IMG/VR virus record: IMGVR_UViG_3300006919_007379
Coordinates: 1 to 46,667 of that record
Direction: 5' to 3' (one strand)
From: a virus
Length of the DNA: 46,667 nt
Part shown: positions 1 to 46,667 of the stretch, one piece after another
Position numbering within the stretch: the first letter of the stretch is position 1
Layout: every line of letters starts with the position of its first letter
Notes under the pieces: model-generated
What the model saw: the letters and a program-made list of their open reading frames with translations, nothing else
Told to the model about the DNA's origin: nothing
Database searches by the model: none
Made by a program: the position numbers and the translations under genes

Positions 1-540
1 GAAAAAGCCGCTGAAACTAAAGTGGAGTTTGAGGAACTCGGTATTGATACTCAAGGCGTTGAATTGCTTGAGGTTGATGAAGCAGAAGTCAAAGTTGTGG
101 AACAACTAGACGAGCTTGATGAGGAACTTGCGGAAGATTTCTTGAATGTCGTTGACGGTGAAATCACCACGGAAGAAATCAAAAGCCTTGTGACTGACGA
201 AAACTTTGACAACATCTCTGACGATGCCAAAGTTGTTCTCGTCGCTGCCGTTAACGAAGCGGACGACGAAGTTAAGGCAGAGTTTGAAGAGACTGTAGAT
301 ATCTTTGACGACGAGGCTTTCAATGAATACATCGCTGAGGGTTCTGTGGTTGATACAGAAACTCGTCGTACTGTTGTTGCTGCCGCCGCAGCCGTGACTG
401 TAGCCACTGCTGCGACATCTGCTGGTCCTGCCGGTGGCGGCGGTGGCGGTCCTTCCGGTGGTGGCGGAGGAGGAGGCCCCGGAGGCGACTCCGGTGGAGG
501 TAAAGGTAAAAAGGGTAATTCTAGAAGAAGGTCTCGGTGA
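1..540 (+). CDS. Acidic probable virion protein with Gly-rich basic tail (5' partial)
   Basis: The frame is open from base 1, so the true start lies before the window; the GTG at 22 has no ribosome binding site and is internal. The visible 179 residues are very acidic and helical, rich in Glu, Asp and Val, followed by a short Ala/Val/Thr-rich hydrophobic stretch, a long glycine-rich run and a basic end (KGKKG then RRRSR). I do not recognise the family. Its position directly before small membrane proteins of the lysis type suggests it closes the tail/virion gene block, and the low-complexity C-terminus would fit a structural protein. The function is not determined. Confidence 0.7.
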   Translation, partial: EKAAETKVEFEELGIDTQGVELLEVDEAEVKVVEQLDELDEELAEDFLNVVDGEITTEEIKSLVTDENFDNISDDAKVVLVAAVNEADDEVKAEFEETVDIFDDEAFNEYIAEGSVVDTETRRTVVAAAAAVTVATAATSAGPAGGGGGGPSGGGGGGGPGGDSGGGKGKKGNSRRRSR

Positions 541-551
541 AAGGAGGCACC

Positions 552-773
552 ATGAAAAAAATAATCAAACTAGCAGTAGGGGCCGTCCGTCGTATGGGTA
601 GAGAAATGCTTTACCTCGGATGGACATTAGCAGGTACAGGGTTGGTGTTGATCACCTTGTCATCGACCACGTTACGTCAGGGAATATATATTTCTCTTGC
701 GGGTCTTGCACTGCATCTAATGGGTACTGTATTAGACTATGTAGATGATGAGAGAGAAAATGAAAGCAACTAA
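552..773 (+). CDS. Small two-helix membrane protein, possible holin partner
   Basis: A 73-residue protein with a basic amphipathic N-terminus and two hydrophobic segments (about residues 22-38 and 44-62), ending in an acidic tail. The start at 552 is chosen over the GTG at 537 because AAGGAGG lies at 541-547, five bases away. The 3' end overlaps the next gene, which also looks membrane-bound, so the two are probably translationally coupled. Small membrane proteins next to holins commonly act in lysis, but this one has no diagnostic motif and the assignment rests on context. Confidence 0.65.
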   Translation: MKKIIKLAVGAVRRMGREMLYLGWTLAGTGLVLITLSSTTLRQGIYISLAGLALHLMGTVLDYVDDERENESN

Positions 774-1014
774 TCAACTTGTGTGGAACACCTTGGGCCG
801 CATTGCGGCGGTGTTTGCAATGAATGCTATGGCTATTGTTGGTAGCTCTAGTCTTATTGGTGGTATTGATCCGTGGAAGGCTGCCGTTTTGGCAGGTGCT
901 ACCTCTGCTGCGACTGTTATTCAGAAGCTCGCCGCAGCGTATGCTGATGACGGAAAGATCACTGCCGATGAGATTGACGCTGCATTTAGCATGACCCAGC
1001 CCAAGAAAAGTTAA
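760..1014 (+). CDS. Holin-like membrane protein
   Basis: An 84-residue protein with a hydrophobic N-terminal helix (AAVFAMNAMAIVG), a GGIDPWKAAVLAG turn and a second hydrophobic helix with the VIQKLAAAYADD ending. This order resembles small actinophage holins of the r1t type, in which two helices flank a D-W-K turn. The ATG at 760 follows a GAGAG purine run; upstream ATGs at 745 and 748 are possible but worse placed. It overlaps the preceding gene by 14 bases. It probably acts in the inner membrane as a holin or antiholin together with the protein at 1118. Confidence 0.65.
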   Translation: MKATNQLVWNTLGRIAAVFAMNAMAIVGSSSLIGGIDPWKAAVLAGATSAATVIQKLAAAYADDGKITADEIDAAFSMTQPKKS

Positions 1015-1037
1015 CTAAAGTTTCTATAAAGGTTCTT

Positions 1038-1066
1038 TTGGGGGCATGACGACTGTATGGTACAAT
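1038..1066 (+). promoter_or_regulatory. Sigma70-like promoter for the holin gene
   Basis: TTGGGG (1038-1043), a 17-base spacer, then an extended -10 box TGG-TACAAT (TACAAT at 1061-1066). The expected start near 1073 leaves a leader of about 45 bases containing AAGGAG (1104-1109), 8 bases before the ATG at 1118. Confidence 0.6.
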
Positions 1067-1117
1067 ATTTAAGAGGCAAATAGCCTTTTAAGTATCCCCT
1101 AACAAGGAGAATTGTAA

Positions 1118-1315
1118 ATGGATATGAACATGTACAAGCAGGTTGCTGAACGTGCTGCTATGACATTCATTCAGGCTTTCGCTGCGATGTTTGTTGTTAC
1201 GGATATGTCATCAGCCAAGGGTGCTGCTGCCGCTGGCCTAGCTGCTGCCCTTTCAGTACTGAAGTCATTTGCCGCCACCAAAGTTGGCGACAAGTCATCC
1301 GCTTCACTCGTCTAA
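1118..1315 (+). CDS. Holin, r1t-type family
   Basis: A 65-residue protein: RAAMTFIQAFAAMFVV forms a first hydrophobic helix, a short polar turn follows, then GAAAAGLAAALSVLKSFAA forms a second, and the protein ends in VGDKSSASLV. This arrangement, especially AALSVLKSFAA followed by a GD-x-SASLV tail, is typical of the phage r1t holin family in actinophages. Holins oligomerise in the cytoplasmic membrane and time the release of endolysin. It has a good Shine-Dalgarno and its own promoter, so it may be expressed separately from the holin-like gene at 760. No endolysin is visible in this window. Confidence 0.8.
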   Translation: MDMNMYKQVAERAAMTFIQAFAAMFVVTDMSSAKGAAAAGLAAALSVLKSFAATKVGDKSSASLV

Positions 1316-1418
1316 GTTGTGTTAAGCATCGCTTGATCCAACTACAAGCGATACTGTAAACTAAGACTGTTGGGGGATGGCCTTTTGCTCCTTTTGTGTC
1401 AACCCACTAACAAGAAGA

Positions 1419-1450
1419 CCCCCGGTCACGATTGTGACTGGGGGTTTTTC
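1419..1450. terminator. Bidirectional intrinsic terminator
   Basis: CCCCCGGTCAC (1419-1429), loop GATT, GTGACTGGGGG (1434-1444; one G-T wobble pair), then TTTTTC on the plus strand. On the minus strand the following bases are also T-rich. It lies between the convergent holin gene and the gene at 1426-1731, and the TGA of the minus-strand gene (1428-1426) falls inside the stem. Confidence 0.85.
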
Positions 1451-1731
1451 TTTGCCCTACGACGCTTAGTAGGAATGTGCTTCAGTCTATCAGGAGTAAT
1501 CGATCTCCACTGGCCGTGGCCATGTGAGCCACCCCACAGGTCAATCCATTCACTAGCAGGCGTTAGGTTAGTGTTTACAACGTGGCGTTTGAAAACAAAC
1601 GTTCCACGCTCGCCTTTGATCTTGCACACATCGCCCTTGCCAAGTGTGATCTGACTAGAGATTTGATACTCTTCGCTAATGACCCATCCTTGAGGAGGGC
1701 CGACAGGTTGTTTACTTTTTTTCAAAGCCAT
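1426..1731 (-). CDS. Conserved small basic actinophage-type protein
   Basis: A 101-residue protein with a central beta-rich part (ITLGKGDVCKIKGERGTFVF) and an SEWIDLWGGSHGHGQWRSITPDRLK segment, then a basic tail rich in Arg/Lys. The pattern of a KGERG strand followed by E-W-I-D-x-x-GG and W-R-S-x-x-P-D-R is familiar from small hypothetical proteins of actinophages (I believe the DUF7246-type group, not verified). A Shine-Dalgarno AAGGAG lies just upstream of the ATG at 1731. It follows recA on the same strand but has its own promoter. The function is unknown; the basic tail would allow nucleic acid contact. Confidence 0.7.
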   Translation of the reverse strand: MALKKSKQPVGPPQGWVISEEYQISSQITLGKGDVCKIKGERGTFVFKRHVVNTNLTPASEWIDLWGGSHGHGQWRSITPDRLKHIPTKRRRAKKNPQSQS

Positions 1732-1755
1732 ATGCTTCTCCTTCTTTGCTCAGCA

Positions 1756-1784
1756 AGGATACTACATATGGTAGCGTTTGTCAA
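1756..1784 (-). promoter_or_regulatory. Sigma70-like promoter for the gene at 1731, overlapping the recA stop
   Basis: On the minus strand TTGACA (1784-1779), a 17-base spacer and TATCCT (1761-1756). The TGA stop of recA is part of the TTGACA box. The expected start near 1749 gives a short leader that keeps the AAGGAG ribosome binding site. Confidence 0.65.
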
Positions 1785-2755
1785 ATTGTTGCGTAGATGG
1801 TATCTGCGATTGTCTCTCGGATTTGCTCGTTTTCATCCAAGAAAGCTTTGGTATTGGCACGGCCCTGTCCAATGTTCTCGCCTTTGTAGGCGTACCATGC
1901 GCCCTTCTTGTCAAGGATACCCATCTCAGCAGCAATGTCCACGATGTCTCCGGTACGGCTGATTCCTTCACCGTATGCAATTTCAAACTCTGCCTGACGG
2001 AAAGGAGGAGCACACTTGTTCTTGACAACCTTGACTCGTGTCTTATTGCCAGATGCTTCGCCACCGTCCTTCAGCGTTTCGATACGACGAATGTCCATCC
2101 GAACTGACGCATAGAACTTGAGTGCCTTGCCGCCAGTGGTTACTTCAGGAGAACCGAACATGACACCAATTTTTTCACGCAACTGGTTAATCATGATAAG
2201 GGTTGTCTTAGAGTGATTAAGGTTAGCTACAATCTTTCGCATCGCCTGCGACATCAGACGAGCGTGCAGGCCAACGTGGCTGTCTCCCATTTCGCCTTCA
2301 ATCTCGGCACGAGGAGTGAGCGCAGCAACTGAGTCTACAACTACTACGTCTAGAGCGCCTGATTCAATCAGCTTGTTAGTAATGGTCAGGGCTTGCTCAC
2401 CTGTGTCTGGCTGTGCAACCAAAAGATTGTCAATGTCGCATCCGATTGCTTTAGCATACACAGGGTCTAGGGCGTGCTCCGCATCAATGAATGCACACTT
2501 GCCACCTTTCTTTTGGGCTTCTGCAATCACATGCAGGGCAATGGTTGTCTTGCCAGAAGACTCAGGTCCGTAGATTTCGGTGACTCGTCCACGAGGAACA
2601 CCTCCAACCCCTAGCGCCAAGTCAAGAGCGATAGAGCCGGTTGAAATCGTTTCAATTTGCATTGAAGCAGCGTCGCCTAGACGCATGATGCTTCCAGCGC
2701 CAAACTGCTTTTCAATTTGTCCTAGAGCATCTTCGAGAAGTTTATCTTTATCCAT
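1781..2755 (-). CDS. recA: RecA recombinase
   Basis: A full-length, compact RecA of 324 residues. It forms ATP-dependent filaments on single-stranded DNA for strand exchange and repair. Visible signatures are the Walker A loop GPESSGKT (residues 63-70), the [10 protein letters not shown] segment, VVVDSVAAL (Walker B), the L1/L2 regions including [10 protein letters not shown] and [21 protein letters not shown], and [11 protein letters not shown]. The acidic C-terminal extension found in many bacterial RecA proteins is short. The ATG at 2755 is the start because a perfectly spaced promoter places transcription initiation on it. It is divergent from the gene at 2812. Together with the Rad52-like and AddB-like genes it gives the phage its own recombination set. 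Confidence 0.97.
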
Positions 2756-2761
2756 GTTTGT

Positions 2762-2790
2762 ATTCTACGGTTTAGGTGGAACGAAGTCAA
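2762..2790 (-). promoter_or_regulatory. Leaderless promoter of recA
   Basis: On the minus strand TTGACT (2790-2785), 17 bases, TAGAAT (2767-2762), then 6 bases (ACAAAC) and the ATG at 2755. Initiation about 7 bases after the -10 box would coincide with the start codon; there is no Shine-Dalgarno. Confidence 0.8.
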
Positions 2791-2799
2791 GTGAGCGGA

Positions 2800-2805
2800 T
2801 AGAAT
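2800..2805 (+). promoter_or_regulatory. -10 box for a leaderless transcript starting at 2812
   Basis: TAGAAT at 2800-2805 followed by 6 bases and the ATG at 2812. The -35 position (2777-2782, TGGAAC) is a poor match. The element sits back to back with the recA promoter in a 56-base divergent gap, so the two promoters overlap. Confidence 0.5.
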
Positions 2806-2811
2806 AAACCT

Positions 2812-3165
2812 ATGAGTAAACGAGGCCCTAAGCGTACTGTCACTAACGCCGTGAAATTTGGCGAATACGGTAATACTATTTGGCATGTTGAGCTTGAGTG
2901 CTCTCACACAGTAGAGACTAAGCGCAAGCCTAAAGTTAATGAAGATAGACTTTGCTGTAAAGTTTGTGTTGCTCCGCCACCCCCTGCTGTCGTGGACCCA
3001 TTTGCGGATGTAGCGCCTTGGGTTGATTATGATCCGATGGATGAGCTGAAGATTAAAGCAACTTTGGCTTCTAAGGTTGGGGTCCCGCTAGACCAAGTTG
3101 AACTTGTAAACGGTACAGCGACAGTGTTTCTTGATGCACAACAACTAAGGAATATTTCAACATGA
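2812..3165 (+). CDS. Unknown protein with Cys/His putative zinc-binding N-terminal half
   Basis: A 117-residue protein. The first half contains the segment ELECSHTVE, then a basic loop and CCKVC at about residues 47-51, giving one Cys-x-His and a C-C-x-x-C cluster that could bind zinc. A Pro-rich linker follows and then an acidic, mostly helical second half. I do not recognise a named family; similar small proteins occur next to DNA metabolism genes in actinophages. It has no Shine-Dalgarno and a -10 box ends 6 bases before the ATG, so leaderless translation is expected. Its TGA overlaps the ATG of the next gene (ATGA), so the two are coupled. Confidence 0.65.
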   Translation: MSKRGPKRTVTNAVKFGEYGNTIWHVELECSHTVETKRKPKVNEDRLCCKVCVAPPPPAVVDPFADVAPWVDYDPMDELKIKATLASKVGVPLDQVELVNGTATVFLDAQQLRNIST

Positions 3166-3884
3166 CGGATTTTTTGACAGTTGAAGAAGACGAAGACTTT
3201 GCAACTTGGGAGCGTTTCAGAGATGCACCTGAAGTTCGTTGGGTGTTCAATAAGTTAGAAGTTGCGTTACATCAAGGATTAGAAGCAGGACCCGCTGGCT
3301 GCGCTCCACAATATGAAGGCTTTTACATTCACCGACCCGTCTACAACCTTTTTGGTATGGGCATTGGTGCAACGAAGTTTTTGTATCTTTCCCAAATGGA
3401 AGAAGACTTTTTAAACAATGCCGTGGTCCCTCCCGGTAGTTTTTGGTGCGAGTGGCTAGATGGCCCACACCTTTCTATTGACTTTCAAAAAGATTCTGAA
3501 GGTGGCTGGCATACCGTATCAGCATGGGAAGGGTTTCATTCAAGCGACGAGAACTTGACTAGGTTTAGTCATTGGGAAAGACTACCTGAAACAGATGTTT
3601 CTGATATTCATGAGTGCTCCCATTTTATCAACCTTGTTGACTTACCTGTCAACGGTATCAACATCGAAACTCGGTCAGGGTTTATTACTGAAATTCATTT
3701 ACGTCACGGTAATGATCCATTTGAGGACCTTCCTGTCGGTACACGCATTACGCCCGTTTGGCAAGACATGGACATTCCTGCAGGCGGTGTTTTCATGCCG
3801 AACCTACACGAAGACCTAGAGAAGTACTCGGCCCACGGTCACCTGTCTGACGTTCGTCGTGGGTTTGTTATAGACGTACCTTAA
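3162..3884 (+). CDS. Conserved phage hypothetical protein
   Basis: A 240-residue soluble protein without membrane segments. Notable segments are FNKLEVALHQGLEAGPAG near residue 30, the FYIHRPVYNLFGMGIGA strand-turn element near residue 54, the tryptophan-rich GSFWCEWLDGPHLSIDF near residue 93, and VDLPVNGINIETRSGFITEIHLRHGNDP in the last third. The alternating strand pattern suggests an alpha/beta enzyme-like fold, but I see no diagnostic catalytic motif and cannot name the family. It is translationally coupled (ATGA) to the Cys/His protein upstream and its end faces the DUF3307 gene with only 9 bases between, without a visible terminator. Confidence 0.7.
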   Translation: MTDFLTVEEDEDFATWERFRDAPEVRWVFNKLEVALHQGLEAGPAGCAPQYEGFYIHRPVYNLFGMGIGATKFLYLSQMEEDFLNNAVVPPGSFWCEWLDGPHLSIDFQKDSEGGWHTVSAWEGFHSSDENLTRFSHWERLPETDVSDIHECSHFINLVDLPVNGINIETRSGFITEIHLRHGNDPFEDLPVGTRITPVWQDMDIPAGGVFMPNLHEDLEKYSAHGHLSDVRRGFVIDVP

Positions 3885-3893
3885 AAAATAAAT

Positions 3894-4226
3894 CTAGGCT
3901 ATTAGCAGAAGATAAAGCACTATTTGTAAATAGTGGAGTGCTTGGTCAGGGTAAACATGCCAGTAAGGTTTGGGCTTTCCAGTTTTCCACGGAAGAAACT
4001 GGTAGAAGAATGCGTCTGTTAGCCAGTGCCCTACAGCAAAGTACGCAAATATCCAAGGCGTGACTGTATCTCCCAACCAATACAGGGTAGCGCATACAAC
4101 TCCTGTGTATACCATAACGTGTTCAAAAATTGCAAACAGTCGCTTTGACTTTAACTTTATCAACCAGTCTGGTTGAAGCGCAACATCGGCAAAATGATGT
4201 GCCGCTAGTAACCATATTAGTCGCAT
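3894..4226 (-). CDS. DUF3307-like integral membrane protein
   Basis: A 110-residue protein, almost wholly hydrophobic, with three or four helices. The N-terminal AAHHFADVALQPDWLIKLKSK, the mid-chain EHVMVYTG and the later GHWLTDAFFYQF place conserved His and Asp residues in the way known for DUF3307 proteins, whose biochemical role is unknown. It begins inside the 3' end of the cytidylyltransferase gene (10-base overlap) and so is the last gene of a three-gene minus-strand operon with LicD-like and cytidylyltransferase genes. A role at the host envelope is plausible from that context. Confidence 0.7.
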   Translation of the reverse strand: MRLIWLLAAHHFADVALQPDWLIKLKSKRLFAIFEHVMVYTGVVCATLYWLGDTVTPWIFAYFAVGHWLTDAFFYQFLPWKTGKPKPYWHVYPDQALHYLQIVLYLLLIA

Positions 4227-4636
4227 AGTAGTTCATTTCTTATCTGAGTGCTGCTAATTCCTGCTGTGTACTCCGTAAATTCAATAGGTATTCCTAGTTC
4301 AAGAATTGTTTCTTTTCCTGGGAAATCATAGTTGTCATTCCCTCGAATGAAAATAAACTCGTGGTCTGGATAGGCATCAAAAGCTTCTTTGAAAGATGCG
4401 CTTGGGTCATCTGTGTAGGTGACAAGTACATTGTCAACCAAACCCGTTATTTTTAGGTTGTTCTTTCTGTGATCTAGTGTTTGGATTGGTATTTTGCCTT
4501 TAATGCTCCAACAAGATTCGTCGGAGTGTAAAACTACAACTACAACATCAGCACTAGCTTTCATGTGCTTTAAAAGTTTGATGTGTCCCTCATGACACAA
4601 GTCCATTATTGCTGCAGTGAGTGCTACTTTAGCCAT
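4217..4636 (-). CDS. Cytidylyltransferase-like nucleotidyltransferase (GCT/TagD type)
   Basis: A 139-residue single-domain nucleotidyltransferase of the HxGH superfamily. The HEGH motif is at residues 15-18 and the ISSTQIR motif at 127-133; both bind the nucleotide in glycerol-3-phosphate, choline-phosphate or ethanolamine-phosphate cytidylyltransferases. The reaction expected is CTP plus a phospho-alcohol giving a CDP-alcohol and pyrophosphate. The RGNDNYD segment near residue 100 is also typical. The gene overlaps the LicD-like gene by 13 bases, which strongly suggests that the CDP-alcohol made here is the donor for that transferase. The substrate cannot be read from sequence; ADP-heptose or other nucleotide-sugar synthesis is an alternative. 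Confidence 0.85.
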   Translation of the reverse strand: MAKVALTAAIMDLCHEGHIKLLKHMKASADVVVVVLHSDESCWSIKGKIPIQTLDHRKNNLKITGLVDNVLVTYTDDPSASFKEAFDAYPDHEFIFIRGNDNYDFPGKETILELGIPIEFTEYTAGISSTQIRNELLCD

Positions 4637-5157
4637 TTAGTCTTGCCTCCTCTTTGAGGGATGCGCCACGTGTCATACCAATCAGTTAAATAACCATCAA
4701 TATCGTTAGGCACGCTAAATTCGTGACCTAAATAATTTTTGGTTGATAGGGGAGAGACTAGGTGCTTTGGTCTGATTAGATGACCGTCTTCTTTAATATT
4801 TATTAAAAGTTCAGTATCTGTTGGGTGCGGCCACCAATGAAGCACGTCAAAAACTATGTTTGTGTCCTTATGTACATACGCTGCTTGCATCGGCCTGTCG
4901 CCATCACTGACAACTCTTCCTGCAAAGAACTCTTCTTCTGGTAGTCGTGCTTTATCCCAGTAACCCATAACAGCAATGTCTAGATCGGTGTCATGGGGAA
5001 TGAACTCGTTGTCTCTTTCTAGCCCCAGCAACGTTCCTGCAGACAGCCAGTAGTCATCTAAAAACTCAAGTCCACGAAGCAAAACTTCCATGACTGGCTT
5101 GCCCTTTAGGGGCTGTAAAGTGTGTTGTTGCCATTCTAGTTTGATGTTTTCATACAT
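4624..5157 (-). CDS. LicD-like phosphotransferase / nucleotidyltransferase-fold protein
   Basis: A 177-residue protein with the signature WLSAGTLLGLER (about residues 37-48) followed by HDTDLD (55-60), matching the GTLLG...R...IPHDxDxD pattern of the LicD/fukutin family, whose members transfer phosphocholine or related phospho-alcohols to cell-surface glycans. The paired aspartates would bind the metal. It is the first gene of the minus-strand operon and is followed by a cytidylyltransferase that could supply a CDP-activated donor. The gene is shorter than many LicD proteins. A leaderless start is predicted at 5157. In a phage this pair could remodel host surface polymers or decorate virion glycans; which of these is not determined. 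Confidence 0.8.
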   Translation of the reverse strand: MYENIKLEWQQHTLQPLKGKPVMEVLLRGLEFLDDYWLSAGTLLGLERDNEFIPHDTDLDIAVMGYWDKARLPEEEFFAGRVVSDGDRPMQAAYVHKDTNIVFDVLHWWPHPTDTELLINIKEDGHLIRPKHLVSPLSTKNYLGHEFSVPNDIDGYLTDWYDTWRIPQRGGKTKWLK

Positions 5158-5163
5158 GCGTTT

Positions 5164-5169
5164 ATCCTA
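5164..5169 (-). promoter_or_regulatory. -10 box for a leaderless licD-like transcript
   Basis: On the minus strand TAGGAT (5169-5164), then 6 bases (AAACGC), then the ATG at 5157. No good -35 match is seen 17 bases upstream. Confidence 0.5.
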
Positions 5170-5662
5170 CTCGTTTTTGGCAGCGTTTTCCCTCCCTTTC
5201 GTGTGGTAGTTGACGCTAACGCACGAGAGGCTGGGACGAACCCAATTGGTTTATTCAAGGCTGTTCACTTCATGGACCCCAAGCACCGCCTATCTTTTTC
5301 AGCGATGCCCACTCTCCCTAGATATGGCTCTAGTAGCCCGTGTGCCGGAACCGCATGGGCGTTTGCTTGTTCCGAACCTGTTCCTCAAGGCTTGATGTTC
5401 TCCGTGCAGTGACTGGCATCTCGTCAAGGATGTGTGTCCAGTTTATCGTGCGATTCAGATCGTTCCTCTTTGGGCAGGCGTGCCCTCTTGTTTCTTAAGT
5501 GTTAGTACCAGTTGCGTAACGAGTGTAACCCACCGGTCCTTCAGTGAACGTTTATGTCATCGGGATTACCCGGCTGCAGTCTTGTGGCAGTGTGCTCCTT
5601 GTGTAGTAGTTTGTGAGTATGCTACTGGCTTCGACGGCGCAGGTCAAGGGGTAGGTTTTGGC
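5170..5662. other. Long gene-free divergent region, possible structured RNA or control region
   Basis: Between the divergent licD-like and whiB genes lie 568 bases (5158-5725) without a credible protein: the open frames there are short, lack ribosome binding sites and have a composition unlike the phage genes. The region contains several local hairpins: GGGCA/TGCCC at 5472-5485, CGGG/CCCG at 5561-5572 and GTCAAGG/CCTTGAC at 5643-5675. A stretch CTGGCTTCGACGG (5625-5637) resembles the start of tmRNA, but no matching T-arm or acceptor end is present. An untranslated RNA, a replication origin or a regulatory region are the main options. Confidence 0.5.
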
Positions 5663-5691
5663 TTGTCTCCTTGACGGGTGACAGGTATGAT
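5663..5691 (+). promoter_or_regulatory. Candidate promoter for the whiB operon
   Basis: TTGTCT (5663-5668), 17 bases, TATGAT (5686-5691). Initiation near 5698 leaves about 28 bases of leader containing TTAAGGAG before the ATG at 5726. A second TATAAT at 5709-5714 lies closer to the gene but would remove the ribosome binding site. Confidence 0.5.
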
Positions 5692-5725
5692 ATTACACGT
5701 ATGTTGTTTATAATTAAGGAGATTT

Positions 5726-5950
5726 ATGATTAAACTTTCTAGCCCTGAGTGGTTTGAGAGTGCGCCGTGTCGGGGTAATGACCGAACGTTTTTTTCGAGC
5801 AAGCCGTCGCAACGCAAGAGCGCCGTTAAGGTTTGTGCAGGTTGTACCGCTTCTGCTAAGTGCTTAGATTTTGCAGTCACGAATAAAATCACGATTGGTG
5901 TGTGGGGTGGTAAGACCGGGCCAGAGTTGGACAGGTTAGTTAATTCATGA
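5726..5950 (+). CDS. whiB: WhiB-family Fe-S transcription regulator
   Basis: A 74-residue WhiB-like (Wbl) protein. Four cysteines, C15, C37, C40 and C46, give the family pattern C-x(n)-CxxC-x5-C that binds a [4Fe-4S] cluster, followed by the GVWGG turn at 58-62 and a short basic/acidic tail. Wbl proteins are confined to Actinobacteria and their phages and act on transcription, several through the principal sigma factor. The C-terminal DNA-binding arm is short. TTAAGGAG precedes the ATG. It is the first gene of the rightward early operon, so it may reprogramme host transcription or control the phage early genes, as WhiB-like proteins of other actinophages have been shown to do. Confidence 0.93.
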   Translation: MIKLSSPEWFESAPCRGNDRTFFSSKPSQRKSAVKVCAGCTASAKCLDFAVTNKITIGVWGGKTGPELDRLVNS

Positions 5951-6339
5951 TTTATGATTGGGCTGATGAGTTTGACAGTGATGTGTTAGCAGTTGTTAAA
6001 CGTGGGCAGATTGAGGTCACGTTCTTGACTGCTCCACGTGGTGCTATTAATGATAAAGACTACGATCTGGTAATGTGGAAAAAGAAAGAGATGCAGATTG
6101 TTGTGGCGCAAGAGTATTTAGATGACTATGTGGATGAAGCGATTGCTTCTGAGATAGCATCCACGGTAAGAGAACGTTATGATTCTGATGAGCCTGCGGA
6201 TGTGCGGGAGATGGCGATCAAGTTGTTGGCTAAGGAGCTTGATGCAATATTGAATGATGTTATATTTGTGTACTCAAATGATCCTGATGAGGTCAGTTTT
6301 GAGTCTGCGTTGAAGCGTTTACTAGATGATGAGGCTTGA
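5947..6339 (+). CDS. Unknown acidic protein
   Basis: A 130-residue, acidic, mostly helical protein starting by ATGA overlap with whiB. The N-terminal part has alternating strands (DVLAVVKRGQIEVTFLTAP); the rest is helical, with an ASEIASTVRERYDSDEPADVREMAIKLL segment. No family is recognised. Its TGA is embedded in the -35 box of the promoter for the next gene. Confidence 0.6.
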   Translation: MIYDWADEFDSDVLAVVKRGQIEVTFLTAPRGAINDKDYDLVMWKKKEMQIVVAQEYLDDYVDEAIASEIASTVRERYDSDEPADVREMAIKLLAKELDAILNDVIFVYSNDPDEVSFESALKRLLDDEA

Positions 6340-6364
6340 CTACTGCAGTTGTTTTGGGTAGTCT
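6336..6364 (+). promoter_or_regulatory. Promoter for the recombination operon
   Basis: TTGACT (6336-6341), 17 bases, TAGTCT (6359-6364). Predicted initiation near 6371, leader of about 24 bases with TTAAGGAG before the ATG at 6395. The TGA stop of the upstream gene is inside the -35 hexamer. Confidence 0.7.
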
Positions 6365-6394
6365 ATGGTTGATACTATTTATTAAGGAGACATA

Positions 6395-6913
6395 ATGTCA
6401 GTATTAGAAAATCCGACTGCATCTTTGAAGTCAGTTTATACGGCGCTTCGTTCAGTTGAGCGTGACATACTAGAGATGAAAGACACCTCAAATTTGGATT
6501 ATGCGTCTGTTGAAGAGACGATGCAGTTGGCGAGTGATATGCATTTGGTTAAGTCGTACACGACTGAGTTGTTTAATGAGCTTCAGTCTATGATTACGGA
6601 GCAGCTTGGTAATGTTCCTGTTCCTGTTCAAGTTGATGGGGCGACTGTTGAGATTAAGGCAGGTTCACCTCGTAAGACATGGGATCATAAGTCATTGATT
6701 GAAGATGTAAGTAAGCGTATTGTTGACAGCAGTGTCGATATGAGTACCGGTGAAATTGTGAAGACTCCCACGGATATGATTCGTGAGGCGTTGGAGTTTG
6801 CCGGTATTTCGTATTGGAAGGTTTCTAAGTTGAAGGACCTTCATTTGGATGCAGATGATTACTGTGAAGTTGGCGAAGCTAAGAAGAGTCTAGTTATTAG
6901 GAGAGACAAGTGA
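6395..6913 (+). CDS. Unknown protein preceding the Rad52-like gene
   Basis: A 172-residue protein with a helical, possibly coiled-coil N-terminal half (VYTALRSVERDILEM and later KSYTTELFNELQSMITEQL), a strand-rich part (VPVQVDGATVEIKAGSPRKTW) and a C-terminal EFAGISYWKVSKLKDLHLD segment. It has a strong Shine-Dalgarno. Genes of this type sit next to single-strand annealing proteins in actinophage replication regions, so a recombination or replication accessory role is possible, but I recognise no defined domain. Confidence 0.6.
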   Translation: MSVLENPTASLKSVYTALRSVERDILEMKDTSNLDYASVEETMQLASDMHLVKSYTTELFNELQSMITEQLGNVPVPVQVDGATVEIKAGSPRKTWDHKSLIEDVSKRIVDSSVDMSTGEIVKTPTDMIREALEFAGISYWKVSKLKDLHLDADDYCEVGEAKKSLVIRRDK

Positions 6914-7584
6914 GTAATATGTTATCAGCGTTATCAGAGCCTTTTGACCCTTCGGTTGAGAAGCAGCTAAAGAAGGGCGGGGCAAGCCTTACGTATATTC
7001 CTGTTAGTGAGGTGATTACTAGATTAAATCGGGTACTAGGTGTGGACATGTGGTCTTACCATATTGTTTCGTGTGCCCGTGATACTTTGGACCCTGACTA
7101 TGTTGTTGCACATGTCCGACTCACTGCTACTTTTGTTCCCACGGATAATGCGCCTGCGCTAACTGTCGTTAAGGACGGTATTGGCGGTCAGAAGATTAAG
7201 CGCACGAAGAATGGTGACATTGTTGATCTTGGCGACGAGATGAAGGGAGCGGTGTCTGATGCTTTGAAGAAGGCAGCGCAGCACTTCGGTGTCGGTTTGT
7301 ATCTTGCTCGTTCTGAAGAGTCAATGAGTTTAGAGTATGCTCAAGAGGTAGCTGAGCAGCCTATTTCAGCGGAGCATTTTGAGAAGTTGCGAGAAGTACT
7401 GAACAGTCAGTCGCAGAGTGTTATGGATGCTTGTCGTGCGCATTGGTCAGAGATTTCTAACAATGCTGAGTTTGCGAATGAGAATATTACTCGTGACTTG
7501 CTGAAGACTATGTTGGATTTTGTTAAGTCGATGAATGCTGAGAGCAGCGAAACGCAGGCAGGGGCTGACACTGATGCAGGATAG
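6910..7584 (+). CDS. Rad52/22-like single-strand annealing protein
   Basis: A 224-residue protein starting with GTG, with AGGAG 6 bases upstream, overlapping the previous gene by 4 bases. The N-terminal two thirds carry the Rad52/Rad22 fold signature: RLNRVLGVDMWSYHIV, a strand VVAHVRLTATF, VKDGIGGQKIKR, then GDEMKGAVSDALKKAAQHFGVGLYL, which is the conserved helix of this family. Such proteins coat single-stranded DNA and anneal complementary strands in phage recombination. The C-terminal 70 residues are a variable helical and low-complexity tail. Its neighbour is an AddB/Cas4-like nuclease, giving a nuclease plus annealase pair of the Red/RecET kind. Confidence 0.88.
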   Translation: MSNMLSALSEPFDPSVEKQLKKGGASLTYIPVSEVITRLNRVLGVDMWSYHIVSCARDTLDPDYVVAHVRLTATFVPTDNAPALTVVKDGIGGQKIKRTKNGDIVDLGDEMKGAVSDALKKAAQHFGVGLYLARSEESMSLEYAQEVAEQPISAEHFEKLREVLNSQSQSVMDACRAHWSEISNNAEFANENITRDLLKTMLDFVKSMNAESSETQAGADTDAG

Positions 7585-8368
7585 TTTGGATTTAGGTCCG
7601 TTGCCTTATGAGTATCCGAGGTACATGTCGCCTAGTTCTATCAGCACGTTTCAGCAGTGTCCGTTAAAGTTTAAGTTTTCAAAACTAGATAAGCTTCCAT
7701 CGGAGTCTACTGAAGCGCAGCATCTGGGTTCGTTTGTTCATGAAGTGTTGGAAGAGTTGTTTAAGCTTCCTGCGGAAGAGCGGACAGAAAAGGCTGCGAG
7801 TCGTTTAGCGAAGAGCTTGTGGGAGTCAAAGTGGGCTGATGAGTACTTTGCTTTGGCTGATCGTGAAGATGATCCTAATGCATTTAAGTGGAAGGCTTGG
7901 TGGTGTATCGAAAACTACTTCGGGATGGAAGACCCCACGAAGTTTGACGCTGAAGGTATTGAAGCCAAGATGGACGGCGACATTGATGGCGTACCCATCT
8001 TTGGCATCATTGACCGTTACACGATTGAGGACGGTAAGCTAGTAATCTCGGATTACAAGACAGGTAAGAAGCCTCGCAAGCAGTACGAGTGGGAGAAGAA
8101 GATGCAGATTACGATCTATAGCATTCTTCTTAAAGAGATGACAGGTATGGACGTTAAGCGTGCAGAGCTGCTCTACGTTAAATCTGGCCAGTTTGCACGT
8201 TATGACGTGGACGAAGAGCTTGAGAATGCTGTTCGTGTTGAGGTTCGTAACACATGGGATCAAGTGAAGTCCATGTGTGAGTCGGGTGAGTTTGAAACCC
8301 GGACTGGCCCTCTTTGCAACTGGTGTGATTATCAGTCTATCTGTCCTGAGTTTGGGGCGAAGCGATGA
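7574..8368 (+). CDS. PD-(D/E)XK exonuclease with Fe-S cluster (AddB/Cas4-like)
   Basis: A 264-residue nuclease. SPSSISTFQQCPLKFKF at the N-terminus contains C29; GSFVHEVLEELF carries the conserved His; GIIDRYT and SDYKTGK (near residue 160) supply the Asp and the D-x-K catalytic pair; CNWCDYQSIC at the C-terminus gives C248, C251 and C257. The cysteine spacing is that of the [4Fe-4S] clamp in AddB, Cas4 and related RecB-family nucleases. The start at 7574 is chosen because alignment-like conservation begins at this point; an upstream ATG at 7535 overlaps the previous gene more deeply. It most likely resects double-strand ends to provide substrate for the Rad52-like protein. Confidence 0.88.
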   Translation: MQDSLDLGPLPYEYPRYMSPSSISTFQQCPLKFKFSKLDKLPSESTEAQHLGSFVHEVLEELFKLPAEERTEKAASRLAKSLWESKWADEYFALADREDDPNAFKWKAWWCIENYFGMEDPTKFDAEGIEAKMDGDIDGVPIFGIIDRYTIEDGKLVISDYKTGKKPRKQYEWEKKMQITIYSILLKEMTGMDVKRAELLYVKSGQFARYDVDEELENAVRVEVRNTWDQVKSMCESGEFETRTGPLCNWCDYQSICPEFGAKR

Positions 8369-8817
8369 GTGAGACGTTTGAACTTTTGGTTTCTGAAGAT
8401 GTTAAAAATAAGCTTGCTCAGCACGACAAAGACTTTTTGCGTTTGCCCGAGAACAGGGTGAAGTGGCGAGACTGCTTGTTGACAATTATTGACACGGTGA
8501 CAACTAAGATAGATGGTCTTGAGGAAGAAATCAATCGCTTAAGAAATACCTATTCGGATTTCGTTGTTGACCCTGCTGCAAGTTTGGACGAGCAGCGAGA
8601 TAAGGCTGTTCGCTTTAGGTTTTATGCTGAGAAGCGTTTGGCTGAAGCTGACAGGTTGTTAGCGTTGGGCGCAGATGCTGATCCGTCTCTTTCGTTGGCC
8701 ACGTTTTTGCGAGATGCGATTATGGCGCATCGACAGTGGCATGCAGAAGAAGGTCTTGAGAGCACGGAAGGCGACGATTGCTTGTATGCTGCGCTGGATG
8801 GAGAGTGGAAGTTCTAA
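8365..8817 (+). CDS. Unknown helical protein
   Basis: A 150-residue protein, coupled by ATGA to the nuclease gene. It is predicted helical, with a coiled-coil-like segment IDTVTTKIDGLEEEINRLRNTYSDF near residue 45 and an AVRFRFYAEKRLAEADRLLALG helix near residue 75. No catalytic motif is visible. Its TAA overlaps the ATG of the glycosyltransferase by one base, so it belongs to the same transcription unit. The function is unknown. Confidence 0.6.
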   Translation: MSETFELLVSEDVKNKLAQHDKDFLRLPENRVKWRDCLLTIIDTVTTKIDGLEEEINRLRNTYSDFVVDPAASLDEQRDKAVRFRFYAEKRLAEADRLLALGADADPSLSLATFLRDAIMAHRQWHAEEGLESTEGDDCLYAALDGEWKF

Positions 8818-9911
8818 TGAAGATTGGGTTTGCTTCTAACGATTGGTCTCGCACGGCTCTTGATGCTTTGGGCCGACCTGTTATGGGCGGGTCGGGCTAT
8901 ATCAGAATCGGTCAGTACATTAAGCATTATAAGGGTACTGGGATTGAGACTGTTGTTGGGATTTTAGCCCATAACTCTAGGACTGGAACTTTTGGTGTTC
9001 ATTCTTGGGACGGTAACGACTATTTCGATTGTGATGTTATTGTGATGCAGCGTTACATGCATAAGCAGGTTTTGCCTGATATGAAGAGAGCGCAAGCGGC
9101 TGGTCAGATAGTTCTTCAAGATGTAGATGACTGGTATTGGGGATTAAGTAAGAAGAATCATGCGTATGATGCGTCTGATCCTTTGAAGAACCCTGATGAA
9201 AATATCAAATGGTATGAAAACATTATTAAGAACTCAGATGGCGTTATTGCGTCTACTCCGTTCTTATTTAACCGTATGCGGGAGTGGAATGAAAACACGG
9301 TTCTTCACACCAACTATGTTGATACCGGTATGTTTGCGAAAGCATACGAGCACGAGCCTAAACTGAAAATTGTTGTAGGGTGGATGGGTTCAACAGCTCA
9401 TCGCAGCGGTGATCTACAAATTCTAAAGCCATATACTTCTCAAATCTCGAAGTTTGCTAGTTGGCACCACACAGGGCATATAGAAGCTCCAGGCTGGCCA
9501 AGGTTTACTAAAGAACTTGGGGTTGAAGGAGGTAACACCACGACTTCTCCTTTTGTACCTCCCTATGAACTTAATACCGGCATAAAATTTGATGCAGGCA
9601 TCGTACCTTTAACTGACATTGCTTTTAATCATGCTAAGTCGTATATTAAAGGACTAGAGTATGCTGCTGCTGGTGTTCCTTTTGTTTGCTCGTGGTCTCC
9701 ACAGTATGAAGAATTGACACAAAAGCACGATATTGGTGTGTTGGCATCTAAGCCTGCAGACTATGTTAAAGAGTTAAAGAAATTTACTGATTGCGATTAT
9801 CGTAAAAAAGTTGCAGCCAAGAACCGTGAAAATGTCCGTAAGTTTGATAGCAAAATTGGGGCTGACCGGTTGTACACCAATATTAAATCTTTAGTAGAGC
9901 GTGCGAAATGA
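8817..9911 (+). CDS. Glycosyltransferase, GT-B fold
   Basis: A 364-residue protein beginning MKIGFASNDWSR, with the start at the TAATG overlap with the upstream gene. The N-terminal half contains DCDVIVMQRYMHKQ and VLQDVDDWYWGL, and the C-terminal half contains KLKIVVGWMGSTAHRSGDL followed by FDAGIVPLTDIAFNHAKSYIKGLEYAAAGVPFVCSW, which is the sugar-nucleotide-binding segment of GT1/GT4-type glycosyltransferases (the K-x-x-E-x-x-A-x-G-x-P element). It transfers a sugar from a nucleotide donor; the acceptor could be a host surface glycan, a virion protein or modified DNA. It is followed by HNH, dioxygenase and methyltransferase genes. Confidence 0.85.
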   Translation: MKIGFASNDWSRTALDALGRPVMGGSGYIRIGQYIKHYKGTGIETVVGILAHNSRTGTFGVHSWDGNDYFDCDVIVMQRYMHKQVLPDMKRAQAAGQIVLQDVDDWYWGLSKKNHAYDASDPLKNPDENIKWYENIIKNSDGVIASTPFLFNRMREWNENTVLHTNYVDTGMFAKAYEHEPKLKIVVGWMGSTAHRSGDLQILKPYTSQISKFASWHHTGHIEAPGWPRFTKELGVEGGNTTTSPFVPPYELNTGIKFDAGIVPLTDIAFNHAKSYIKGLEYAAAGVPFVCSWSPQYEELTQKHDIGVLASKPADYVKELKKFTDCDYRKKVAAKNRENVRKFDSKIGADRLYTNIKSLVERAK

Positions 9912-10384
9912 AGCGGGGCAAACCTTTAAAACGCACACCTCTTAAACGTGGGAGTAGTCAGTTAAAGCGCACCCCGTTGGCTCGTAGGTCTAAGAAAACA
10001 AAAGACTTATATGTTGAACGCAGAGAGATTGTGCAAGAGATGCTTGCGGCGCAACCAAATTGTGTAGCGTGTAAACTGTGGGCTGCGTTTGACCTACACA
10101 ACGGAAAGCAGTCAAATATAATTGTTAATGTCAATAAAACTCGTGACATACATGAGCTTGTAAACAGATCGCAAGGCGGATCAATTACAGAGCGGCGAAA
10201 TTTGTTAGCAGTTTGCCGCCCTTGTCATAATAGAATAACAACAGAACCCAAAGATGCTGAACGCTTAGGTTTGCATTTAGAAAGCTGGTGCAATACTAGT
10301 GCAGGGTTCAACGAAGCAGAAAGGCTTAGACATGAATGGTCGTCAGGTACTCCTACAGAACCTTCTTGGTTCCAAAACAATTGA
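9908..10384 (+). CDS. HNH endonuclease
   Basis: A 158-residue protein starting by ATGA overlap. The N-terminus is strongly basic (repeated KRTPLKR and LARRSKK), suited to DNA contact. CVACK (near residue 52) and CRPCHNR (near residue 105) form the zinc pair, and DIHELVNRSQGGSITERRNL gives the HNH beta-beta-alpha motif with its catalytic His. It is a probable DNA-nicking or cleaving enzyme. Small HNH proteins in phages range from homing endonucleases to DNA packaging partners; the distance from the terminase makes packaging less likely. It overlaps the next gene by about 50 bases. Confidence 0.85.
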   Translation: MKRGKPLKRTPLKRGSSQLKRTPLARRSKKTKDLYVERREIVQEMLAAQPNCVACKLWAAFDLHNGKQSNIIVNVNKTRDIHELVNRSQGGSITERRNLLAVCRPCHNRITTEPKDAERLGLHLESWCNTSAGFNEAERLRHEWSSGTPTEPSWFQNN

Positions 10385-11231
10385 ACATCCTGATTTGCTT
10401 GATGAGATCAATTCTTTATCAGGCAATTTTCAAGACGACGAACTTCCGCACCTTGACCGTGAAGAAGTAAACACTGATTTTCTATCAGATTTACAAAAGC
10501 AGTGGCGCAGTGACGGTGTTGTCATTTTAGATTCGTTTTTTCCTGACGACATGATTGAAGCCTATAGGTCTGACTGGATTCAACACAATAGGATCAATCA
10601 TGATCGACCTATGGGTTACCCTGGAGAGTGTGCATATTTTCAAGTTGAAAGCTTGATGCGTCTAGCTACCTACAAGCCGCTCCACGATATTCTCTCGCAT
10701 TTGATCGGTGACGATATGGGAGTTCATTTGAATCTTACCGGCTGGAAGTCAACTCAAAGAAACTGGCATCAAGATGGATACTTAAACCCGGATTCAAACA
10801 AAGATCACTATTTGGCGGTGTGGATAGCGCTGGATGATGTCCATGAAGACTCAGGCCCATTTGAGTTTGTGCGTGGTTCGCATGTGTTACCTATCATTAC
10901 GCAAGACCAAACGCTGGCTCGGCTAGAAGTTAAAGAACGCACTGACCCCATGTGGCCTAAGTATTCTGAACGCTTTCTCACACCCATGTTTGAAGATTTA
11001 CTTGATCGTGGAGAGATGAAGACTGAAAAGTTTTTGGCAAAGAAGGGAGATGTTCTAGTATGGCATGCGAGGTTAATGCACAGAGGTTCGTTGCCTAATA
11101 ATCCTGACTTGTGGCGAGAGACTGCTATCATTCACTATTCAGGTGTGAATCATAGACCCGACATGCCTACCGCTCACCAGTTTGAAGATGGGGGATGGTT
11201 TTTCCCTATCAACCAAAATATTCCTCTTTAG
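10332..11231 (+). CDS. Phytanoyl-CoA dioxygenase (PhyH) family Fe(II)/2-oxoglutarate oxygenase
   Basis: A 299-residue protein of the PhyH family. NWHQDGY provides the facial-triad His146 and Asp148, and LMHRGSLPNN provides the distal His250; the following Arg would bind 2-oxoglutarate. VWIALDDVHEDSGPFEFVRGSH is the classic PhyH core. The ATG at 10332 (preceded by AAAGG) is favoured over a GTG at 10299; both overlap the HNH gene. Members hydroxylate lipids, amino-acid derivatives or other small molecules; some phage 2-oxoglutarate oxygenases act in nucleic acid modification. The substrate is unknown. The neighbouring glycosyltransferase and methyltransferase suggest joint action on a glycan, nucleobase or small metabolite. 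Confidence 0.88.
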   Translation: MNGRQVLLQNLLGSKTIEHPDLLDEINSLSGNFQDDELPHLDREEVNTDFLSDLQKQWRSDGVVILDSFFPDDMIEAYRSDWIQHNRINHDRPMGYPGECAYFQVESLMRLATYKPLHDILSHLIGDDMGVHLNLTGWKSTQRNWHQDGYLNPDSNKDHYLAVWIALDDVHEDSGPFEFVRGSHVLPIITQDQTLARLEVKERTDPMWPKYSERFLTPMFEDLLDRGEMKTEKFLAKKGDVLVWHARLMHRGSLPNNPDLWRETAIIHYSGVNHRPDMPTAHQFEDGGWFFPINQNIPL

Positions 11232-11232
11232 C

Positions 11233-11613
11233 ATGCCTGCAAAGTACGGCCATCAAGATAAAGCCAAAGCCACGAAACTGCATAGTTTGCTAGTACGCAC
11301 TAGAGATAATTTCACTTGTCGATGGTGTGGTGTCTCTAAGAAAGATGGTAAGCAGATTCAGTGTGCACATATTATTTCTCGTAGTGTGTCTGCTACTAGG
11401 ACTGATGAGCGTAATGCCGTTGCTTTGTGTGCGTCGTGTCATTGGAAGCAAAGCAAGAATCCGATACTTTGGTCTAGGTGGATAGAGCAAGAGTTAGGTT
11501 CAGATCATATTGATGATTTGATTGAGCGAGGCGTCCCTGGCGTTGCAGTTGATTGGTCATTGGAGGTTGTTCGTCTACAATCTGCCCTTGACGATTTGGC
11601 TAGTAATGGGTAG
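11233..11613 (+). CDS. HNH endonuclease, NinG-like zinc nuclease
   Basis: A 126-residue protein starting one base after the stop of the PhyH gene. CRWCG and LCASCHWKQSK supply four zinc-binding cysteines, and QCAHIISRSVSATRTDERNAVALC carries the HNH catalytic core. The arrangement C-x-x-C...AH...N...C-x-x-CH resembles NinG-type recombination nucleases and small restriction-like HNH enzymes. It is the second HNH gene within 1.3 kb and is not closely similar to the first. Its TAG stop forms the first three bases of the -10 box of the next promoter. Confidence 0.82.
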   Translation: MPAKYGHQDKAKATKLHSLLVRTRDNFTCRWCGVSKKDGKQIQCAHIISRSVSATRTDERNAVALCASCHWKQSKNPILWSRWIEQELGSDHIDDLIERGVPGVAVDWSLEVVRLQSALDDLASNG

Positions 11614-11616
11614 AAT
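11588..11616 (+). promoter_or_regulatory. Leaderless promoter for the gene at 11623
   Basis: TTGACG (11588-11593), 17 bases, TAGAAT (11611-11616), then 6 bases and the ATG at 11623. The HNH gene stop codon TAG is part of the -10 box. Confidence 0.75.
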
Positions 11617-11622
11617 ACAGTT

Positions 11623-11973
11623 ATGAATTATTCCCGCACGGCACCTATCAGTTCAGTTGAAGTTGAATCTGAGTTGATTCGTCTTACAGCTGATATTGAG
11701 TCTGAGACAGAAGCGTTTGAAACGTTGGCAAAAGATCATGCTGTAAAAGAAGCTGAGTATAAGAAGCAGTGGTTTAAAGAATATCTTGCTGCTGAAGGTG
11801 CTGTAAAGCAAAAAGAAAGCTGGGCCGGGTATAAGACCAGCGAATTGTACTATGACGCACAAGTTGCGGAGGCGCTAGTTAAAGCCAAGCGAGAAAAGTT
11901 ACATTCTTTGAGAACTGCTTGTGACGCTTTGCGGACTATTGCTGCAAATGTAAGATCGCAAGTTAAATTTTAA
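11623..11973 (+). CDS. Unknown coiled-coil protein
   Basis: A 116-residue, highly charged, almost entirely helical protein. The central segment (LAKDHAVKEAEYKKQWFKEYLAAEGAVKQKESW) and the C-terminal EALVKAKREKLHSLRTACDALRTIAANVRSQVKF look like two antiparallel helices. Small helical proteins of this layout are common in actinophage early regions; their function is not known to me. It is predicted to be translated from a leaderless mRNA, and the methyltransferase follows 9 bases later with its own TAAGGAG. Confidence 0.62.
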   Translation: MNYSRTAPISSVEVESELIRLTADIESETEAFETLAKDHAVKEAEYKKQWFKEYLAAEGAVKQKESWAGYKTSELYYDAQVAEALVKAKREKLHSLRTACDALRTIAANVRSQVKF

Positions 11974-11982
11974 GGAGATAAT

Positions 11983-12609
11983 ATGAGTAACTATTTAAAT
12001 GTTGGATGTGGTCATCACTATGCTGAAGGCTGGATAAACACAGACGTTTGGGAAGATGAAAAGACTAAACCAGACGTGCTTGTTAAGCGTGATGAACCGT
12101 ATCCTTTTGAAGATAACTATTTTGATGCTATTTATTTAGGGCACGTGTTAGAACACATATCGTGGACTAAGATTGGAGTCTTCCTAAAGGAAATGGTTCG
12201 TGTGGCTAAGCCTGGAGCACCAGTGTTAGCAGTCGGCCCTGATGTGTATCGAACAATTGAGCGGTGGAAGGATGGTCAAGAGCCATGGGATATGGTGAAG
12301 TCAGTTATGGAGCATCAAGACATTGACGCACAACTGTACCATACTGCCGATGACGGCTCATATGTCGCTTCTCCCCCTCTTACACCTGAATGGTGGGATG
12401 GTGCGGCACATTACTGGAACTGCCACGAAGCACGTTTAGAGCAAGTTATGAAAACACACTTTGGAGACGTTGAGGTGTACTCGTCTCACATTGAAAATGA
12501 TCTGCCCGGTAACCGTGTTAATTGGTTTGATTCACGAAACAACATGCGGTGGCCTGTCACCGGCTACTGGTGGTGGCAGTGTGCAGTCGCAGGTAAGGTG
12601 CACAAATGA
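11983..12609 (+). CDS. SAM-dependent methyltransferase (class I)
   Basis: A 208-residue protein with motif I YLNVGCGHHYAEGWINTDV, the acidic motif-II region and FDAIYLGHVLEHI, followed by LKEMVRVAKPGAPVLAVGPD, which is the usual post-motif layout of type-11/Methyltransf families. The C-terminal half (WWDGAAHYWNCHE..., NWFDSRNNMRWPVTGYWWWQC) is tryptophan-rich and probably binds substrate. These small-molecule or glycan methyltransferases occur beside glycosyltransferases in surface-polymer clusters, so it may act with the gene at 8817. There is no sign of a DNA methylase target domain or NPPY motif. The start has a strong Shine-Dalgarno. Confidence 0.85.
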   Translation: MSNYLNVGCGHHYAEGWINTDVWEDEKTKPDVLVKRDEPYPFEDNYFDAIYLGHVLEHISWTKIGVFLKEMVRVAKPGAPVLAVGPDVYRTIERWKDGQEPWDMVKSVMEHQDIDAQLYHTADDGSYVASPPLTPEWWDGAAHYWNCHEARLEQVMKTHFGDVEVYSSHIENDLPGNRVNWFDSRNNMRWPVTGYWWWQCAVAGKVHK

Positions 12610-13382
12610 TTCACAACATTGCAGATAATATTCAAAGCCTAGCAGTAGACATTGAGTTGTTGCGTCCACTGGAGAACAACGCACGCCGAGGCAATGTTGA
12701 TGCAATCATGGCGTCGTATAACAAGTTTGGTCAGGTTAAGCCCATTGTGGCTGTAAGTGATGCTGATGGTTCGTTGACAGTCATTGCGGGTAACCATCAG
12801 CTAGAAGCAGCTAAGCAGTTGGGATGGCAGCAGATTGCTGTGTCTATTGTTGATCTAGACAACGATGATGCGTTAGCGTTTGCATTGGCAGACAACCGCA
12901 TTTCTGACTTGGGCACAACTGACAATGAACTTCTGTACGAGTTGCTGACTGATGTCATTGGTGATGACGAGAGCTTTTTTGAAGTGCTAGGTTGGGATGA
13001 CTTTTCAGTGGCCGCAATTGAGAACACAGTTATTACAGCCGAGTTGGCTAACGATAGCAATGCTGGATGGACTGCCCCTGAAATCGTTTTGAATGATGTG
13101 GGTGTAGACTCACCTCCTCCTGCAGCAACACCTCAGCCAACTGGCTCTGGAGATCAGCCTACACCAAGCACTTCCACGATTGTTACTCAGGGTAGTACTA
13201 GTGCTGGTGTTTCTGGAGTCAACAATGCTTCAATTCAGTTTACGCTAGTGTTTGATAGTGCTGAACAGCAGTCAAAGTGGTATGCGTTCATTAAGTGGCT
13301 TAGAGAAAGCCCGGTCTATGATGGCGAAACGACTTCAGAACGACTGTTTGATTTTATTGCTCAGCATTCAGAGATGGGTTAA
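12606..13382 (+). CDS. ParB/Srx-fold protein with Pro/Thr-rich linker
   Basis: A 258-residue protein, coupled by ATGA overlap. The N-terminal 125 residues are a ParB N-terminal-like domain: ELLRPLENNARRGN, KFGQVKPIVAV, VIAGNHQLEAAKQLGW and AFALADNRISDLG match the ParB/sulfiredoxin fold including its nucleotide-binding G-N-H-Q loop. A Pro/Thr/Ser-rich linker (about residues 160-195) follows, and the C-terminal domain (IQFTLVFDSAEQQSKWYAFIKWLRESP) is a small alpha/beta module. ParB-like proteins of this kind can bind or hydrolyse CTP/ATP or act as nucleases. It is two bases upstream of a PAPS reductase-like gene, an arrangement reminiscent of the IbrB-IbrA pair of Escherichia coli. Confidence 0.82.
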   Translation: MIHNIADNIQSLAVDIELLRPLENNARRGNVDAIMASYNKFGQVKPIVAVSDADGSLTVIAGNHQLEAAKQLGWQQIAVSIVDLDNDDALAFALADNRISDLGTTDNELLYELLTDVIGDDESFFEVLGWDDFSVAAIENTVITAELANDSNAGWTAPEIVLNDVGVDSPPPAATPQPTGSGDQPTPSTSTIVTQGSTSAGVSGVNNASIQFTLVFDSAEQQSKWYAFIKWLRESPVYDGETTSERLFDFIAQHSEMG

Positions 13383-13384
13383 GT

Positions 13385-14557
13385 ATGGCTAGACGCAGAA
13401 TGTTTCTAGACATAAATTGTGTCGATGCGGCTCGTGAGCGTATCCGTCACGTGTATGACACATTTGATACTGTGTGCATTCAGTTTAGTGGCGGCAAAGA
13501 CTCCACGGCATGTCTTTATCTGGCGAAGGAAGTTCATGAAGAGCGTGGCCTCGGTCCGGTTAAAGTCATTTTCCGTGATGAAGAAATGCTTTCTCCGGCT
13601 GTAGCAGAGTATGTGCAGCGGGTCAGCGAGTATGACTGGGTGGACATGGAGTGGTATTGCCTTCCTGTGGGGCAGGAAGTTTGGGTGCTTGGCGCACGGG
13701 AGTATGTCTTATTGTGGTCTCCGAAGCGAGCAGCTGAAGGAAGACTGTTTAGACCTTTCCCTGATAATGCTATTAGGGCGGAGCACTTTGGTATTGACCC
13801 CGGTAAGCCTATTCCTCGCAAGATTGACGAGTACACGATGCAGGGCAAGAAGGGGCGTACAGCGTTTATTACAGGTGTTCGTGCAAATGAATCAATGATT
13901 CGTTACCGTACAGTTACTCAGAAACTCCATGAGAACTATATTAACCGTCCGTTCAAATTGTCAAAATCAATCCCGTTGCGGTTTGCCAAGATTATTTATG
14001 ACTGGACTTCTGATGATGTTTTGAAGTTCATCTCAGAAGAACATAACGCTCCGTACTGTGCTTACTACGACTATGCTGCTATGAGTGGCGCAAATCAAAG
14101 AGTTGGTATTCCTCTTCACTCTGTTGCGTCTAGACGGTTGATTGATGTTCTGCGTACTGAACCTGAATTCTACGACGAGCTATATCGGTGCTTTCCTCAA
14201 ATTGAAGCACAACGGCAGTTGTGGTCAGAGTTTGATATTGAGAAAGTTATCGACATGTATGAGTCAATGAGTTGGACTGGAGTGAAGTATTGCATTGAGG
14301 ACAACATTTTGACTCCGGGTATGCGCAAAGCCGCAATGGTTTATAGTAACGATTTCAAGAAGAAGCACGTCAAAGACCCGTATGGGTATCCGATTGATCA
14401 TTTAATTCGCACGCTGCTGCTTAATGAGTTTATTGGGTCGCCTAGCCCGGTCGGTCCTAAAACAAAAGCACATAATAAACGGAAAGCTTTGCTAGAGCAA
14501 GAGGACCAGATTATGATGGATGCGAACAGCCTTGACATGCAAGATGATAGAAGGTAG
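13385..14557 (+). CDS. PAPS reductase-like PP-loop protein (IbrA/DndC-related superfamily)
   Basis: A 390-residue protein of the adenine nucleotide alpha-hydrolase superfamily. The PP-loop SGGKDS is at residues 35-40 in the context QFSGGKDSTACLYLAKEV. Further signatures are VKVIFRDEEM, the ITGVRANESMIRYRT segment that resembles the PAPS-binding R-x-x-E region, and DWTSDDVLKFISEEHNAPYC. It lacks the C-terminal ECGLH motif of assimilatory CysH, so classical sulfite formation is doubtful. Relatives include IbrA and the DndC protein of DNA phosphorothioation. Flanking ParB-like genes on both sides suggest a three-gene functional unit; a sulfur-transfer or nucleotide-activation role is inferred. 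Confidence 0.85.
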   Translation: MARRRMFLDINCVDAARERIRHVYDTFDTVCIQFSGGKDSTACLYLAKEVHEERGLGPVKVIFRDEEMLSPAVAEYVQRVSEYDWVDMEWYCLPVGQEVWVLGAREYVLLWSPKRAAEGRLFRPFPDNAIRAEHFGIDPGKPIPRKIDEYTMQGKKGRTAFITGVRANESMIRYRTVTQKLHENYINRPFKLSKSIPLRFAKIIYDWTSDDVLKFISEEHNAPYCAYYDYAAMSGANQRVGIPLHSVASRRLIDVLRTEPEFYDELYRCFPQIEAQRQLWSEFDIEKVIDMYESMSWTGVKYCIEDNILTPGMRKAAMVYSNDFKKKHVKDPYGYPIDHLIRTLLLNEFIGSPSPVGPKTKAHNKRKALLEQEDQIMMDANSLDMQDDRR

Positions 14558-14560
14558 GGT
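14532..14560 (+). promoter_or_regulatory. Leaderless promoter for the second ParB-like gene
   Basis: TTGACA (14532-14537), 17 bases, TAGGGT (14555-14560), then 6 bases and the ATG at 14567. The TAG stop of the PAPS reductase-like gene forms the start of the -10 box. Confidence 0.75.
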
Positions 14561-14566
14561 ACTTAC

Positions 14567-15088
14567 ATGGATTTAGCTAACATTACAGATATTCGGCCAG
14601 CCAAGTGGACATCTGCTTGTTATTTGGTTTCTCCTGATTACAAGAAAATGGAGAAGTCTATAAAGCAGTATGGTATTTTAAGCCCGATTGTGATTCAACC
14701 TAACGGTACTATTATTGATGGTTTTCATCGCTGGAAGATCGCTAACGAATTAGAAATAGTAAAGGTTCCTGTCGTTGTTATTGACGTTGATGATATTGAA
14801 GCCATGCTGCTCCACATTGATCTGAACAGGTATCGTAGCATTGTTATTGCCAAGTACTTGTCTAATATGATGGGAGAAATTTTACAGTCTGGCCGTTACG
14901 ATCATGATTCGTTGCGTAGCCGCATGAGCTTGACTTCTGAAGAGTTTGATATTTTAGCAGAAGGCTCTTTGATCAAGATGCGTAAGATCAAGCAGCACAC
15001 CTACTCACCTGCCTGGGTACCCATTGAGTCTAACACTGGTGAAGACATCAAGGTTGAGCGTGTTACTGGACATTCCGAGCAAGTCTAA
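14567..15088 (+). CDS. ParB-like nuclease-domain protein
   Basis: A 173-residue protein, shorter than the ParB-like protein at 12606 and not an obvious duplicate. KKMEKSIKQYGILSPIVIQPNGTIIDGFHRWKIANEL contains the diagnostic ParB box II (I-I-D-G-x-H-R). VPVVVIDVDDIEAMLLHIDLNRYRS follows and the C-terminal half is helical with possible HTH character. It probably binds DNA or nucleotide; chromosome-partition function is unlikely in this setting. It is expressed from its own predicted leaderless promoter although it directly follows the PAPS reductase-like gene. Confidence 0.82.
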   Translation: MDLANITDIRPAKWTSACYLVSPDYKKMEKSIKQYGILSPIVIQPNGTIIDGFHRWKIANELEIVKVPVVVIDVDDIEAMLLHIDLNRYRSIVIAKYLSNMMGEILQSGRYDHDSLRSRMSLTSEEFDILAEGSLIKMRKIKQHTYSPAWVPIESNTGEDIKVERVTGHSEQV

Positions 15089-15100
15089 AAGGTGAAGTCT

Positions 15101-15427
15101 ATGGACATGAATGCATACCAAGCTGCTGCTAAAGAAACCGCTGTGTTTCCTCCCGAGAAGGGTATAGAGTACACCACGCTAGGGTTAGTTAGCGAAGCAG
15201 GCGAAGTAGCTGATAAAGTTAAGAAAGTGATCCGTGATAGCGGCGGTGACTTCTCTGATGAAGTTAAAGAAGCGATCAAAAAAGAACTTGGTGATGTTCT
15301 CTGGTATGTGTCTGGTATGGCTTGGGAGCTTGGCTTTACTTTAACGGATGTTGCTGAAGCAAATATCTTAAAGTTGTCTAGCCGGTATGAGCGTGGTAAG
15401 ATTGGTGGCTCTGGAGATGACAGATAA
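15101..15427 (+). CDS. MazG-like nucleotide pyrophosphohydrolase
   Basis: A 108-residue all-alpha NTP pyrophosphatase. YTTLGLVSEAGEVADKVKKVI gives the E-x-x-E metal-binding helix and KKELGDVLWYVSGMAWELG the second E-x-x-D helix typical of MazG and MazG-like enzymes. It hydrolyses (d)NTPs to monophosphates and pyrophosphate; phage MazG proteins may adjust nucleotide pools or alarmone response. The ATG at 15101 is preferred to a GTG at 15092 because an AAAAGGTG run precedes it. The 3' end overlaps the next gene by 11 bases. Confidence 0.88.
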   Translation: MDMNAYQAAAKETAVFPPEKGIEYTTLGLVSEAGEVADKVKKVIRDSGGDFSDEVKEAIKKELGDVLWYVSGMAWELGFTLTDVAEANILKLSSRYERGKIGGSGDDR

Positions 15428-16373
15428 TTATTCTTGGCGTTCACTTTCCACGCCTATTAATAGTAACTCCACGGAAGAGGCTTTGCGTCTCAGCAAGTCT
15501 AACTACAATGTCGTTCTAAACCCTATTTATGTTTGGGATCAGTTTCAGAATAAGTATGTTGAAGTTGAAGATCGCTTCTGTACTGGTAGACACGTTACAG
15601 ACGCATTAGCAGATTCTGGCGTGCGTCAGGAAAACTGGGAAGTTGTTAAAGACCGTTATGTTATTGTGCCCAACTCAGACATTATGGAGCGGGCACATTC
15701 AATTGTTGATGCTTTTAACGGCGCTGCACGCTTAGACAGTTGCGGCAATCTTGATGATGGTAGAAAGTTCTTTGTGGCAATCTTTACTGGAACGCTGGAG
15801 ATTATAGGTTCTGGGGATAAAGACTTAGTTGACACTTATGTTATCGCCATGACTTCCCACGATGGTTCTGTGCCGGTTTGTTATTACAATCTTGATGTTC
15901 GTAGACGCAACAATTCGGTTTATCGGTTTACTGATGAAAGCGCTGACTTTTGTATCCGTAAACGTCATACTCCCAATCATGCTGATAGGGATAGTGAGGT
16001 GACTGAAGTTTTGACGATGCGCCAAGCGTGGAGTACGTCTTTCAAGGCGACACTTCAGAAGTTGCTTTCGCCCGTGTCTGAGTTTCAGTTTGAAAGCGTT
16101 TTGCATTCTCAGTGGAACCCTAACACGGCGTCTTCTAAAAACAAGCGGGAGCACGCCGAAAACGTCATTGACACGATCAACTCTTTGTACCGCTCAGACT
16201 ACAACTTCGGCATGTTTGGTCATAGTAAGTGGGCAGCGTTCAATTCCATCTGTGAGTACATTGATTTCCATAGGGACATCCCTGGTTTGGAAGCGGCTCA
16301 GCACTCTTTAGAGATTGACAACTTTAGTCATCGTTTAAAGGTGTCGTTGTACAACCAGCTCTGTTCCGTTTAA
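15417..16373 (+). CDS. DUF932-family protein
   Basis: A 318-residue protein resembling DUF932 phage/plasmid proteins: a YVIVPNSDIMERAHSIVDAF helix, RLDSCGNLDDGRKFFVAIF, then MTSHDGSVPV and FCIRKRHTPNHADR, which are the conserved blocks of that family. Its molecular function is unknown, though it is often encoded near replication and recombination genes. The ATG at 15417 is preferred over 15387 since it follows CTGGAG and reduces overlap with mazG. It converges with the terminase gene: the palindrome TTAA at 16370-16373 gives both genes their TAA stop, and no terminator is visible between them. Confidence 0.82.
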   Translation: MTDNYSWRSLSTPINSNSTEEALRLSKSNYNVVLNPIYVWDQFQNKYVEVEDRFCTGRHVTDALADSGVRQENWEVVKDRYVIVPNSDIMERAHSIVDAFNGAARLDSCGNLDDGRKFFVAIFTGTLEIIGSGDKDLVDTYVIAMTSHDGSVPVCYYNLDVRRRNNSVYRFTDESADFCIRKRHTPNHADRDSEVTEVLTMRQAWSTSFKATLQKLLSPVSEFQFESVLHSQWNPNTASSKNKREHAENVIDTINSLYRSDYNFGMFGHSKWAAFNSICEYIDFHRDIPGLEAAQHSLEIDNFSHRLKVSLYNQLCSV

Positions 16374-17686
16374 ATAATTATTTCAATCTTACGCCGTAGT
16401 CCCATGCCTAATCCGGCACAGGTGTTGAAGGCATGAACTGCGGCATCGACTTGGTCATCGTGAACTCGGGCTTCAGGGAAAGACGAAAGCTCGTCAATAA
16501 AGTCGCTGTTCCAGTCAGCCCGGACAAGCCTTACGTTTCCGTTAGCTACTGCTGCGGCAAAAGGTTTGGCTCTAGTTACTTTATCACCGGTTGCTCTTTG
16601 ACCTTTGAAGTCGTATCCGGGTAGAACATAACGGGCGTACTGATCAATAAGGTTTTTGCCTGCTGACCCCGGCTCTTGCTCCATTTGAATTGGAACTTCC
16701 GGCCCATCTTCAATTGCGGTGTCTCGAACAAATTTCTCTACACGGTCGCCCTTGGCCCTGATTCTTCGAACATCCAAAATATAAAACACACCGTTTTCAA
16801 ACGCCGCCAAGCATCCTACTGTCCAGTCAGGATCAGGGTTGCTTGCAGTAGGCTCCGTACCTGCCAAGTCCCAGAAGCGCACAATCTCTGTTTCTTTGCT
16901 GAAAGAAGGGATTTCTGTAAATTCAATGACTTCCAAATTGTTTCGGTCAAACATTGAGCCGAGTGTGGTTGCCCACCAGTCACCAAATTCAAGACGGTTT
17001 CTTTCAATAGGGTCTAGCTCTTGAAGCATGGCCCGGTAAGAGTCAGGATCAATTCCGGGGTTGTCGGTGAGCATGGAAGGAATAAAGATTCTTCCGCTCT
17101 TTTCACCTTCTACGAGGAATCGTTGTCGGACCCAGTTGGGGGCGGGGTTTGTAGCACATCTCATTCGTAGTGGCACTTCTGAAAGAGGTCCTGTGGCGGG
17201 ACGACGTAAACGAGAGAACATGTATCGGTAGTCAGACTCTCGAATTTCTGTAACCTCGTCCATGCCAATGAATTGGAATTCCGAACCTTTGTATCTAAGG
17301 TAGTCGTTTACGTTGTTTAGGTACCCGAAGGTGATTCTAGCGCCGGATGGAAATGTTGCGGTGTACTGGTTGGCGTTCCAATGAACGTCGTCGTATTGCA
17401 TAATCCAGTCTCGGAAACGGTCCATGAGAGCGCCGGGTAGTGCAAGGTCAGCGTATGTACGCCTGAATAGGATTGCACTGTAACCTGGGACATCTACGTA
17501 CTGTAAGGCAGCCATGATTAGGGCGGAAGACTTACCACCGCCTGCTGCACCACCAAACATGACTTCTTGTCCCACGGATTTTAGGAATACTTTCTGAGTT
17601 AGTGAGGGTTCTTCAACCCAGTATTCTGAACGCCGTGGCTCTAGATACTCTCTAATTTTTTCCCAATCCTGAGTTTGCACTGACAT
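16370..17686 (-). CDS. terL: Terminase large subunit
   Basis: A 438-residue packaging motor. The ATPase domain has Walker A GGAAGGGKSS at residues 45-54, FRRTYADL, Walker B FIGMDEVTE and the coupling region RLRRPA; the nuclease domain has FWDLAGTEP (first Asp), EQEPGSAGK (Glu) and HDDQVDAAVHAF (last Asp), forming the RNase H-like metal site. The ATG at 17686 with AGGAGA about 9 bases upstream is preferred to the GTG at 17713. The gene is on the strand opposite to the portal and all other head genes, which is unusual. No small terminase subunit was recognised. Confidence 0.96.
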   Translation of the reverse strand: MSVQTQDWEKIREYLEPRRSEYWVEEPSLTQKVFLKSVGQEVMFGGAAGGGKSSALIMAALQYVDVPGYSAILFRRTYADLALPGALMDRFRDWIMQYDDVHWNANQYTATFPSGARITFGYLNNVNDYLRYKGSEFQFIGMDEVTEIRESDYRYMFSRLRRPATGPLSEVPLRMRCATNPAPNWVRQRFLVEGEKSGRIFIPSMLTDNPGIDPDSYRAMLQELDPIERNRLEFGDWWATTLGSMFDRNNLEVIEFTEIPSFSKETEIVRFWDLAGTEPTASNPDPDWTVGCLAAFENGVFYILDVRRIRAKGDRVEKFVRDTAIEDGPEVPIQMEQEPGSAGKNLIDQYARYVLPGYDFKGQRATGDKVTRAKPFAAAVANGNVRLVRADWNSDFIDELSSFPEARVHDDQVDAAVHAFNTCAGLGMGLRRKIEIII

Positions 17687-17692
17687 ATCTGC

Positions 17693-17721
17693 TTGTCTCC
17701 TAGAGGTTTTCACGGTAAAGT
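17693..17721 (+). promoter_or_regulatory. Leaderless promoter for the small membrane protein, overlapping the terminase leader
   Basis: TTGTCT (17693-17698), 17 bases, TAAAGT (17716-17721), then 6 bases and the ATG at 17728. On the minus strand TATACT at 17724-17719 is a candidate -10 box for terL, without a clear -35, so the two opposite promoters would overlap. Confidence 0.7.
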
Positions 17722-17727
17722 ATACCT

Positions 17728-17886
17728 ATGAAGAAATTTCTGTCCCGTTCTGTAGCTGCTCATGTTTGTATGGGCGCTGGCATTCTTTTTATCGGCTTTG
17801 GTATTAGTATACTAAGTTTGGGATGGGGGCTGGCAAGTGCTGGCCTTGCTTGTGGAATTTACGGGTACTTATTAGGGGCTGAATAA
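17728..17886 (+). CDS. 52-residue membrane protein before the portal gene
   Basis: A small protein starting MKKFLSRSVAAHV, with a basic N-terminus and two hydrophobic glycine-rich segments (about residues 14-31 and 33-49), so two membrane helices joined by a tight turn. It has no Shine-Dalgarno; a promoter -10 box ends 6 bases upstream. Its TAA overlaps the ATG of the portal gene by one base (TAATG), so portal translation is probably coupled to it. Its function is unknown; it is the first gene of the head operon. Confidence 0.7.
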   Translation: MKKFLSRSVAAHVCMGAGILFIGFGISILSLGWGLASAGLACGIYGYLLGAE

Positions 17887-19526
17887 TGGCGTGGAACTCT
17901 AGTTCAAATAAATCACTTCAATCAGGGGTTACAGAAAAAGCGGCACAGATTGCTGTGGGCGCTCCTGTTGCGTACAGTCCAACCATTCAGAACAATAATC
18001 GTGGCTATCACGATGGCTGGGATATTGTTAAGACTTATAAAGAAGCTGTTGCTAAGGTAACTTGGGTTTATCGCTCAATTGACGTTATTGCGTCTAACCA
18101 AGCTAGTCTTCCCATGATTCTTCGTAAGGACAATAATCCTTTTGGGGAGATTGTAACCGATAACCCTATTCTGAAGATTTTCAACAACACGGCGAACGTT
18201 GGTGAGAATGCTTGGGCATTTCGTTATAGAATGAGTTCGCAGTTGATGATGAGCACGAGAGGAGTGTTTGTTGAGGTTGTGCGATCTAGAGATGGTACGC
18301 CTATTGCTATGCATTTGTTGCCGCCTCAGAATACTTCTCCAATTCCTGATGTAAAGAACTTTGTTAAGGGGTTTGAAGTTCAGATCAATGCTATGGAGAA
18401 GCGGATCATTAAGCCTAAAGATGTGATTTGGATTCGCAGACCTCATCCGCTTGATCCATATTTGTCAATGACTCCGATGGAGGCTTCTGGTATTGCGATT
18501 GAGCAAGAGACTTTGGCTAAGCTGTACAATAGAAACTTCTTGATTAATGATGGGCGCCCCGGTGGATTGCTTGTGTTGCGTAGTGAGATTTCTGACGAAG
18601 ATAAAGATGAGTTGCGGTCTCGTTTCCGTGGGAATATTGGTAGAGCTGGTGCGGTCGGTGTAATTTCTGCAGATGATGGCGCTGATTTCGTGGATACTGC
18701 TGCTAGTCCTCGTGATGCTGCGTATCAGCAGATGCGAACAATTACGAAGGAAGAAATTTTAGCGGCATTTGGTGTACCAGAGTCGATTATTGGTAACTCT
18801 GCTAATCGAACGTTTTCTAATGCGATGGAGGAGGGCAAAGTCTTCTGGATGGAGACTATGACTCCTCATTTGAATCTTATTGCTCGTTCGTTTGACGCTA
18901 TTGATGAGTCATACTTTGTAGACTTTGATACGTCTGATGTTCCGATTTTGATTCTGTCGAAGCAGGAGCGAGAGAAGCACTACTTGTCAGAGTTCCAGCA
19001 GGGGCTGATTAGTACTAATGAGTATAGAGAGGCGGCAGCCCGTAAGAAGGTTGAGTCTGAGCTTGCTGATTCACTGCTGGCTAATCCCAACCTTACTCCT
19101 GTTGCTAATACTGAAAAGCCTATGCAGCCTGAAGGACAGCAGGATCAAGGCATGGGTGCTGATGCTGGTATGGCTGGCATGGGTGCTGATGCTGGTATGG
19201 CTGGCATGGGTGGCATGGGCGGTATGGACCCAATGGCTGGTGGTGCTCCTGCTGCTCCCGCTCCTCCTGATGGTGGGTTTGTTGAAGCTGGTGTTCCTCT
19301 TCAGCAGCAAGCTACCGCCGCTCTACAGCAGCAGGTCACAGAGTTTAGCCCAGAACAAGGCGCTTTTGTTCCGATGGGTGACGTTCAAGGAACCCAGCAG
19401 ATTGAAGCCCCCGCAAGTGCAGTTCCTAGCGAACTAGACGATGAGGAGGACGAGGAGGGCCAGGAGGGTGAGAAGAGTCTCCCTTTAGAACGAAGACTGG
19501 CGCTGCTGGAGGACCTTCTCTCTTAA
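17886..19526 (+). CDS. Portal protein (HK97-type)
   Basis: A 546-residue portal protein, the dodecameric ring at the capsid vertex. Visible family segments are VTWVYRSIDVIASNQASLPMIL near residue 57, a strand-rich clip region with MHLLPPQNTSPIPD and KDVIWIRRPHPLDPYLSMTPMEASG, and AAFGVPESIIGNSANRTFSNAMEEGKVFW near residue 293. After about residue 410 the chain becomes low-complexity: Met/Gly-rich tandem repeats, an Ala/Pro run, Gln-rich and acidic stretches. The last 25 residues contain an in-frame C CCT TTA slippery heptamer, so a fraction of ribosomes should continue into the MuF frame and make a portal-MuF fusion. Confidence 0.93.
   Translation: MAWNSSSNKSLQSGVTEKAAQIAVGAPVAYSPTIQNNNRGYHDGWDIVKTYKEAVAKVTWVYRSIDVIASNQASLPMILRKDNNPFGEIVTDNPILKIFNNTANVGENAWAFRYRMSSQLMMSTRGVFVEVVRSRDGTPIAMHLLPPQNTSPIPDVKNFVKGFEVQINAMEKRIIKPKDVIWIRRPHPLDPYLSMTPMEASGIAIEQETLAKLYNRNFLINDGRPGGLLVLRSEISDEDKDELRSRFRGNIGRAGAVGVISADDGADFVDTAASPRDAAYQQMRTITKEEILAAFGVPESIIGNSANRTFSNAMEEGKVFWMETMTPHLNLIARSFDAIDESYFVDFDTSDVPILILSKQEREKHYLSEFQQGLISTNEYREAAARKKVESELADSLLANPNLTPVANTEKPMQPEGQQDQGMGADAGMAGMGADAGMAGMGGMGGMDPMAGGAPAAPAPPDGGFVEAGVPLQQQATAALQQQVTEFSPEQGAFVPMGDVQGTQQIEAPASAVPSELDDEEDEEGQEGEKSLPLERRLALLEDLLS
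19152..19205 (+). repeat. Two tandem 27-base repeats in the portal gene
   Basis: Two adjacent identical 27-base units (19152-19178 and 19179-19205) encode MGADAGMAG twice, followed by degenerate MGG units. It is a low-complexity C-terminal repeat that may vary by slippage. Confidence 0.85.
19481..19487 (+). promoter_or_regulatory. Predicted -1 programmed frameshift site (C CCT TTA)
   Basis: The heptamer CCCTTTA fits X XXY YYZ exactly in the portal reading frame (codons CTC CCT TTA GAA). The -1 frame has a stop at 19469-19471, just upstream of the site, and is then open to 20302, with no ATG, GTG or TTG before 19709. A possible downstream hairpin CTTCC/GGAAG lies at 19531-19544, rather far away, so the stimulator is unclear. 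Confidence 0.75.
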
Positions 19527-20302
19527 ACGCTTCCGACTGGAAGACTAAAACTTTATACACAGTCAGCTCTTTAGAAGACAGACTAAACTCAGAACTTGAT
19601 AAAGTTTTTGACGATCAAGAGCAGGCTGTTCTAGATGAGTTAGATAGCGATGCTGTACAAGCTGCAATTGCTAGTGGCTCTGTTGCTTTAATTCTGTCTG
19701 CAATTCCTGTGGCGTTACTTACACCGTCAACTGTTGCGTTGTTAGCTTCTATGGCAGCCACGTATCGTAAAGCGGTTGAAGACAATATTGAAGAAGGATA
19801 TGGCGCTCCTGTCTCTGAGCAAGTGTCAGAAGCAGCGACATCTGAACATTTAGCAGCAGTCAATAATTTTAACACAACCACGCAAGAAGAAGTTGCGGCT
19901 GCTTTAGTTACTGCTGCACAATTGACTGATGAGAATGATGGCGACGTTGATATCGCTTTAAAGATTGCTTTAGCCTATTCTTTGATAAAAGCTATTTTCA
20001 ATAAACTCCGAACAAAGCGTCGAAAGTTGATTGTTGACGCTGCTGTTTTGGGTCCGTACAATCAAGGCTTGTATGATTCTGCAGTTGCGGAAGAGCAAAG
20101 AACGGGTCAAATTGTACAAAAACAGTGGGTGTCTTTAATGGATGAGCGGGTTAGGTCTGCTCATAGGCAGTTACATGGTGAAAAAGTTGCTGTTGGTACG
20201 CCGTTTTTTGTGAATGGTGTATCTATTCGATTCCCGAAAGACCCTTTGGCTCCGCCCGGTTTGACGATCAATTGTCGTTGTATTCTGCGCTTCAGCAGGT
20301 AG
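19487..20302 (+). CDS. MuF-like minor head protein, read by -1 frameshift from portal
   Basis: The frame adds 271 residues after the slip site. The C-terminal part, QWVSLMDERVRSAHRQLHGEKV followed by PLAPPGLTINCRCILRF, is the conserved end of the Mu gpF/SPP1 gp7 minor head protein domain, in which a C-R-C or C-x-C pair is typical. The upstream part (LYTVSSLEDRLNSELDKVFDDQEQAVLDEL) is helical and looks genuinely coding although no initiation codon precedes it; the first possible start is the GTG at 19709 within a hydrophobic stretch. I therefore annotate it as the extension of the portal protein. MuF domains sit at the portal and may be ejected with DNA. Confidence 0.8.
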   Translation, partial: RTKTGAAGGPSLLNASDWKTKTLYTVSSLEDRLNSELDKVFDDQEQAVLDELDSDAVQAAIASGSVALILSAIPVALLTPSTVALLASMAATYRKAVEDNIEEGYGAPVSEQVSEAATSEHLAAVNNFNTTTQEEVAAALVTAAQLTDENDGDVDIALKIALAYSLIKAIFNKLRTKRRKLIVDAAVLGPYNQGLYDSAVAEEQRTGQIVQKQWVSLMDERVRSAHRQLHGEKVAVGTPFFVNGVSIRFPKDPLAPPGLTINCRCILRFSR

Positions 20303-20326
20303 TTTATATATAAGTATTTATATATA
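20303..20326 (+). repeat. Direct repeat of TTTATATATA before the protease gene
   Basis: TTTATATATA occurs at 20303-20312 and 20317-20326, 14 bases apart, immediately after the MuF stop. A GC-rich GGGCGCCC palindrome follows at 20337-20344 and TACAAT at 20355-20360. The cluster probably forms the regulatory region of the protease gene; no good -35 box was found. Confidence 0.5.
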
Positions 20327-20393
20327 GTAGCGGCTGGGCGCCCCCTTGGGTCTGTACAATATCACATAGGAGACTAGTCCTCAGAGGAGAGTT

Positions 20394-21956
20394 ATGACTG
20401 TTGCAGAACTAAATGACACCGAGCACGACACCCAATTCAAGGCTATTTCAGGCCAGATTGGTATCGACAAGGCTCAAGGCATCGTTGAAGCGTTTGTGTC
20501 AGGTATTGGAAATAAAGATTCTGTTGGCGACATCGTTATCGCAGGTGCGTTTAACGGGTCTCTGAAGCGACGCAAACCACGGGTTGTTTGGGGCCACGAT
20601 TGGAATCAGCCAATTGGTAAAGTTCTAGAGATTTACGAAGTCCCTAAGACTGATCCACGCCTGCCTGAAAAGATGAAGCAGGCTGGAGTTGGTGGCTTGT
20701 TTGCTAAGGTTCAGTTCAACCTTAATACTGAACGTGGTCGTGAAGCGTTTGCAAATGTTGCATTTTACGGCAATGAGCAAGAGTGGTCAATTGGTTACAA
20801 GACAATTACTGCAGATTTTGATGCAGTTAAGCAAGCTAACATTCTCAAAGAGGTAGAGTTGTACGAAATTTCTCCTGTTCTGCATGGAGCGAATCAGTTG
20901 ACCGCAACGATTTCTGTTAAAGATGATGAAAAGGGCAAGGCATCCAAAGGCTATTACGTTGAGGATGAAGATAAAGACGGCCCTGCTAGTACTATGGATG
21001 CAATGTCAGAGCGTTTGGGGCGAATGCTGTCTCAGGCTTTGCGTAAGCCCGTTCAGATTATTGAAATGGATGGAAATAACGTTGTATTCCAAACAGGCGA
21101 AGACATGACATGGAGCGCCACGATTTCTGTTGAAAATGGTCAGGTTCAGGTTGGTCGGCCTACACGTGTAAAGCCCACAACAAGCTACACCCCGGTAGGG
21201 GAGGAGGCACCCCCTTCAATGATGATTAAAGATACTGACGAAAAGAATGCTGAAGAGCCTGCGGGCGTGAGAGATGCTGATGATGAGCAGGGTTCGTGGG
21301 CTACCCCGGATATTGCTCTTGCTTGGGCTAAGACCTTTGGTTGTTCTGGTTATCACTCACATGGCGGCGGTTACATGCCGTGTGAAACGCATGAAGAGTA
21401 TTTAGAAGCACTTAAAAAGTTTGATGGTAACGCTAACATCAACTCGCATAACAACTACCTTGCTGGGGTTGAGGTTGAAGAAGCAAAGGCTGCAGGGTGT
21501 TCTTGTGGGACCGAAGAAAAGGGCCATATGATGCCTAGCAAGAAGCCTGAGTATCTTAAGGACCCCATGGCTCTGCTACTTATGGCTTACAATGAGATGC
21601 TGAAGCTTCGTGGTGCCGGTGAGTTGCGTGAGGCCACGTTGACTTTGATCGGTGCGGTCGAAGACTTCTTGACTGAAGCCCCGATGTCTCGTCCTGGCGA
21701 GCAGGGCGAGAAGGTGACTTCAGGCTTTGTTGTCCATGTCAAGTGTTCAGAGAAAGAAGCACTGGCTGTTAACGGCGCTATGTCTGGCCTGCCTGTGTTC
21801 TCGTTTAAGTCAGAAGATGGCGTTGATGTCCACTTTACGACAGAACTTGCAGAAGAAGAACTGATGGAAAAAGTCGCTGTGTCGCTTGCGGGATTAGCGT
21901 TTGAGCCTGAGGTAACAGTAACAAGACCGATTGACACCACCGAGGGTGTTCAGTAA
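20394..21956 (+). CDS. Prohead protease (S78/HK97 type) with C-terminal extension
   Basis: A 520-residue protein. The first 180 residues are a serine prohead protease: VVWGHDWNQPIGK holds the catalytic His68, NEQEWSIGYKT holds Ser132, and EVELYEISPVLHGANQ the third conserved region. It would cut scaffold and capsid N-terminal domains during maturation. The following 340 residues are not protease: an acidic linker, a Cys/His motif FGCSGYHSHGGGYMPCETHEEY near residue 320, CSCGTEEKGH, and a C-terminal alpha/beta part. GAGGAGA lies 4 bases before the ATG. The extension shares its Cys-Gly-His...Pro-Cys motif with two downstream virion proteins. Confidence 0.9.
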   Translation: MTVAELNDTEHDTQFKAISGQIGIDKAQGIVEAFVSGIGNKDSVGDIVIAGAFNGSLKRRKPRVVWGHDWNQPIGKVLEIYEVPKTDPRLPEKMKQAGVGGLFAKVQFNLNTERGREAFANVAFYGNEQEWSIGYKTITADFDAVKQANILKEVELYEISPVLHGANQLTATISVKDDEKGKASKGYYVEDEDKDGPASTMDAMSERLGRMLSQALRKPVQIIEMDGNNVVFQTGEDMTWSATISVENGQVQVGRPTRVKPTTSYTPVGEEAPPSMMIKDTDEKNAEEPAGVRDADDEQGSWATPDIALAWAKTFGCSGYHSHGGGYMPCETHEEYLEALKKFDGNANINSHNNYLAGVEVEEAKAAGCSCGTEEKGHMMPSKKPEYLKDPMALLLMAYNEMLKLRGAGELREATLTLIGAVEDFLTEAPMSRPGEQGEKVTSGFVVHVKCSEKEALAVNGAMSGLPVFSFKSEDGVDVHFTTELAEEELMEKVAVSLAGLAFEPEVTVTRPIDTTEGVQ

Positions 21957-21959
21957 GAT
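21931..21959 (+). promoter_or_regulatory. Internal promoter for the acidic virion protein
   Basis: TTGACA (21931-21936), 17 bases, TAAGAT (21954-21959). The TAA stop of the protease gene forms the first half of the -10 box. Expected initiation near 21966, with ACAGGAG in the short leader before the ATG at 21987. Confidence 0.75.
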
Positions 21960-21986
21960 ATTCTCTATAAGGATACAGGAGTAAAA

Positions 21987-23813
21987 ATGAGTGATAACCT
22001 TAATGAAGACCTTCAGAAGATGGAAGCTTTGAGCGAAGTCATCGATTCTGGGGAAAGCATGTCTGCCGCAGAGAAGGCTATGCATGATATGAAGAAAAAC
22101 GCACCGTCTGTGTTTATGACTGACATTCGTTTCAAGGAGTCAATGGAAGTTGGCGATTTGCTTAGCGAAGAAGCTTTCATGTCTCTTGATGCTGATGAGC
22201 AGAAGGGCTATGAGATGGTTCAGGTCATGGACGAGAAGAGCAAGGAGCCTATGGGCTGGGTGTTCCGTTTTAAGTCTGATGAAGATGATGAGGACGATGC
22301 TGAAGACATTGTTGAAGAGGTCGTTGAAGATGCGGTTGAAGAATCCGTGGAAGAAAAGTCAGATGCTGATCCTATCTCAGAAAAGGCCGCTGCACTCATG
22401 TCGCAGATGCGTGCCCCTGATGATGAAAAGCCTTCAATGTTCCTTACCGATAGTCGTTTCAAGGAAATGATGGACGCTGGCGAGCTTGTTTCATCAGAAG
22501 ACTATGACGTTTTAGACGAAGACGCTAAAGAAGCATTTGAGGCTGTTGATGTTTATGAAGAGGGCACCGGCAAGGGTTATGGTCGGCGCTATCGTCGTCG
22601 CAGCCCCCTTGAGTTGACAGCAATGCGTAAGGGTCAGGGTATGGATGAAAAGGCTGAAGACGGCATGGAAGACATGTTTGATTCGGAAGCTGAAGCTCTT
22701 GAGCGTGCGGCGGCGCTAGGTTGCCAGGGCGTTCATCGTGCAGGTGAAAAGTACATGCCTTGTGCAACCCACGATGATTGGATGAAGCTTAGCAAGCCTG
22801 CTGAGGCACCGGCTCCTACTCCGGCCCCTGCCCCCGCTCCGGCTGCGCCTGCTCCTGCTCCTGCTCCTGCTCCGGCTGCTGCCCCTGGTGGCATGATGAA
22901 GTCAGAAGAAGAGTTCCTCTGTGGTTTCCAGCGCAAGTCAGTTGAGCAGCCTTGCGAGTTCTGCACAGGCGGCTGTGCTCCTGAAGATGGCCTTCCAGGG
23001 CTTGCTGACATTGAAAGTCAGGTCAAGTCAGCCTACGAGGGTTCTGAAATTATTGGCTCAGGCTACTCAGCCGGTGACGACGTATTCGTTGTCGATGTCA
23101 AGCGGGCTGACGGTTCCTTTATTGAAGTGTTCCTGACCGGCGACGGCGAGGAGCTTGGTTGGCTGCGTTTGGATCAGAGCGCTATTGAAGGCAAGTCCGC
23201 TGAAGCTATTGAGATTGTTTCTAAGTCTGATGCTGAGGCTACGGCACGTGACGCTATTAGCGAGATGGGAATCAAGGCTGAGGTCATGAGCGTTACTGTT
23301 GACATCTTCGCAGATGAAGATGTGTACGTGGTTGAGCTTGATGCTGAAGAGAAGAGCTACGACGTGTTCGTTGCTGCTGATGGCAAGGTGCTCGGCTATG
23401 ATGAGTACGATTATGACGCTGAGGGTTCATATGAGCTTTCTGAAGAGGAAGAGATTAAGGCTATTGAGGCTGAACTTGAGATCAAGCGGATGTACTCTCG
23501 TGAGCAGCGTGAGGCGATGGCTGAGTCCGGTGAGGCTCTGCCTGATGGTTCGTTCCCGATTGCTGATGAGGCTGACCTAAGCAACGCTATCCAAGCGGTG
23601 GGTCGTGCGGCTGATCAAGAAGCTGCTAAGGCGCACATTATGAAGCGTGCTAAGGAACTGAAGTTGGAAGATATGATTCCGGCTGATTTTGCTAGCGGCG
23701 GCTCGCCTGCTCCTGCAGCCCCTGATGCTGATGCTGAAGAGAAGGTGCTAGACGAAGATATTCTTAAGGCGATGGAAGAGTTCAACAGCCTGTTGGAAGA
23801 CGATTCTATCTGA
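21987..23813 (+). CDS. Acidic multidomain virion-assembly protein (scaffold-like, DUF6582-containing)
   Basis: A 608-residue, strongly acidic protein. Residues about 40-100 and 147-207 are an internal duplication (PSVFMTDIRFKESMEVGDLL versus PSMFLTDSRFKEMMDAGELV). Then come a Cys/His motif LGCQGVHRAGEKYMPCATH, an Ala-Pro linker (near residues 272-300), a four-cysteine segment CGFQRKSVEQPCEFCTGGC, two PepSY-like repeats (DDVFVVDVKRADGSFIEVF and EDVYVVELDAEEKSYDVFV) and a DUF6582-type segment ALPDGSFPIADEADLSNAIQAVGRA. Its position between protease and capsid genes and its acidity fit a scaffold or capsid-associated role, but the domain collection is unusual for a pure scaffold. Confidence 0.75.
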   Translation: MSDNLNEDLQKMEALSEVIDSGESMSAAEKAMHDMKKNAPSVFMTDIRFKESMEVGDLLSEEAFMSLDADEQKGYEMVQVMDEKSKEPMGWVFRFKSDEDDEDDAEDIVEEVVEDAVEESVEEKSDADPISEKAAALMSQMRAPDDEKPSMFLTDSRFKEMMDAGELVSSEDYDVLDEDAKEAFEAVDVYEEGTGKGYGRRYRRRSPLELTAMRKGQGMDEKAEDGMEDMFDSEAEALERAAALGCQGVHRAGEKYMPCATHDDWMKLSKPAEAPAPTPAPAPAPAAPAPAPAPAPAAAPGGMMKSEEEFLCGFQRKSVEQPCEFCTGGCAPEDGLPGLADIESQVKSAYEGSEIIGSGYSAGDDVFVVDVKRADGSFIEVFLTGDGEELGWLRLDQSAIEGKSAEAIEIVSKSDAEATARDAISEMGIKAEVMSVTVDIFADEDVYVVELDAEEKSYDVFVAADGKVLGYDEYDYDAEGSYELSEEEEIKAIEAELEIKRMYSREQREAMAESGEALPDGSFPIADEADLSNAIQAVGRAADQEAAKAHIMKRAKELKLEDMIPADFASGGSPAPAAPDADAEEKVLDEDILKAMEEFNSLLEDDSI

Positions 23814-23834
23814 TATTCTAGGAGGCATAGTATC

Positions 23835-24014
23835 ATGCAGCCTAGCCAAGTAACGCAAAGGATTGCTGCTGCTAATCAAACTTTAGCAGAATTAGGAGCA
23901 TATGCTGTTCTTGGCGACCACGTTAGAGATAACGAGGTAGAATACCTGTACAGAGATGGATTAGAGCATGTCTTTAGTCCCTTAGAAACCGCTGGGGATT
24001 CGGATGACGATTGA
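23835..24014 (+). CDS. 59-residue protein overlapping the giant gene
   Basis: A short protein (MQPSQVTQRIAAANQTLAEL at the start, DSDDD at the end) with TAGGAGG 8 bases before its ATG. It has an N-terminal helix and a beta-hairpin-like second half, and no recognised family. It overlaps the start of the 3051-residue gene by 11 bases, which suggests coupling that sets the translation level of the giant protein. Confidence 0.6.
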   Translation: MQPSQVTQRIAAANQTLAELGAYAVLGDHVRDNEVEYLYRDGLEHVFSPLETAGDSDDD

Positions 24015-27000
24015 GTTTAAAGCACCTGAGATTGGGCCAAACGCCGATGCTTTGACCAGCCTTACACGAGGGCGTGGTCCTCGTCGTGGCAATCTTGAGG
24101 ACCTTCTCAAGTATTGGCGTCCGATTATGAAGAAGCCGGGTGGCTTCCGTCGTTGTGTTGTTATCCTTATGGATAAGCCGCAGTTTGGTGGTAAGCCTCA
24201 GCGTATTTGTGCTTGGCTTCACCACGAGTTGACTGGCAAGTGGCCCAACGAGGGCAAGGGTAAGCGTGGTAGAGGTAAGGGTAAGCGGAAGCGTCGTGGT
24301 CGTTCGGTGACTCGTCGTGTTCGGTCTGCGGGCAAGAAGTCTTTGACTGGTATTTCACCGTTAACTGAAGTTACTTCGTTGCGTATGACGATTCGTGAGT
24401 CTCGTGAGTTTGGTGGTATTCTTGTTCAGCCTATTGCTGGTCGTAAGAATGCTGTGGAGATGAAGGCTGCGATGTTCTTGCAGCATTCGGAGCGGCTGCC
24501 TTTGTTTGCTGGTAACGAGGTTAAGCGTGTTGGTGTGTTTGGTTCTTCTAGCCGTTTGGGTCAGGCTGCGCAGGCTGCGGGCAGTATTATTCTTCCGGGC
24601 GATTTGTCTGATATTCGTAGCCCTATCCGTTCTCAGATTTATGAAACGCTGACTCCTGGCGTTCCGAATATTCCTAATGCTCGTGGTGGTCGTATCCTGC
24701 GAAGCAGAGGTCGTGGTGCTCGTAATAAGTTCCGTTGTCCTCCAGGCTTTGAGAAGGGTGGTACGTTCACTAACTCCGAGTTTTCGACGTGTGGTGCCCA
24801 GATTTTGGGGATTGCTACTTCGGGTCCGGGTTCGCCCACCCCCGAGGCAAACAATAGACTTTCTCGTTTGGCGAACACTGCAGGTTTAGTTAATGAAATT
24901 GGTGATCTTCGCAACAACGACAGTGCTGTAGATATTATTCGTGCAGCTCAGATTCCGGCTGCCCCGAAGAAAGGTAGCCCGACCCGGGCAGAAACATCTA
25001 TTGATTTGGTGTTGACACGTTATGAGCAAGAAGATTTCCCAACTAAAGTTGTTCGCCGTGATGGTGTCATTTTAGAACCTGTTGTTTCAGTTGAAGCGCT
25101 TGGTAAACTTAACGAGTTTGATGACATGGCTGACGGTAGCCTTATTGAAAGATATGAGGCAGGTCAGATTGGTGCTTCTACTGTTCCTGCGTTTAGCACG
25201 AATTTGCGTAACGTGTTTGTTTCTATCCCTGATGCTGGCGCTGTTAAAATCAGTCGTGTTGGGGGAGAAATTTCTGATGCGGAACGGGCAGGGCTTCTTC
25301 GTTCGTTTGCTACTGGCATAAGCCGAAGCGCTGATTTGCCTGATCCTTCTGCTGCTGTTCGTGCGTGGGCTGACGGTTCTGATGGCCGGTTTACTGTTGA
25401 GTTTGGTGAAGTGACCGAGACCGGCTTTGCGATCGCTGAGGGCAAGAACGATTTGATTAAGGTCTCTACGGCTGGCGGCAAGACTGAAACAGTGCCTCGT
25501 TGGGTTTATGAAACGTTCTTGTCTCGTTCTGCGCCACGTCGTGCAAAAGATGCTCCGATTTATGAGATTGTTGCTGAGGAAGGTGCGGAAGAGAAGAGTG
25601 GTTCACCGTTTGCTTTCTCTCAGAAGTCAGCACCGGTTGCTACTGACTTTACTGATGTGCTTGATGCAAAGTACTATCACATGTCTGTCAATAGTAAGAT
25701 TGAAGCGTTTACGTCTTTGACTGAGATTGATTTTAAGGCTCCTAGAGGTCGTGGTTTGGGTCGCCGGATCGGGCGTGGTGGTCGTGCTGTTGGTGGCCGT
25801 AGCCGTGCGGTGTTTGATGGTAACTTGGGTAGATATCGTTGTCCTCCTGGCACTCGTTATGGCGGTCGGTTCTCTAATCAGTTTGCTAGCAACTGTGGTT
25901 ATTCTCTTCCACGTCAGATTGTTAATAACCTTGTTGATTTGGGTACTCGTCTTGAAGACGCTATGGAGAGGCGGCGTCGTCGCCGGTTGGACACGAGTCC
26001 GGGTGATGGTCGAAGCAATTTGAAGCCTGAGACGGCGGAGAAGCTTGATGATGCTATTCGTACTCTTGATGCTGCTACTGGTGATTTGGGTAGGGTGTTT
26101 GAGAAGACTGAGGGTGTTGAAGGCGGTAAGTTGGGTCGCACGCTTGGTGAGGCTCAGCGTGATGTTGATTTGACTCCTGAAGAGCGTCAGTTGCTTGAGG
26201 GTGAGGCTTTGGAGGCGGCGCTTAAGAATCTTCGTGATGTTATGAATGATCAGGATTTGGCTAACGCTAATTTGGATGAGATTCGTAAGGCGTATAAGGC
26301 TGTTGAGAAGGCTGCGAATACTGAGGCTGGTCGCTTGTCTGATAATCCTCCTCGTACTCCTGAGCAGCGGAGTCGGCAGGATGGTATTCTTGGTTTCTTG
26401 AGAGAGTTGATTTTGCGTTTCTTGGGTCTTTGGAATGAAGACTTTGAGCGTGAGCGTGCTGGTCGTCGTGATCGGGATGTTGTTCCGGGTGATGAGGGTG
26501 TGCCGGGTGGCCCTGGTGGTGGCGGTCCTCGTCGTCCTAGAGCGCCGGGTGTGCCGGGTGATGGTCCTGATAGTCGTGCTCCTGATGGTCGTACTCCTGA
26601 TGGCCGCACTCCTGATCCTGATGATATTCCAGAGGCGCTTCAGCCCAAACCTGTTGGGGAGATGACTGATGGAGAGCTAGTTAGAGAATTCTTCAGATTA
26701 CGGCATGGTAGCCCGGGGCTTCTCATTCCGGGTCAGCGTGACGAAGAAATGGATAGACGTAGGCTTCGTGAAATCAACGCTGAGCTTCGCCGTAGAAATA
26801 TTGACCCGTATAATCCTCAGACAATAACTTATACCCCTGCTGATGATGCTGACGATCCTGAAAAAATAATGGACGAGTTTGCACGAATTCTTCAAGAGTT
26901 CCGTGAGCGGGCTGAAGAATACAGAGTTTCTGGTGGCGGCAGAACCCTAGATTTTGTTGAGTCACTAGATGATGACGATTTAGATAAATACATCAATGCG

Positions 27001-30000
27001 TTTGAAACTGCTGCTGAGGCTATGGCTGACAACCCACAGTTTGATGATATTCGTGCGGCTTTGGAGCGTTTACGGGCTGAAAGAGATCGCCGCAACAGAA
27101 GCCGTAGTCTTGTTAATGCTAACTTGCGAGATCGTTTTGATCTTGAAACTGAAGAGGGCATGGCGGAAGCAATTCAGCATTTTTATGATCTAGCTGAGGA
27201 ATATAACGCTAGAGACGCTATGACTGTAGAATTCATTCAACTTCTTAATGACGACGAAGTCGCTTTCTTCCAAGACGTATTTGATCAAGCGATTATTCAG
27301 TTCCCTGAGGTAGCGCAGCGTGATAATGCGTTTATGAAGATTGCTGCCCGCTTAGCGGATGAACGAGATCGTCGTGACCGCCTAAACAAGGTGCCTGCCT
27401 CAGAGATTAAACCTGAAGATTATCAACGGGTCCTTGCTGAGATGGAAGCGCATATGGAGCGTTACAGGGTTGCTGGCGGCGGCATGACTCTTGACTTCTT
27501 TAATGCTATTTCTGATGATGATTTGATTAAGTATCGGCGTGCTGTCCGTGATGCTATAGATGCTAATGCGGTTCCGGCTGATGAAATCGGAAACTTGCAA
27601 GAGTTGCTGAAGCGTATGGATAACGAGTTTGATCGTCGTTTCCAAGGCCCAGGTAAGCGTCCTCGTATTGAGTCGGAAGAAAACAACATTAAGGATAAGT
27701 TTGATCTAGACGAAAACGCTGATTTGTTTGCGGTTATTGCCGAGTTCGAGAAGCGGGCTGCAGACTTTAAGGTTTCTGGCGGCGGCATGACTCAAAACAT
27801 GTTAGAGACTTTGAGTGATGACGAACTTGACGTTTTCTTTAATGCTCATCTGCGGCTATCGGACCTTTACGCAGCTGAAGGCCGTGAGGGGTTAGAAGAC
27901 CTTGAGGAACTTATTGGCCGTCTTGCGGCGGAGCGTGATCGTCGTAGACTGCAGCAGGCTGCTTTTGATCCGGGGTCCCGATCTGACCCTGATAGCCGTT
28001 CGTTGCGGAATGTAAATAATAGGTTCCCACGTAATGGTTTGCCGGGTCGTGCTTATTGGCGTGATGATGATTATAACGGTACTGATGCTGCTGAGTTGGA
28101 TAGGCGTTTTGGTGGTTACTATGATGCTGATGGCAATTTGAATGATCGTGGCCGTGAGGTTAATCGTCGTCTTCGTCCTAGTGATCCTACTGATCCTAAT
28201 GCTGGTGCCGGTGGTGCGCCGGAGCCGCCTGATCCGAATGATCCTGATGTTCTTGATCGGTTTAGTGATGATGAGCTTAGGGCGTTGATTGAGGCTGGCG
28301 ATGATTTTCCTTTCAATCTTCAACGTATTTCTGATGATGACTTGGTTCGTCTGGATAATATTACCGGCGAGATGGCGAGAGAAAACATAAACGCTGGCAA
28401 TCTGCGCAACTGGCGAGCGATCAGAGCCGAGTATAATGCTCTTGAGGATGGTACAAGAGACCCGAATCGTTTAGGTGTGAATGTTCCTGGGTCTGCGTCT
28501 AACAGGCCGCAGCGTCTGCCGGAATACAGAAATGACCCAGGCTTTAATACTCAGGGCCGGAGAGACCCTGTAAACATGCCTGAGCTTGATAATCTGACTC
28601 CTGAGCAGATTGATAACGTGGCGGGTGCGGCTGTTCGTGAGCATCAAGAAGTTCTGCAATTGATTCTCAATGAGGTTGGTCCTCTTCAGGATGGTTGGAA
28701 TGTTGCTGATCTTGAAGCGGCAGTTCGTAGGAGGATAGAGGAGGAGGACTTCCCTCAGGCCGGTGCTCGCCTACTTACGTTACGACTTCAAGCGTTCCGT
28801 GAGTTGAACCAAATGGTTGATGGTCTACGGTTTGTTCGTGAAGAAGAAAGTTTTGATGCAAATGATACTGCTGCTCGTGCGGCTCGTGATTTAGATGTTT
28901 TGAAAGAGTATCTGCCATATCTTGCCCTAAATCGCCGTGAAGGTATTATGAATTTGCGTGATAACCCAGATGCGGCTCTTTCTCGAATTGATCCAGACTT
29001 TGAGTTCCTTGTTGATGGTGCCCCTTCAGCTAATCGGGTAGTTGACGAACCAGAGGTTGATATTATATTTAACCGGGTTGATCCTGATTATGATGATGCG
29101 CTTAATAGGTATGACGCTGACCCAGATCGCTTCCTTTCTGATCTTGATTTGTATTCTGCTGGAGACTTGTTAGACATGTTTGACGCTAGAGTCGGCGCTG
29201 GCGAAGTCGTTGATCCTAGCTTAAGAGCAGCATTAAAAGCCAGATATGCTGATTTGTTAAATATTAACGACGGCGATGTGGATGATCTGGCACGACGCAT
29301 GGCGAACATGGATGATGCGATGCTGGATGATATGAGTCCTCGTGATCGTGCACTCCGGCAAGCCCGTTTGCGTGCAGGCAATGCGGGCCGTCCTCCGTCT
29401 AGAGCGGCTGCAGAGCAGGCTGACCGGTTGCGTGCTGCTGATCAGCGTCGTGCTGATGCTGACAGAGGCGGCATTCCTTCAGGGGGTCCTTTCGAGTTTA
29501 CGGAAGGAATGACTAGCCGTGAGCGGTTTGATGCTGTTATTGATGCAGCAGATGCTGATCCTGCGGGCGTGAGATTACAGGGGTACTTAGAAAATATGTC
29601 TCCTGAAGAGTTTGGGCGTTTCGAACGTGAGTATGGTTCGTTATTGGCTTTTGCGGCTCAGCGTGACGCTAATGGCCTTTCTGAAGATGATGTTCAACGG
29701 TATTTTGACTACTTAAGTGACGCTATGGACCGTGAGCGTGCTAGGCGTGGAAACATTAACCGTTTCCAGTTGGACAGAGATTTGCAGGATCGTTCCGATG
29801 AAGCTTTGGAAGCACACATAGAGCACTTACAAAACAGCAAAGCTTGGGGTCTTGACACGCTGGGTAGAGATGTTGATGAATTAGATGCTTTGATTAATAG
29901 ACTTCAGAGTGAGGTAGAAGCTAGAAGACTTAGGAACCTGGGTAGTGTTACTCCTGACCTTGTGGATCAGCCTCGGCAGGGCGATGCCGCTGTAAGGGTG

Positions 30001-33000
30001 AGACTTAGAGACGCAATGTTTGAAGATAATATGAATGCTGATAAGATACCCGGTGCGAAAGCTATGCTGAGAAACGAACTTATGCTGGCAGAAGCTTCAA
30101 CTAATGAAATGTTGCGGTATAGAGAACGCATTCTAAACAGCACGAATCTTTCTGACAGTCAGAAAGATGATCTGATGCGATCTTGGAACCGTGCAATGCG
30201 GATCAGAGGAGATAGAAGTTTTGAAAGAAACCTTCCTCTGAATGAAAGGTCAGTTGAGGCTATTGATCGTCATTTAGAGTATGTTCAAGAACGTCTTGAC
30301 AACATGGACCCAAACATCATAGACGAAAATGGTCTTCTTACTTTACGTGAGGAGCTTCTTGATGGTCGTGCGGTTGCGTCGGCTCGGGCGAATCTTGGAG
30401 ACGCTGTTGATAACAAGCCGCAGTTGTCTGATAGATGGCGTAAGGTGGGTAGATGGAACTTCCTCAAAGCTAGACGGCAGCGTCAGCAGAAGCGTGAGCA
30501 GAAGATTAAAGACATTGCTGAGCGTCGTTATGGTGATAGGGAAACGCAGCCGTGGGATATTGGCGGGCGTGATGGCCTGAGTGCGATGACTGATGCGCAA
30601 GTTGAATCACGAATCAGAGATGCGTTCTTGTTGGATACGGATCAGCCGGTTCAGGTTGGGTCTGTAGAGATTAATGGTAAGACGTACACGAAGCAGATTA
30701 TTCCCACGACTGATGGCCGTGGCGATGGTGTTTTCATTTCTCGTGACGGCCCTCGTGGAGATATTCTGCAGATTGATGTTCAGTCTAGTATGAAATTCCA
30801 ACTATTAGATTCTGATGGTAATGTTGTTGCTGAAGAAACTTATTCCGAAAACGATGGAGGGTTCCGGCTAGGCAGAATGTCTCGTACCATCACTTGGGAT
30901 GCGCAAGGTGACGGTAAGGTTAAGCATAATTTGTTAGGTACGAGCCGTGTTATACAGTTTGAGGGACAAGACATTTCGTTTGCCGGTGGCGGTTTCACTG
31001 AAGAGATGTTTAACAACAACTTGTTGTTCTATAGAAATATGGGTGTTAGCAAAGTTAAGGTTGGTGCTGTTGATGATGGCCGGGTTGTTTGGCCTCGCAT
31101 TGGGTTTAGAGATGATAATCCTAACCATATTAGGAACCTTAACGAGGGTATGGTTGAGGTTTTGAAAGATTACAATGGCTATAAAGAAGCGAAACGTACA
31201 GGTATTGAACCTACGTTGAAGCAGCGTGCCGCAAAGGCTCTTATTCAGGATGATGTGAGGGCTGAACGTATTGAGGCTATGGTTGAGCCTTTATTGAACG
31301 TTGATGACCCAGTACGGGTGCTGGCTTCCATGGATGCTAGAGAAATTAATGAACTGCCAGACATGCATGATTTCATGTTGGCGTTGGAAGGCGAGGGTAT
31401 TAGAAACTCTGTTGCGTTCCAGATGTTTAGAGGCGGTGGAGTTTACATCGGTAGAAACGTCGGTGACGACCCCGCTAACAATATTGGTGCTTTAGATGGA
31501 GATATGGTTGATCAGTTGCTTGCTGATGACCCTGAGCTAGCAGGTTTGACGCTTCCCAACCCGTTTAGGGGCACCACGTTCAGTGACGGTACTTGGGATA
31601 TTACAGATATTTTGAGTGATGCTGACGGCGATCCACGTCAGGTAACACCTGATTTGATTGATCCTTATGATCGTCCTCCAGAGCCGTCGATTCCTTCGAT
31701 TCCTTCGGTACCTTCAGGACCTACTCCTCCTCCTCGTCAGAGCGACGCCAGACCGAATCAGAAATTAGACCCGAACTTTGATAGGGGCGAGCAGCGTCCG
31801 CTTCCAGCGGTTCCTGTGGGGGCGAATGGTATTGAGTCTGTTGATCAAGGTGCTGAGTGGATGAGAGATGGTAATAATGATGTTTCTGGTGTTCCTGATG
31901 AGTTCCTTAATCCTGTGGTTCTGGCGGTGTCTGATATTGGAGAAGACCGTTTAGGTCAGTATTCAAATGAGATGCTTGAAGAGTTGGTTGAAGAGTCTTT
32001 GGATGATTTGCCTTTTGATGTTACTCGTTTGTCTGATAATGACTTACAGCGGCTTGTGGGAGTAGTTGATCGTTTGTACGGTCAGAACGGTTCAGGGTAT
32101 AGACATGGGCAAGCGATTCGTGATGAACAAAACCGTGTCTTGCGACGTGACGACCGTGAACCAAATGCAAGGTTTGAAATGTTGGTTCCTGGGATGGGCA
32201 TGGATGACGGTGGGGGTGTCAATAACAGAGGTAATGCAATAAATGGTGCGCAGCTTATAGTAGATACTGCTACTGGTCAGATATTTATGATTAAGTTTAA
32301 TGATGGGCGTTCATATGGTCGTGACGAAGACGGTAACGAACTAGTTGGCCGTGCGTTGATGATTCGTCTGGGCTTTGTTCAAGGGCAGATGAGGTTAGAT
32401 GGGCCTGCAAATCCAAACGCTGCTAACCGAGACCCGTGGGATGATCCTGCTATTAACCCCGCTCGTGGCTTGATGGGTGAGGCTTTGCAGAATTACCTTC
32501 CTGAAGGCGCTACCGATATTATGATAGGTAGACGGAACCCGGGACAGTATGATTTCTCTAATGAGAACACTCTAGACGATGCAACTCACATGATGCTGGG
32601 TGACGCTTTGTTGTTTAACAGTGATAGGCATGGTAGCAACTGGCTTCAGTACACGGATCGTGACGGAAATGTTAGACTTGTTCCTATTGACATGGGCCTG
32701 ACTTTGGGTGGCCGTGACGGAGAAGATGGGACTGATAATGACTTCTTTGGGGTTGAGTACCGTGATCCACGGACGGGTGACCTCGTAAGACTTAGCCCTG
32801 AAGAACAATTTGCTGCTCGTGCCGCTAATAGCAGAGGTCCCCGTTTAAGTGGCGATCTTTATAGTCAACTTGCAGCTGCTTCAGCATCTGATCGGGCCGC
32901 TGTTGCGGCATCGTTTGATCGTGCCCTTGAAAGATTGCGGGCGGCTCAGAGTGCGGAAGATATGGAAAAGGTAATTGGCGATATTGTTGGTGCGCACGGT

Positions 33001-33159
33001 AACCTTGATAGCGATGGGTGGAAGCGATCTCAGGAGATGTTCTTAGAACGGTACGGCTGGTTAATGGAAACAGATTATACCGGAGAAGAACTTATGGACC
33101 TAGTTTTGTTTGGCAATTACAGAGGTATGCCTCAACGCCAGAGTAACGTTGGACTTTAG
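24004..33159 (+). CDS. Giant 3051-residue virion protein with C-terminal PI3/4-kinase-like domain
   Basis: The largest gene of the window. Order: an N-terminal actinophage head-type domain (GGFRRCVVILMDKPQFGGKPQ, then ICAWLHHELTGKWPNEGKG and a long basic run); a Cys motif FRCPPGFEKGGTFTN...CG near 244; a second copy YRCPPGTRYGGRFSN...CG near 610; acidic helical regions; four roughly 90-100-residue repeats (972-1350) built on YRVSGGG-x-T-LDF...DDDL; many Arg/Asp-rich helices; a GGGFTEEMFNNNLLFYRNMG alpha/beta domain near 2327; a Pro-rich linker near 2555; and a kinase-like end with K2764 in FMIKF, DRHGSN at 2874-2879 and PIDMGL with D2896. It is probably capsid-internal and ejected, but this is inference. 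Confidence 0.85.
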   Translation: MTIEFKAPEIGPNADALTSLTRGRGPRRGNLEDLLKYWRPIMKKPGGFRRCVVILMDKPQFGGKPQRICAWLHHELTGKWPNEGKGKRGRGKGKRKRRGRSVTRRVRSAGKKSLTGISPLTEVTSLRMTIRESREFGGILVQPIAGRKNAVEMKAAMFLQHSERLPLFAGNEVKRVGVFGSSSRLGQAAQAAGSIILPGDLSDIRSPIRSQIYETLTPGVPNIPNARGGRILRSRGRGARNKFRCPPGFEKGGTFTNSEFSTCGAQILGIATSGPGSPTPEANNRLSRLANTAGLVNEIGDLRNNDSAVDIIRAAQIPAAPKKGSPTRAETSIDLVLTRYEQEDFPTKVVRRDGVILEPVVSVEALGKLNEFDDMADGSLIERYEAGQIGASTVPAFSTNLRNVFVSIPDAGAVKISRVGGEISDAERAGLLRSFATGISRSADLPDPSAAVRAWADGSDGRFTVEFGEVTETGFAIAEGKNDLIKVSTAGGKTETVPRWVYETFLSRSAPRRAKDAPIYEIVAEEGAEEKSGSPFAFSQKSAPVATDFTDVLDAKYYHMSVNSKIEAFTSLTEIDFKAPRGRGLGRRIGRGGRAVGGRSRAVFDGNLGRYRCPPGTRYGGRFSNQFASNCGYSLPRQIVNNLVDLGTRLEDAMERRRRRRLDTSPGDGRSNLKPETAEKLDDAIRTLDAATGDLGRVFEKTEGVEGGKLGRTLGEAQRDVDLTPEERQLLEGEALEAALKNLRDVMNDQDLANANLDEIRKAYKAVEKAANTEAGRLSDNPPRTPEQRSRQDGILGFLRELILRFLGLWNEDFERERAGRRDRDVVPGDEGVPGGPGGGGPRRPRAPGVPGDGPDSRAPDGRTPDGRTPDPDDIPEALQPKPVGEMTDGELVREFFRLRHGSPGLLIPGQRDEEMDRRRLREINAELRRRNIDPYNPQTITYTPADDADDPEKIMDEFARILQEFRERAEEYRVSGGGRTLDFVESLDDDDLDKYINAFETAAEAMADNPQFDDIRAALERLRAERDRRNRSRSLVNANLRDRFDLETEEGMAEAIQHFYDLAEEYNARDAMTVEFIQLLNDDEVAFFQDVFDQAIIQFPEVAQRDNAFMKIAARLADERDRRDRLNKVPASEIKPEDYQRVLAEMEAHMERYRVAGGGMTLDFFNAISDDDLIKYRRAVRDAIDANAVPADEIGNLQELLKRMDNEFDRRFQGPGKRPRIESEENNIKDKFDLDENADLFAVIAEFEKRAADFKVSGGGMTQNMLETLSDDELDVFFNAHLRLSDLYAAEGREGLEDLEELIGRLAAERDRRRLQQAAFDPGSRSDPDSRSLRNVNNRFPRNGLPGRAYWRDDDYNGTDAAELDRRFGGYYDADGNLNDRGREVNRRLRPSDPTDPNAGAGGAPEPPDPNDPDVLDRFSDDELRALIEAGDDFPFNLQRISDDDLVRLDNITGEMARENINAGNLRNWRAIRAEYNALEDGTRDPNRLGVNVPGSASNRPQRLPEYRNDPGFNTQGRRDPVNMPELDNLTPEQIDNVAGAAVREHQEVLQLILNEVGPLQDGWNVADLEAAVRRRIEEEDFPQAGARLLTLRLQAFRELNQMVDGLRFVREEESFDANDTAARAARDLDVLKEYLPYLALNRREGIMNLRDNPDAALSRIDPDFEFLVDGAPSANRVVDEPEVDIIFNRVDPDYDDALNRYDADPDRFLSDLDLYSAGDLLDMFDARVGAGEVVDPSLRAALKARYADLLNINDGDVDDLARRMANMDDAMLDDMSPRDRALRQARLRAGNAGRPPSRAAAEQADRLRAADQRRADADRGGIPSGGPFEFTEGMTSRERFDAVIDAADADPAGVRLQGYLENMSPEEFGRFEREYGSLLAFAAQRDANGLSEDDVQRYFDYLSDAMDRERARRGNINRFQLDRDLQDRSDEALEAHIEHLQNSKAWGLDTLGRDVDELDALINRLQSEVEARRLRNLGSVTPDLVDQPRQGDAAVRVRLRDAMFEDNMNADKIPGAKAMLRNELMLAEASTNEMLRYRERILNSTNLSDSQKDDLMRSWNRAMRIRGDRSFERNLPLNERSVEAIDRHLEYVQERLDNMDPNIIDENGLLTLREELLDGRAVASARANLGDAVDNKPQLSDRWRKVGRWNFLKARRQRQQKREQKIKDIAERRYGDRETQPWDIGGRDGLSAMTDAQVESRIRDAFLLDTDQPVQVGSVEINGKTYTKQIIPTTDGRGDGVFISRDGPRGDILQIDVQSSMKFQLLDSDGNVVAEETYSENDGGFRLGRMSRTITWDAQGDGKVKHNLLGTSRVIQFEGQDISFAGGGFTEEMFNNNLLFYRNMGVSKVKVGAVDDGRVVWPRIGFRDDNPNHIRNLNEGMVEVLKDYNGYKEAKRTGIEPTLKQRAAKALIQDDVRAERIEAMVEPLLNVDDPVRVLASMDAREINELPDMHDFMLALEGEGIRNSVAFQMFRGGGVYIGRNVGDDPANNIGALDGDMVDQLLADDPELAGLTLPNPFRGTTFSDGTWDITDILSDADGDPRQVTPDLIDPYDRPPEPSIPSIPSVPSGPTPPPRQSDARPNQKLDPNFDRGEQRPLPAVPVGANGIESVDQGAEWMRDGNNDVSGVPDEFLNPVVLAVSDIGEDRLGQYSNEMLEELVEESLDDLPFDVTRLSDNDLQRLVGVVDRLYGQNGSGYRHGQAIRDEQNRVLRRDDREPNARFEMLVPGMGMDDGGGVNNRGNAINGAQLIVDTATGQIFMIKFNDGRSYGRDEDGNELVGRALMIRLGFVQGQMRLDGPANPNAANRDPWDDPAINPARGLMGEALQNYLPEGATDIMIGRRNPGQYDFSNENTLDDATHMMLGDALLFNSDRHGSNWLQYTDRDGNVRLVPIDMGLTLGGRDGEDGTDNDFFGVEYRDPRTGDLVRLSPEEQFAARAANSRGPRLSGDLYSQLAAASASDRAAVAASFDRALERLRAAQSAEDMEKVIGDIVGAHGNLDSDGWKRSQEMFLERYGWLMETDYTGEELMDLVLFGNYRGMPQRQSNVGL

Positions 33160-33180
33160 CGTTTGTTGAGTACAGAAGTT

Positions 33181-33209
33181 TTGCTATTTTCAGAAGATTA
33201 AGGTAGACT
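33181..33209 (+). promoter_or_regulatory. Leaderless promoter for the gene at 33216
   Basis: TTGCTA (33181-33186), 17 bases, TAGACT (33204-33209), then 6 bases and the ATG at 33216. Confidence 0.75.
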
Positions 33210-33215
33210 AACAAC

Positions 33216-33452
33216 ATGAAAAAATTTGGATTTTATGACTTAGACAACACTCTTGAAGGGACTGTTACTGAAACACCTGACGGCCTTGTTGCGGAAAATG
33301 TAGATAACCCGAAGTTTAAAGAGTTTATAGATTTTTTAATTGAATCTGATGGCGGGCAAGCTAGGACTGTAAGACAACTCACACGATCAGGGTTCTCATA
33401 CACAAGTATTAGAGAAATTCGAGATAAGCCTAAAGGTGGTGCAGCAACATGA
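33216..33452 (+). CDS. Unknown 78-residue protein
   Basis: A small soluble protein starting MKKFGFYDLDNTLEGTV, with a mixed strand/helix pattern and a basic C-terminus (SIREIRDKPKGG). The DLDNT segment superficially resembles a HAD-phosphatase DxDxT motif, but the protein is much too short for that fold and the rest does not match. It is predicted to be leaderless and is coupled (ATGA) to the next gene. The function is unknown. Confidence 0.6.
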   Translation: MKKFGFYDLDNTLEGTVTETPDGLVAENVDNPKFKEFIDFLIESDGGQARTVRQLTRSGFSYTSIREIRDKPKGGAAT

Positions 33453-34066
33453 TTAAACACTACATTTTAACGAAAAACGCTACGATGCTGCTTACCGTTT
33501 CTAGTCTTAACTCTGTAGAGTTTTTTGTTAAGCGTGGCTTTGAAGAAGAGGCAGCCGAACTTGAACTAGAGATGAGTATTCGGGCTACCCGTGAGCCTGA
33601 TACTGACATGTATACGCCCACAAGAATTAAGCGACGTTTTCCAGATGCTATTGAAGTAGATTCAGCTAAGTTTGAAGATGCTCGCAAAAAAGTTGAGCAG
33701 TTTAACGCTGATTATGATGATAATGTTGCTGAGCTTGAAGCTATGTCTTTAGAAGACTTAAAAACTTATATCTCCACGGCTCCTGCTAGAATGCCGAAAC
33801 TAGTGAACTATAAGCAACTTAACGAGTTGTGGCAGGTGTTGTATGCTAGTAGTGAATCAGGGTTTATGGCTATTGATGAAGAGGACAGAGAAGACGAAGA
33901 AGTTAGAGAAGATATTCATGCGTTGTATACGTTGTTGAAAGATGCTGAGATTACTAACGACAACTCTTCGATTAAAGAAGTTTTGAAATTAGCGAAGTTT
34001 GTTTCTCCTGATGCTATAGGTGTTACTTTTGAGGCAATTGAGCCGGAGGCTGAGGCTGATGGCTAA
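33449..34066 (+). CDS. Unknown acidic helical protein in the head module
   Basis: A 205-residue protein starting by ATGA overlap. After a hydrophobic strand-rich start (MIKHYILTKNATMLLTVSSL) it is acidic and helical (FEEEAAELELEMSIRATREPD; DEEDREDEEVREDIHALYTLLKD). No known domain is recognised. It lies among accessory head genes between the giant protein and the DUF6582-containing protein and may be a virion component. Confidence 0.6.
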   Translation: MIKHYILTKNATMLLTVSSLNSVEFFVKRGFEEEAAELELEMSIRATREPDTDMYTPTRIKRRFPDAIEVDSAKFEDARKKVEQFNADYDDNVAELEAMSLEDLKTYISTAPARMPKLVNYKQLNELWQVLYASSESGFMAIDEEDREDEEVREDIHALYTLLKDAEITNDNSSIKEVLKLAKFVSPDAIGVTFEAIEPEAEADG

Positions 34067-35573
34067 GGACCCTTTAGAAGGACAGACAGTACCCACGAAA
34101 GAAATGGCGGAAAACCTATCCGACATTTTAGGCTGTACGGGTGCTCACAAAGTCGGTGATGACGCTTGGGGTCCTTGCGAGTCCGCTGAAGATTTGCAGC
34201 AGCTTATCAAGCTAGGTAATCCTGCTTTTCGTGAATGGAAAGAACGGCAGGGAAAGAAAACTGGCAGTAAAGAAATGCTGCGGTTGAAAGCCGCTAAAGG
34301 AAAGAGCGTGTTTTCTTCTCGGGCTGAAGCGGAGCAGGCTGCTGTCAAGTTAGGTTGTTTTGGGGCGCATCAAACTGCTCAAGGCAAGTGGGCACCTTGT
34401 GCTACACCTGAAGAGCGTAATGCTGCCCAAGGTAACGGCGGCAATGGGTCTGCGAGAGTTATTCGTGCTCAGCGGCCTGCCCGCAGAACTGTAACTAATG
34501 AGCGTAGGTGGGAGAATCTGCGTGAGCGTGGCCCACGTGGTATTGAAACTCTTCCCGGTGGCGGGCTTGTTTCTGGCAAGGCAGGTGTTTCGGATTCTTT
34601 TAAGCCGACTGCTGGTATGGTGTCGGAGGCTAAGAAGGGTTTGGAGTGGCGTAAAGAGTTTGGTCGTGGCGGCACTATGGTTGGTGTTGCTCGTGCTCGT
34701 GATATTGCGAACGGGAAGAACTTGCCGTATCGTACTGTGAAGCGGGTTAAGGCTTATTTTGATCGTCATCAGAGCGATTCAAAAGCTGGGGGTTACCGTC
34801 CGGGCGAGAAGGGGTTTCCTTCTAATGGGCGCATTGCTTGGGCTTTGTGGGGTGGCGATGCCGGTTATACTTGGGCGAAGGCTATTGTTCGTCGTGTAGA
34901 GGGCGGCGAGAAGACGACGTTTGACACTATTGAGGAAAAGCGGTTCTATACGCAGAAGCGTCGGGAAGAGTACGCTAAGCGGGGTTGGGCGCTTCCTGAC
35001 GGGTCGTATCCGATTAGAGATGTTGGTGATTTGCGGAACGCTATCCAAGCTTACGGTTTAGGTAAAGATAGAGAGGCCGCTAAGCGTCACATTATGAAAC
35101 GTGCCCGTGCTTTGGGTAGGACTGAGTTGATTCCAGATAATTGGAAAGTTCGTGAGAAGGCTGCTAGAAAGTATGGGCCGAATGATCCGAAGACTCCTGC
35201 TAAACCGTCTGAACGTATTAGCGGTTCACGTCGAAACAAGCCGGGTACTGCTGCAAATACTCGTGGGGGGATTAAACTTTCGGCTGCGGTTGAAAAGTCT
35301 TTGAAAGAAAAGGTTAAGACTCACAACGAGAAGATGACGAAACGGAATAAAGATAGCCGTAAAGTTACGCTCGGCATGTTAAAAGCTGTGTGGCGAAGAG
35401 GCGCTGGAGCGTTTTCGCAGACTCATCGCCCGAAGATGGGGCGGCAGCAATGGGCTATGGGCCGTGTCAATGCGTTTCTTAAGTTAACGTCTAGCGGAAA
35501 ACCATCAAATCCGAAGTATACAACCGACAACGACTTGCTTCCTAAAGGTCATCCACGGTCTACTCGCAAGTAG
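34059..35573 (+). CDS. Multidomain virion-associated protein (two Cys/His motifs, DUF6582-type and other phage head domains)
   Basis: A 504-residue basic protein; the start at 34059 overlaps the upstream gene and follows GGAGG. Domains in order: two Cys/His motifs (LGCTGAHKVGDDAWGPC and LGCFGAHQTAQGKWAPC); KGLEWRKEFGRGGTMVGVARA through GYPSNGRIAWALWGGDAG-type sequence, a module usually fused to phage head proteases; a DUF6582-type segment ALPDGSYPIRDVGDLRNAIQ; and a C-terminal KVTLGMLKAVWRRGAGAFS / TTDNDLLPKGHPRSTR module. In many actinophages these modules are appended to the prohead protease or portal; here they form a separate protein next to the capsid gene. Confidence 0.75.
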   Translation: MAKDPLEGQTVPTKEMAENLSDILGCTGAHKVGDDAWGPCESAEDLQQLIKLGNPAFREWKERQGKKTGSKEMLRLKAAKGKSVFSSRAEAEQAAVKLGCFGAHQTAQGKWAPCATPEERNAAQGNGGNGSARVIRAQRPARRTVTNERRWENLRERGPRGIETLPGGGLVSGKAGVSDSFKPTAGMVSEAKKGLEWRKEFGRGGTMVGVARARDIANGKNLPYRTVKRVKAYFDRHQSDSKAGGYRPGEKGFPSNGRIAWALWGGDAGYTWAKAIVRRVEGGEKTTFDTIEEKRFYTQKRREEYAKRGWALPDGSYPIRDVGDLRNAIQAYGLGKDREAAKRHIMKRARALGRTELIPDNWKVREKAARKYGPNDPKTPAKPSERISGSRRNKPGTAANTRGGIKLSAAVEKSLKEKVKTHNEKMTKRNKDSRKVTLGMLKAVWRRGAGAFSQTHRPKMGRQQWAMGRVNAFLKLTSSGKPSNPKYTTDNDLLPKGHPRSTRK

Positions 35574-35761
35574 TATCGCTGGATTAAGGTTTGCGATATA
35601 CATTAGAATAGTACTGTTGCTTGCCGCAAGAGAATCTTGGGAAAGTTCCCGTGAACCCCTTTACGTAGGTGATAGCATAATACTTGACTGGTGTCACCAG
35701 ATTGTTGGGTCGCCTGTCATTAAAGTAAACATGTTAAACTCAAACCTTAAGGAGACTAAAC
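35574..35761 (+). promoter_or_regulatory. Capsid gene upstream region with three palindromes
   Basis: A 188-base gap before the major capsid gene. It has three compact dyads: CTTGC-C-GCAAG (35620-35630), GGGAA-AG-TTCCC (35639-35650) and CTGGTG-T-CACCAG (35688-35700). An extended -10 TG-T-TAAACT ends at 35740, about 7 bases before the predicted start at 35747, and TTAAGGAG precedes the ATG at 35762. TTGACT at 35684 has no well-placed -10 partner. This is the only head gene with such a region, consistent with strong or specially controlled capsid expression. Confidence 0.55.
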
Positions 35762-37048
35762 ATGAGTTTTGATGAAAGCCGACTCAACGAGCTGAAGTCT
35801 GCTCTTACCCAAAAGATGGATGAGCAGAAGCAGATCGCTGATTCGATGCAATTTGAGGGCACAACCCTCATCGCTGATGACGAAAAGAAGTCAGCATTCC
35901 AGAATAACATGACCCAGATTCGTGAGATCAAGGGTCTTATTGAGGACATGAGCACTCTTCGTGACGTGTCCGCTTGGTCTTCAGAGGCCGAGTACAAGTC
36001 AGTTGCTGCTGAGGTTGCTGCTGGCGTTGAGTCAGAGGTTTCTCGTCACCGTTCAGTCGGTGATGCGTTCCTTAACTCAGAGGAGTTCAAGTCACTTCAG
36101 GGTGGCAAGGCTGGCGTAAACATGACCTCTCCGTTCATGGCCAAGTCGCTTCAGCAGAAGGACCTTTACTCAGGTCTTCCTACTGGCACTCCTGACGCTT
36201 TCGGCGCTATTGAGCGTGACGGTATCGTCCCGATTGCTCAGCGTCGTAGCCGTGTGCGTGACCTTTTCCCGGCACGTACCACCAACTCAGCGGTTGTTGA
36301 GTACTTCCGTCAGACCGGCTTCACGAACAACGCTTCAGTTGTTCCTGAGTACTCGTCAGGCAACTTCGGTGCCAAGCCTCAGTCAACGATGACCTTCGTT
36401 GGTGAGCAGGCTCCGGTGCGGACGATTGCTCACTGGGAAGCCGCTCACCGTAACGTTCTTGCCGATGAGCCGCAGCTGCGTTCAATCATCGACAACGAGC
36501 TTCTTTACGGTCTTCGTCTGACCGAGGATGCCCAGATTCTTTCCGGTGCTGGCACTGGTGAGGACCTTACTGGTATTCTCAACACCACTGACATCCAGAC
36601 CTACGCATGGTCTGATGGCGCAACTTCACCTGTTGCTGACACCAAGGCCGATGCTCTCCGTCGTGCGGCTACTCTGGCATACCTTGCCTACTACGAGCCG
36701 ACCGGCATCATCGTCCACCCGTCAGACTGGGAAGACATTGAGCTTACCAAGAACTCACAGGGCACGTACCTTCTTGCCATGTCAGTTGCTGGTGGCGCTG
36801 AGTCACGTGTCTGGCGTATCCCCGTCATTGACACTCCGGCCATCGCTGAGGGTACCGCTCTTGTCGGTGCGTTCGGTACTGGCGCTCAGCTGTACGACCG
36901 TGAGGCTGCTTCAATCCGTATTTCGGAACAGCACTCAGACTTCTTCGTCCGCAACGCCATCGTGGTGCTTGCTGAAGAGCGTCTTGCCCTCGCTGTCAAG
37001 CGTCCCGAGGCGTTTGTGAAGGTCACCTTCGACGCCGAACCGAGCTGA
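35762..37048 (+). CDS. Major capsid protein (HK97 fold)
   Basis: A 428-residue capsid protein. The first about 105 residues are a helical delta/scaffold-like domain (ESRLNELKSALTQKMDEQKQIAD...) likely removed by the S78 protease. The rest shows HK97-fold features: IVPIAQRRSRVRDLFPARTTNSAVVEYFRQT, then IAHWEAAHRNVLADEPQL, LLYGLRLTEDAQILSGAGTGEDLTGI, the IIVHPSDWEDIELTKNSQG strand-helix and AIVVLAEERLALAVKRPEAFVKV at the end. Codon choice is richer in C-ending codons than neighbouring genes, as expected for very high expression. A strong terminator follows. Confidence 0.95.
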   Translation: MSFDESRLNELKSALTQKMDEQKQIADSMQFEGTTLIADDEKKSAFQNNMTQIREIKGLIEDMSTLRDVSAWSSEAEYKSVAAEVAAGVESEVSRHRSVGDAFLNSEEFKSLQGGKAGVNMTSPFMAKSLQQKDLYSGLPTGTPDAFGAIERDGIVPIAQRRSRVRDLFPARTTNSAVVEYFRQTGFTNNASVVPEYSSGNFGAKPQSTMTFVGEQAPVRTIAHWEAAHRNVLADEPQLRSIIDNELLYGLRLTEDAQILSGAGTGEDLTGILNTTDIQTYAWSDGATSPVADTKADALRRAATLAYLAYYEPTGIIVHPSDWEDIELTKNSQGTYLLAMSVAGGAESRVWRIPVIDTPAIAEGTALVGAFGTGAQLYDREAASIRISEQHSDFFVRNAIVVLAEERLALAVKRPEAFVKVTFDAEPS

Positions 37049-37093
37049 TCCTAGAGATCAACTTAAGAGTTGCTAAAACTTAGCGACTAGTTC

Positions 37094-37125
37094 AAAGGCC
37101 CCCCGGCTTCGGTCGGGGGGCTTTT
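37094..37125 (+). terminator. Intrinsic terminator after the capsid gene, UUCG loop
   Basis: AAAGGCCCCCCGGC pairs with GGTCGGGGGGCTTTT around a TTCG tetraloop (cUUCGg). The stem spans 37094-37107 and 37112-37125 and ends in a T run. It closes the head operon. Confidence 0.9.
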
Positions 37126-37133
37126 GCTATAAT
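37125..37133 (+). promoter_or_regulatory. Extended -10 promoter for the gene at 37139
   Basis: TG-C-TATAAT at 37125-37133, directly after the terminator, with the ATG only 5 bases after the -10 box, so a leaderless transcript is predicted. No -35 box is possible here since the stem occupies that position; the TG extension compensates. Confidence 0.6.
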
Positions 37134-37138
37134 AGGGT

Positions 37139-37876
37139 ATGCCTATCTTTGAAGAAGATTCAGATTTGCCTATACCTACGTGGACTCGTGATGAAGTAGT
37201 GGTGCTTGAGTCTATTGATGAGTTTTATTCTGCTGGTATTATCAACATGCTTCAGTTTTTGGTTGCTGAAGAAGGCGCTGTTCTGGATGAGACAATTGAT
37301 TTGACTTTGGTCATGCACTCTGTTGTTAATGCTCACAATGATAAGTATTCGTTTGATCAGACAGATATTTTGTTGGCGTTGGCAAGCGAGTTTTGTTTGA
37401 TTGATTCGGTTCATGACCGGCAGGTGCTGGCGGGTATTGAGTTGCTGGACAATGCTGTTCTGTACTTAGCGATGCACGACGAGCCTGACTATGCGTTAGA
37501 GGCGGCTGTGTGTCTCAGTCAAAGCAGCAGATCAATTATGCAAGTGTCAGCGGTACTTCCGTCTTTGTCGTTGTTTGGGCATTGGGAAGAATTTGCTGCT
37601 GTAATCATTAGTTCTATATTGACGCAGCGTGCCACATGTAGTAGAATGTCTGTACTGTACTCTGCTATAGAAACTCTAAATGTAGGGGTTGACAGCAAAG
37701 TTGACTTTGTGGATTACATCCGAAAGTTGTGTGCTGTCAATTTGCTTTCTCTGGAGATGCCGAAGTCATCTCAAGGAGAAGCATCAGTTCATTTAAATAC
37801 CCAGGCAGCTGGGTTGTTTTTGCTCTTCTCTAACAGAGTGGAGTTAGCGAAAGAACTAGCAAGCTTGTCAGTTTGA
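37139..37876 (+). CDS. Unknown acidic helical protein
   Basis: A 245-residue acidic protein, mostly helical, with ESIDEFYSAGIINMLQFLVAEEG near residue 22 and repeated Leu/Ala-rich helices (ALASEFCLIDSVHDRQVLAGIELLDNAVLYLAMHDEPDYALEAAVCL). No family is recognised. It is the first gene after the capsid terminator and has its own promoter. Its TGA lies in the -35 box of the ribonucleotide reductase promoter. Confidence 0.62.
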   Translation: MPIFEEDSDLPIPTWTRDEVVVLESIDEFYSAGIINMLQFLVAEEGAVLDETIDLTLVMHSVVNAHNDKYSFDQTDILLALASEFCLIDSVHDRQVLAGIELLDNAVLYLAMHDEPDYALEAAVCLSQSSRSIMQVSAVLPSLSLFGHWEEFAAVIISSILTQRATCSRMSVLYSAIETLNVGVDSKVDFVDYIRKLCAVNLLSLEMPKSSQGEASVHLNTQAAGLFLLFSNRVELAKELASLSV

Positions 37877-37902
37877 CATGCTGCCACGTTCATGGTAGCA
37901 TG
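37873..37902 (+). promoter_or_regulatory. Promoter of the ribonucleotide reductase gene with operator-like dyad
   Basis: TTGACA (37873-37878), 17 bases, TAGCAT (37896-37901). The arms CATGCTGCCA (37877-37886) and TGGTAGCATG (37893-37902) form a near-perfect inverted repeat that covers the end of the -35, the spacer and the -10, a natural repressor site. Predicted leader from about 37908 to 38020. Confidence 0.7.
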
Positions 37903-37926
37903 ATCTAGCAAGATTTTTGCAACTCT

Positions 37927-37957
37927 CACAATGACTTGACGATTGTAGTTCATTGTG
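37927..37957 (+). repeat. Inverted repeat in the nrdJ leader
   Basis: CACAATGA (37927-37934) and TCATTGTG (37950-37957) are complementary across 15 bases, within the 5' leader of the ribonucleotide reductase mRNA. It could form a hairpin or a protein site. I see no B12-box, so a cobalamin riboswitch is not supported. Confidence 0.55.
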
Positions 37958-38020
37958 GGTGGCTACAATAGTAAAACCATTATTTTTATACACACGTTCA
38001 CAGCCATAGGAGGACATAAG

Positions 38021-39976
38021 GTGAACCCTTTTTTCATTTCAGACGACCACGCTAACGACTACGCAGACAAGATGCCTCCTTGGGGTTTCAACGGTCTGGG
38101 GTATGTAACGTATAAGCGTACTTATGCCCGACCTATTTTTGAAGGCAACACTGACGTTATTGAACGCACTGAGGAATGGCATGAGACTATTCAGCGAGTT
38201 GTTAACGGTGCACAGAACATTGGTGCCCAGTTGACACAGGATGAGGCTGAGCGTCTGTATGATTACTTGTTTAACTTGAAGGGTTCTGTTGCTGGTCGAA
38301 TGCTTTGGCAGTTAGGTACTCCTAACAACCAGCGTTTGGGCGGCGACTCACTTGTGAACTGCTGGTTTGTTGACGTTCAGAAGCCTTCAGATTTTTCGTG
38401 GTCTGTTGAGCGCCTTATGCTTGGCGGCGGCGTAGGATTCTCATGCGATAAGCCTGAGCGTCTTGGTGTCGTCCGTAGTGCGTGGGTTTCCCATCAGGAT
38501 GAGAACGATTCAGATTTCATTGTTCCTGATACTCGTGAGGGATGGGCTGAACTGATCCGTAAGGTGTTTGAATGCTACCTTGGCGATGATGACAACCCTC
38601 GCTGGATGACATATGCAACTCATTTGATTCGTCCCGCTGGAGTTCCCATTAAGACGTTTGGTGGAACTGCTTCAGGACCTGAAATTCTTATCTCTGGTGT
38701 TGAAAAGATTTGCAAGGTGCTAGACGGTGCTGTTGGCCGCACGCTTACTTCCGTTGAGGTTCTTGACTGCATGAACATCATTGGCTCTATTGTTGTTGCC
38801 GGTAACGTTCGTCGCAGCGCTGAAATTGCGGTTGGCCGTCTTGACGATGAAGATTACCTGATGGCGAAGCGTTGGGACCTTGGCGATATTCCTATTGAGC
38901 GGGCCATGTCGAACAATACTGTTTTTGTTTCTCCTGAAGAAATGAAGGATATGCCTGATTTGATTTGGGAAGGGTACAAGGGCAACGGCGAACCTTACGG
39001 GTTCTTTAACTTAGAAGCTTCACGTCAGTTTGGCCGCATGGGCGAAGAGCGTCCTGATCCTTCAATTGTTGGCGTTAACCCTTGCGCTGAAATCCCTCTG
39101 GCTAACCGTGAGTCGTGCAATCTGTCTGAGATTTTCCTTCCCATGATTGATTCACCTGAGCAGCTTAAGGATGTTGCCAAGTTGCTGTACAAGGTCCAGA
39201 AGGCTACTGCCGCTTTGTCGTACCTTGATCCTGCGTCTGATAAGATCACTTCTCAGAACATGCGTTTGGGTCTTGGTATTACTGGTGTTGCTCAGGCTCT
39301 TGACAAGATTGATTGGCTAGATGAGACTTACACTGAACTACGTGAGTTGGATGCTGCTTGGTCAGAGGAGCGTGGCTGGCCTGAGTCTGTTCGTCTTACC
39401 ACGATTAAGCCTTCTGGTACGCTTAGCCTTCTTCCCGGTGTGACCCCCGGTGTTCACCCCGGCTTTAGCCAGTACTTCGTTAAGCGTATGCGTATGTCTG
39501 CTACGGATGTGCTTGTAAACTACTGCAGGTCAAAGGGGTTCTATGTAGAGCCTCTGCGTAACTTTGATGGTTCAGAAGATCATCGGACGGTGGTTGTAGA
39601 GTTCCCTTGTGCGTTCCCTGAGGGCACTGTGTTGGCTGAGGATATGACTGCTATTGAGCAGATGGACCTTGTTCGCCGTTTGCAGAAGGTTTGGGCAGAC
39701 AACGCTATTTCGGTGACTGTCTACTACAAGAGCGAAGAGCTTGACGGTATCCGTGAGTACCTTGCGGAGCATTGGAGCGAGATGAAGTCTGTTTCGTTCT
39801 TGCTGCATAGCGAGCACGGGTTTGATCAGGCCCCTATGGGGGAGTTGACGAAGGACGAGTATGAAACCGTGCTTAAGACCACTTCGCCTCTTGGAGAGAA
39901 GCTTACTGGTTCAACTATCATGTCGGACGACGAGTTCGATGCGGAGTGCGCCACTGGAGCTTGCCCTATCCGATAA
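38021..39976 (+). CDS. nrdJ: Class II (adenosylcobalamin-dependent) ribonucleotide reductase
   Basis: A 651-residue monomeric-type reductase that makes deoxyribonucleotides using coenzyme B12. The GTG at 38021 is the start, because AGGAGG lies 7 bases upstream and the protein begins as in relatives. C114 (NCWFVD), C355 in NPCAEIPL (with E357) and C366 in SCNLSE correspond to the redox and thiyl-radical cysteines of the Lactobacillus RTPR enzyme; NVRRSAEIAVG and KPSGTLSLLPGVTPGVHPG build the substrate site; C643 and C648 in ECATGACPIR are the C-terminal shuttle pair. It needs no separate small subunit and works with or without oxygen, given host B12. Confidence 0.96.
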   Translation: MNPFFISDDHANDYADKMPPWGFNGLGYVTYKRTYARPIFEGNTDVIERTEEWHETIQRVVNGAQNIGAQLTQDEAERLYDYLFNLKGSVAGRMLWQLGTPNNQRLGGDSLVNCWFVDVQKPSDFSWSVERLMLGGGVGFSCDKPERLGVVRSAWVSHQDENDSDFIVPDTREGWAELIRKVFECYLGDDDNPRWMTYATHLIRPAGVPIKTFGGTASGPEILISGVEKICKVLDGAVGRTLTSVEVLDCMNIIGSIVVAGNVRRSAEIAVGRLDDEDYLMAKRWDLGDIPIERAMSNNTVFVSPEEMKDMPDLIWEGYKGNGEPYGFFNLEASRQFGRMGEERPDPSIVGVNPCAEIPLANRESCNLSEIFLPMIDSPEQLKDVAKLLYKVQKATAALSYLDPASDKITSQNMRLGLGITGVAQALDKIDWLDETYTELRELDAAWSEERGWPESVRLTTIKPSGTLSLLPGVTPGVHPGFSQYFVKRMRMSATDVLVNYCRSKGFYVEPLRNFDGSEDHRTVVVEFPCAFPEGTVLAEDMTAIEQMDLVRRLQKVWADNAISVTVYYKSEELDGIREYLAEHWSEMKSVSFLLHSEHGFDQAPMGELTKDEYETVLKTTSPLGEKLTGSTIMSDDEFDAECATGACPIR

Positions 39977-39977
39977 T

Positions 39978-40006
39978 TTGACTTCCGCCAAAGGGGCGGG
40001 TATAAT
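39978..40006 (+). promoter_or_regulatory. Leaderless promoter of the peroxiredoxin gene with spacer dyad
   Basis: TTGACT (39978-39983), 17 bases, TATAAT (40001-40006), then 6 bases and the ATG at 40013. The spacer contains the dyad CCGCC-AAAGG-GGCGG (39985-39999), which could be an operator or a hairpin ending nrdJ transcription. Confidence 0.8.
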
Positions 40007-40012
40007 ATGTTC

Positions 40013-40525
40013 ATGATTGGATTGAATGAACAGTTTCCCCCCTTTGGCGCAGTCGGTGTTACGGCGTCAAACGAATTTACTAATGTAAGCCTAGACGACT
40101 TTGATGGTCGTTGGAAGGTATTCTATTTTTACCCTAAGGACTTTACGTTTATCTGTCCTACTGAGATTAAGGAAATGGATCGTGTTCTTGATGAGGATGC
40201 GGTTGTTGTTGGTTTCAGTGGCGACAATGAGTTCTGCAAGTTGAATTGGAAGAAGTCCAACGACCTGATTAGAGACATCAGGCATACTCTTGTGGCTGAT
40301 ACAGGTCTGTATTTGGCTGAGTACTTGGGTGTGGTTGATGACTCAGAAGGCGTCGCTTTGCGTGCCACGTTTATTGTTGACCCTATGAATGTCATCAGGT
40401 CAATTACTGTAAACGATGTGGACACTGGCCGTAACGTAGATGAGACTATTCGTACTCTAAACGCTATTCGTGCGGGCGGTCTTACTGGGTGTTCTTGGAC
40501 TCCCGGCGACACGTTTGTTGGCTGA
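40013..40525 (+). CDS. 2-Cys peroxiredoxin (AhpC/Tsa type)
   Basis: A 170-residue thiol peroxidase. The peroxidatic Cys48 lies in FYPKDFTFICPTE, the family signature, and C160 in GCSWTPGD matches the resolving cysteine near the C-terminus of AhpC-type enzymes. DLIRDIRHTLVADTGLYLAEYLGV and RATFIVDPMNVIRSI are further family segments. It reduces hydrogen peroxide or organic peroxides with thioredoxin- or AhpF-type electron donors from the host. The ATG at 40013 is chosen over 40007 because it coincides with the predicted transcription start. Peroxiredoxins are rare in phages; here one follows an RNR gene, another thiol-dependent enzyme. Confidence 0.93.
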   Translation: MIGLNEQFPPFGAVGVTASNEFTNVSLDDFDGRWKVFYFYPKDFTFICPTEIKEMDRVLDEDAVVVGFSGDNEFCKLNWKKSNDLIRDIRHTLVADTGLYLAEYLGVVDDSEGVALRATFIVDPMNVIRSITVNDVDTGRNVDETIRTLNAIRAGGLTGCSWTPGDTFVG

Positions 40526-40547
40526 TTTTTTATTATAGTCAGTAAAC

Positions 40548-40711
40548 TTGCACTGTTGTGCAACTTGGGGATATAGATTATTTCTTGTACCGGCAAGAAT
40601 GACTAACCCCAAGGAGGTTGATTGTGGATATCGGTTAAGACGCCGGTAACCGATATGCGATCAAGTATCTGAGCGGGGTTCGGTCATTGCACCGGACCCC
40701 GTTCTTGTTTT
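40548..40711 (+). ncRNA. Structured intergenic RNA with mini-ORF and terminator
   Basis: Consecutive stems: TTGCAC/GTGCAA (40548-40563); CTTGGGG (40564-40570) with CCCCAAG (40607-40613) enclosing TTCTTG/CAAGAA (40582-40599); then AAGGAGG (40611-40617), partly masked by the second stem, and a five-codon frame GTG-GAT-ATC-GGT-TAA (40624-40638); ATATCGGTTA/TAACCGATAT (40628-40656), which overlaps the mini-ORF; and an 11-pair terminator stem (40674-40701) followed by a T-rich tract. The layout resembles a leader-peptide attenuator or a small regulatory RNA. The promoter is unclear; TTGCAC 18 bases before TATAGA is one option but would exclude the 5' stems. Confidence 0.6.
40674..40711 (+). terminator. 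Intrinsic terminator of the structured RNA
   Basis: CGGGGTTCGGT (40674-40684), loop CATTGC, ACCGGACCCCG (40691-40701; one G-T wobble), then TTCTTGTTTT. Confidence 0.88.
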
Positions 40712-40716
40712 AGAAT
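40687..40716 (+). promoter_or_regulatory. Leaderless promoter for the gene at 40723
   Basis: TTGCAC (40687-40692), 18 bases, TAGAAT (40711-40716), then 6 bases and the ATG at 40723. The -35 box lies in the loop of the preceding terminator. Confidence 0.6.
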
Positions 40717-40722
40717 ATTGTT

Positions 40723-41088
40723 ATGACTTCGCTTCAAGAACTGCACGAGCATAAGCTACACGTGGACTTAATGTATCTTGCTGATATGGTGGAAGTTGCT
40801 GGAGTTTCTCAAACGGTTCCTGTCGATGCTGAGGGGGCCGTTTCTTTGTCTTATGCGATAGCCATGCTGTGTGGTGCGACTGCATATCCGCATGTAGATG
40901 ACTTTGCTCATTTGTTGGAGATTGTGCCTGCGGTTAATCGCCGCAGGTTTATTTATTGTTGGGATGCGTTAGAGTTTGAGTTTGGTAGCGATATTGTGTC
41001 TTGGTCTGAGCATGTTGGAACCGTAGCTACTGTTAAAGGTATTCGTCGTTTAGCAAAAGAAATTGAGCATTTCAAAGTTTCCCCTTGA
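40723..41088 (+). CDS. Unknown 121-residue helical protein
   Basis: A helical soluble protein starting MTSLQELHEHKLHVDLMYLADMVE, with ALSYAI-like hydrophobic helices in the middle (VSLSYAIAMLCGATAYP) and a basic C-terminal helix (GIRRLAKEIEHFKV). No family is recognised. A leaderless start is predicted. Its TGA is embedded in the TTGACA box of the next promoter. Confidence 0.6.
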   Translation: MTSLQELHEHKLHVDLMYLADMVEVAGVSQTVPVDAEGAVSLSYAIAMLCGATAYPHVDDFAHLLEIVPAVNRRRFIYCWDALEFEFGSDIVSWSEHVGTVATVKGIRRLAKEIEHFKVSP

Positions 41089-41113
41089 CATGGTAGACGC
41101 TATTCACTAATAT
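41085..41113 (+). promoter_or_regulatory. Leaderless promoter for the HA-domain protein
   Basis: TTGACA (41085-41090), 17 bases, TAATAT (41108-41113), then 6 bases and the ATG at 41120. The upstream TGA stop is inside the -35 box. Confidence 0.8.
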
Positions 41114-41119
41114 AGTTCT

Positions 41120-41509
41120 ATGAATCATGATATGAGATGGCGAAGGCACTATGAAGCCTTACTTCAATACAATGATCGTTTTGGAGACGCACTAGTTCCG
41201 AGCGGCCACGTTGAGTTTTTAGACTCCGGGGAAGAACTGAATTTAGGGAACTGGGTAAGTTACATGCGGACACGGTATCGACAAAACGCATTGCCAGCCC
41301 AACGAGTTGCTCTGCTAGAATCTATTCCTTCATGGGAGTGGGGGCCGGTGCGACCGGGACCAAAATCTAGAGATGTTGTATTAGTAAGAAATAACGAAAT
41401 TATATCCAAGCACATGTCGGGCGGTGTGCCGTTGTCTACGTTAGCCCGAGAGTATGGTTTATCACGCCAAAGAATTCATCAAATAATTAAGGAGAACACA
41501 AATGCGTAA
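41120..41509 (+). CDS. Helicase-associated (HA) domain fused to a helix-turn-helix
   Basis: A 129-residue protein. Residues about 6-72 match the helicase-associated domain: W-x(3)-YEALLQYNDRFGDALVPS, GEELNLGNWVSYMRTRYRQNALPAQRVALLES and a closing SWEW. HA domains are small DNA-binding three-helix units, usually repeated after helicases or in bacterial surface/regulatory proteins. Residues about 98-127 (GGVPLSTLAREYGLSRQRIHQIIKEN) are a sigma-region-4/resolvase-like helix-turn-helix. A single HA unit joined to an HTH suggests a compact DNA-binding regulator. It heads a three-gene run with the membrane and DUF1599-like proteins. Confidence 0.78.
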   Translation: MNHDMRWRRHYEALLQYNDRFGDALVPSGHVEFLDSGEELNLGNWVSYMRTRYRQNALPAQRVALLESIPSWEWGPVRPGPKSRDVVLVRNNEIISKHMSGGVPLSTLAREYGLSRQRIHQIIKENTNA

Positions 41510-41801
41510 TTCAGAAGAATGGGAACGAGTACTAAATCAGATGACTGAAAACAGTCAGCCAAAACCTAAGGTTACCCTGGGTATCTTGATCTCTGCTTTA
41601 ATTTCAGTAGCAGCGATTAGTGCTTTTGGCGGTATGGCTATCATGCTGCTAAATATGGTCGTAAACAGTGCGTGGCCCAACCTAGACGTTTTGCGTCCCG
41701 GTATCGGCTATCGTCACGGAGCAGCTATTTTTGCTATCTGGTTTATCTGGTTTGGTTTTAAGACGCAGGTTGCAAACAACATTACTAAGGGAGAAGGCTA
41801 A
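41502..41801 (+). CDS. Two-helix membrane protein
   Basis: A 99-residue protein with a charged N-terminal 23 residues, a long hydrophobic segment (about 26-52) and a second one (about 70-88, AAIFAIWFIWFGF), then a short polar tail. It is coupled to the HA/HTH gene (overlap of 8 bases; AAGGAG upstream) and its stop overlaps the next start by one base (TAATG). No family is recognised. It could anchor or regulate a neighbour at the membrane, but nothing shows this directly. Confidence 0.65.
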   Translation: MRNSEEWERVLNQMTENSQPKPKVTLGILISALISVAAISAFGGMAIMLLNMVVNSAWPNLDVLRPGIGYRHGAAIFAIWFIWFGFKTQVANNITKGEG

Positions 41802-42310
41802 TGTCTGTAGTTTCTGACGTAGCCACCTGGGATGCTGCGGCCAAAGAGCGACTTAAAGATGTATGGCTTTTTCATGCAGCCACGGTTTTCCAAGGTGAAG
41901 ATTCATTAGAGCATATCCTTGTAAACTTGCGCAGCCATTTAGATGAGCTTATTGATACTTACTTTGGTACAAACGAAAGCCCTGAAAAGCATGAGTGGGT
42001 TATCACGGCAAAGTATGCCCTTTTGGCTGATAGTGGTCTGGCGGATGAGCCGGAGGATATGTGGCGGACTTTGTGCTCGAAACAGAATGACTATGGTCCG
42101 AATAACATTGCAAGGTTTGGCTCGTCGGGGGTTTTGCTGCGCATGCATGACAAGGTTGCCCGGTTAGAGAACTTGATTGGGAATGGCCTGACTGTTGAGA
42201 ACGAATCGTTGCACGATACGTATTTAGACCTTGTTGGTTATTCTGTGATTGGTATGATGTTAGACGACGGCAGTTTCTTTTACCCTATGGGGGAGGACTG
42301 GCAGAAGTAA
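41801..42310 (+). CDS. DUF1599 (Nmad1)-like protein
   Basis: A 169-residue protein. The segment SKQNDYGPNNIARFGSSGVLLRMHDKVARLENLI followed by ESLHDTYLDLVGYSVIGMMLDDG matches the DUF1599/nucleotide-modification-associated domain 1 pattern (K-x-x-DYG...G...R...K..R...L; D-x-x-D-x-x-x-Y). The fold is related to all-alpha NTP pyrophosphatases, so hydrolysis of a modified or ordinary nucleotide is a reasonable guess. It is the second such enzyme after the MazG-like protein at 15101. The N-terminal 70 residues are a variable helical part. Confidence 0.8.
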   Translation: MSVVSDVATWDAAAKERLKDVWLFHAATVFQGEDSLEHILVNLRSHLDELIDTYFGTNESPEKHEWVITAKYALLADSGLADEPEDMWRTLCSKQNDYGPNNIARFGSSGVLLRMHDKVARLENLIGNGLTVENESLHDTYLDLVGYSVIGMMLDDGSFFYPMGEDWQK

Positions 42311-42334
42311 TCGTGGGGTAGGGCTTAGGTACGG

Positions 42335-42340
42335 TATTAT
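42335..42340 (+). promoter_or_regulatory. Candidate -10 box before the small head-tail protein
   Basis: TATTAT (42335-42340) without a clear -35. A 14-codon frame (ATG 42348 to TGA 42392) begins 7 bases later and overlaps, in another frame, the start of the gene at 42376, which has GGAGGAG upstream. Confidence 0.4.
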
Positions 42341-42375
42341 AGTAGTAATGTACGTTCCGATGGAGGAGAAAGCAT

Positions 42376-42516
42376 ATGCCCCCGACAACTGATAAGCCAG
42401 ACACTGAAACGCCTAGACCTAGAGGGCTTATTGAGCGAGTTCTAGACGCTATTGATGCAGGCCGACGTGATGGTCTGTTGCCCCCTAATCCCAATAATAG
42501 ACCGCAGGCCGGTTAA
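42376..42516 (+). CDS. 46-residue protein at the start of the head-tail block
   Basis: MPPTTDKPDTETPRPRG at the start, then one helix (LIERVLDAIDAGRRDGLL) and a Pro/Asn-rich end. GGAGGAG lies 9 bases before the ATG. Short proteins of this type are found just before head-tail connector genes in related phages, but no family is recognised and the gene call depends on the good ribosome binding site and codon pattern. Confidence 0.55.
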   Translation: MPPTTDKPDTETPRPRGLIERVLDAIDAGRRDGLLPPNPNNRPQAG

Positions 42517-42574
42517 GCGGATTTTTAGTCGTCACTTAGCTATTTAGCTTTGTATTATTCTTGGCAGGTCGTGA

Positions 42575-43216
42575 ATGGCTCTTATTACAGTTTCTGATAT
42601 TACAACATATATGGACATTACGCTCAGTAATGTGCAAGAAGACGCTGCTGAGATTGTCATTGACGGCCTACAAGCAGAGTTAGAAGCATACCTGCGCAGA
42701 CCTATTGAGCAGCAGTCCTTTACTGAAACCTATCGAATCCCTGATGTAGGGCGTGGAGTAGTGAATCAGCAGTACTATTACAACTACACTACTGATCCTT
42801 CCACGACGCTTACGTCTCCGGGTATTATCTATACTCCGATGTATACGTTGTATTTGGATAATAGTCCGGTTATTTCGGTTTCTTCTGTTTCGATTACTCC
42901 TGCTTCTGCTTCTGCTACAGCGACTGATCAGGTGGCTGAGAGAGATTACATAACTCGTGATTATGGCATTGAGTTGTTTAATGCTTTTGCTAATGACCGT
43001 GTTACGATAACATACACGGCTGGCCTAGATGGTGCCAACATCAAAGTTTTTAAGTTGCTGTTGTTGAGAGCGGCTGCCCGTGAGATGCAGAACATGCATG
43101 ACGATGTGGTTGGTTTGAAGGATTTGACGACAAGAAATGTTGCACCTTTGGAGACTGGGTTTTCTGAGCGTGAGCTTATGAGCATTAAAAAGTACCGTAG
43201 AGTTAGGGTGGCCTAA
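42575..43216 (+). CDS. Head-tail connector/adaptor protein
   Basis: A 213-residue protein with the layout of gp6/gp15-like head-tail adaptors: an N-terminal helical part (ITVSDITTYMDITLSNVQEDAAEIVIDGLQAELEAYLRRPIE, in which the LEAYLRRP motif is typical), a beta-rich middle (SPGIIYTPMYTLYLDNSPVISVSSVSI...), VTITYTAGLDG and a C-terminal helical part. Such proteins dock on the portal and receive the tail. The ribosome binding site is weak (GGCAGG). It is followed by other neck/tail genes in the standard order. Confidence 0.78.
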   Translation: MALITVSDITTYMDITLSNVQEDAAEIVIDGLQAELEAYLRRPIEQQSFTETYRIPDVGRGVVNQQYYYNYTTDPSTTLTSPGIIYTPMYTLYLDNSPVISVSSVSITPASASATATDQVAERDYITRDYGIELFNAFANDRVTITYTAGLDGANIKVFKLLLLRAAAREMQNMHDDVVGLKDLTTRNVAPLETGFSERELMSIKKYRRVRVA

Positions 43217-43217
43217 C

Positions 43218-43727
43218 ATGGCTGCTCAAGTACGTGTCAAAAAAGTCCGAACTGGACCTCTAAAGCGTCGATTTGCTACGATGGTGCGCAGGTCAAATAA
43301 CTTTAAGCCTGTGTTTCGTTGGGCTATGCGTGAGCTTGCGAATGCCCACGAGCAGTTGTTTGCGACGGAGGGTGCGGCTGCTGGTGGGCGGTGGGAGCGC
43401 CTTAACGAAGAGTATGCCTCGTGGAAGTTAGAGAACTACGGGGCAAACGGTATTCTTGTTGCTGATGGCTCATTGCGCCGGTCTTTAACTGCGATCAATT
43501 CAGGGCGTGGCGTTGTTCGTGATATTGGTGCTTCAAAAGCACAGTTTGGTACGTCAATTCCTTACGCTGACTACCACTTTACGGGAACTCGCAAGATGCC
43601 TGAACGCAGACCACTTTTTGTTCCGAGAACGTTTTCTGACAGAACCGCATTTATAGTTGGCCGATATATTATGGACGGGCAAAAGGGTATTGATGCGGCG
43701 GCTGCTGCGGCAAAGGTGACGATCTAA
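43218..43727 (+). CDS. Phage virion morphogenesis / tail completion protein
   Basis: A 169-residue basic protein. FRWAMRELANAHEQLFATEG, RWERLNEEYASWKLENYGANGILVADGSLRRSLTAI and ASKAQFGTSIPYADYHFTGTRKMPERRPLFV follow the pattern of Mu gpG-like virion morphogenesis (tail completion) proteins, in which a helix, a W-x-x-L-x-x-x-Y segment, an L-x-x-x-G-x-L-x-x-S-L strand and a YA..H..G..... PRPF-like end occur. It probably links neck and tail. The start is one base after the previous stop. Confidence 0.78.
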   Translation: MAAQVRVKKVRTGPLKRRFATMVRRSNNFKPVFRWAMRELANAHEQLFATEGAAAGGRWERLNEEYASWKLENYGANGILVADGSLRRSLTAINSGRGVVRDIGASKAQFGTSIPYADYHFTGTRKMPERRPLFVPRTFSDRTAFIVGRYIMDGQKGIDAAAAAAKVTI

Positions 43728-43728
43728 A

Positions 43729-44601
43729 ATGATGTCAGGACCTAGATTAGCAAAATCATATGTGTCGAATTATCTCGTTAATGACATTCCGGGTAGGCTG
43801 CTTACGTATCGGAATCATTGGGGATTGAGTTCTTCTCAGCTTCCTGAGCCACGTAAGTATTTGTCGTATGAGCCGTTTGCTTTGGATGCTTGGCCGACGT
43901 TAATTACGTTGGCTATTAGTACCGGCAATATTGAGCGGACTGATTATGCTGTTGATGCTGATCCTATTTTTAGGGTGACGTATCAAATGCGTACTTATGT
44001 TTGGGTGCGTGATAGCGGTGGTCAGATTGTGACTGATCAGCGAGATAATCTTGTTGCTGTTGTTCGTGAAGCGCTTATGGACGGACCTTCGTTGTCTGCG
44101 TATGACTCGTCTGTTCCGTGCTATCCGAAGATTGATGAGTCTTCAATTCGTGAAGAGTTTTCTGATTTGACTTTGATCAAGGGTGAGCGTTTGCTAGCTG
44201 GCGCTTTTGTAGGTTATGATCTGTCTTTGGAAGAACGTGTAGATCATGATCCTCTTGGTGTGATGCAGTCTACGCAGGTAACTGTAGAGAAGATGGCGAT
44301 CACCGCTAATGCTCCCACGAATCTTATTGCGGTTGCTGGAGATACTGAAGTTACTTTGTCTTGGACTGATTCGACATGGAATGGCGGCGTGTACGATATT
44401 ACTGGATATAACATTCAGCAGTCTTCAGATTCTGGTTCTACGTGGACGACTGTTGTGAGCGATACTGATTCTTTGGATACGGCTTATACTGTTACGGGTT
44501 TGACTAATGGCACGTCGTATCAGTTTAGGGTTGCTTCTGTTAATCAGGCTGGAGTGGGAGCGTATTCGGCTAGTAGCCTTGCTAAAACACCGACTGCGTG
44601 A
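43729..44601 (+). CDS. Tail terminator-like protein with C-terminal fibronectin type III domain
   Basis: A 290-residue protein. Residues 1-190 resemble a tail-terminator or minor neck protein by position and alpha/beta character (LARS-like N-terminus, DPIFRVTYQMRTYVWVRD, NLVAVVREALMDGPSL). Residues about 199-288 form a fibronectin type III domain: APTNLIAVAGDTEVTLSWTDS, ITGYNIQQSSDSGSTWTTV, YTVTGLTNGTSYQFRVASVN and a short strand. FN3 domains in phages bind carbohydrate-rich surfaces weakly and are often displayed outside. The reading frame has two ATGs (43729 and 43732). Confidence 0.75.
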   Translation: MMSGPRLAKSYVSNYLVNDIPGRLLTYRNHWGLSSSQLPEPRKYLSYEPFALDAWPTLITLAISTGNIERTDYAVDADPIFRVTYQMRTYVWVRDSGGQIVTDQRDNLVAVVREALMDGPSLSAYDSSVPCYPKIDESSIREEFSDLTLIKGERLLAGAFVGYDLSLEERVDHDPLGVMQSTQVTVEKMAITANAPTNLIAVAGDTEVTLSWTDSTWNGGVYDITGYNIQQSSDSGSTWTTVVSDTDSLDTAYTVTGLTNGTSYQFRVASVNQAGVGAYSASSLAKTPTA

Positions 44602-44607
44602 TAGGAT
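44579..44607 (+). promoter_or_regulatory. Leaderless promoter for the gene at 44614
   Basis: TTGCTA (44579-44584), 17 bases, TAGGAT (44602-44607), then 6 bases and the ATG at 44614. The upstream TGA stop at 44599-44601 directly precedes the -10 box. Confidence 0.75.
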
Positions 44608-44613
44608 AATACT

Positions 44614-46667
44614 ATGGCTATTGGTAGTGGTAGATGGGGCGGGTTGCGTCAAGAGCCGTATAATCCTAACCCTAAAGATGCTGATAATGACGGTATTGTT
44701 CAAGAAGGTACGCCGTTTGAGCGGCCTATTGGCACCCGGTATTTGAATGCTGCGGGCGAGGAAATTTCTAGTCTCTTAAACGGGTCTAATGTTTCTCAGT
44801 TGGACGGATTGCGCCTGGTTGATGCTAACGATAATCCTGTTGAGTATCGACAGTCGTGGCGGAGCGAAAATCTTGCGTTGGGTGAACGTCAGGAGACTAT
44901 TGGTCAGTCGTTGGGGACTGTTGGGCAAACGCTGGGGACTGTTGATGAAGTTCCTGCTACTGGTGATTATAGGATTGAGCATCGTCCGCCTGGAAGGGGA
45001 GAAGGTGCACCGTTGCATGCTTTGGATCAGATTTATCCACCGGATGTTTATTCTGCGGACGCTATGAGGCTGTATGGGTCTGGTGTGCGGGCGGATGCTG
45101 CTAAAGATCGTGAGATGGCTGAAGTTATTAGTCGTGTTCGTGGTAACCCTGACGCTGAAGTGATTATGTATCGTGCTGTACCTGTGGATGGTGTGGATAC
45201 TATTAACGCTGGTGATTGGGTTACCCCTTCTAGGTTGTATGCTGTTGAACATGGTGAGGGTCCGATGCGTGGCGAGTATCGTATCATTGAGATGCGTGTG
45301 CGTGCCGGTGACTTACATACGGACGGTAACTATATTTACGAGTTTGGTTATGATCCGATGCCTACGGCAAAACCAATTGATGACCGTGACTTGAGTCCTG
45401 CAGCTAAAGAGTTGCATGACGATATCATTCCGTCGTGGAGGTCAGGTGATGAAGCATGGGCTGATTTCCCCGATCTAGAAGAACGTGGTATTGCTCTCAT
45501 CGACGCTTACGAAAACGGCGAGATTGACGTTTATGACTATGAGTCTAGTTACATTGAAATAGTGACTGAAGGTTTAGAGCGTCGGTTGGAATCTATTAGA
45601 CAAGTGTATGGTGCAGAAACTGGTGACGTGTTAGACGCTTGGGTGCGTGGCGACTACGGGGCGACCGAAAGTATCCGTGACGGCATCAGTGAGGGGCAGT
45701 ATAGTGGCTTAATTGAATTAATTGATGATTCGCCGCCTCAAGAAACGCTGTGGCGTGGCATGATGATTGATGCTGAGACGCAGCAGCGTATGGAAGCTGC
45801 GGGGGTTATCTCTATGCCTTTAGGTGCCACGTCTTCAAATGAGAGAGCTGCTGGCGAGTATGCTGGCTTGTCGGTTACTGGCGGTGGGCCGTCATCTGTT
45901 ATGATTAAGGTTGAGGGCGCTAATGCGTTTCCTGCGAGAACTATTTCGCCTGTAGAGTCTGATGATGAGTGGCTGGTTGCTGGCGATTTTGAGATTGTTT
46001 CTGTTGATGAGTATGTTCAGCCGGGTGCGTTTGCTGACGCTACTCCGATTAAGCAGTGGACTGTTCGTCCTCGCCGTAAGTCTGATCCTGAAAGTCCGAG
46101 AGCTAATGTTCCGAAGGCTAAGGAGATGCGTCCCCAGGACAAAGGTGTGATGTTTTCTTCTTTGGATAAGGATGGTGTTAGATCGACGGATGACAAGGTT
46201 GTTCACCCTAATGGCACGTTGTCAATTGAGGGTATGAATGCTGATGGGTCTTTTGTTGAGTTTAGTGAAGAGTTAGAAAAGAAACTTGATGCCCGTTTTG
46301 AAGAGTTGGGTATTAGCCGAGATGAACTTACTTTGAACTTGGCTCATTCCGCCATGATAGCAATGGGTTATGACCCTGTTACTGGTGAGTTTGATCCTGA
46401 AAAAGTTAAAGAGGGTTTAGAAAAGTCACGGTGGTATTCAGAGCAAGGTGATCGGCTTCGTGCTTTGGCTGATGCACAAGATGTGGATTTGGAACGTGTA
46501 GTAGCGGCGGCCACGGTAATGTCTGCGGGTCGTCTATGGGATGGTCCTGCTAACGGCAATTATGAGAGTACTGAACGACTTATCAACATTTTGAAAGCTG
46601 ATGAACCTATTGAGATTACTCCAGCTATGGCAGAGTTTCTGGCTTGGCGTAAGGGTAAAGCAACTAA
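44614..46667 (+). CDS. Virion protein with two ADP-ribosyltransferase-like domains (3' partial)
   Basis: The frame is open from 44614 to the end of the window (684 codons so far). After an N-terminal DADNDGIVQEGT calcium-loop-like motif common in actinophage head proteins, a first ADP-ribosyltransferase-type domain appears: YRAVP with R187, INAGDWVTPSRLYA and LHTDGNYIYEFGYDP. A second one begins at R381 (LWRGMM), with a GATSSN serine/threonine motif and an ESDDEW acidic motif, giving the R-S-E layout of toxin-like transferases. The remainder is acidic and helical. Such domains are frequently fused to MuF or capsid-associated proteins and may be injected to modify host proteins. Confidence 0.75.
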   Translation, partial: MAIGSGRWGGLRQEPYNPNPKDADNDGIVQEGTPFERPIGTRYLNAAGEEISSLLNGSNVSQLDGLRLVDANDNPVEYRQSWRSENLALGERQETIGQSLGTVGQTLGTVDEVPATGDYRIEHRPPGRGEGAPLHALDQIYPPDVYSADAMRLYGSGVRADAAKDREMAEVISRVRGNPDAEVIMYRAVPVDGVDTINAGDWVTPSRLYAVEHGEGPMRGEYRIIEMRVRAGDLHTDGNYIYEFGYDPMPTAKPIDDRDLSPAAKELHDDIIPSWRSGDEAWADFPDLEERGIALIDAYENGEIDVYDYESSYIEIVTEGLERRLESIRQVYGAETGDVLDAWVRGDYGATESIRDGISEGQYSGLIELIDDSPPQETLWRGMMIDAETQQRMEAAGVISMPLGATSSNERAAGEYAGLSVTGGGPSSVMIKVEGANAFPARTISPVESDDEWLVAGDFEIVSVDEYVQPGAFADATPIKQWTVRPRRKSDPESPRANVPKAKEMRPQDKGVMFSSLDKDGVRSTDDKVVHPNGTLSIEGMNADGSFVEFSEELEKKLDARFEELGISRDELTLNLAHSAMIAMGYDPVTGEFDPEKVKEGLEKSRWYSEQGDRLRALADAQDVDLERVVAAATVMSAGRLWDGPANGNYESTERLINILKADEPIEITPAMAEFLAWRKGKAT

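Follow-up and report, generated by a model that had tools for sequence, protein, structure and literature searches.

A putative programmed -1 ribosomal frameshift joining portal protein and MuF in uncultured tailed phages of one family

How is a MuF domain translated from a reading frame that offers no start codon where the domain begins? The question arises in a 46,667-nucleotide stretch of viral DNA (IMG/VR record IMGVR_UViG_3300006919_007379, positions 1 to 46,667; hereafter the window). A portal gene encoding 546 amino acids occupies positions 17886-19526 and ends in TAA (19524-19526); this gene and all features of the portal-MuF junction are on the plus strand. The -1 frame is closed by a TGA at 19469-19471, 9 bases 5' of the slippery site described next, and then remains open (19472-20302) until the MuF stop codon TAG at 20300-20302. 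In portal phase, positions 19481-19487 read C CCT TTA, a heptamer of the X XXY YYZ type, and after a shift the -1 frame would be read from AGA at 19487. An earlier note had interpreted this arrangement as a programmed -1 frameshift fusing portal to MuF. Its heptamer, its open -1 frame and its statement that this frame contains no ATG, GTG or TTG before 19709 all stood up when sequence and frames were rechecked; it had missed an upstream Shine-Dalgarno-like sequence and the existence of 'portal-MuF fusion' as an annotated protein type. The comparison with relatives reported here strongly supports a programmed -1 ribosomal frameshift, to which we assign a probability of about 0.93; every prediction open to a comparative check was borne out. 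The shift has not been shown biochemically, and there are no protein data.

The portal protein is of the HK97 type and matches PF04860 with 168.5 bits (gathering cut-off, 39.1). Few solved portals match its profile, the best being the HK97-family structures 6te8 and 6tba. The MuF-like domain previously noticed in the -1 frame was recovered by PF04233 (Phage_Mu_F / SPP1 gp7) with 41.5 bits against a gathering cut-off of 29.6, and the frame also matches PHROG head-morphogenesis families. An AlphaFold2 model of the -1 product is helical and confident (pLDDT 81), and its predicted fold resembles predicted viral MuF/minor capsid proteins; neither a sequence nor a fold match to MuF was found in the PDB. 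The model begins with a disordered linker (residues 1-19) and a confident helix (residues 20-57), both encoded 5' of the GTG at 19709. Terminase and prohead protease genes flank portal and MuF. A tail assembly chaperone frameshift, expected in the genes just 5' of the tape measure, was ruled out, the genes being portal and MuF in a terminase/protease neighbourhood.

The large terminase gene (16370-17713) lies directly 5' of the portal gene on the opposite strand. The C-terminal region of the portal (19150-19230) contains GADAGMAGM repeats, which are also present in loci L006, L009 and L010; contigs that are about 95% identical differ in portal length, with the frame maintained. Immediately 3' of MuF, at 20303-20326, there is an AT-rich inverted pair, TTTATATATAAGTATTTATATATA. 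The window contains two copies of TATATAARTA, both within 20303-20326 (0.07 occurrences expected), and in L072 and L081 a sequence similar to the pair, TATATAAATA, follows the portal stop. We take the pair to resemble a promoter motif (T4-late-like TATAAATA). DUF3721 (PF12518) is present in both the protease gene (20394-21956) and the next gene (21987-23813). An open reading frame of 3051 amino acids without a Pfam match (24004-33159) is located in the head module, with the protease-region genes on one side and the major capsid gene on the other. The regions 1781-14557 and 37955-39976 contain genes for RecA, Rad52-like, Cas4/PD-(D/E)XK nuclease, PhyH dioxygenase, PAPS-reductase-like and ribonucleotide reductase proteins. 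No tRNA genes were found in the window. The hosts of the nearest annotated relatives are Actinobacteria, which gives no host for the window phage itself.

Relatives were collected by searches with both proteins and their alignments, which gave 350 portal-matching loci, or 110 after removal of redundancy; a DNA-level search of phage records did not find near relatives. MuF is in the -1 frame in 40 of the 110 non-redundant loci (portal, 65-100% identical; MuF, 36-100%). A further 57 loci, including four annotated phages, encode portal and MuF as a single ORF. MuF occupies the +1 frame in five loci; those of them that were read have an ATG overlapping the stop of the portal gene. In seven well-covered loci MuF was not matched. 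Six of them group in a single clade with portals ending in PSESAL or alike, and a profile search of six of the contigs (40-67 kb, perhaps fragments) found no MuF elsewhere. Two of the single-ORF fusion contigs, L214 and L215, are in a Gammaproteobacteria MAG and are probably misbinned virus contigs. A sequencing error restoring a single frame, which would have refuted the frameshift, can be dismissed because the region is identical in four other contigs and about 95% identical in four more, and the relation between the frames is preserved in dozens of diverged contigs.

The earliest canonical start in the MuF frame of the window is the GTG at 19709-19711, 74 codons 3' of the shift site. It lies past six nearly invariant MuF residues, and we judged that it is not the start of MuF. 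In 38 of 39 aligned rows, the first canonical start of this frame follows at least one nearly invariant MuF residue, at scattered positions. A canonical start of any kind preceded by a 4-base Shine-Dalgarno sequence occurs within the first 90 codons in only three of 40 rows, and not in the window. From the portal stop to the first start, differences between relatives in the -1 frame amount to 0.44, 0.33 and 0.57 at codon positions 1, 2 and 3, a coding pattern that agrees with the impression, gained previously from the window alone, that the codons before the first start look protein-coding. By these comparative measures, the MuF frame is coding and has no start of its own.

CCCTTTA occurs four times in the window, compared with 4.2 occurrences expected from shuffled sequence. 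The heptamer count is thus at chance level; a single sequence therefore proves little, and comparison must decide. All 40 non-redundant loci with the -1 layout have CCCTTT in portal phase, 9 bases past a -1 stop, with T, A or C as the seventh base. This invariance, together with the absence of a conserved MuF start codon, is what the earlier note had proposed looking for in homologous phages. In these alignments the above-chance signal is the in-phase conservation among diverged relatives. CCCTTT forms the end of a conserved 23-base element, GAGGGTRRGAAGAGYNNCCCTTT (19464-19486), which is nearly invariant in 34 distinct contexts; third positions 5' of it and almost all of the sequence 3' of it vary. 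On the portal tree (see below) 16 of its 23 positions are unchanged, CCCTTT shows no change at all, and most flanking positions change 4-12 times.

The codons of the portal gene point in the same direction. The residue is conserved in 267 portal columns, of which only four use a single codon, all of them inside the element: E (GAG), G (GGT), K (AAG) and P (CCT), for which the codon usage of these genes predicts 43%, 45%, 51% and 35%, respectively. The median share of the top codon over the columns is 0.54. The codon that ends in the first C of the heptamer encodes L, A, V, D, H or R, with C as its third base in 34 of 34 contexts; on the tree, its first two bases changed eight times and the heptamer's first C never. 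Exact matches to the element in viral_contigs number 60, all in contigs of this phage family. Fifty-nine have a portal match, and the remaining one, L213, shares a contig with a frameshift member, L126. These patterns indicate selection on the slippery site that exceeds the needs of protein coding.

The sequence GGAGG at 19463-19467, 13 bases 5' of the slippery site, may act as an internal Shine-Dalgarno-like stimulator. A GGAGG-like sequence with this fixed 13-base spacer and strong anti-Shine-Dalgarno pairing (mean, -8.8 kcal/mol) is present in all 38 rows. A tail-gene frameshift with an internal GAGG has been proposed in corynephage phi16 (PMC5506516). Downstream RNA structure was neither conserved nor unusually stable (mean z of -0.1 to -0.4; pseudoknots are outside the model) and, with no enrichment of structure, was rejected as a general stimulator. 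Because no downstream structure stands out, frameshift efficiency is perhaps low, or set by the Shine-Dalgarno sequence and the site alone. Downstream structure is common at known -1 sites but not present at all of them, and a review notes tailed-phage sites without stimulators (PMC5009743). The -1 stop is TGA in 21 of the 34 contexts, TAG in ten and TAA in three, and never the sense codon TGG. Its spelling changed three times on the tree, which suggests that a stop is kept by selection, perhaps keeping stray ribosomes away from the MuF frame, although three changes are few.

When 69 portal cores were placed on a maximum-likelihood tree, the loci with the frameshift fell into one clade (support, 100/100), out of which three nested exits lead: to a clade in which MuF has its own ATG, to the MuF-less clade, and to a single in-frame fusion (L068). 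The slippery site vanishes precisely where MuF acquires its own ATG, is lost, or fuses in frame. The existence of homologues with their own MuF start and no slippery site (L055, L060 and L141) had been named in advance as a refutation. They do exist, but they are reciprocal rather than contradictory, because they form one nested clade from which the whole element is also gone. The nearest relatives beyond the frameshift clade have portal and MuF in one ORF, and the outgroup is entirely fused; the sister group and annotated phages both have single-ORF fusions, matching the expectation that portal and MuF are separate or fused in other phages. Because the outgroup is all fused, the fused state is inferred to be ancestral and the frameshift derived. 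This direction of change rests on the outgroup, the state changes alone giving none. Fusion was thus probably ancestral, with a probable single origin of the frameshift as a means of fusing only a fraction of the molecules. PHROG 2662 is a single family that spans portal (26-499) and MuF (491-707) end to end, and the predicted frameshift fusions have a median length of 761 amino acids, compared with 736 for the single-ORF fusions.

Could MuF instead be a separate gene with GGAGG as its ribosome-binding site, translated by ribosomes that reinitiate at the portal stop or use an internal or non-canonical start? A Shine-Dalgarno-like sequence near the end of a gene often serves the next gene (PMC5009743), and in the L055/L060/L141 clade an ATG does overlap the portal stop. 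However, where a start codon served by GGAGG would have to lie, the MuF frame has stop-GAA-GAG-YNN-CCC-TTT, which contains neither a start nor a near-cognate codon. The canonical starts lie 27-213 bases 3' of the portal stop, in unrelated places and mostly past nearly invariant MuF residues; the clade with its own ATG lacks the element; and a separate start leaves the invariance of CCCTTT unexplained. We consider a separate MuF gene very unlikely.

The nucleotide conservation above coding need would also be expected if the 23 bases were a DNA or RNA regulatory site at the gene end, for protein binding or RNA processing, with portal and MuF split by an old frameshift mutation. Such a site is highly improbable: an in-phase X XXY YYZ motif, a Shine-Dalgarno sequence at stimulating distance, a wrong-frame stop and a startless MuF kept over wide divergence need recoding, and the element is lost exactly when MuF acquires a start, disappears or fuses. 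Transcriptional slippage would give the same two products as ribosomal frameshifting. We give it hardly any credence, as the runs in CCCTTT are only three bases long (four T at most), compared with about nine A or T in known bacterial cases (PMC5009743), and the fixed Shine-Dalgarno sequence and strict codon phase indicate ribosomes.

Under the favoured reading, a programmed -1 ribosomal frameshift, the locus would most likely yield two products: portal alone (546 amino acids) and a portal-MuF fusion of about 805 amino acids (534 zero-frame and 271 -1-frame codons). The majority of ribosomes would follow the portal frame through a short zero-frame tail (19488-19526) to the TAA ending at 19526; in relatives, the distance from the slip to the end of this stop is 13-49 bases. 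Some ribosomes would pause at C CCT TTA, aided by pairing of GGAGG with the 3' end of 16S rRNA. The P-site tRNA-Pro and the A-site tRNA would re-pair onto CCC TTT, and translation would continue in the -1 frame, placing MuF at the C-terminus of the portal. The mixture of products could then assemble into a portal ring with MuF on only some subunits, and hence few MuF copies inside the head. The shift event, its efficiency and the make-up of the ring are all inferred, as is the idea that a shift of moderate efficiency gives few tethered MuF domains per 12-subunit ring. We lean towards a role of the shift in MuF dosage. It is a more tentative proposal, on which we are somewhat short of evenly divided, that the cassette of internal Shine-Dalgarno sequence, wrong-frame stop and CCCTTT sets the number of MuF-bearing subunits, the stop ensuring that MuF is made only via the shift and is always tethered to portal. 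The tether is not essential family-wide, because in one nested clade MuF starts at an ATG of its own and in another it is missing. SPP1 gp7 is likewise dispensable for assembly.

The subunits of a phage portal ring are treated as identical. If our reading is true, mixed-subunit rings are predicted, and tethering MuF to a fraction of the portal subunits would offer a simple genetic route to the asymmetric placement of few MuF copies. Portal-MuF dosage would be set genetically, as a parameter of head assembly or of DNA ejection; its role is testable by comparison, since the family contains natural alternatives (single-ORF fusion, own start, loss). Standard gene callers would report a truncated MuF and miss the fusion. 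The suspicion that such a frameshift was undescribed has so far held: we found no report in the literature searched, which covered few subscription journals, and the word 'portal' was not found in the part of a 2016 recoding review that was available. Portal-MuF fusions, as an annotated protein type, and frameshifting in phage head and tail genes were already known separately; a frameshift-made portal-MuF fusion, in a family of uncultured tailed phages, appears to be new.

Several known systems share parts of this arrangement. In lambda G-GT and its relatives, a -1 shift near the gene end gives a minority fusion with the next frame (PMC5009743), but the tail chaperone involves other genes and another function, whereas the window case concerns portal and MuF in the head module. 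In T7/T3 gene 10, phage A2, Listeria PSA/A118 and SPP1 gp17.1, recoding gives two structural proteins at a set ratio (PMC5009743; PMC6316719); the protein extended in these cases is a major capsid or major tail protein rather than a portal that receives MuF. In E. coli dnaX and many IS elements, an internal Shine-Dalgarno sequence 5' of the slippery heptamer stimulates -1 shifting (PMC5009743); dnaX has an additional downstream stem-loop, none being detectable at the portal-MuF site. SPP1 gp7 (MuF) binds the portal protein gp6 inside the head, is present in about three copies per virion and aids infection (PMC6316719, PMC4493119). Like MuF of the window phage, it is encoded 3' of portal, but it is made as a separate protein, without a frameshift, from a gene of its own. 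The closest counterparts are the single-ORF portal-MuF proteins of Streptomyces phage Gilgamesh (gp46), Brevibacterium phage Cantare (gp7) and Gordonia phages GMA6 and DalanDe, with further examples in Microbacterium EA3/EA5/EA8/EB phages (PMC7302621). They have the same domains in the same order, with a homologous portal (37-41% identical) and MuF, but their frame is continuous and lacks the frameshift element, so that all of their portal subunits would bear MuF.
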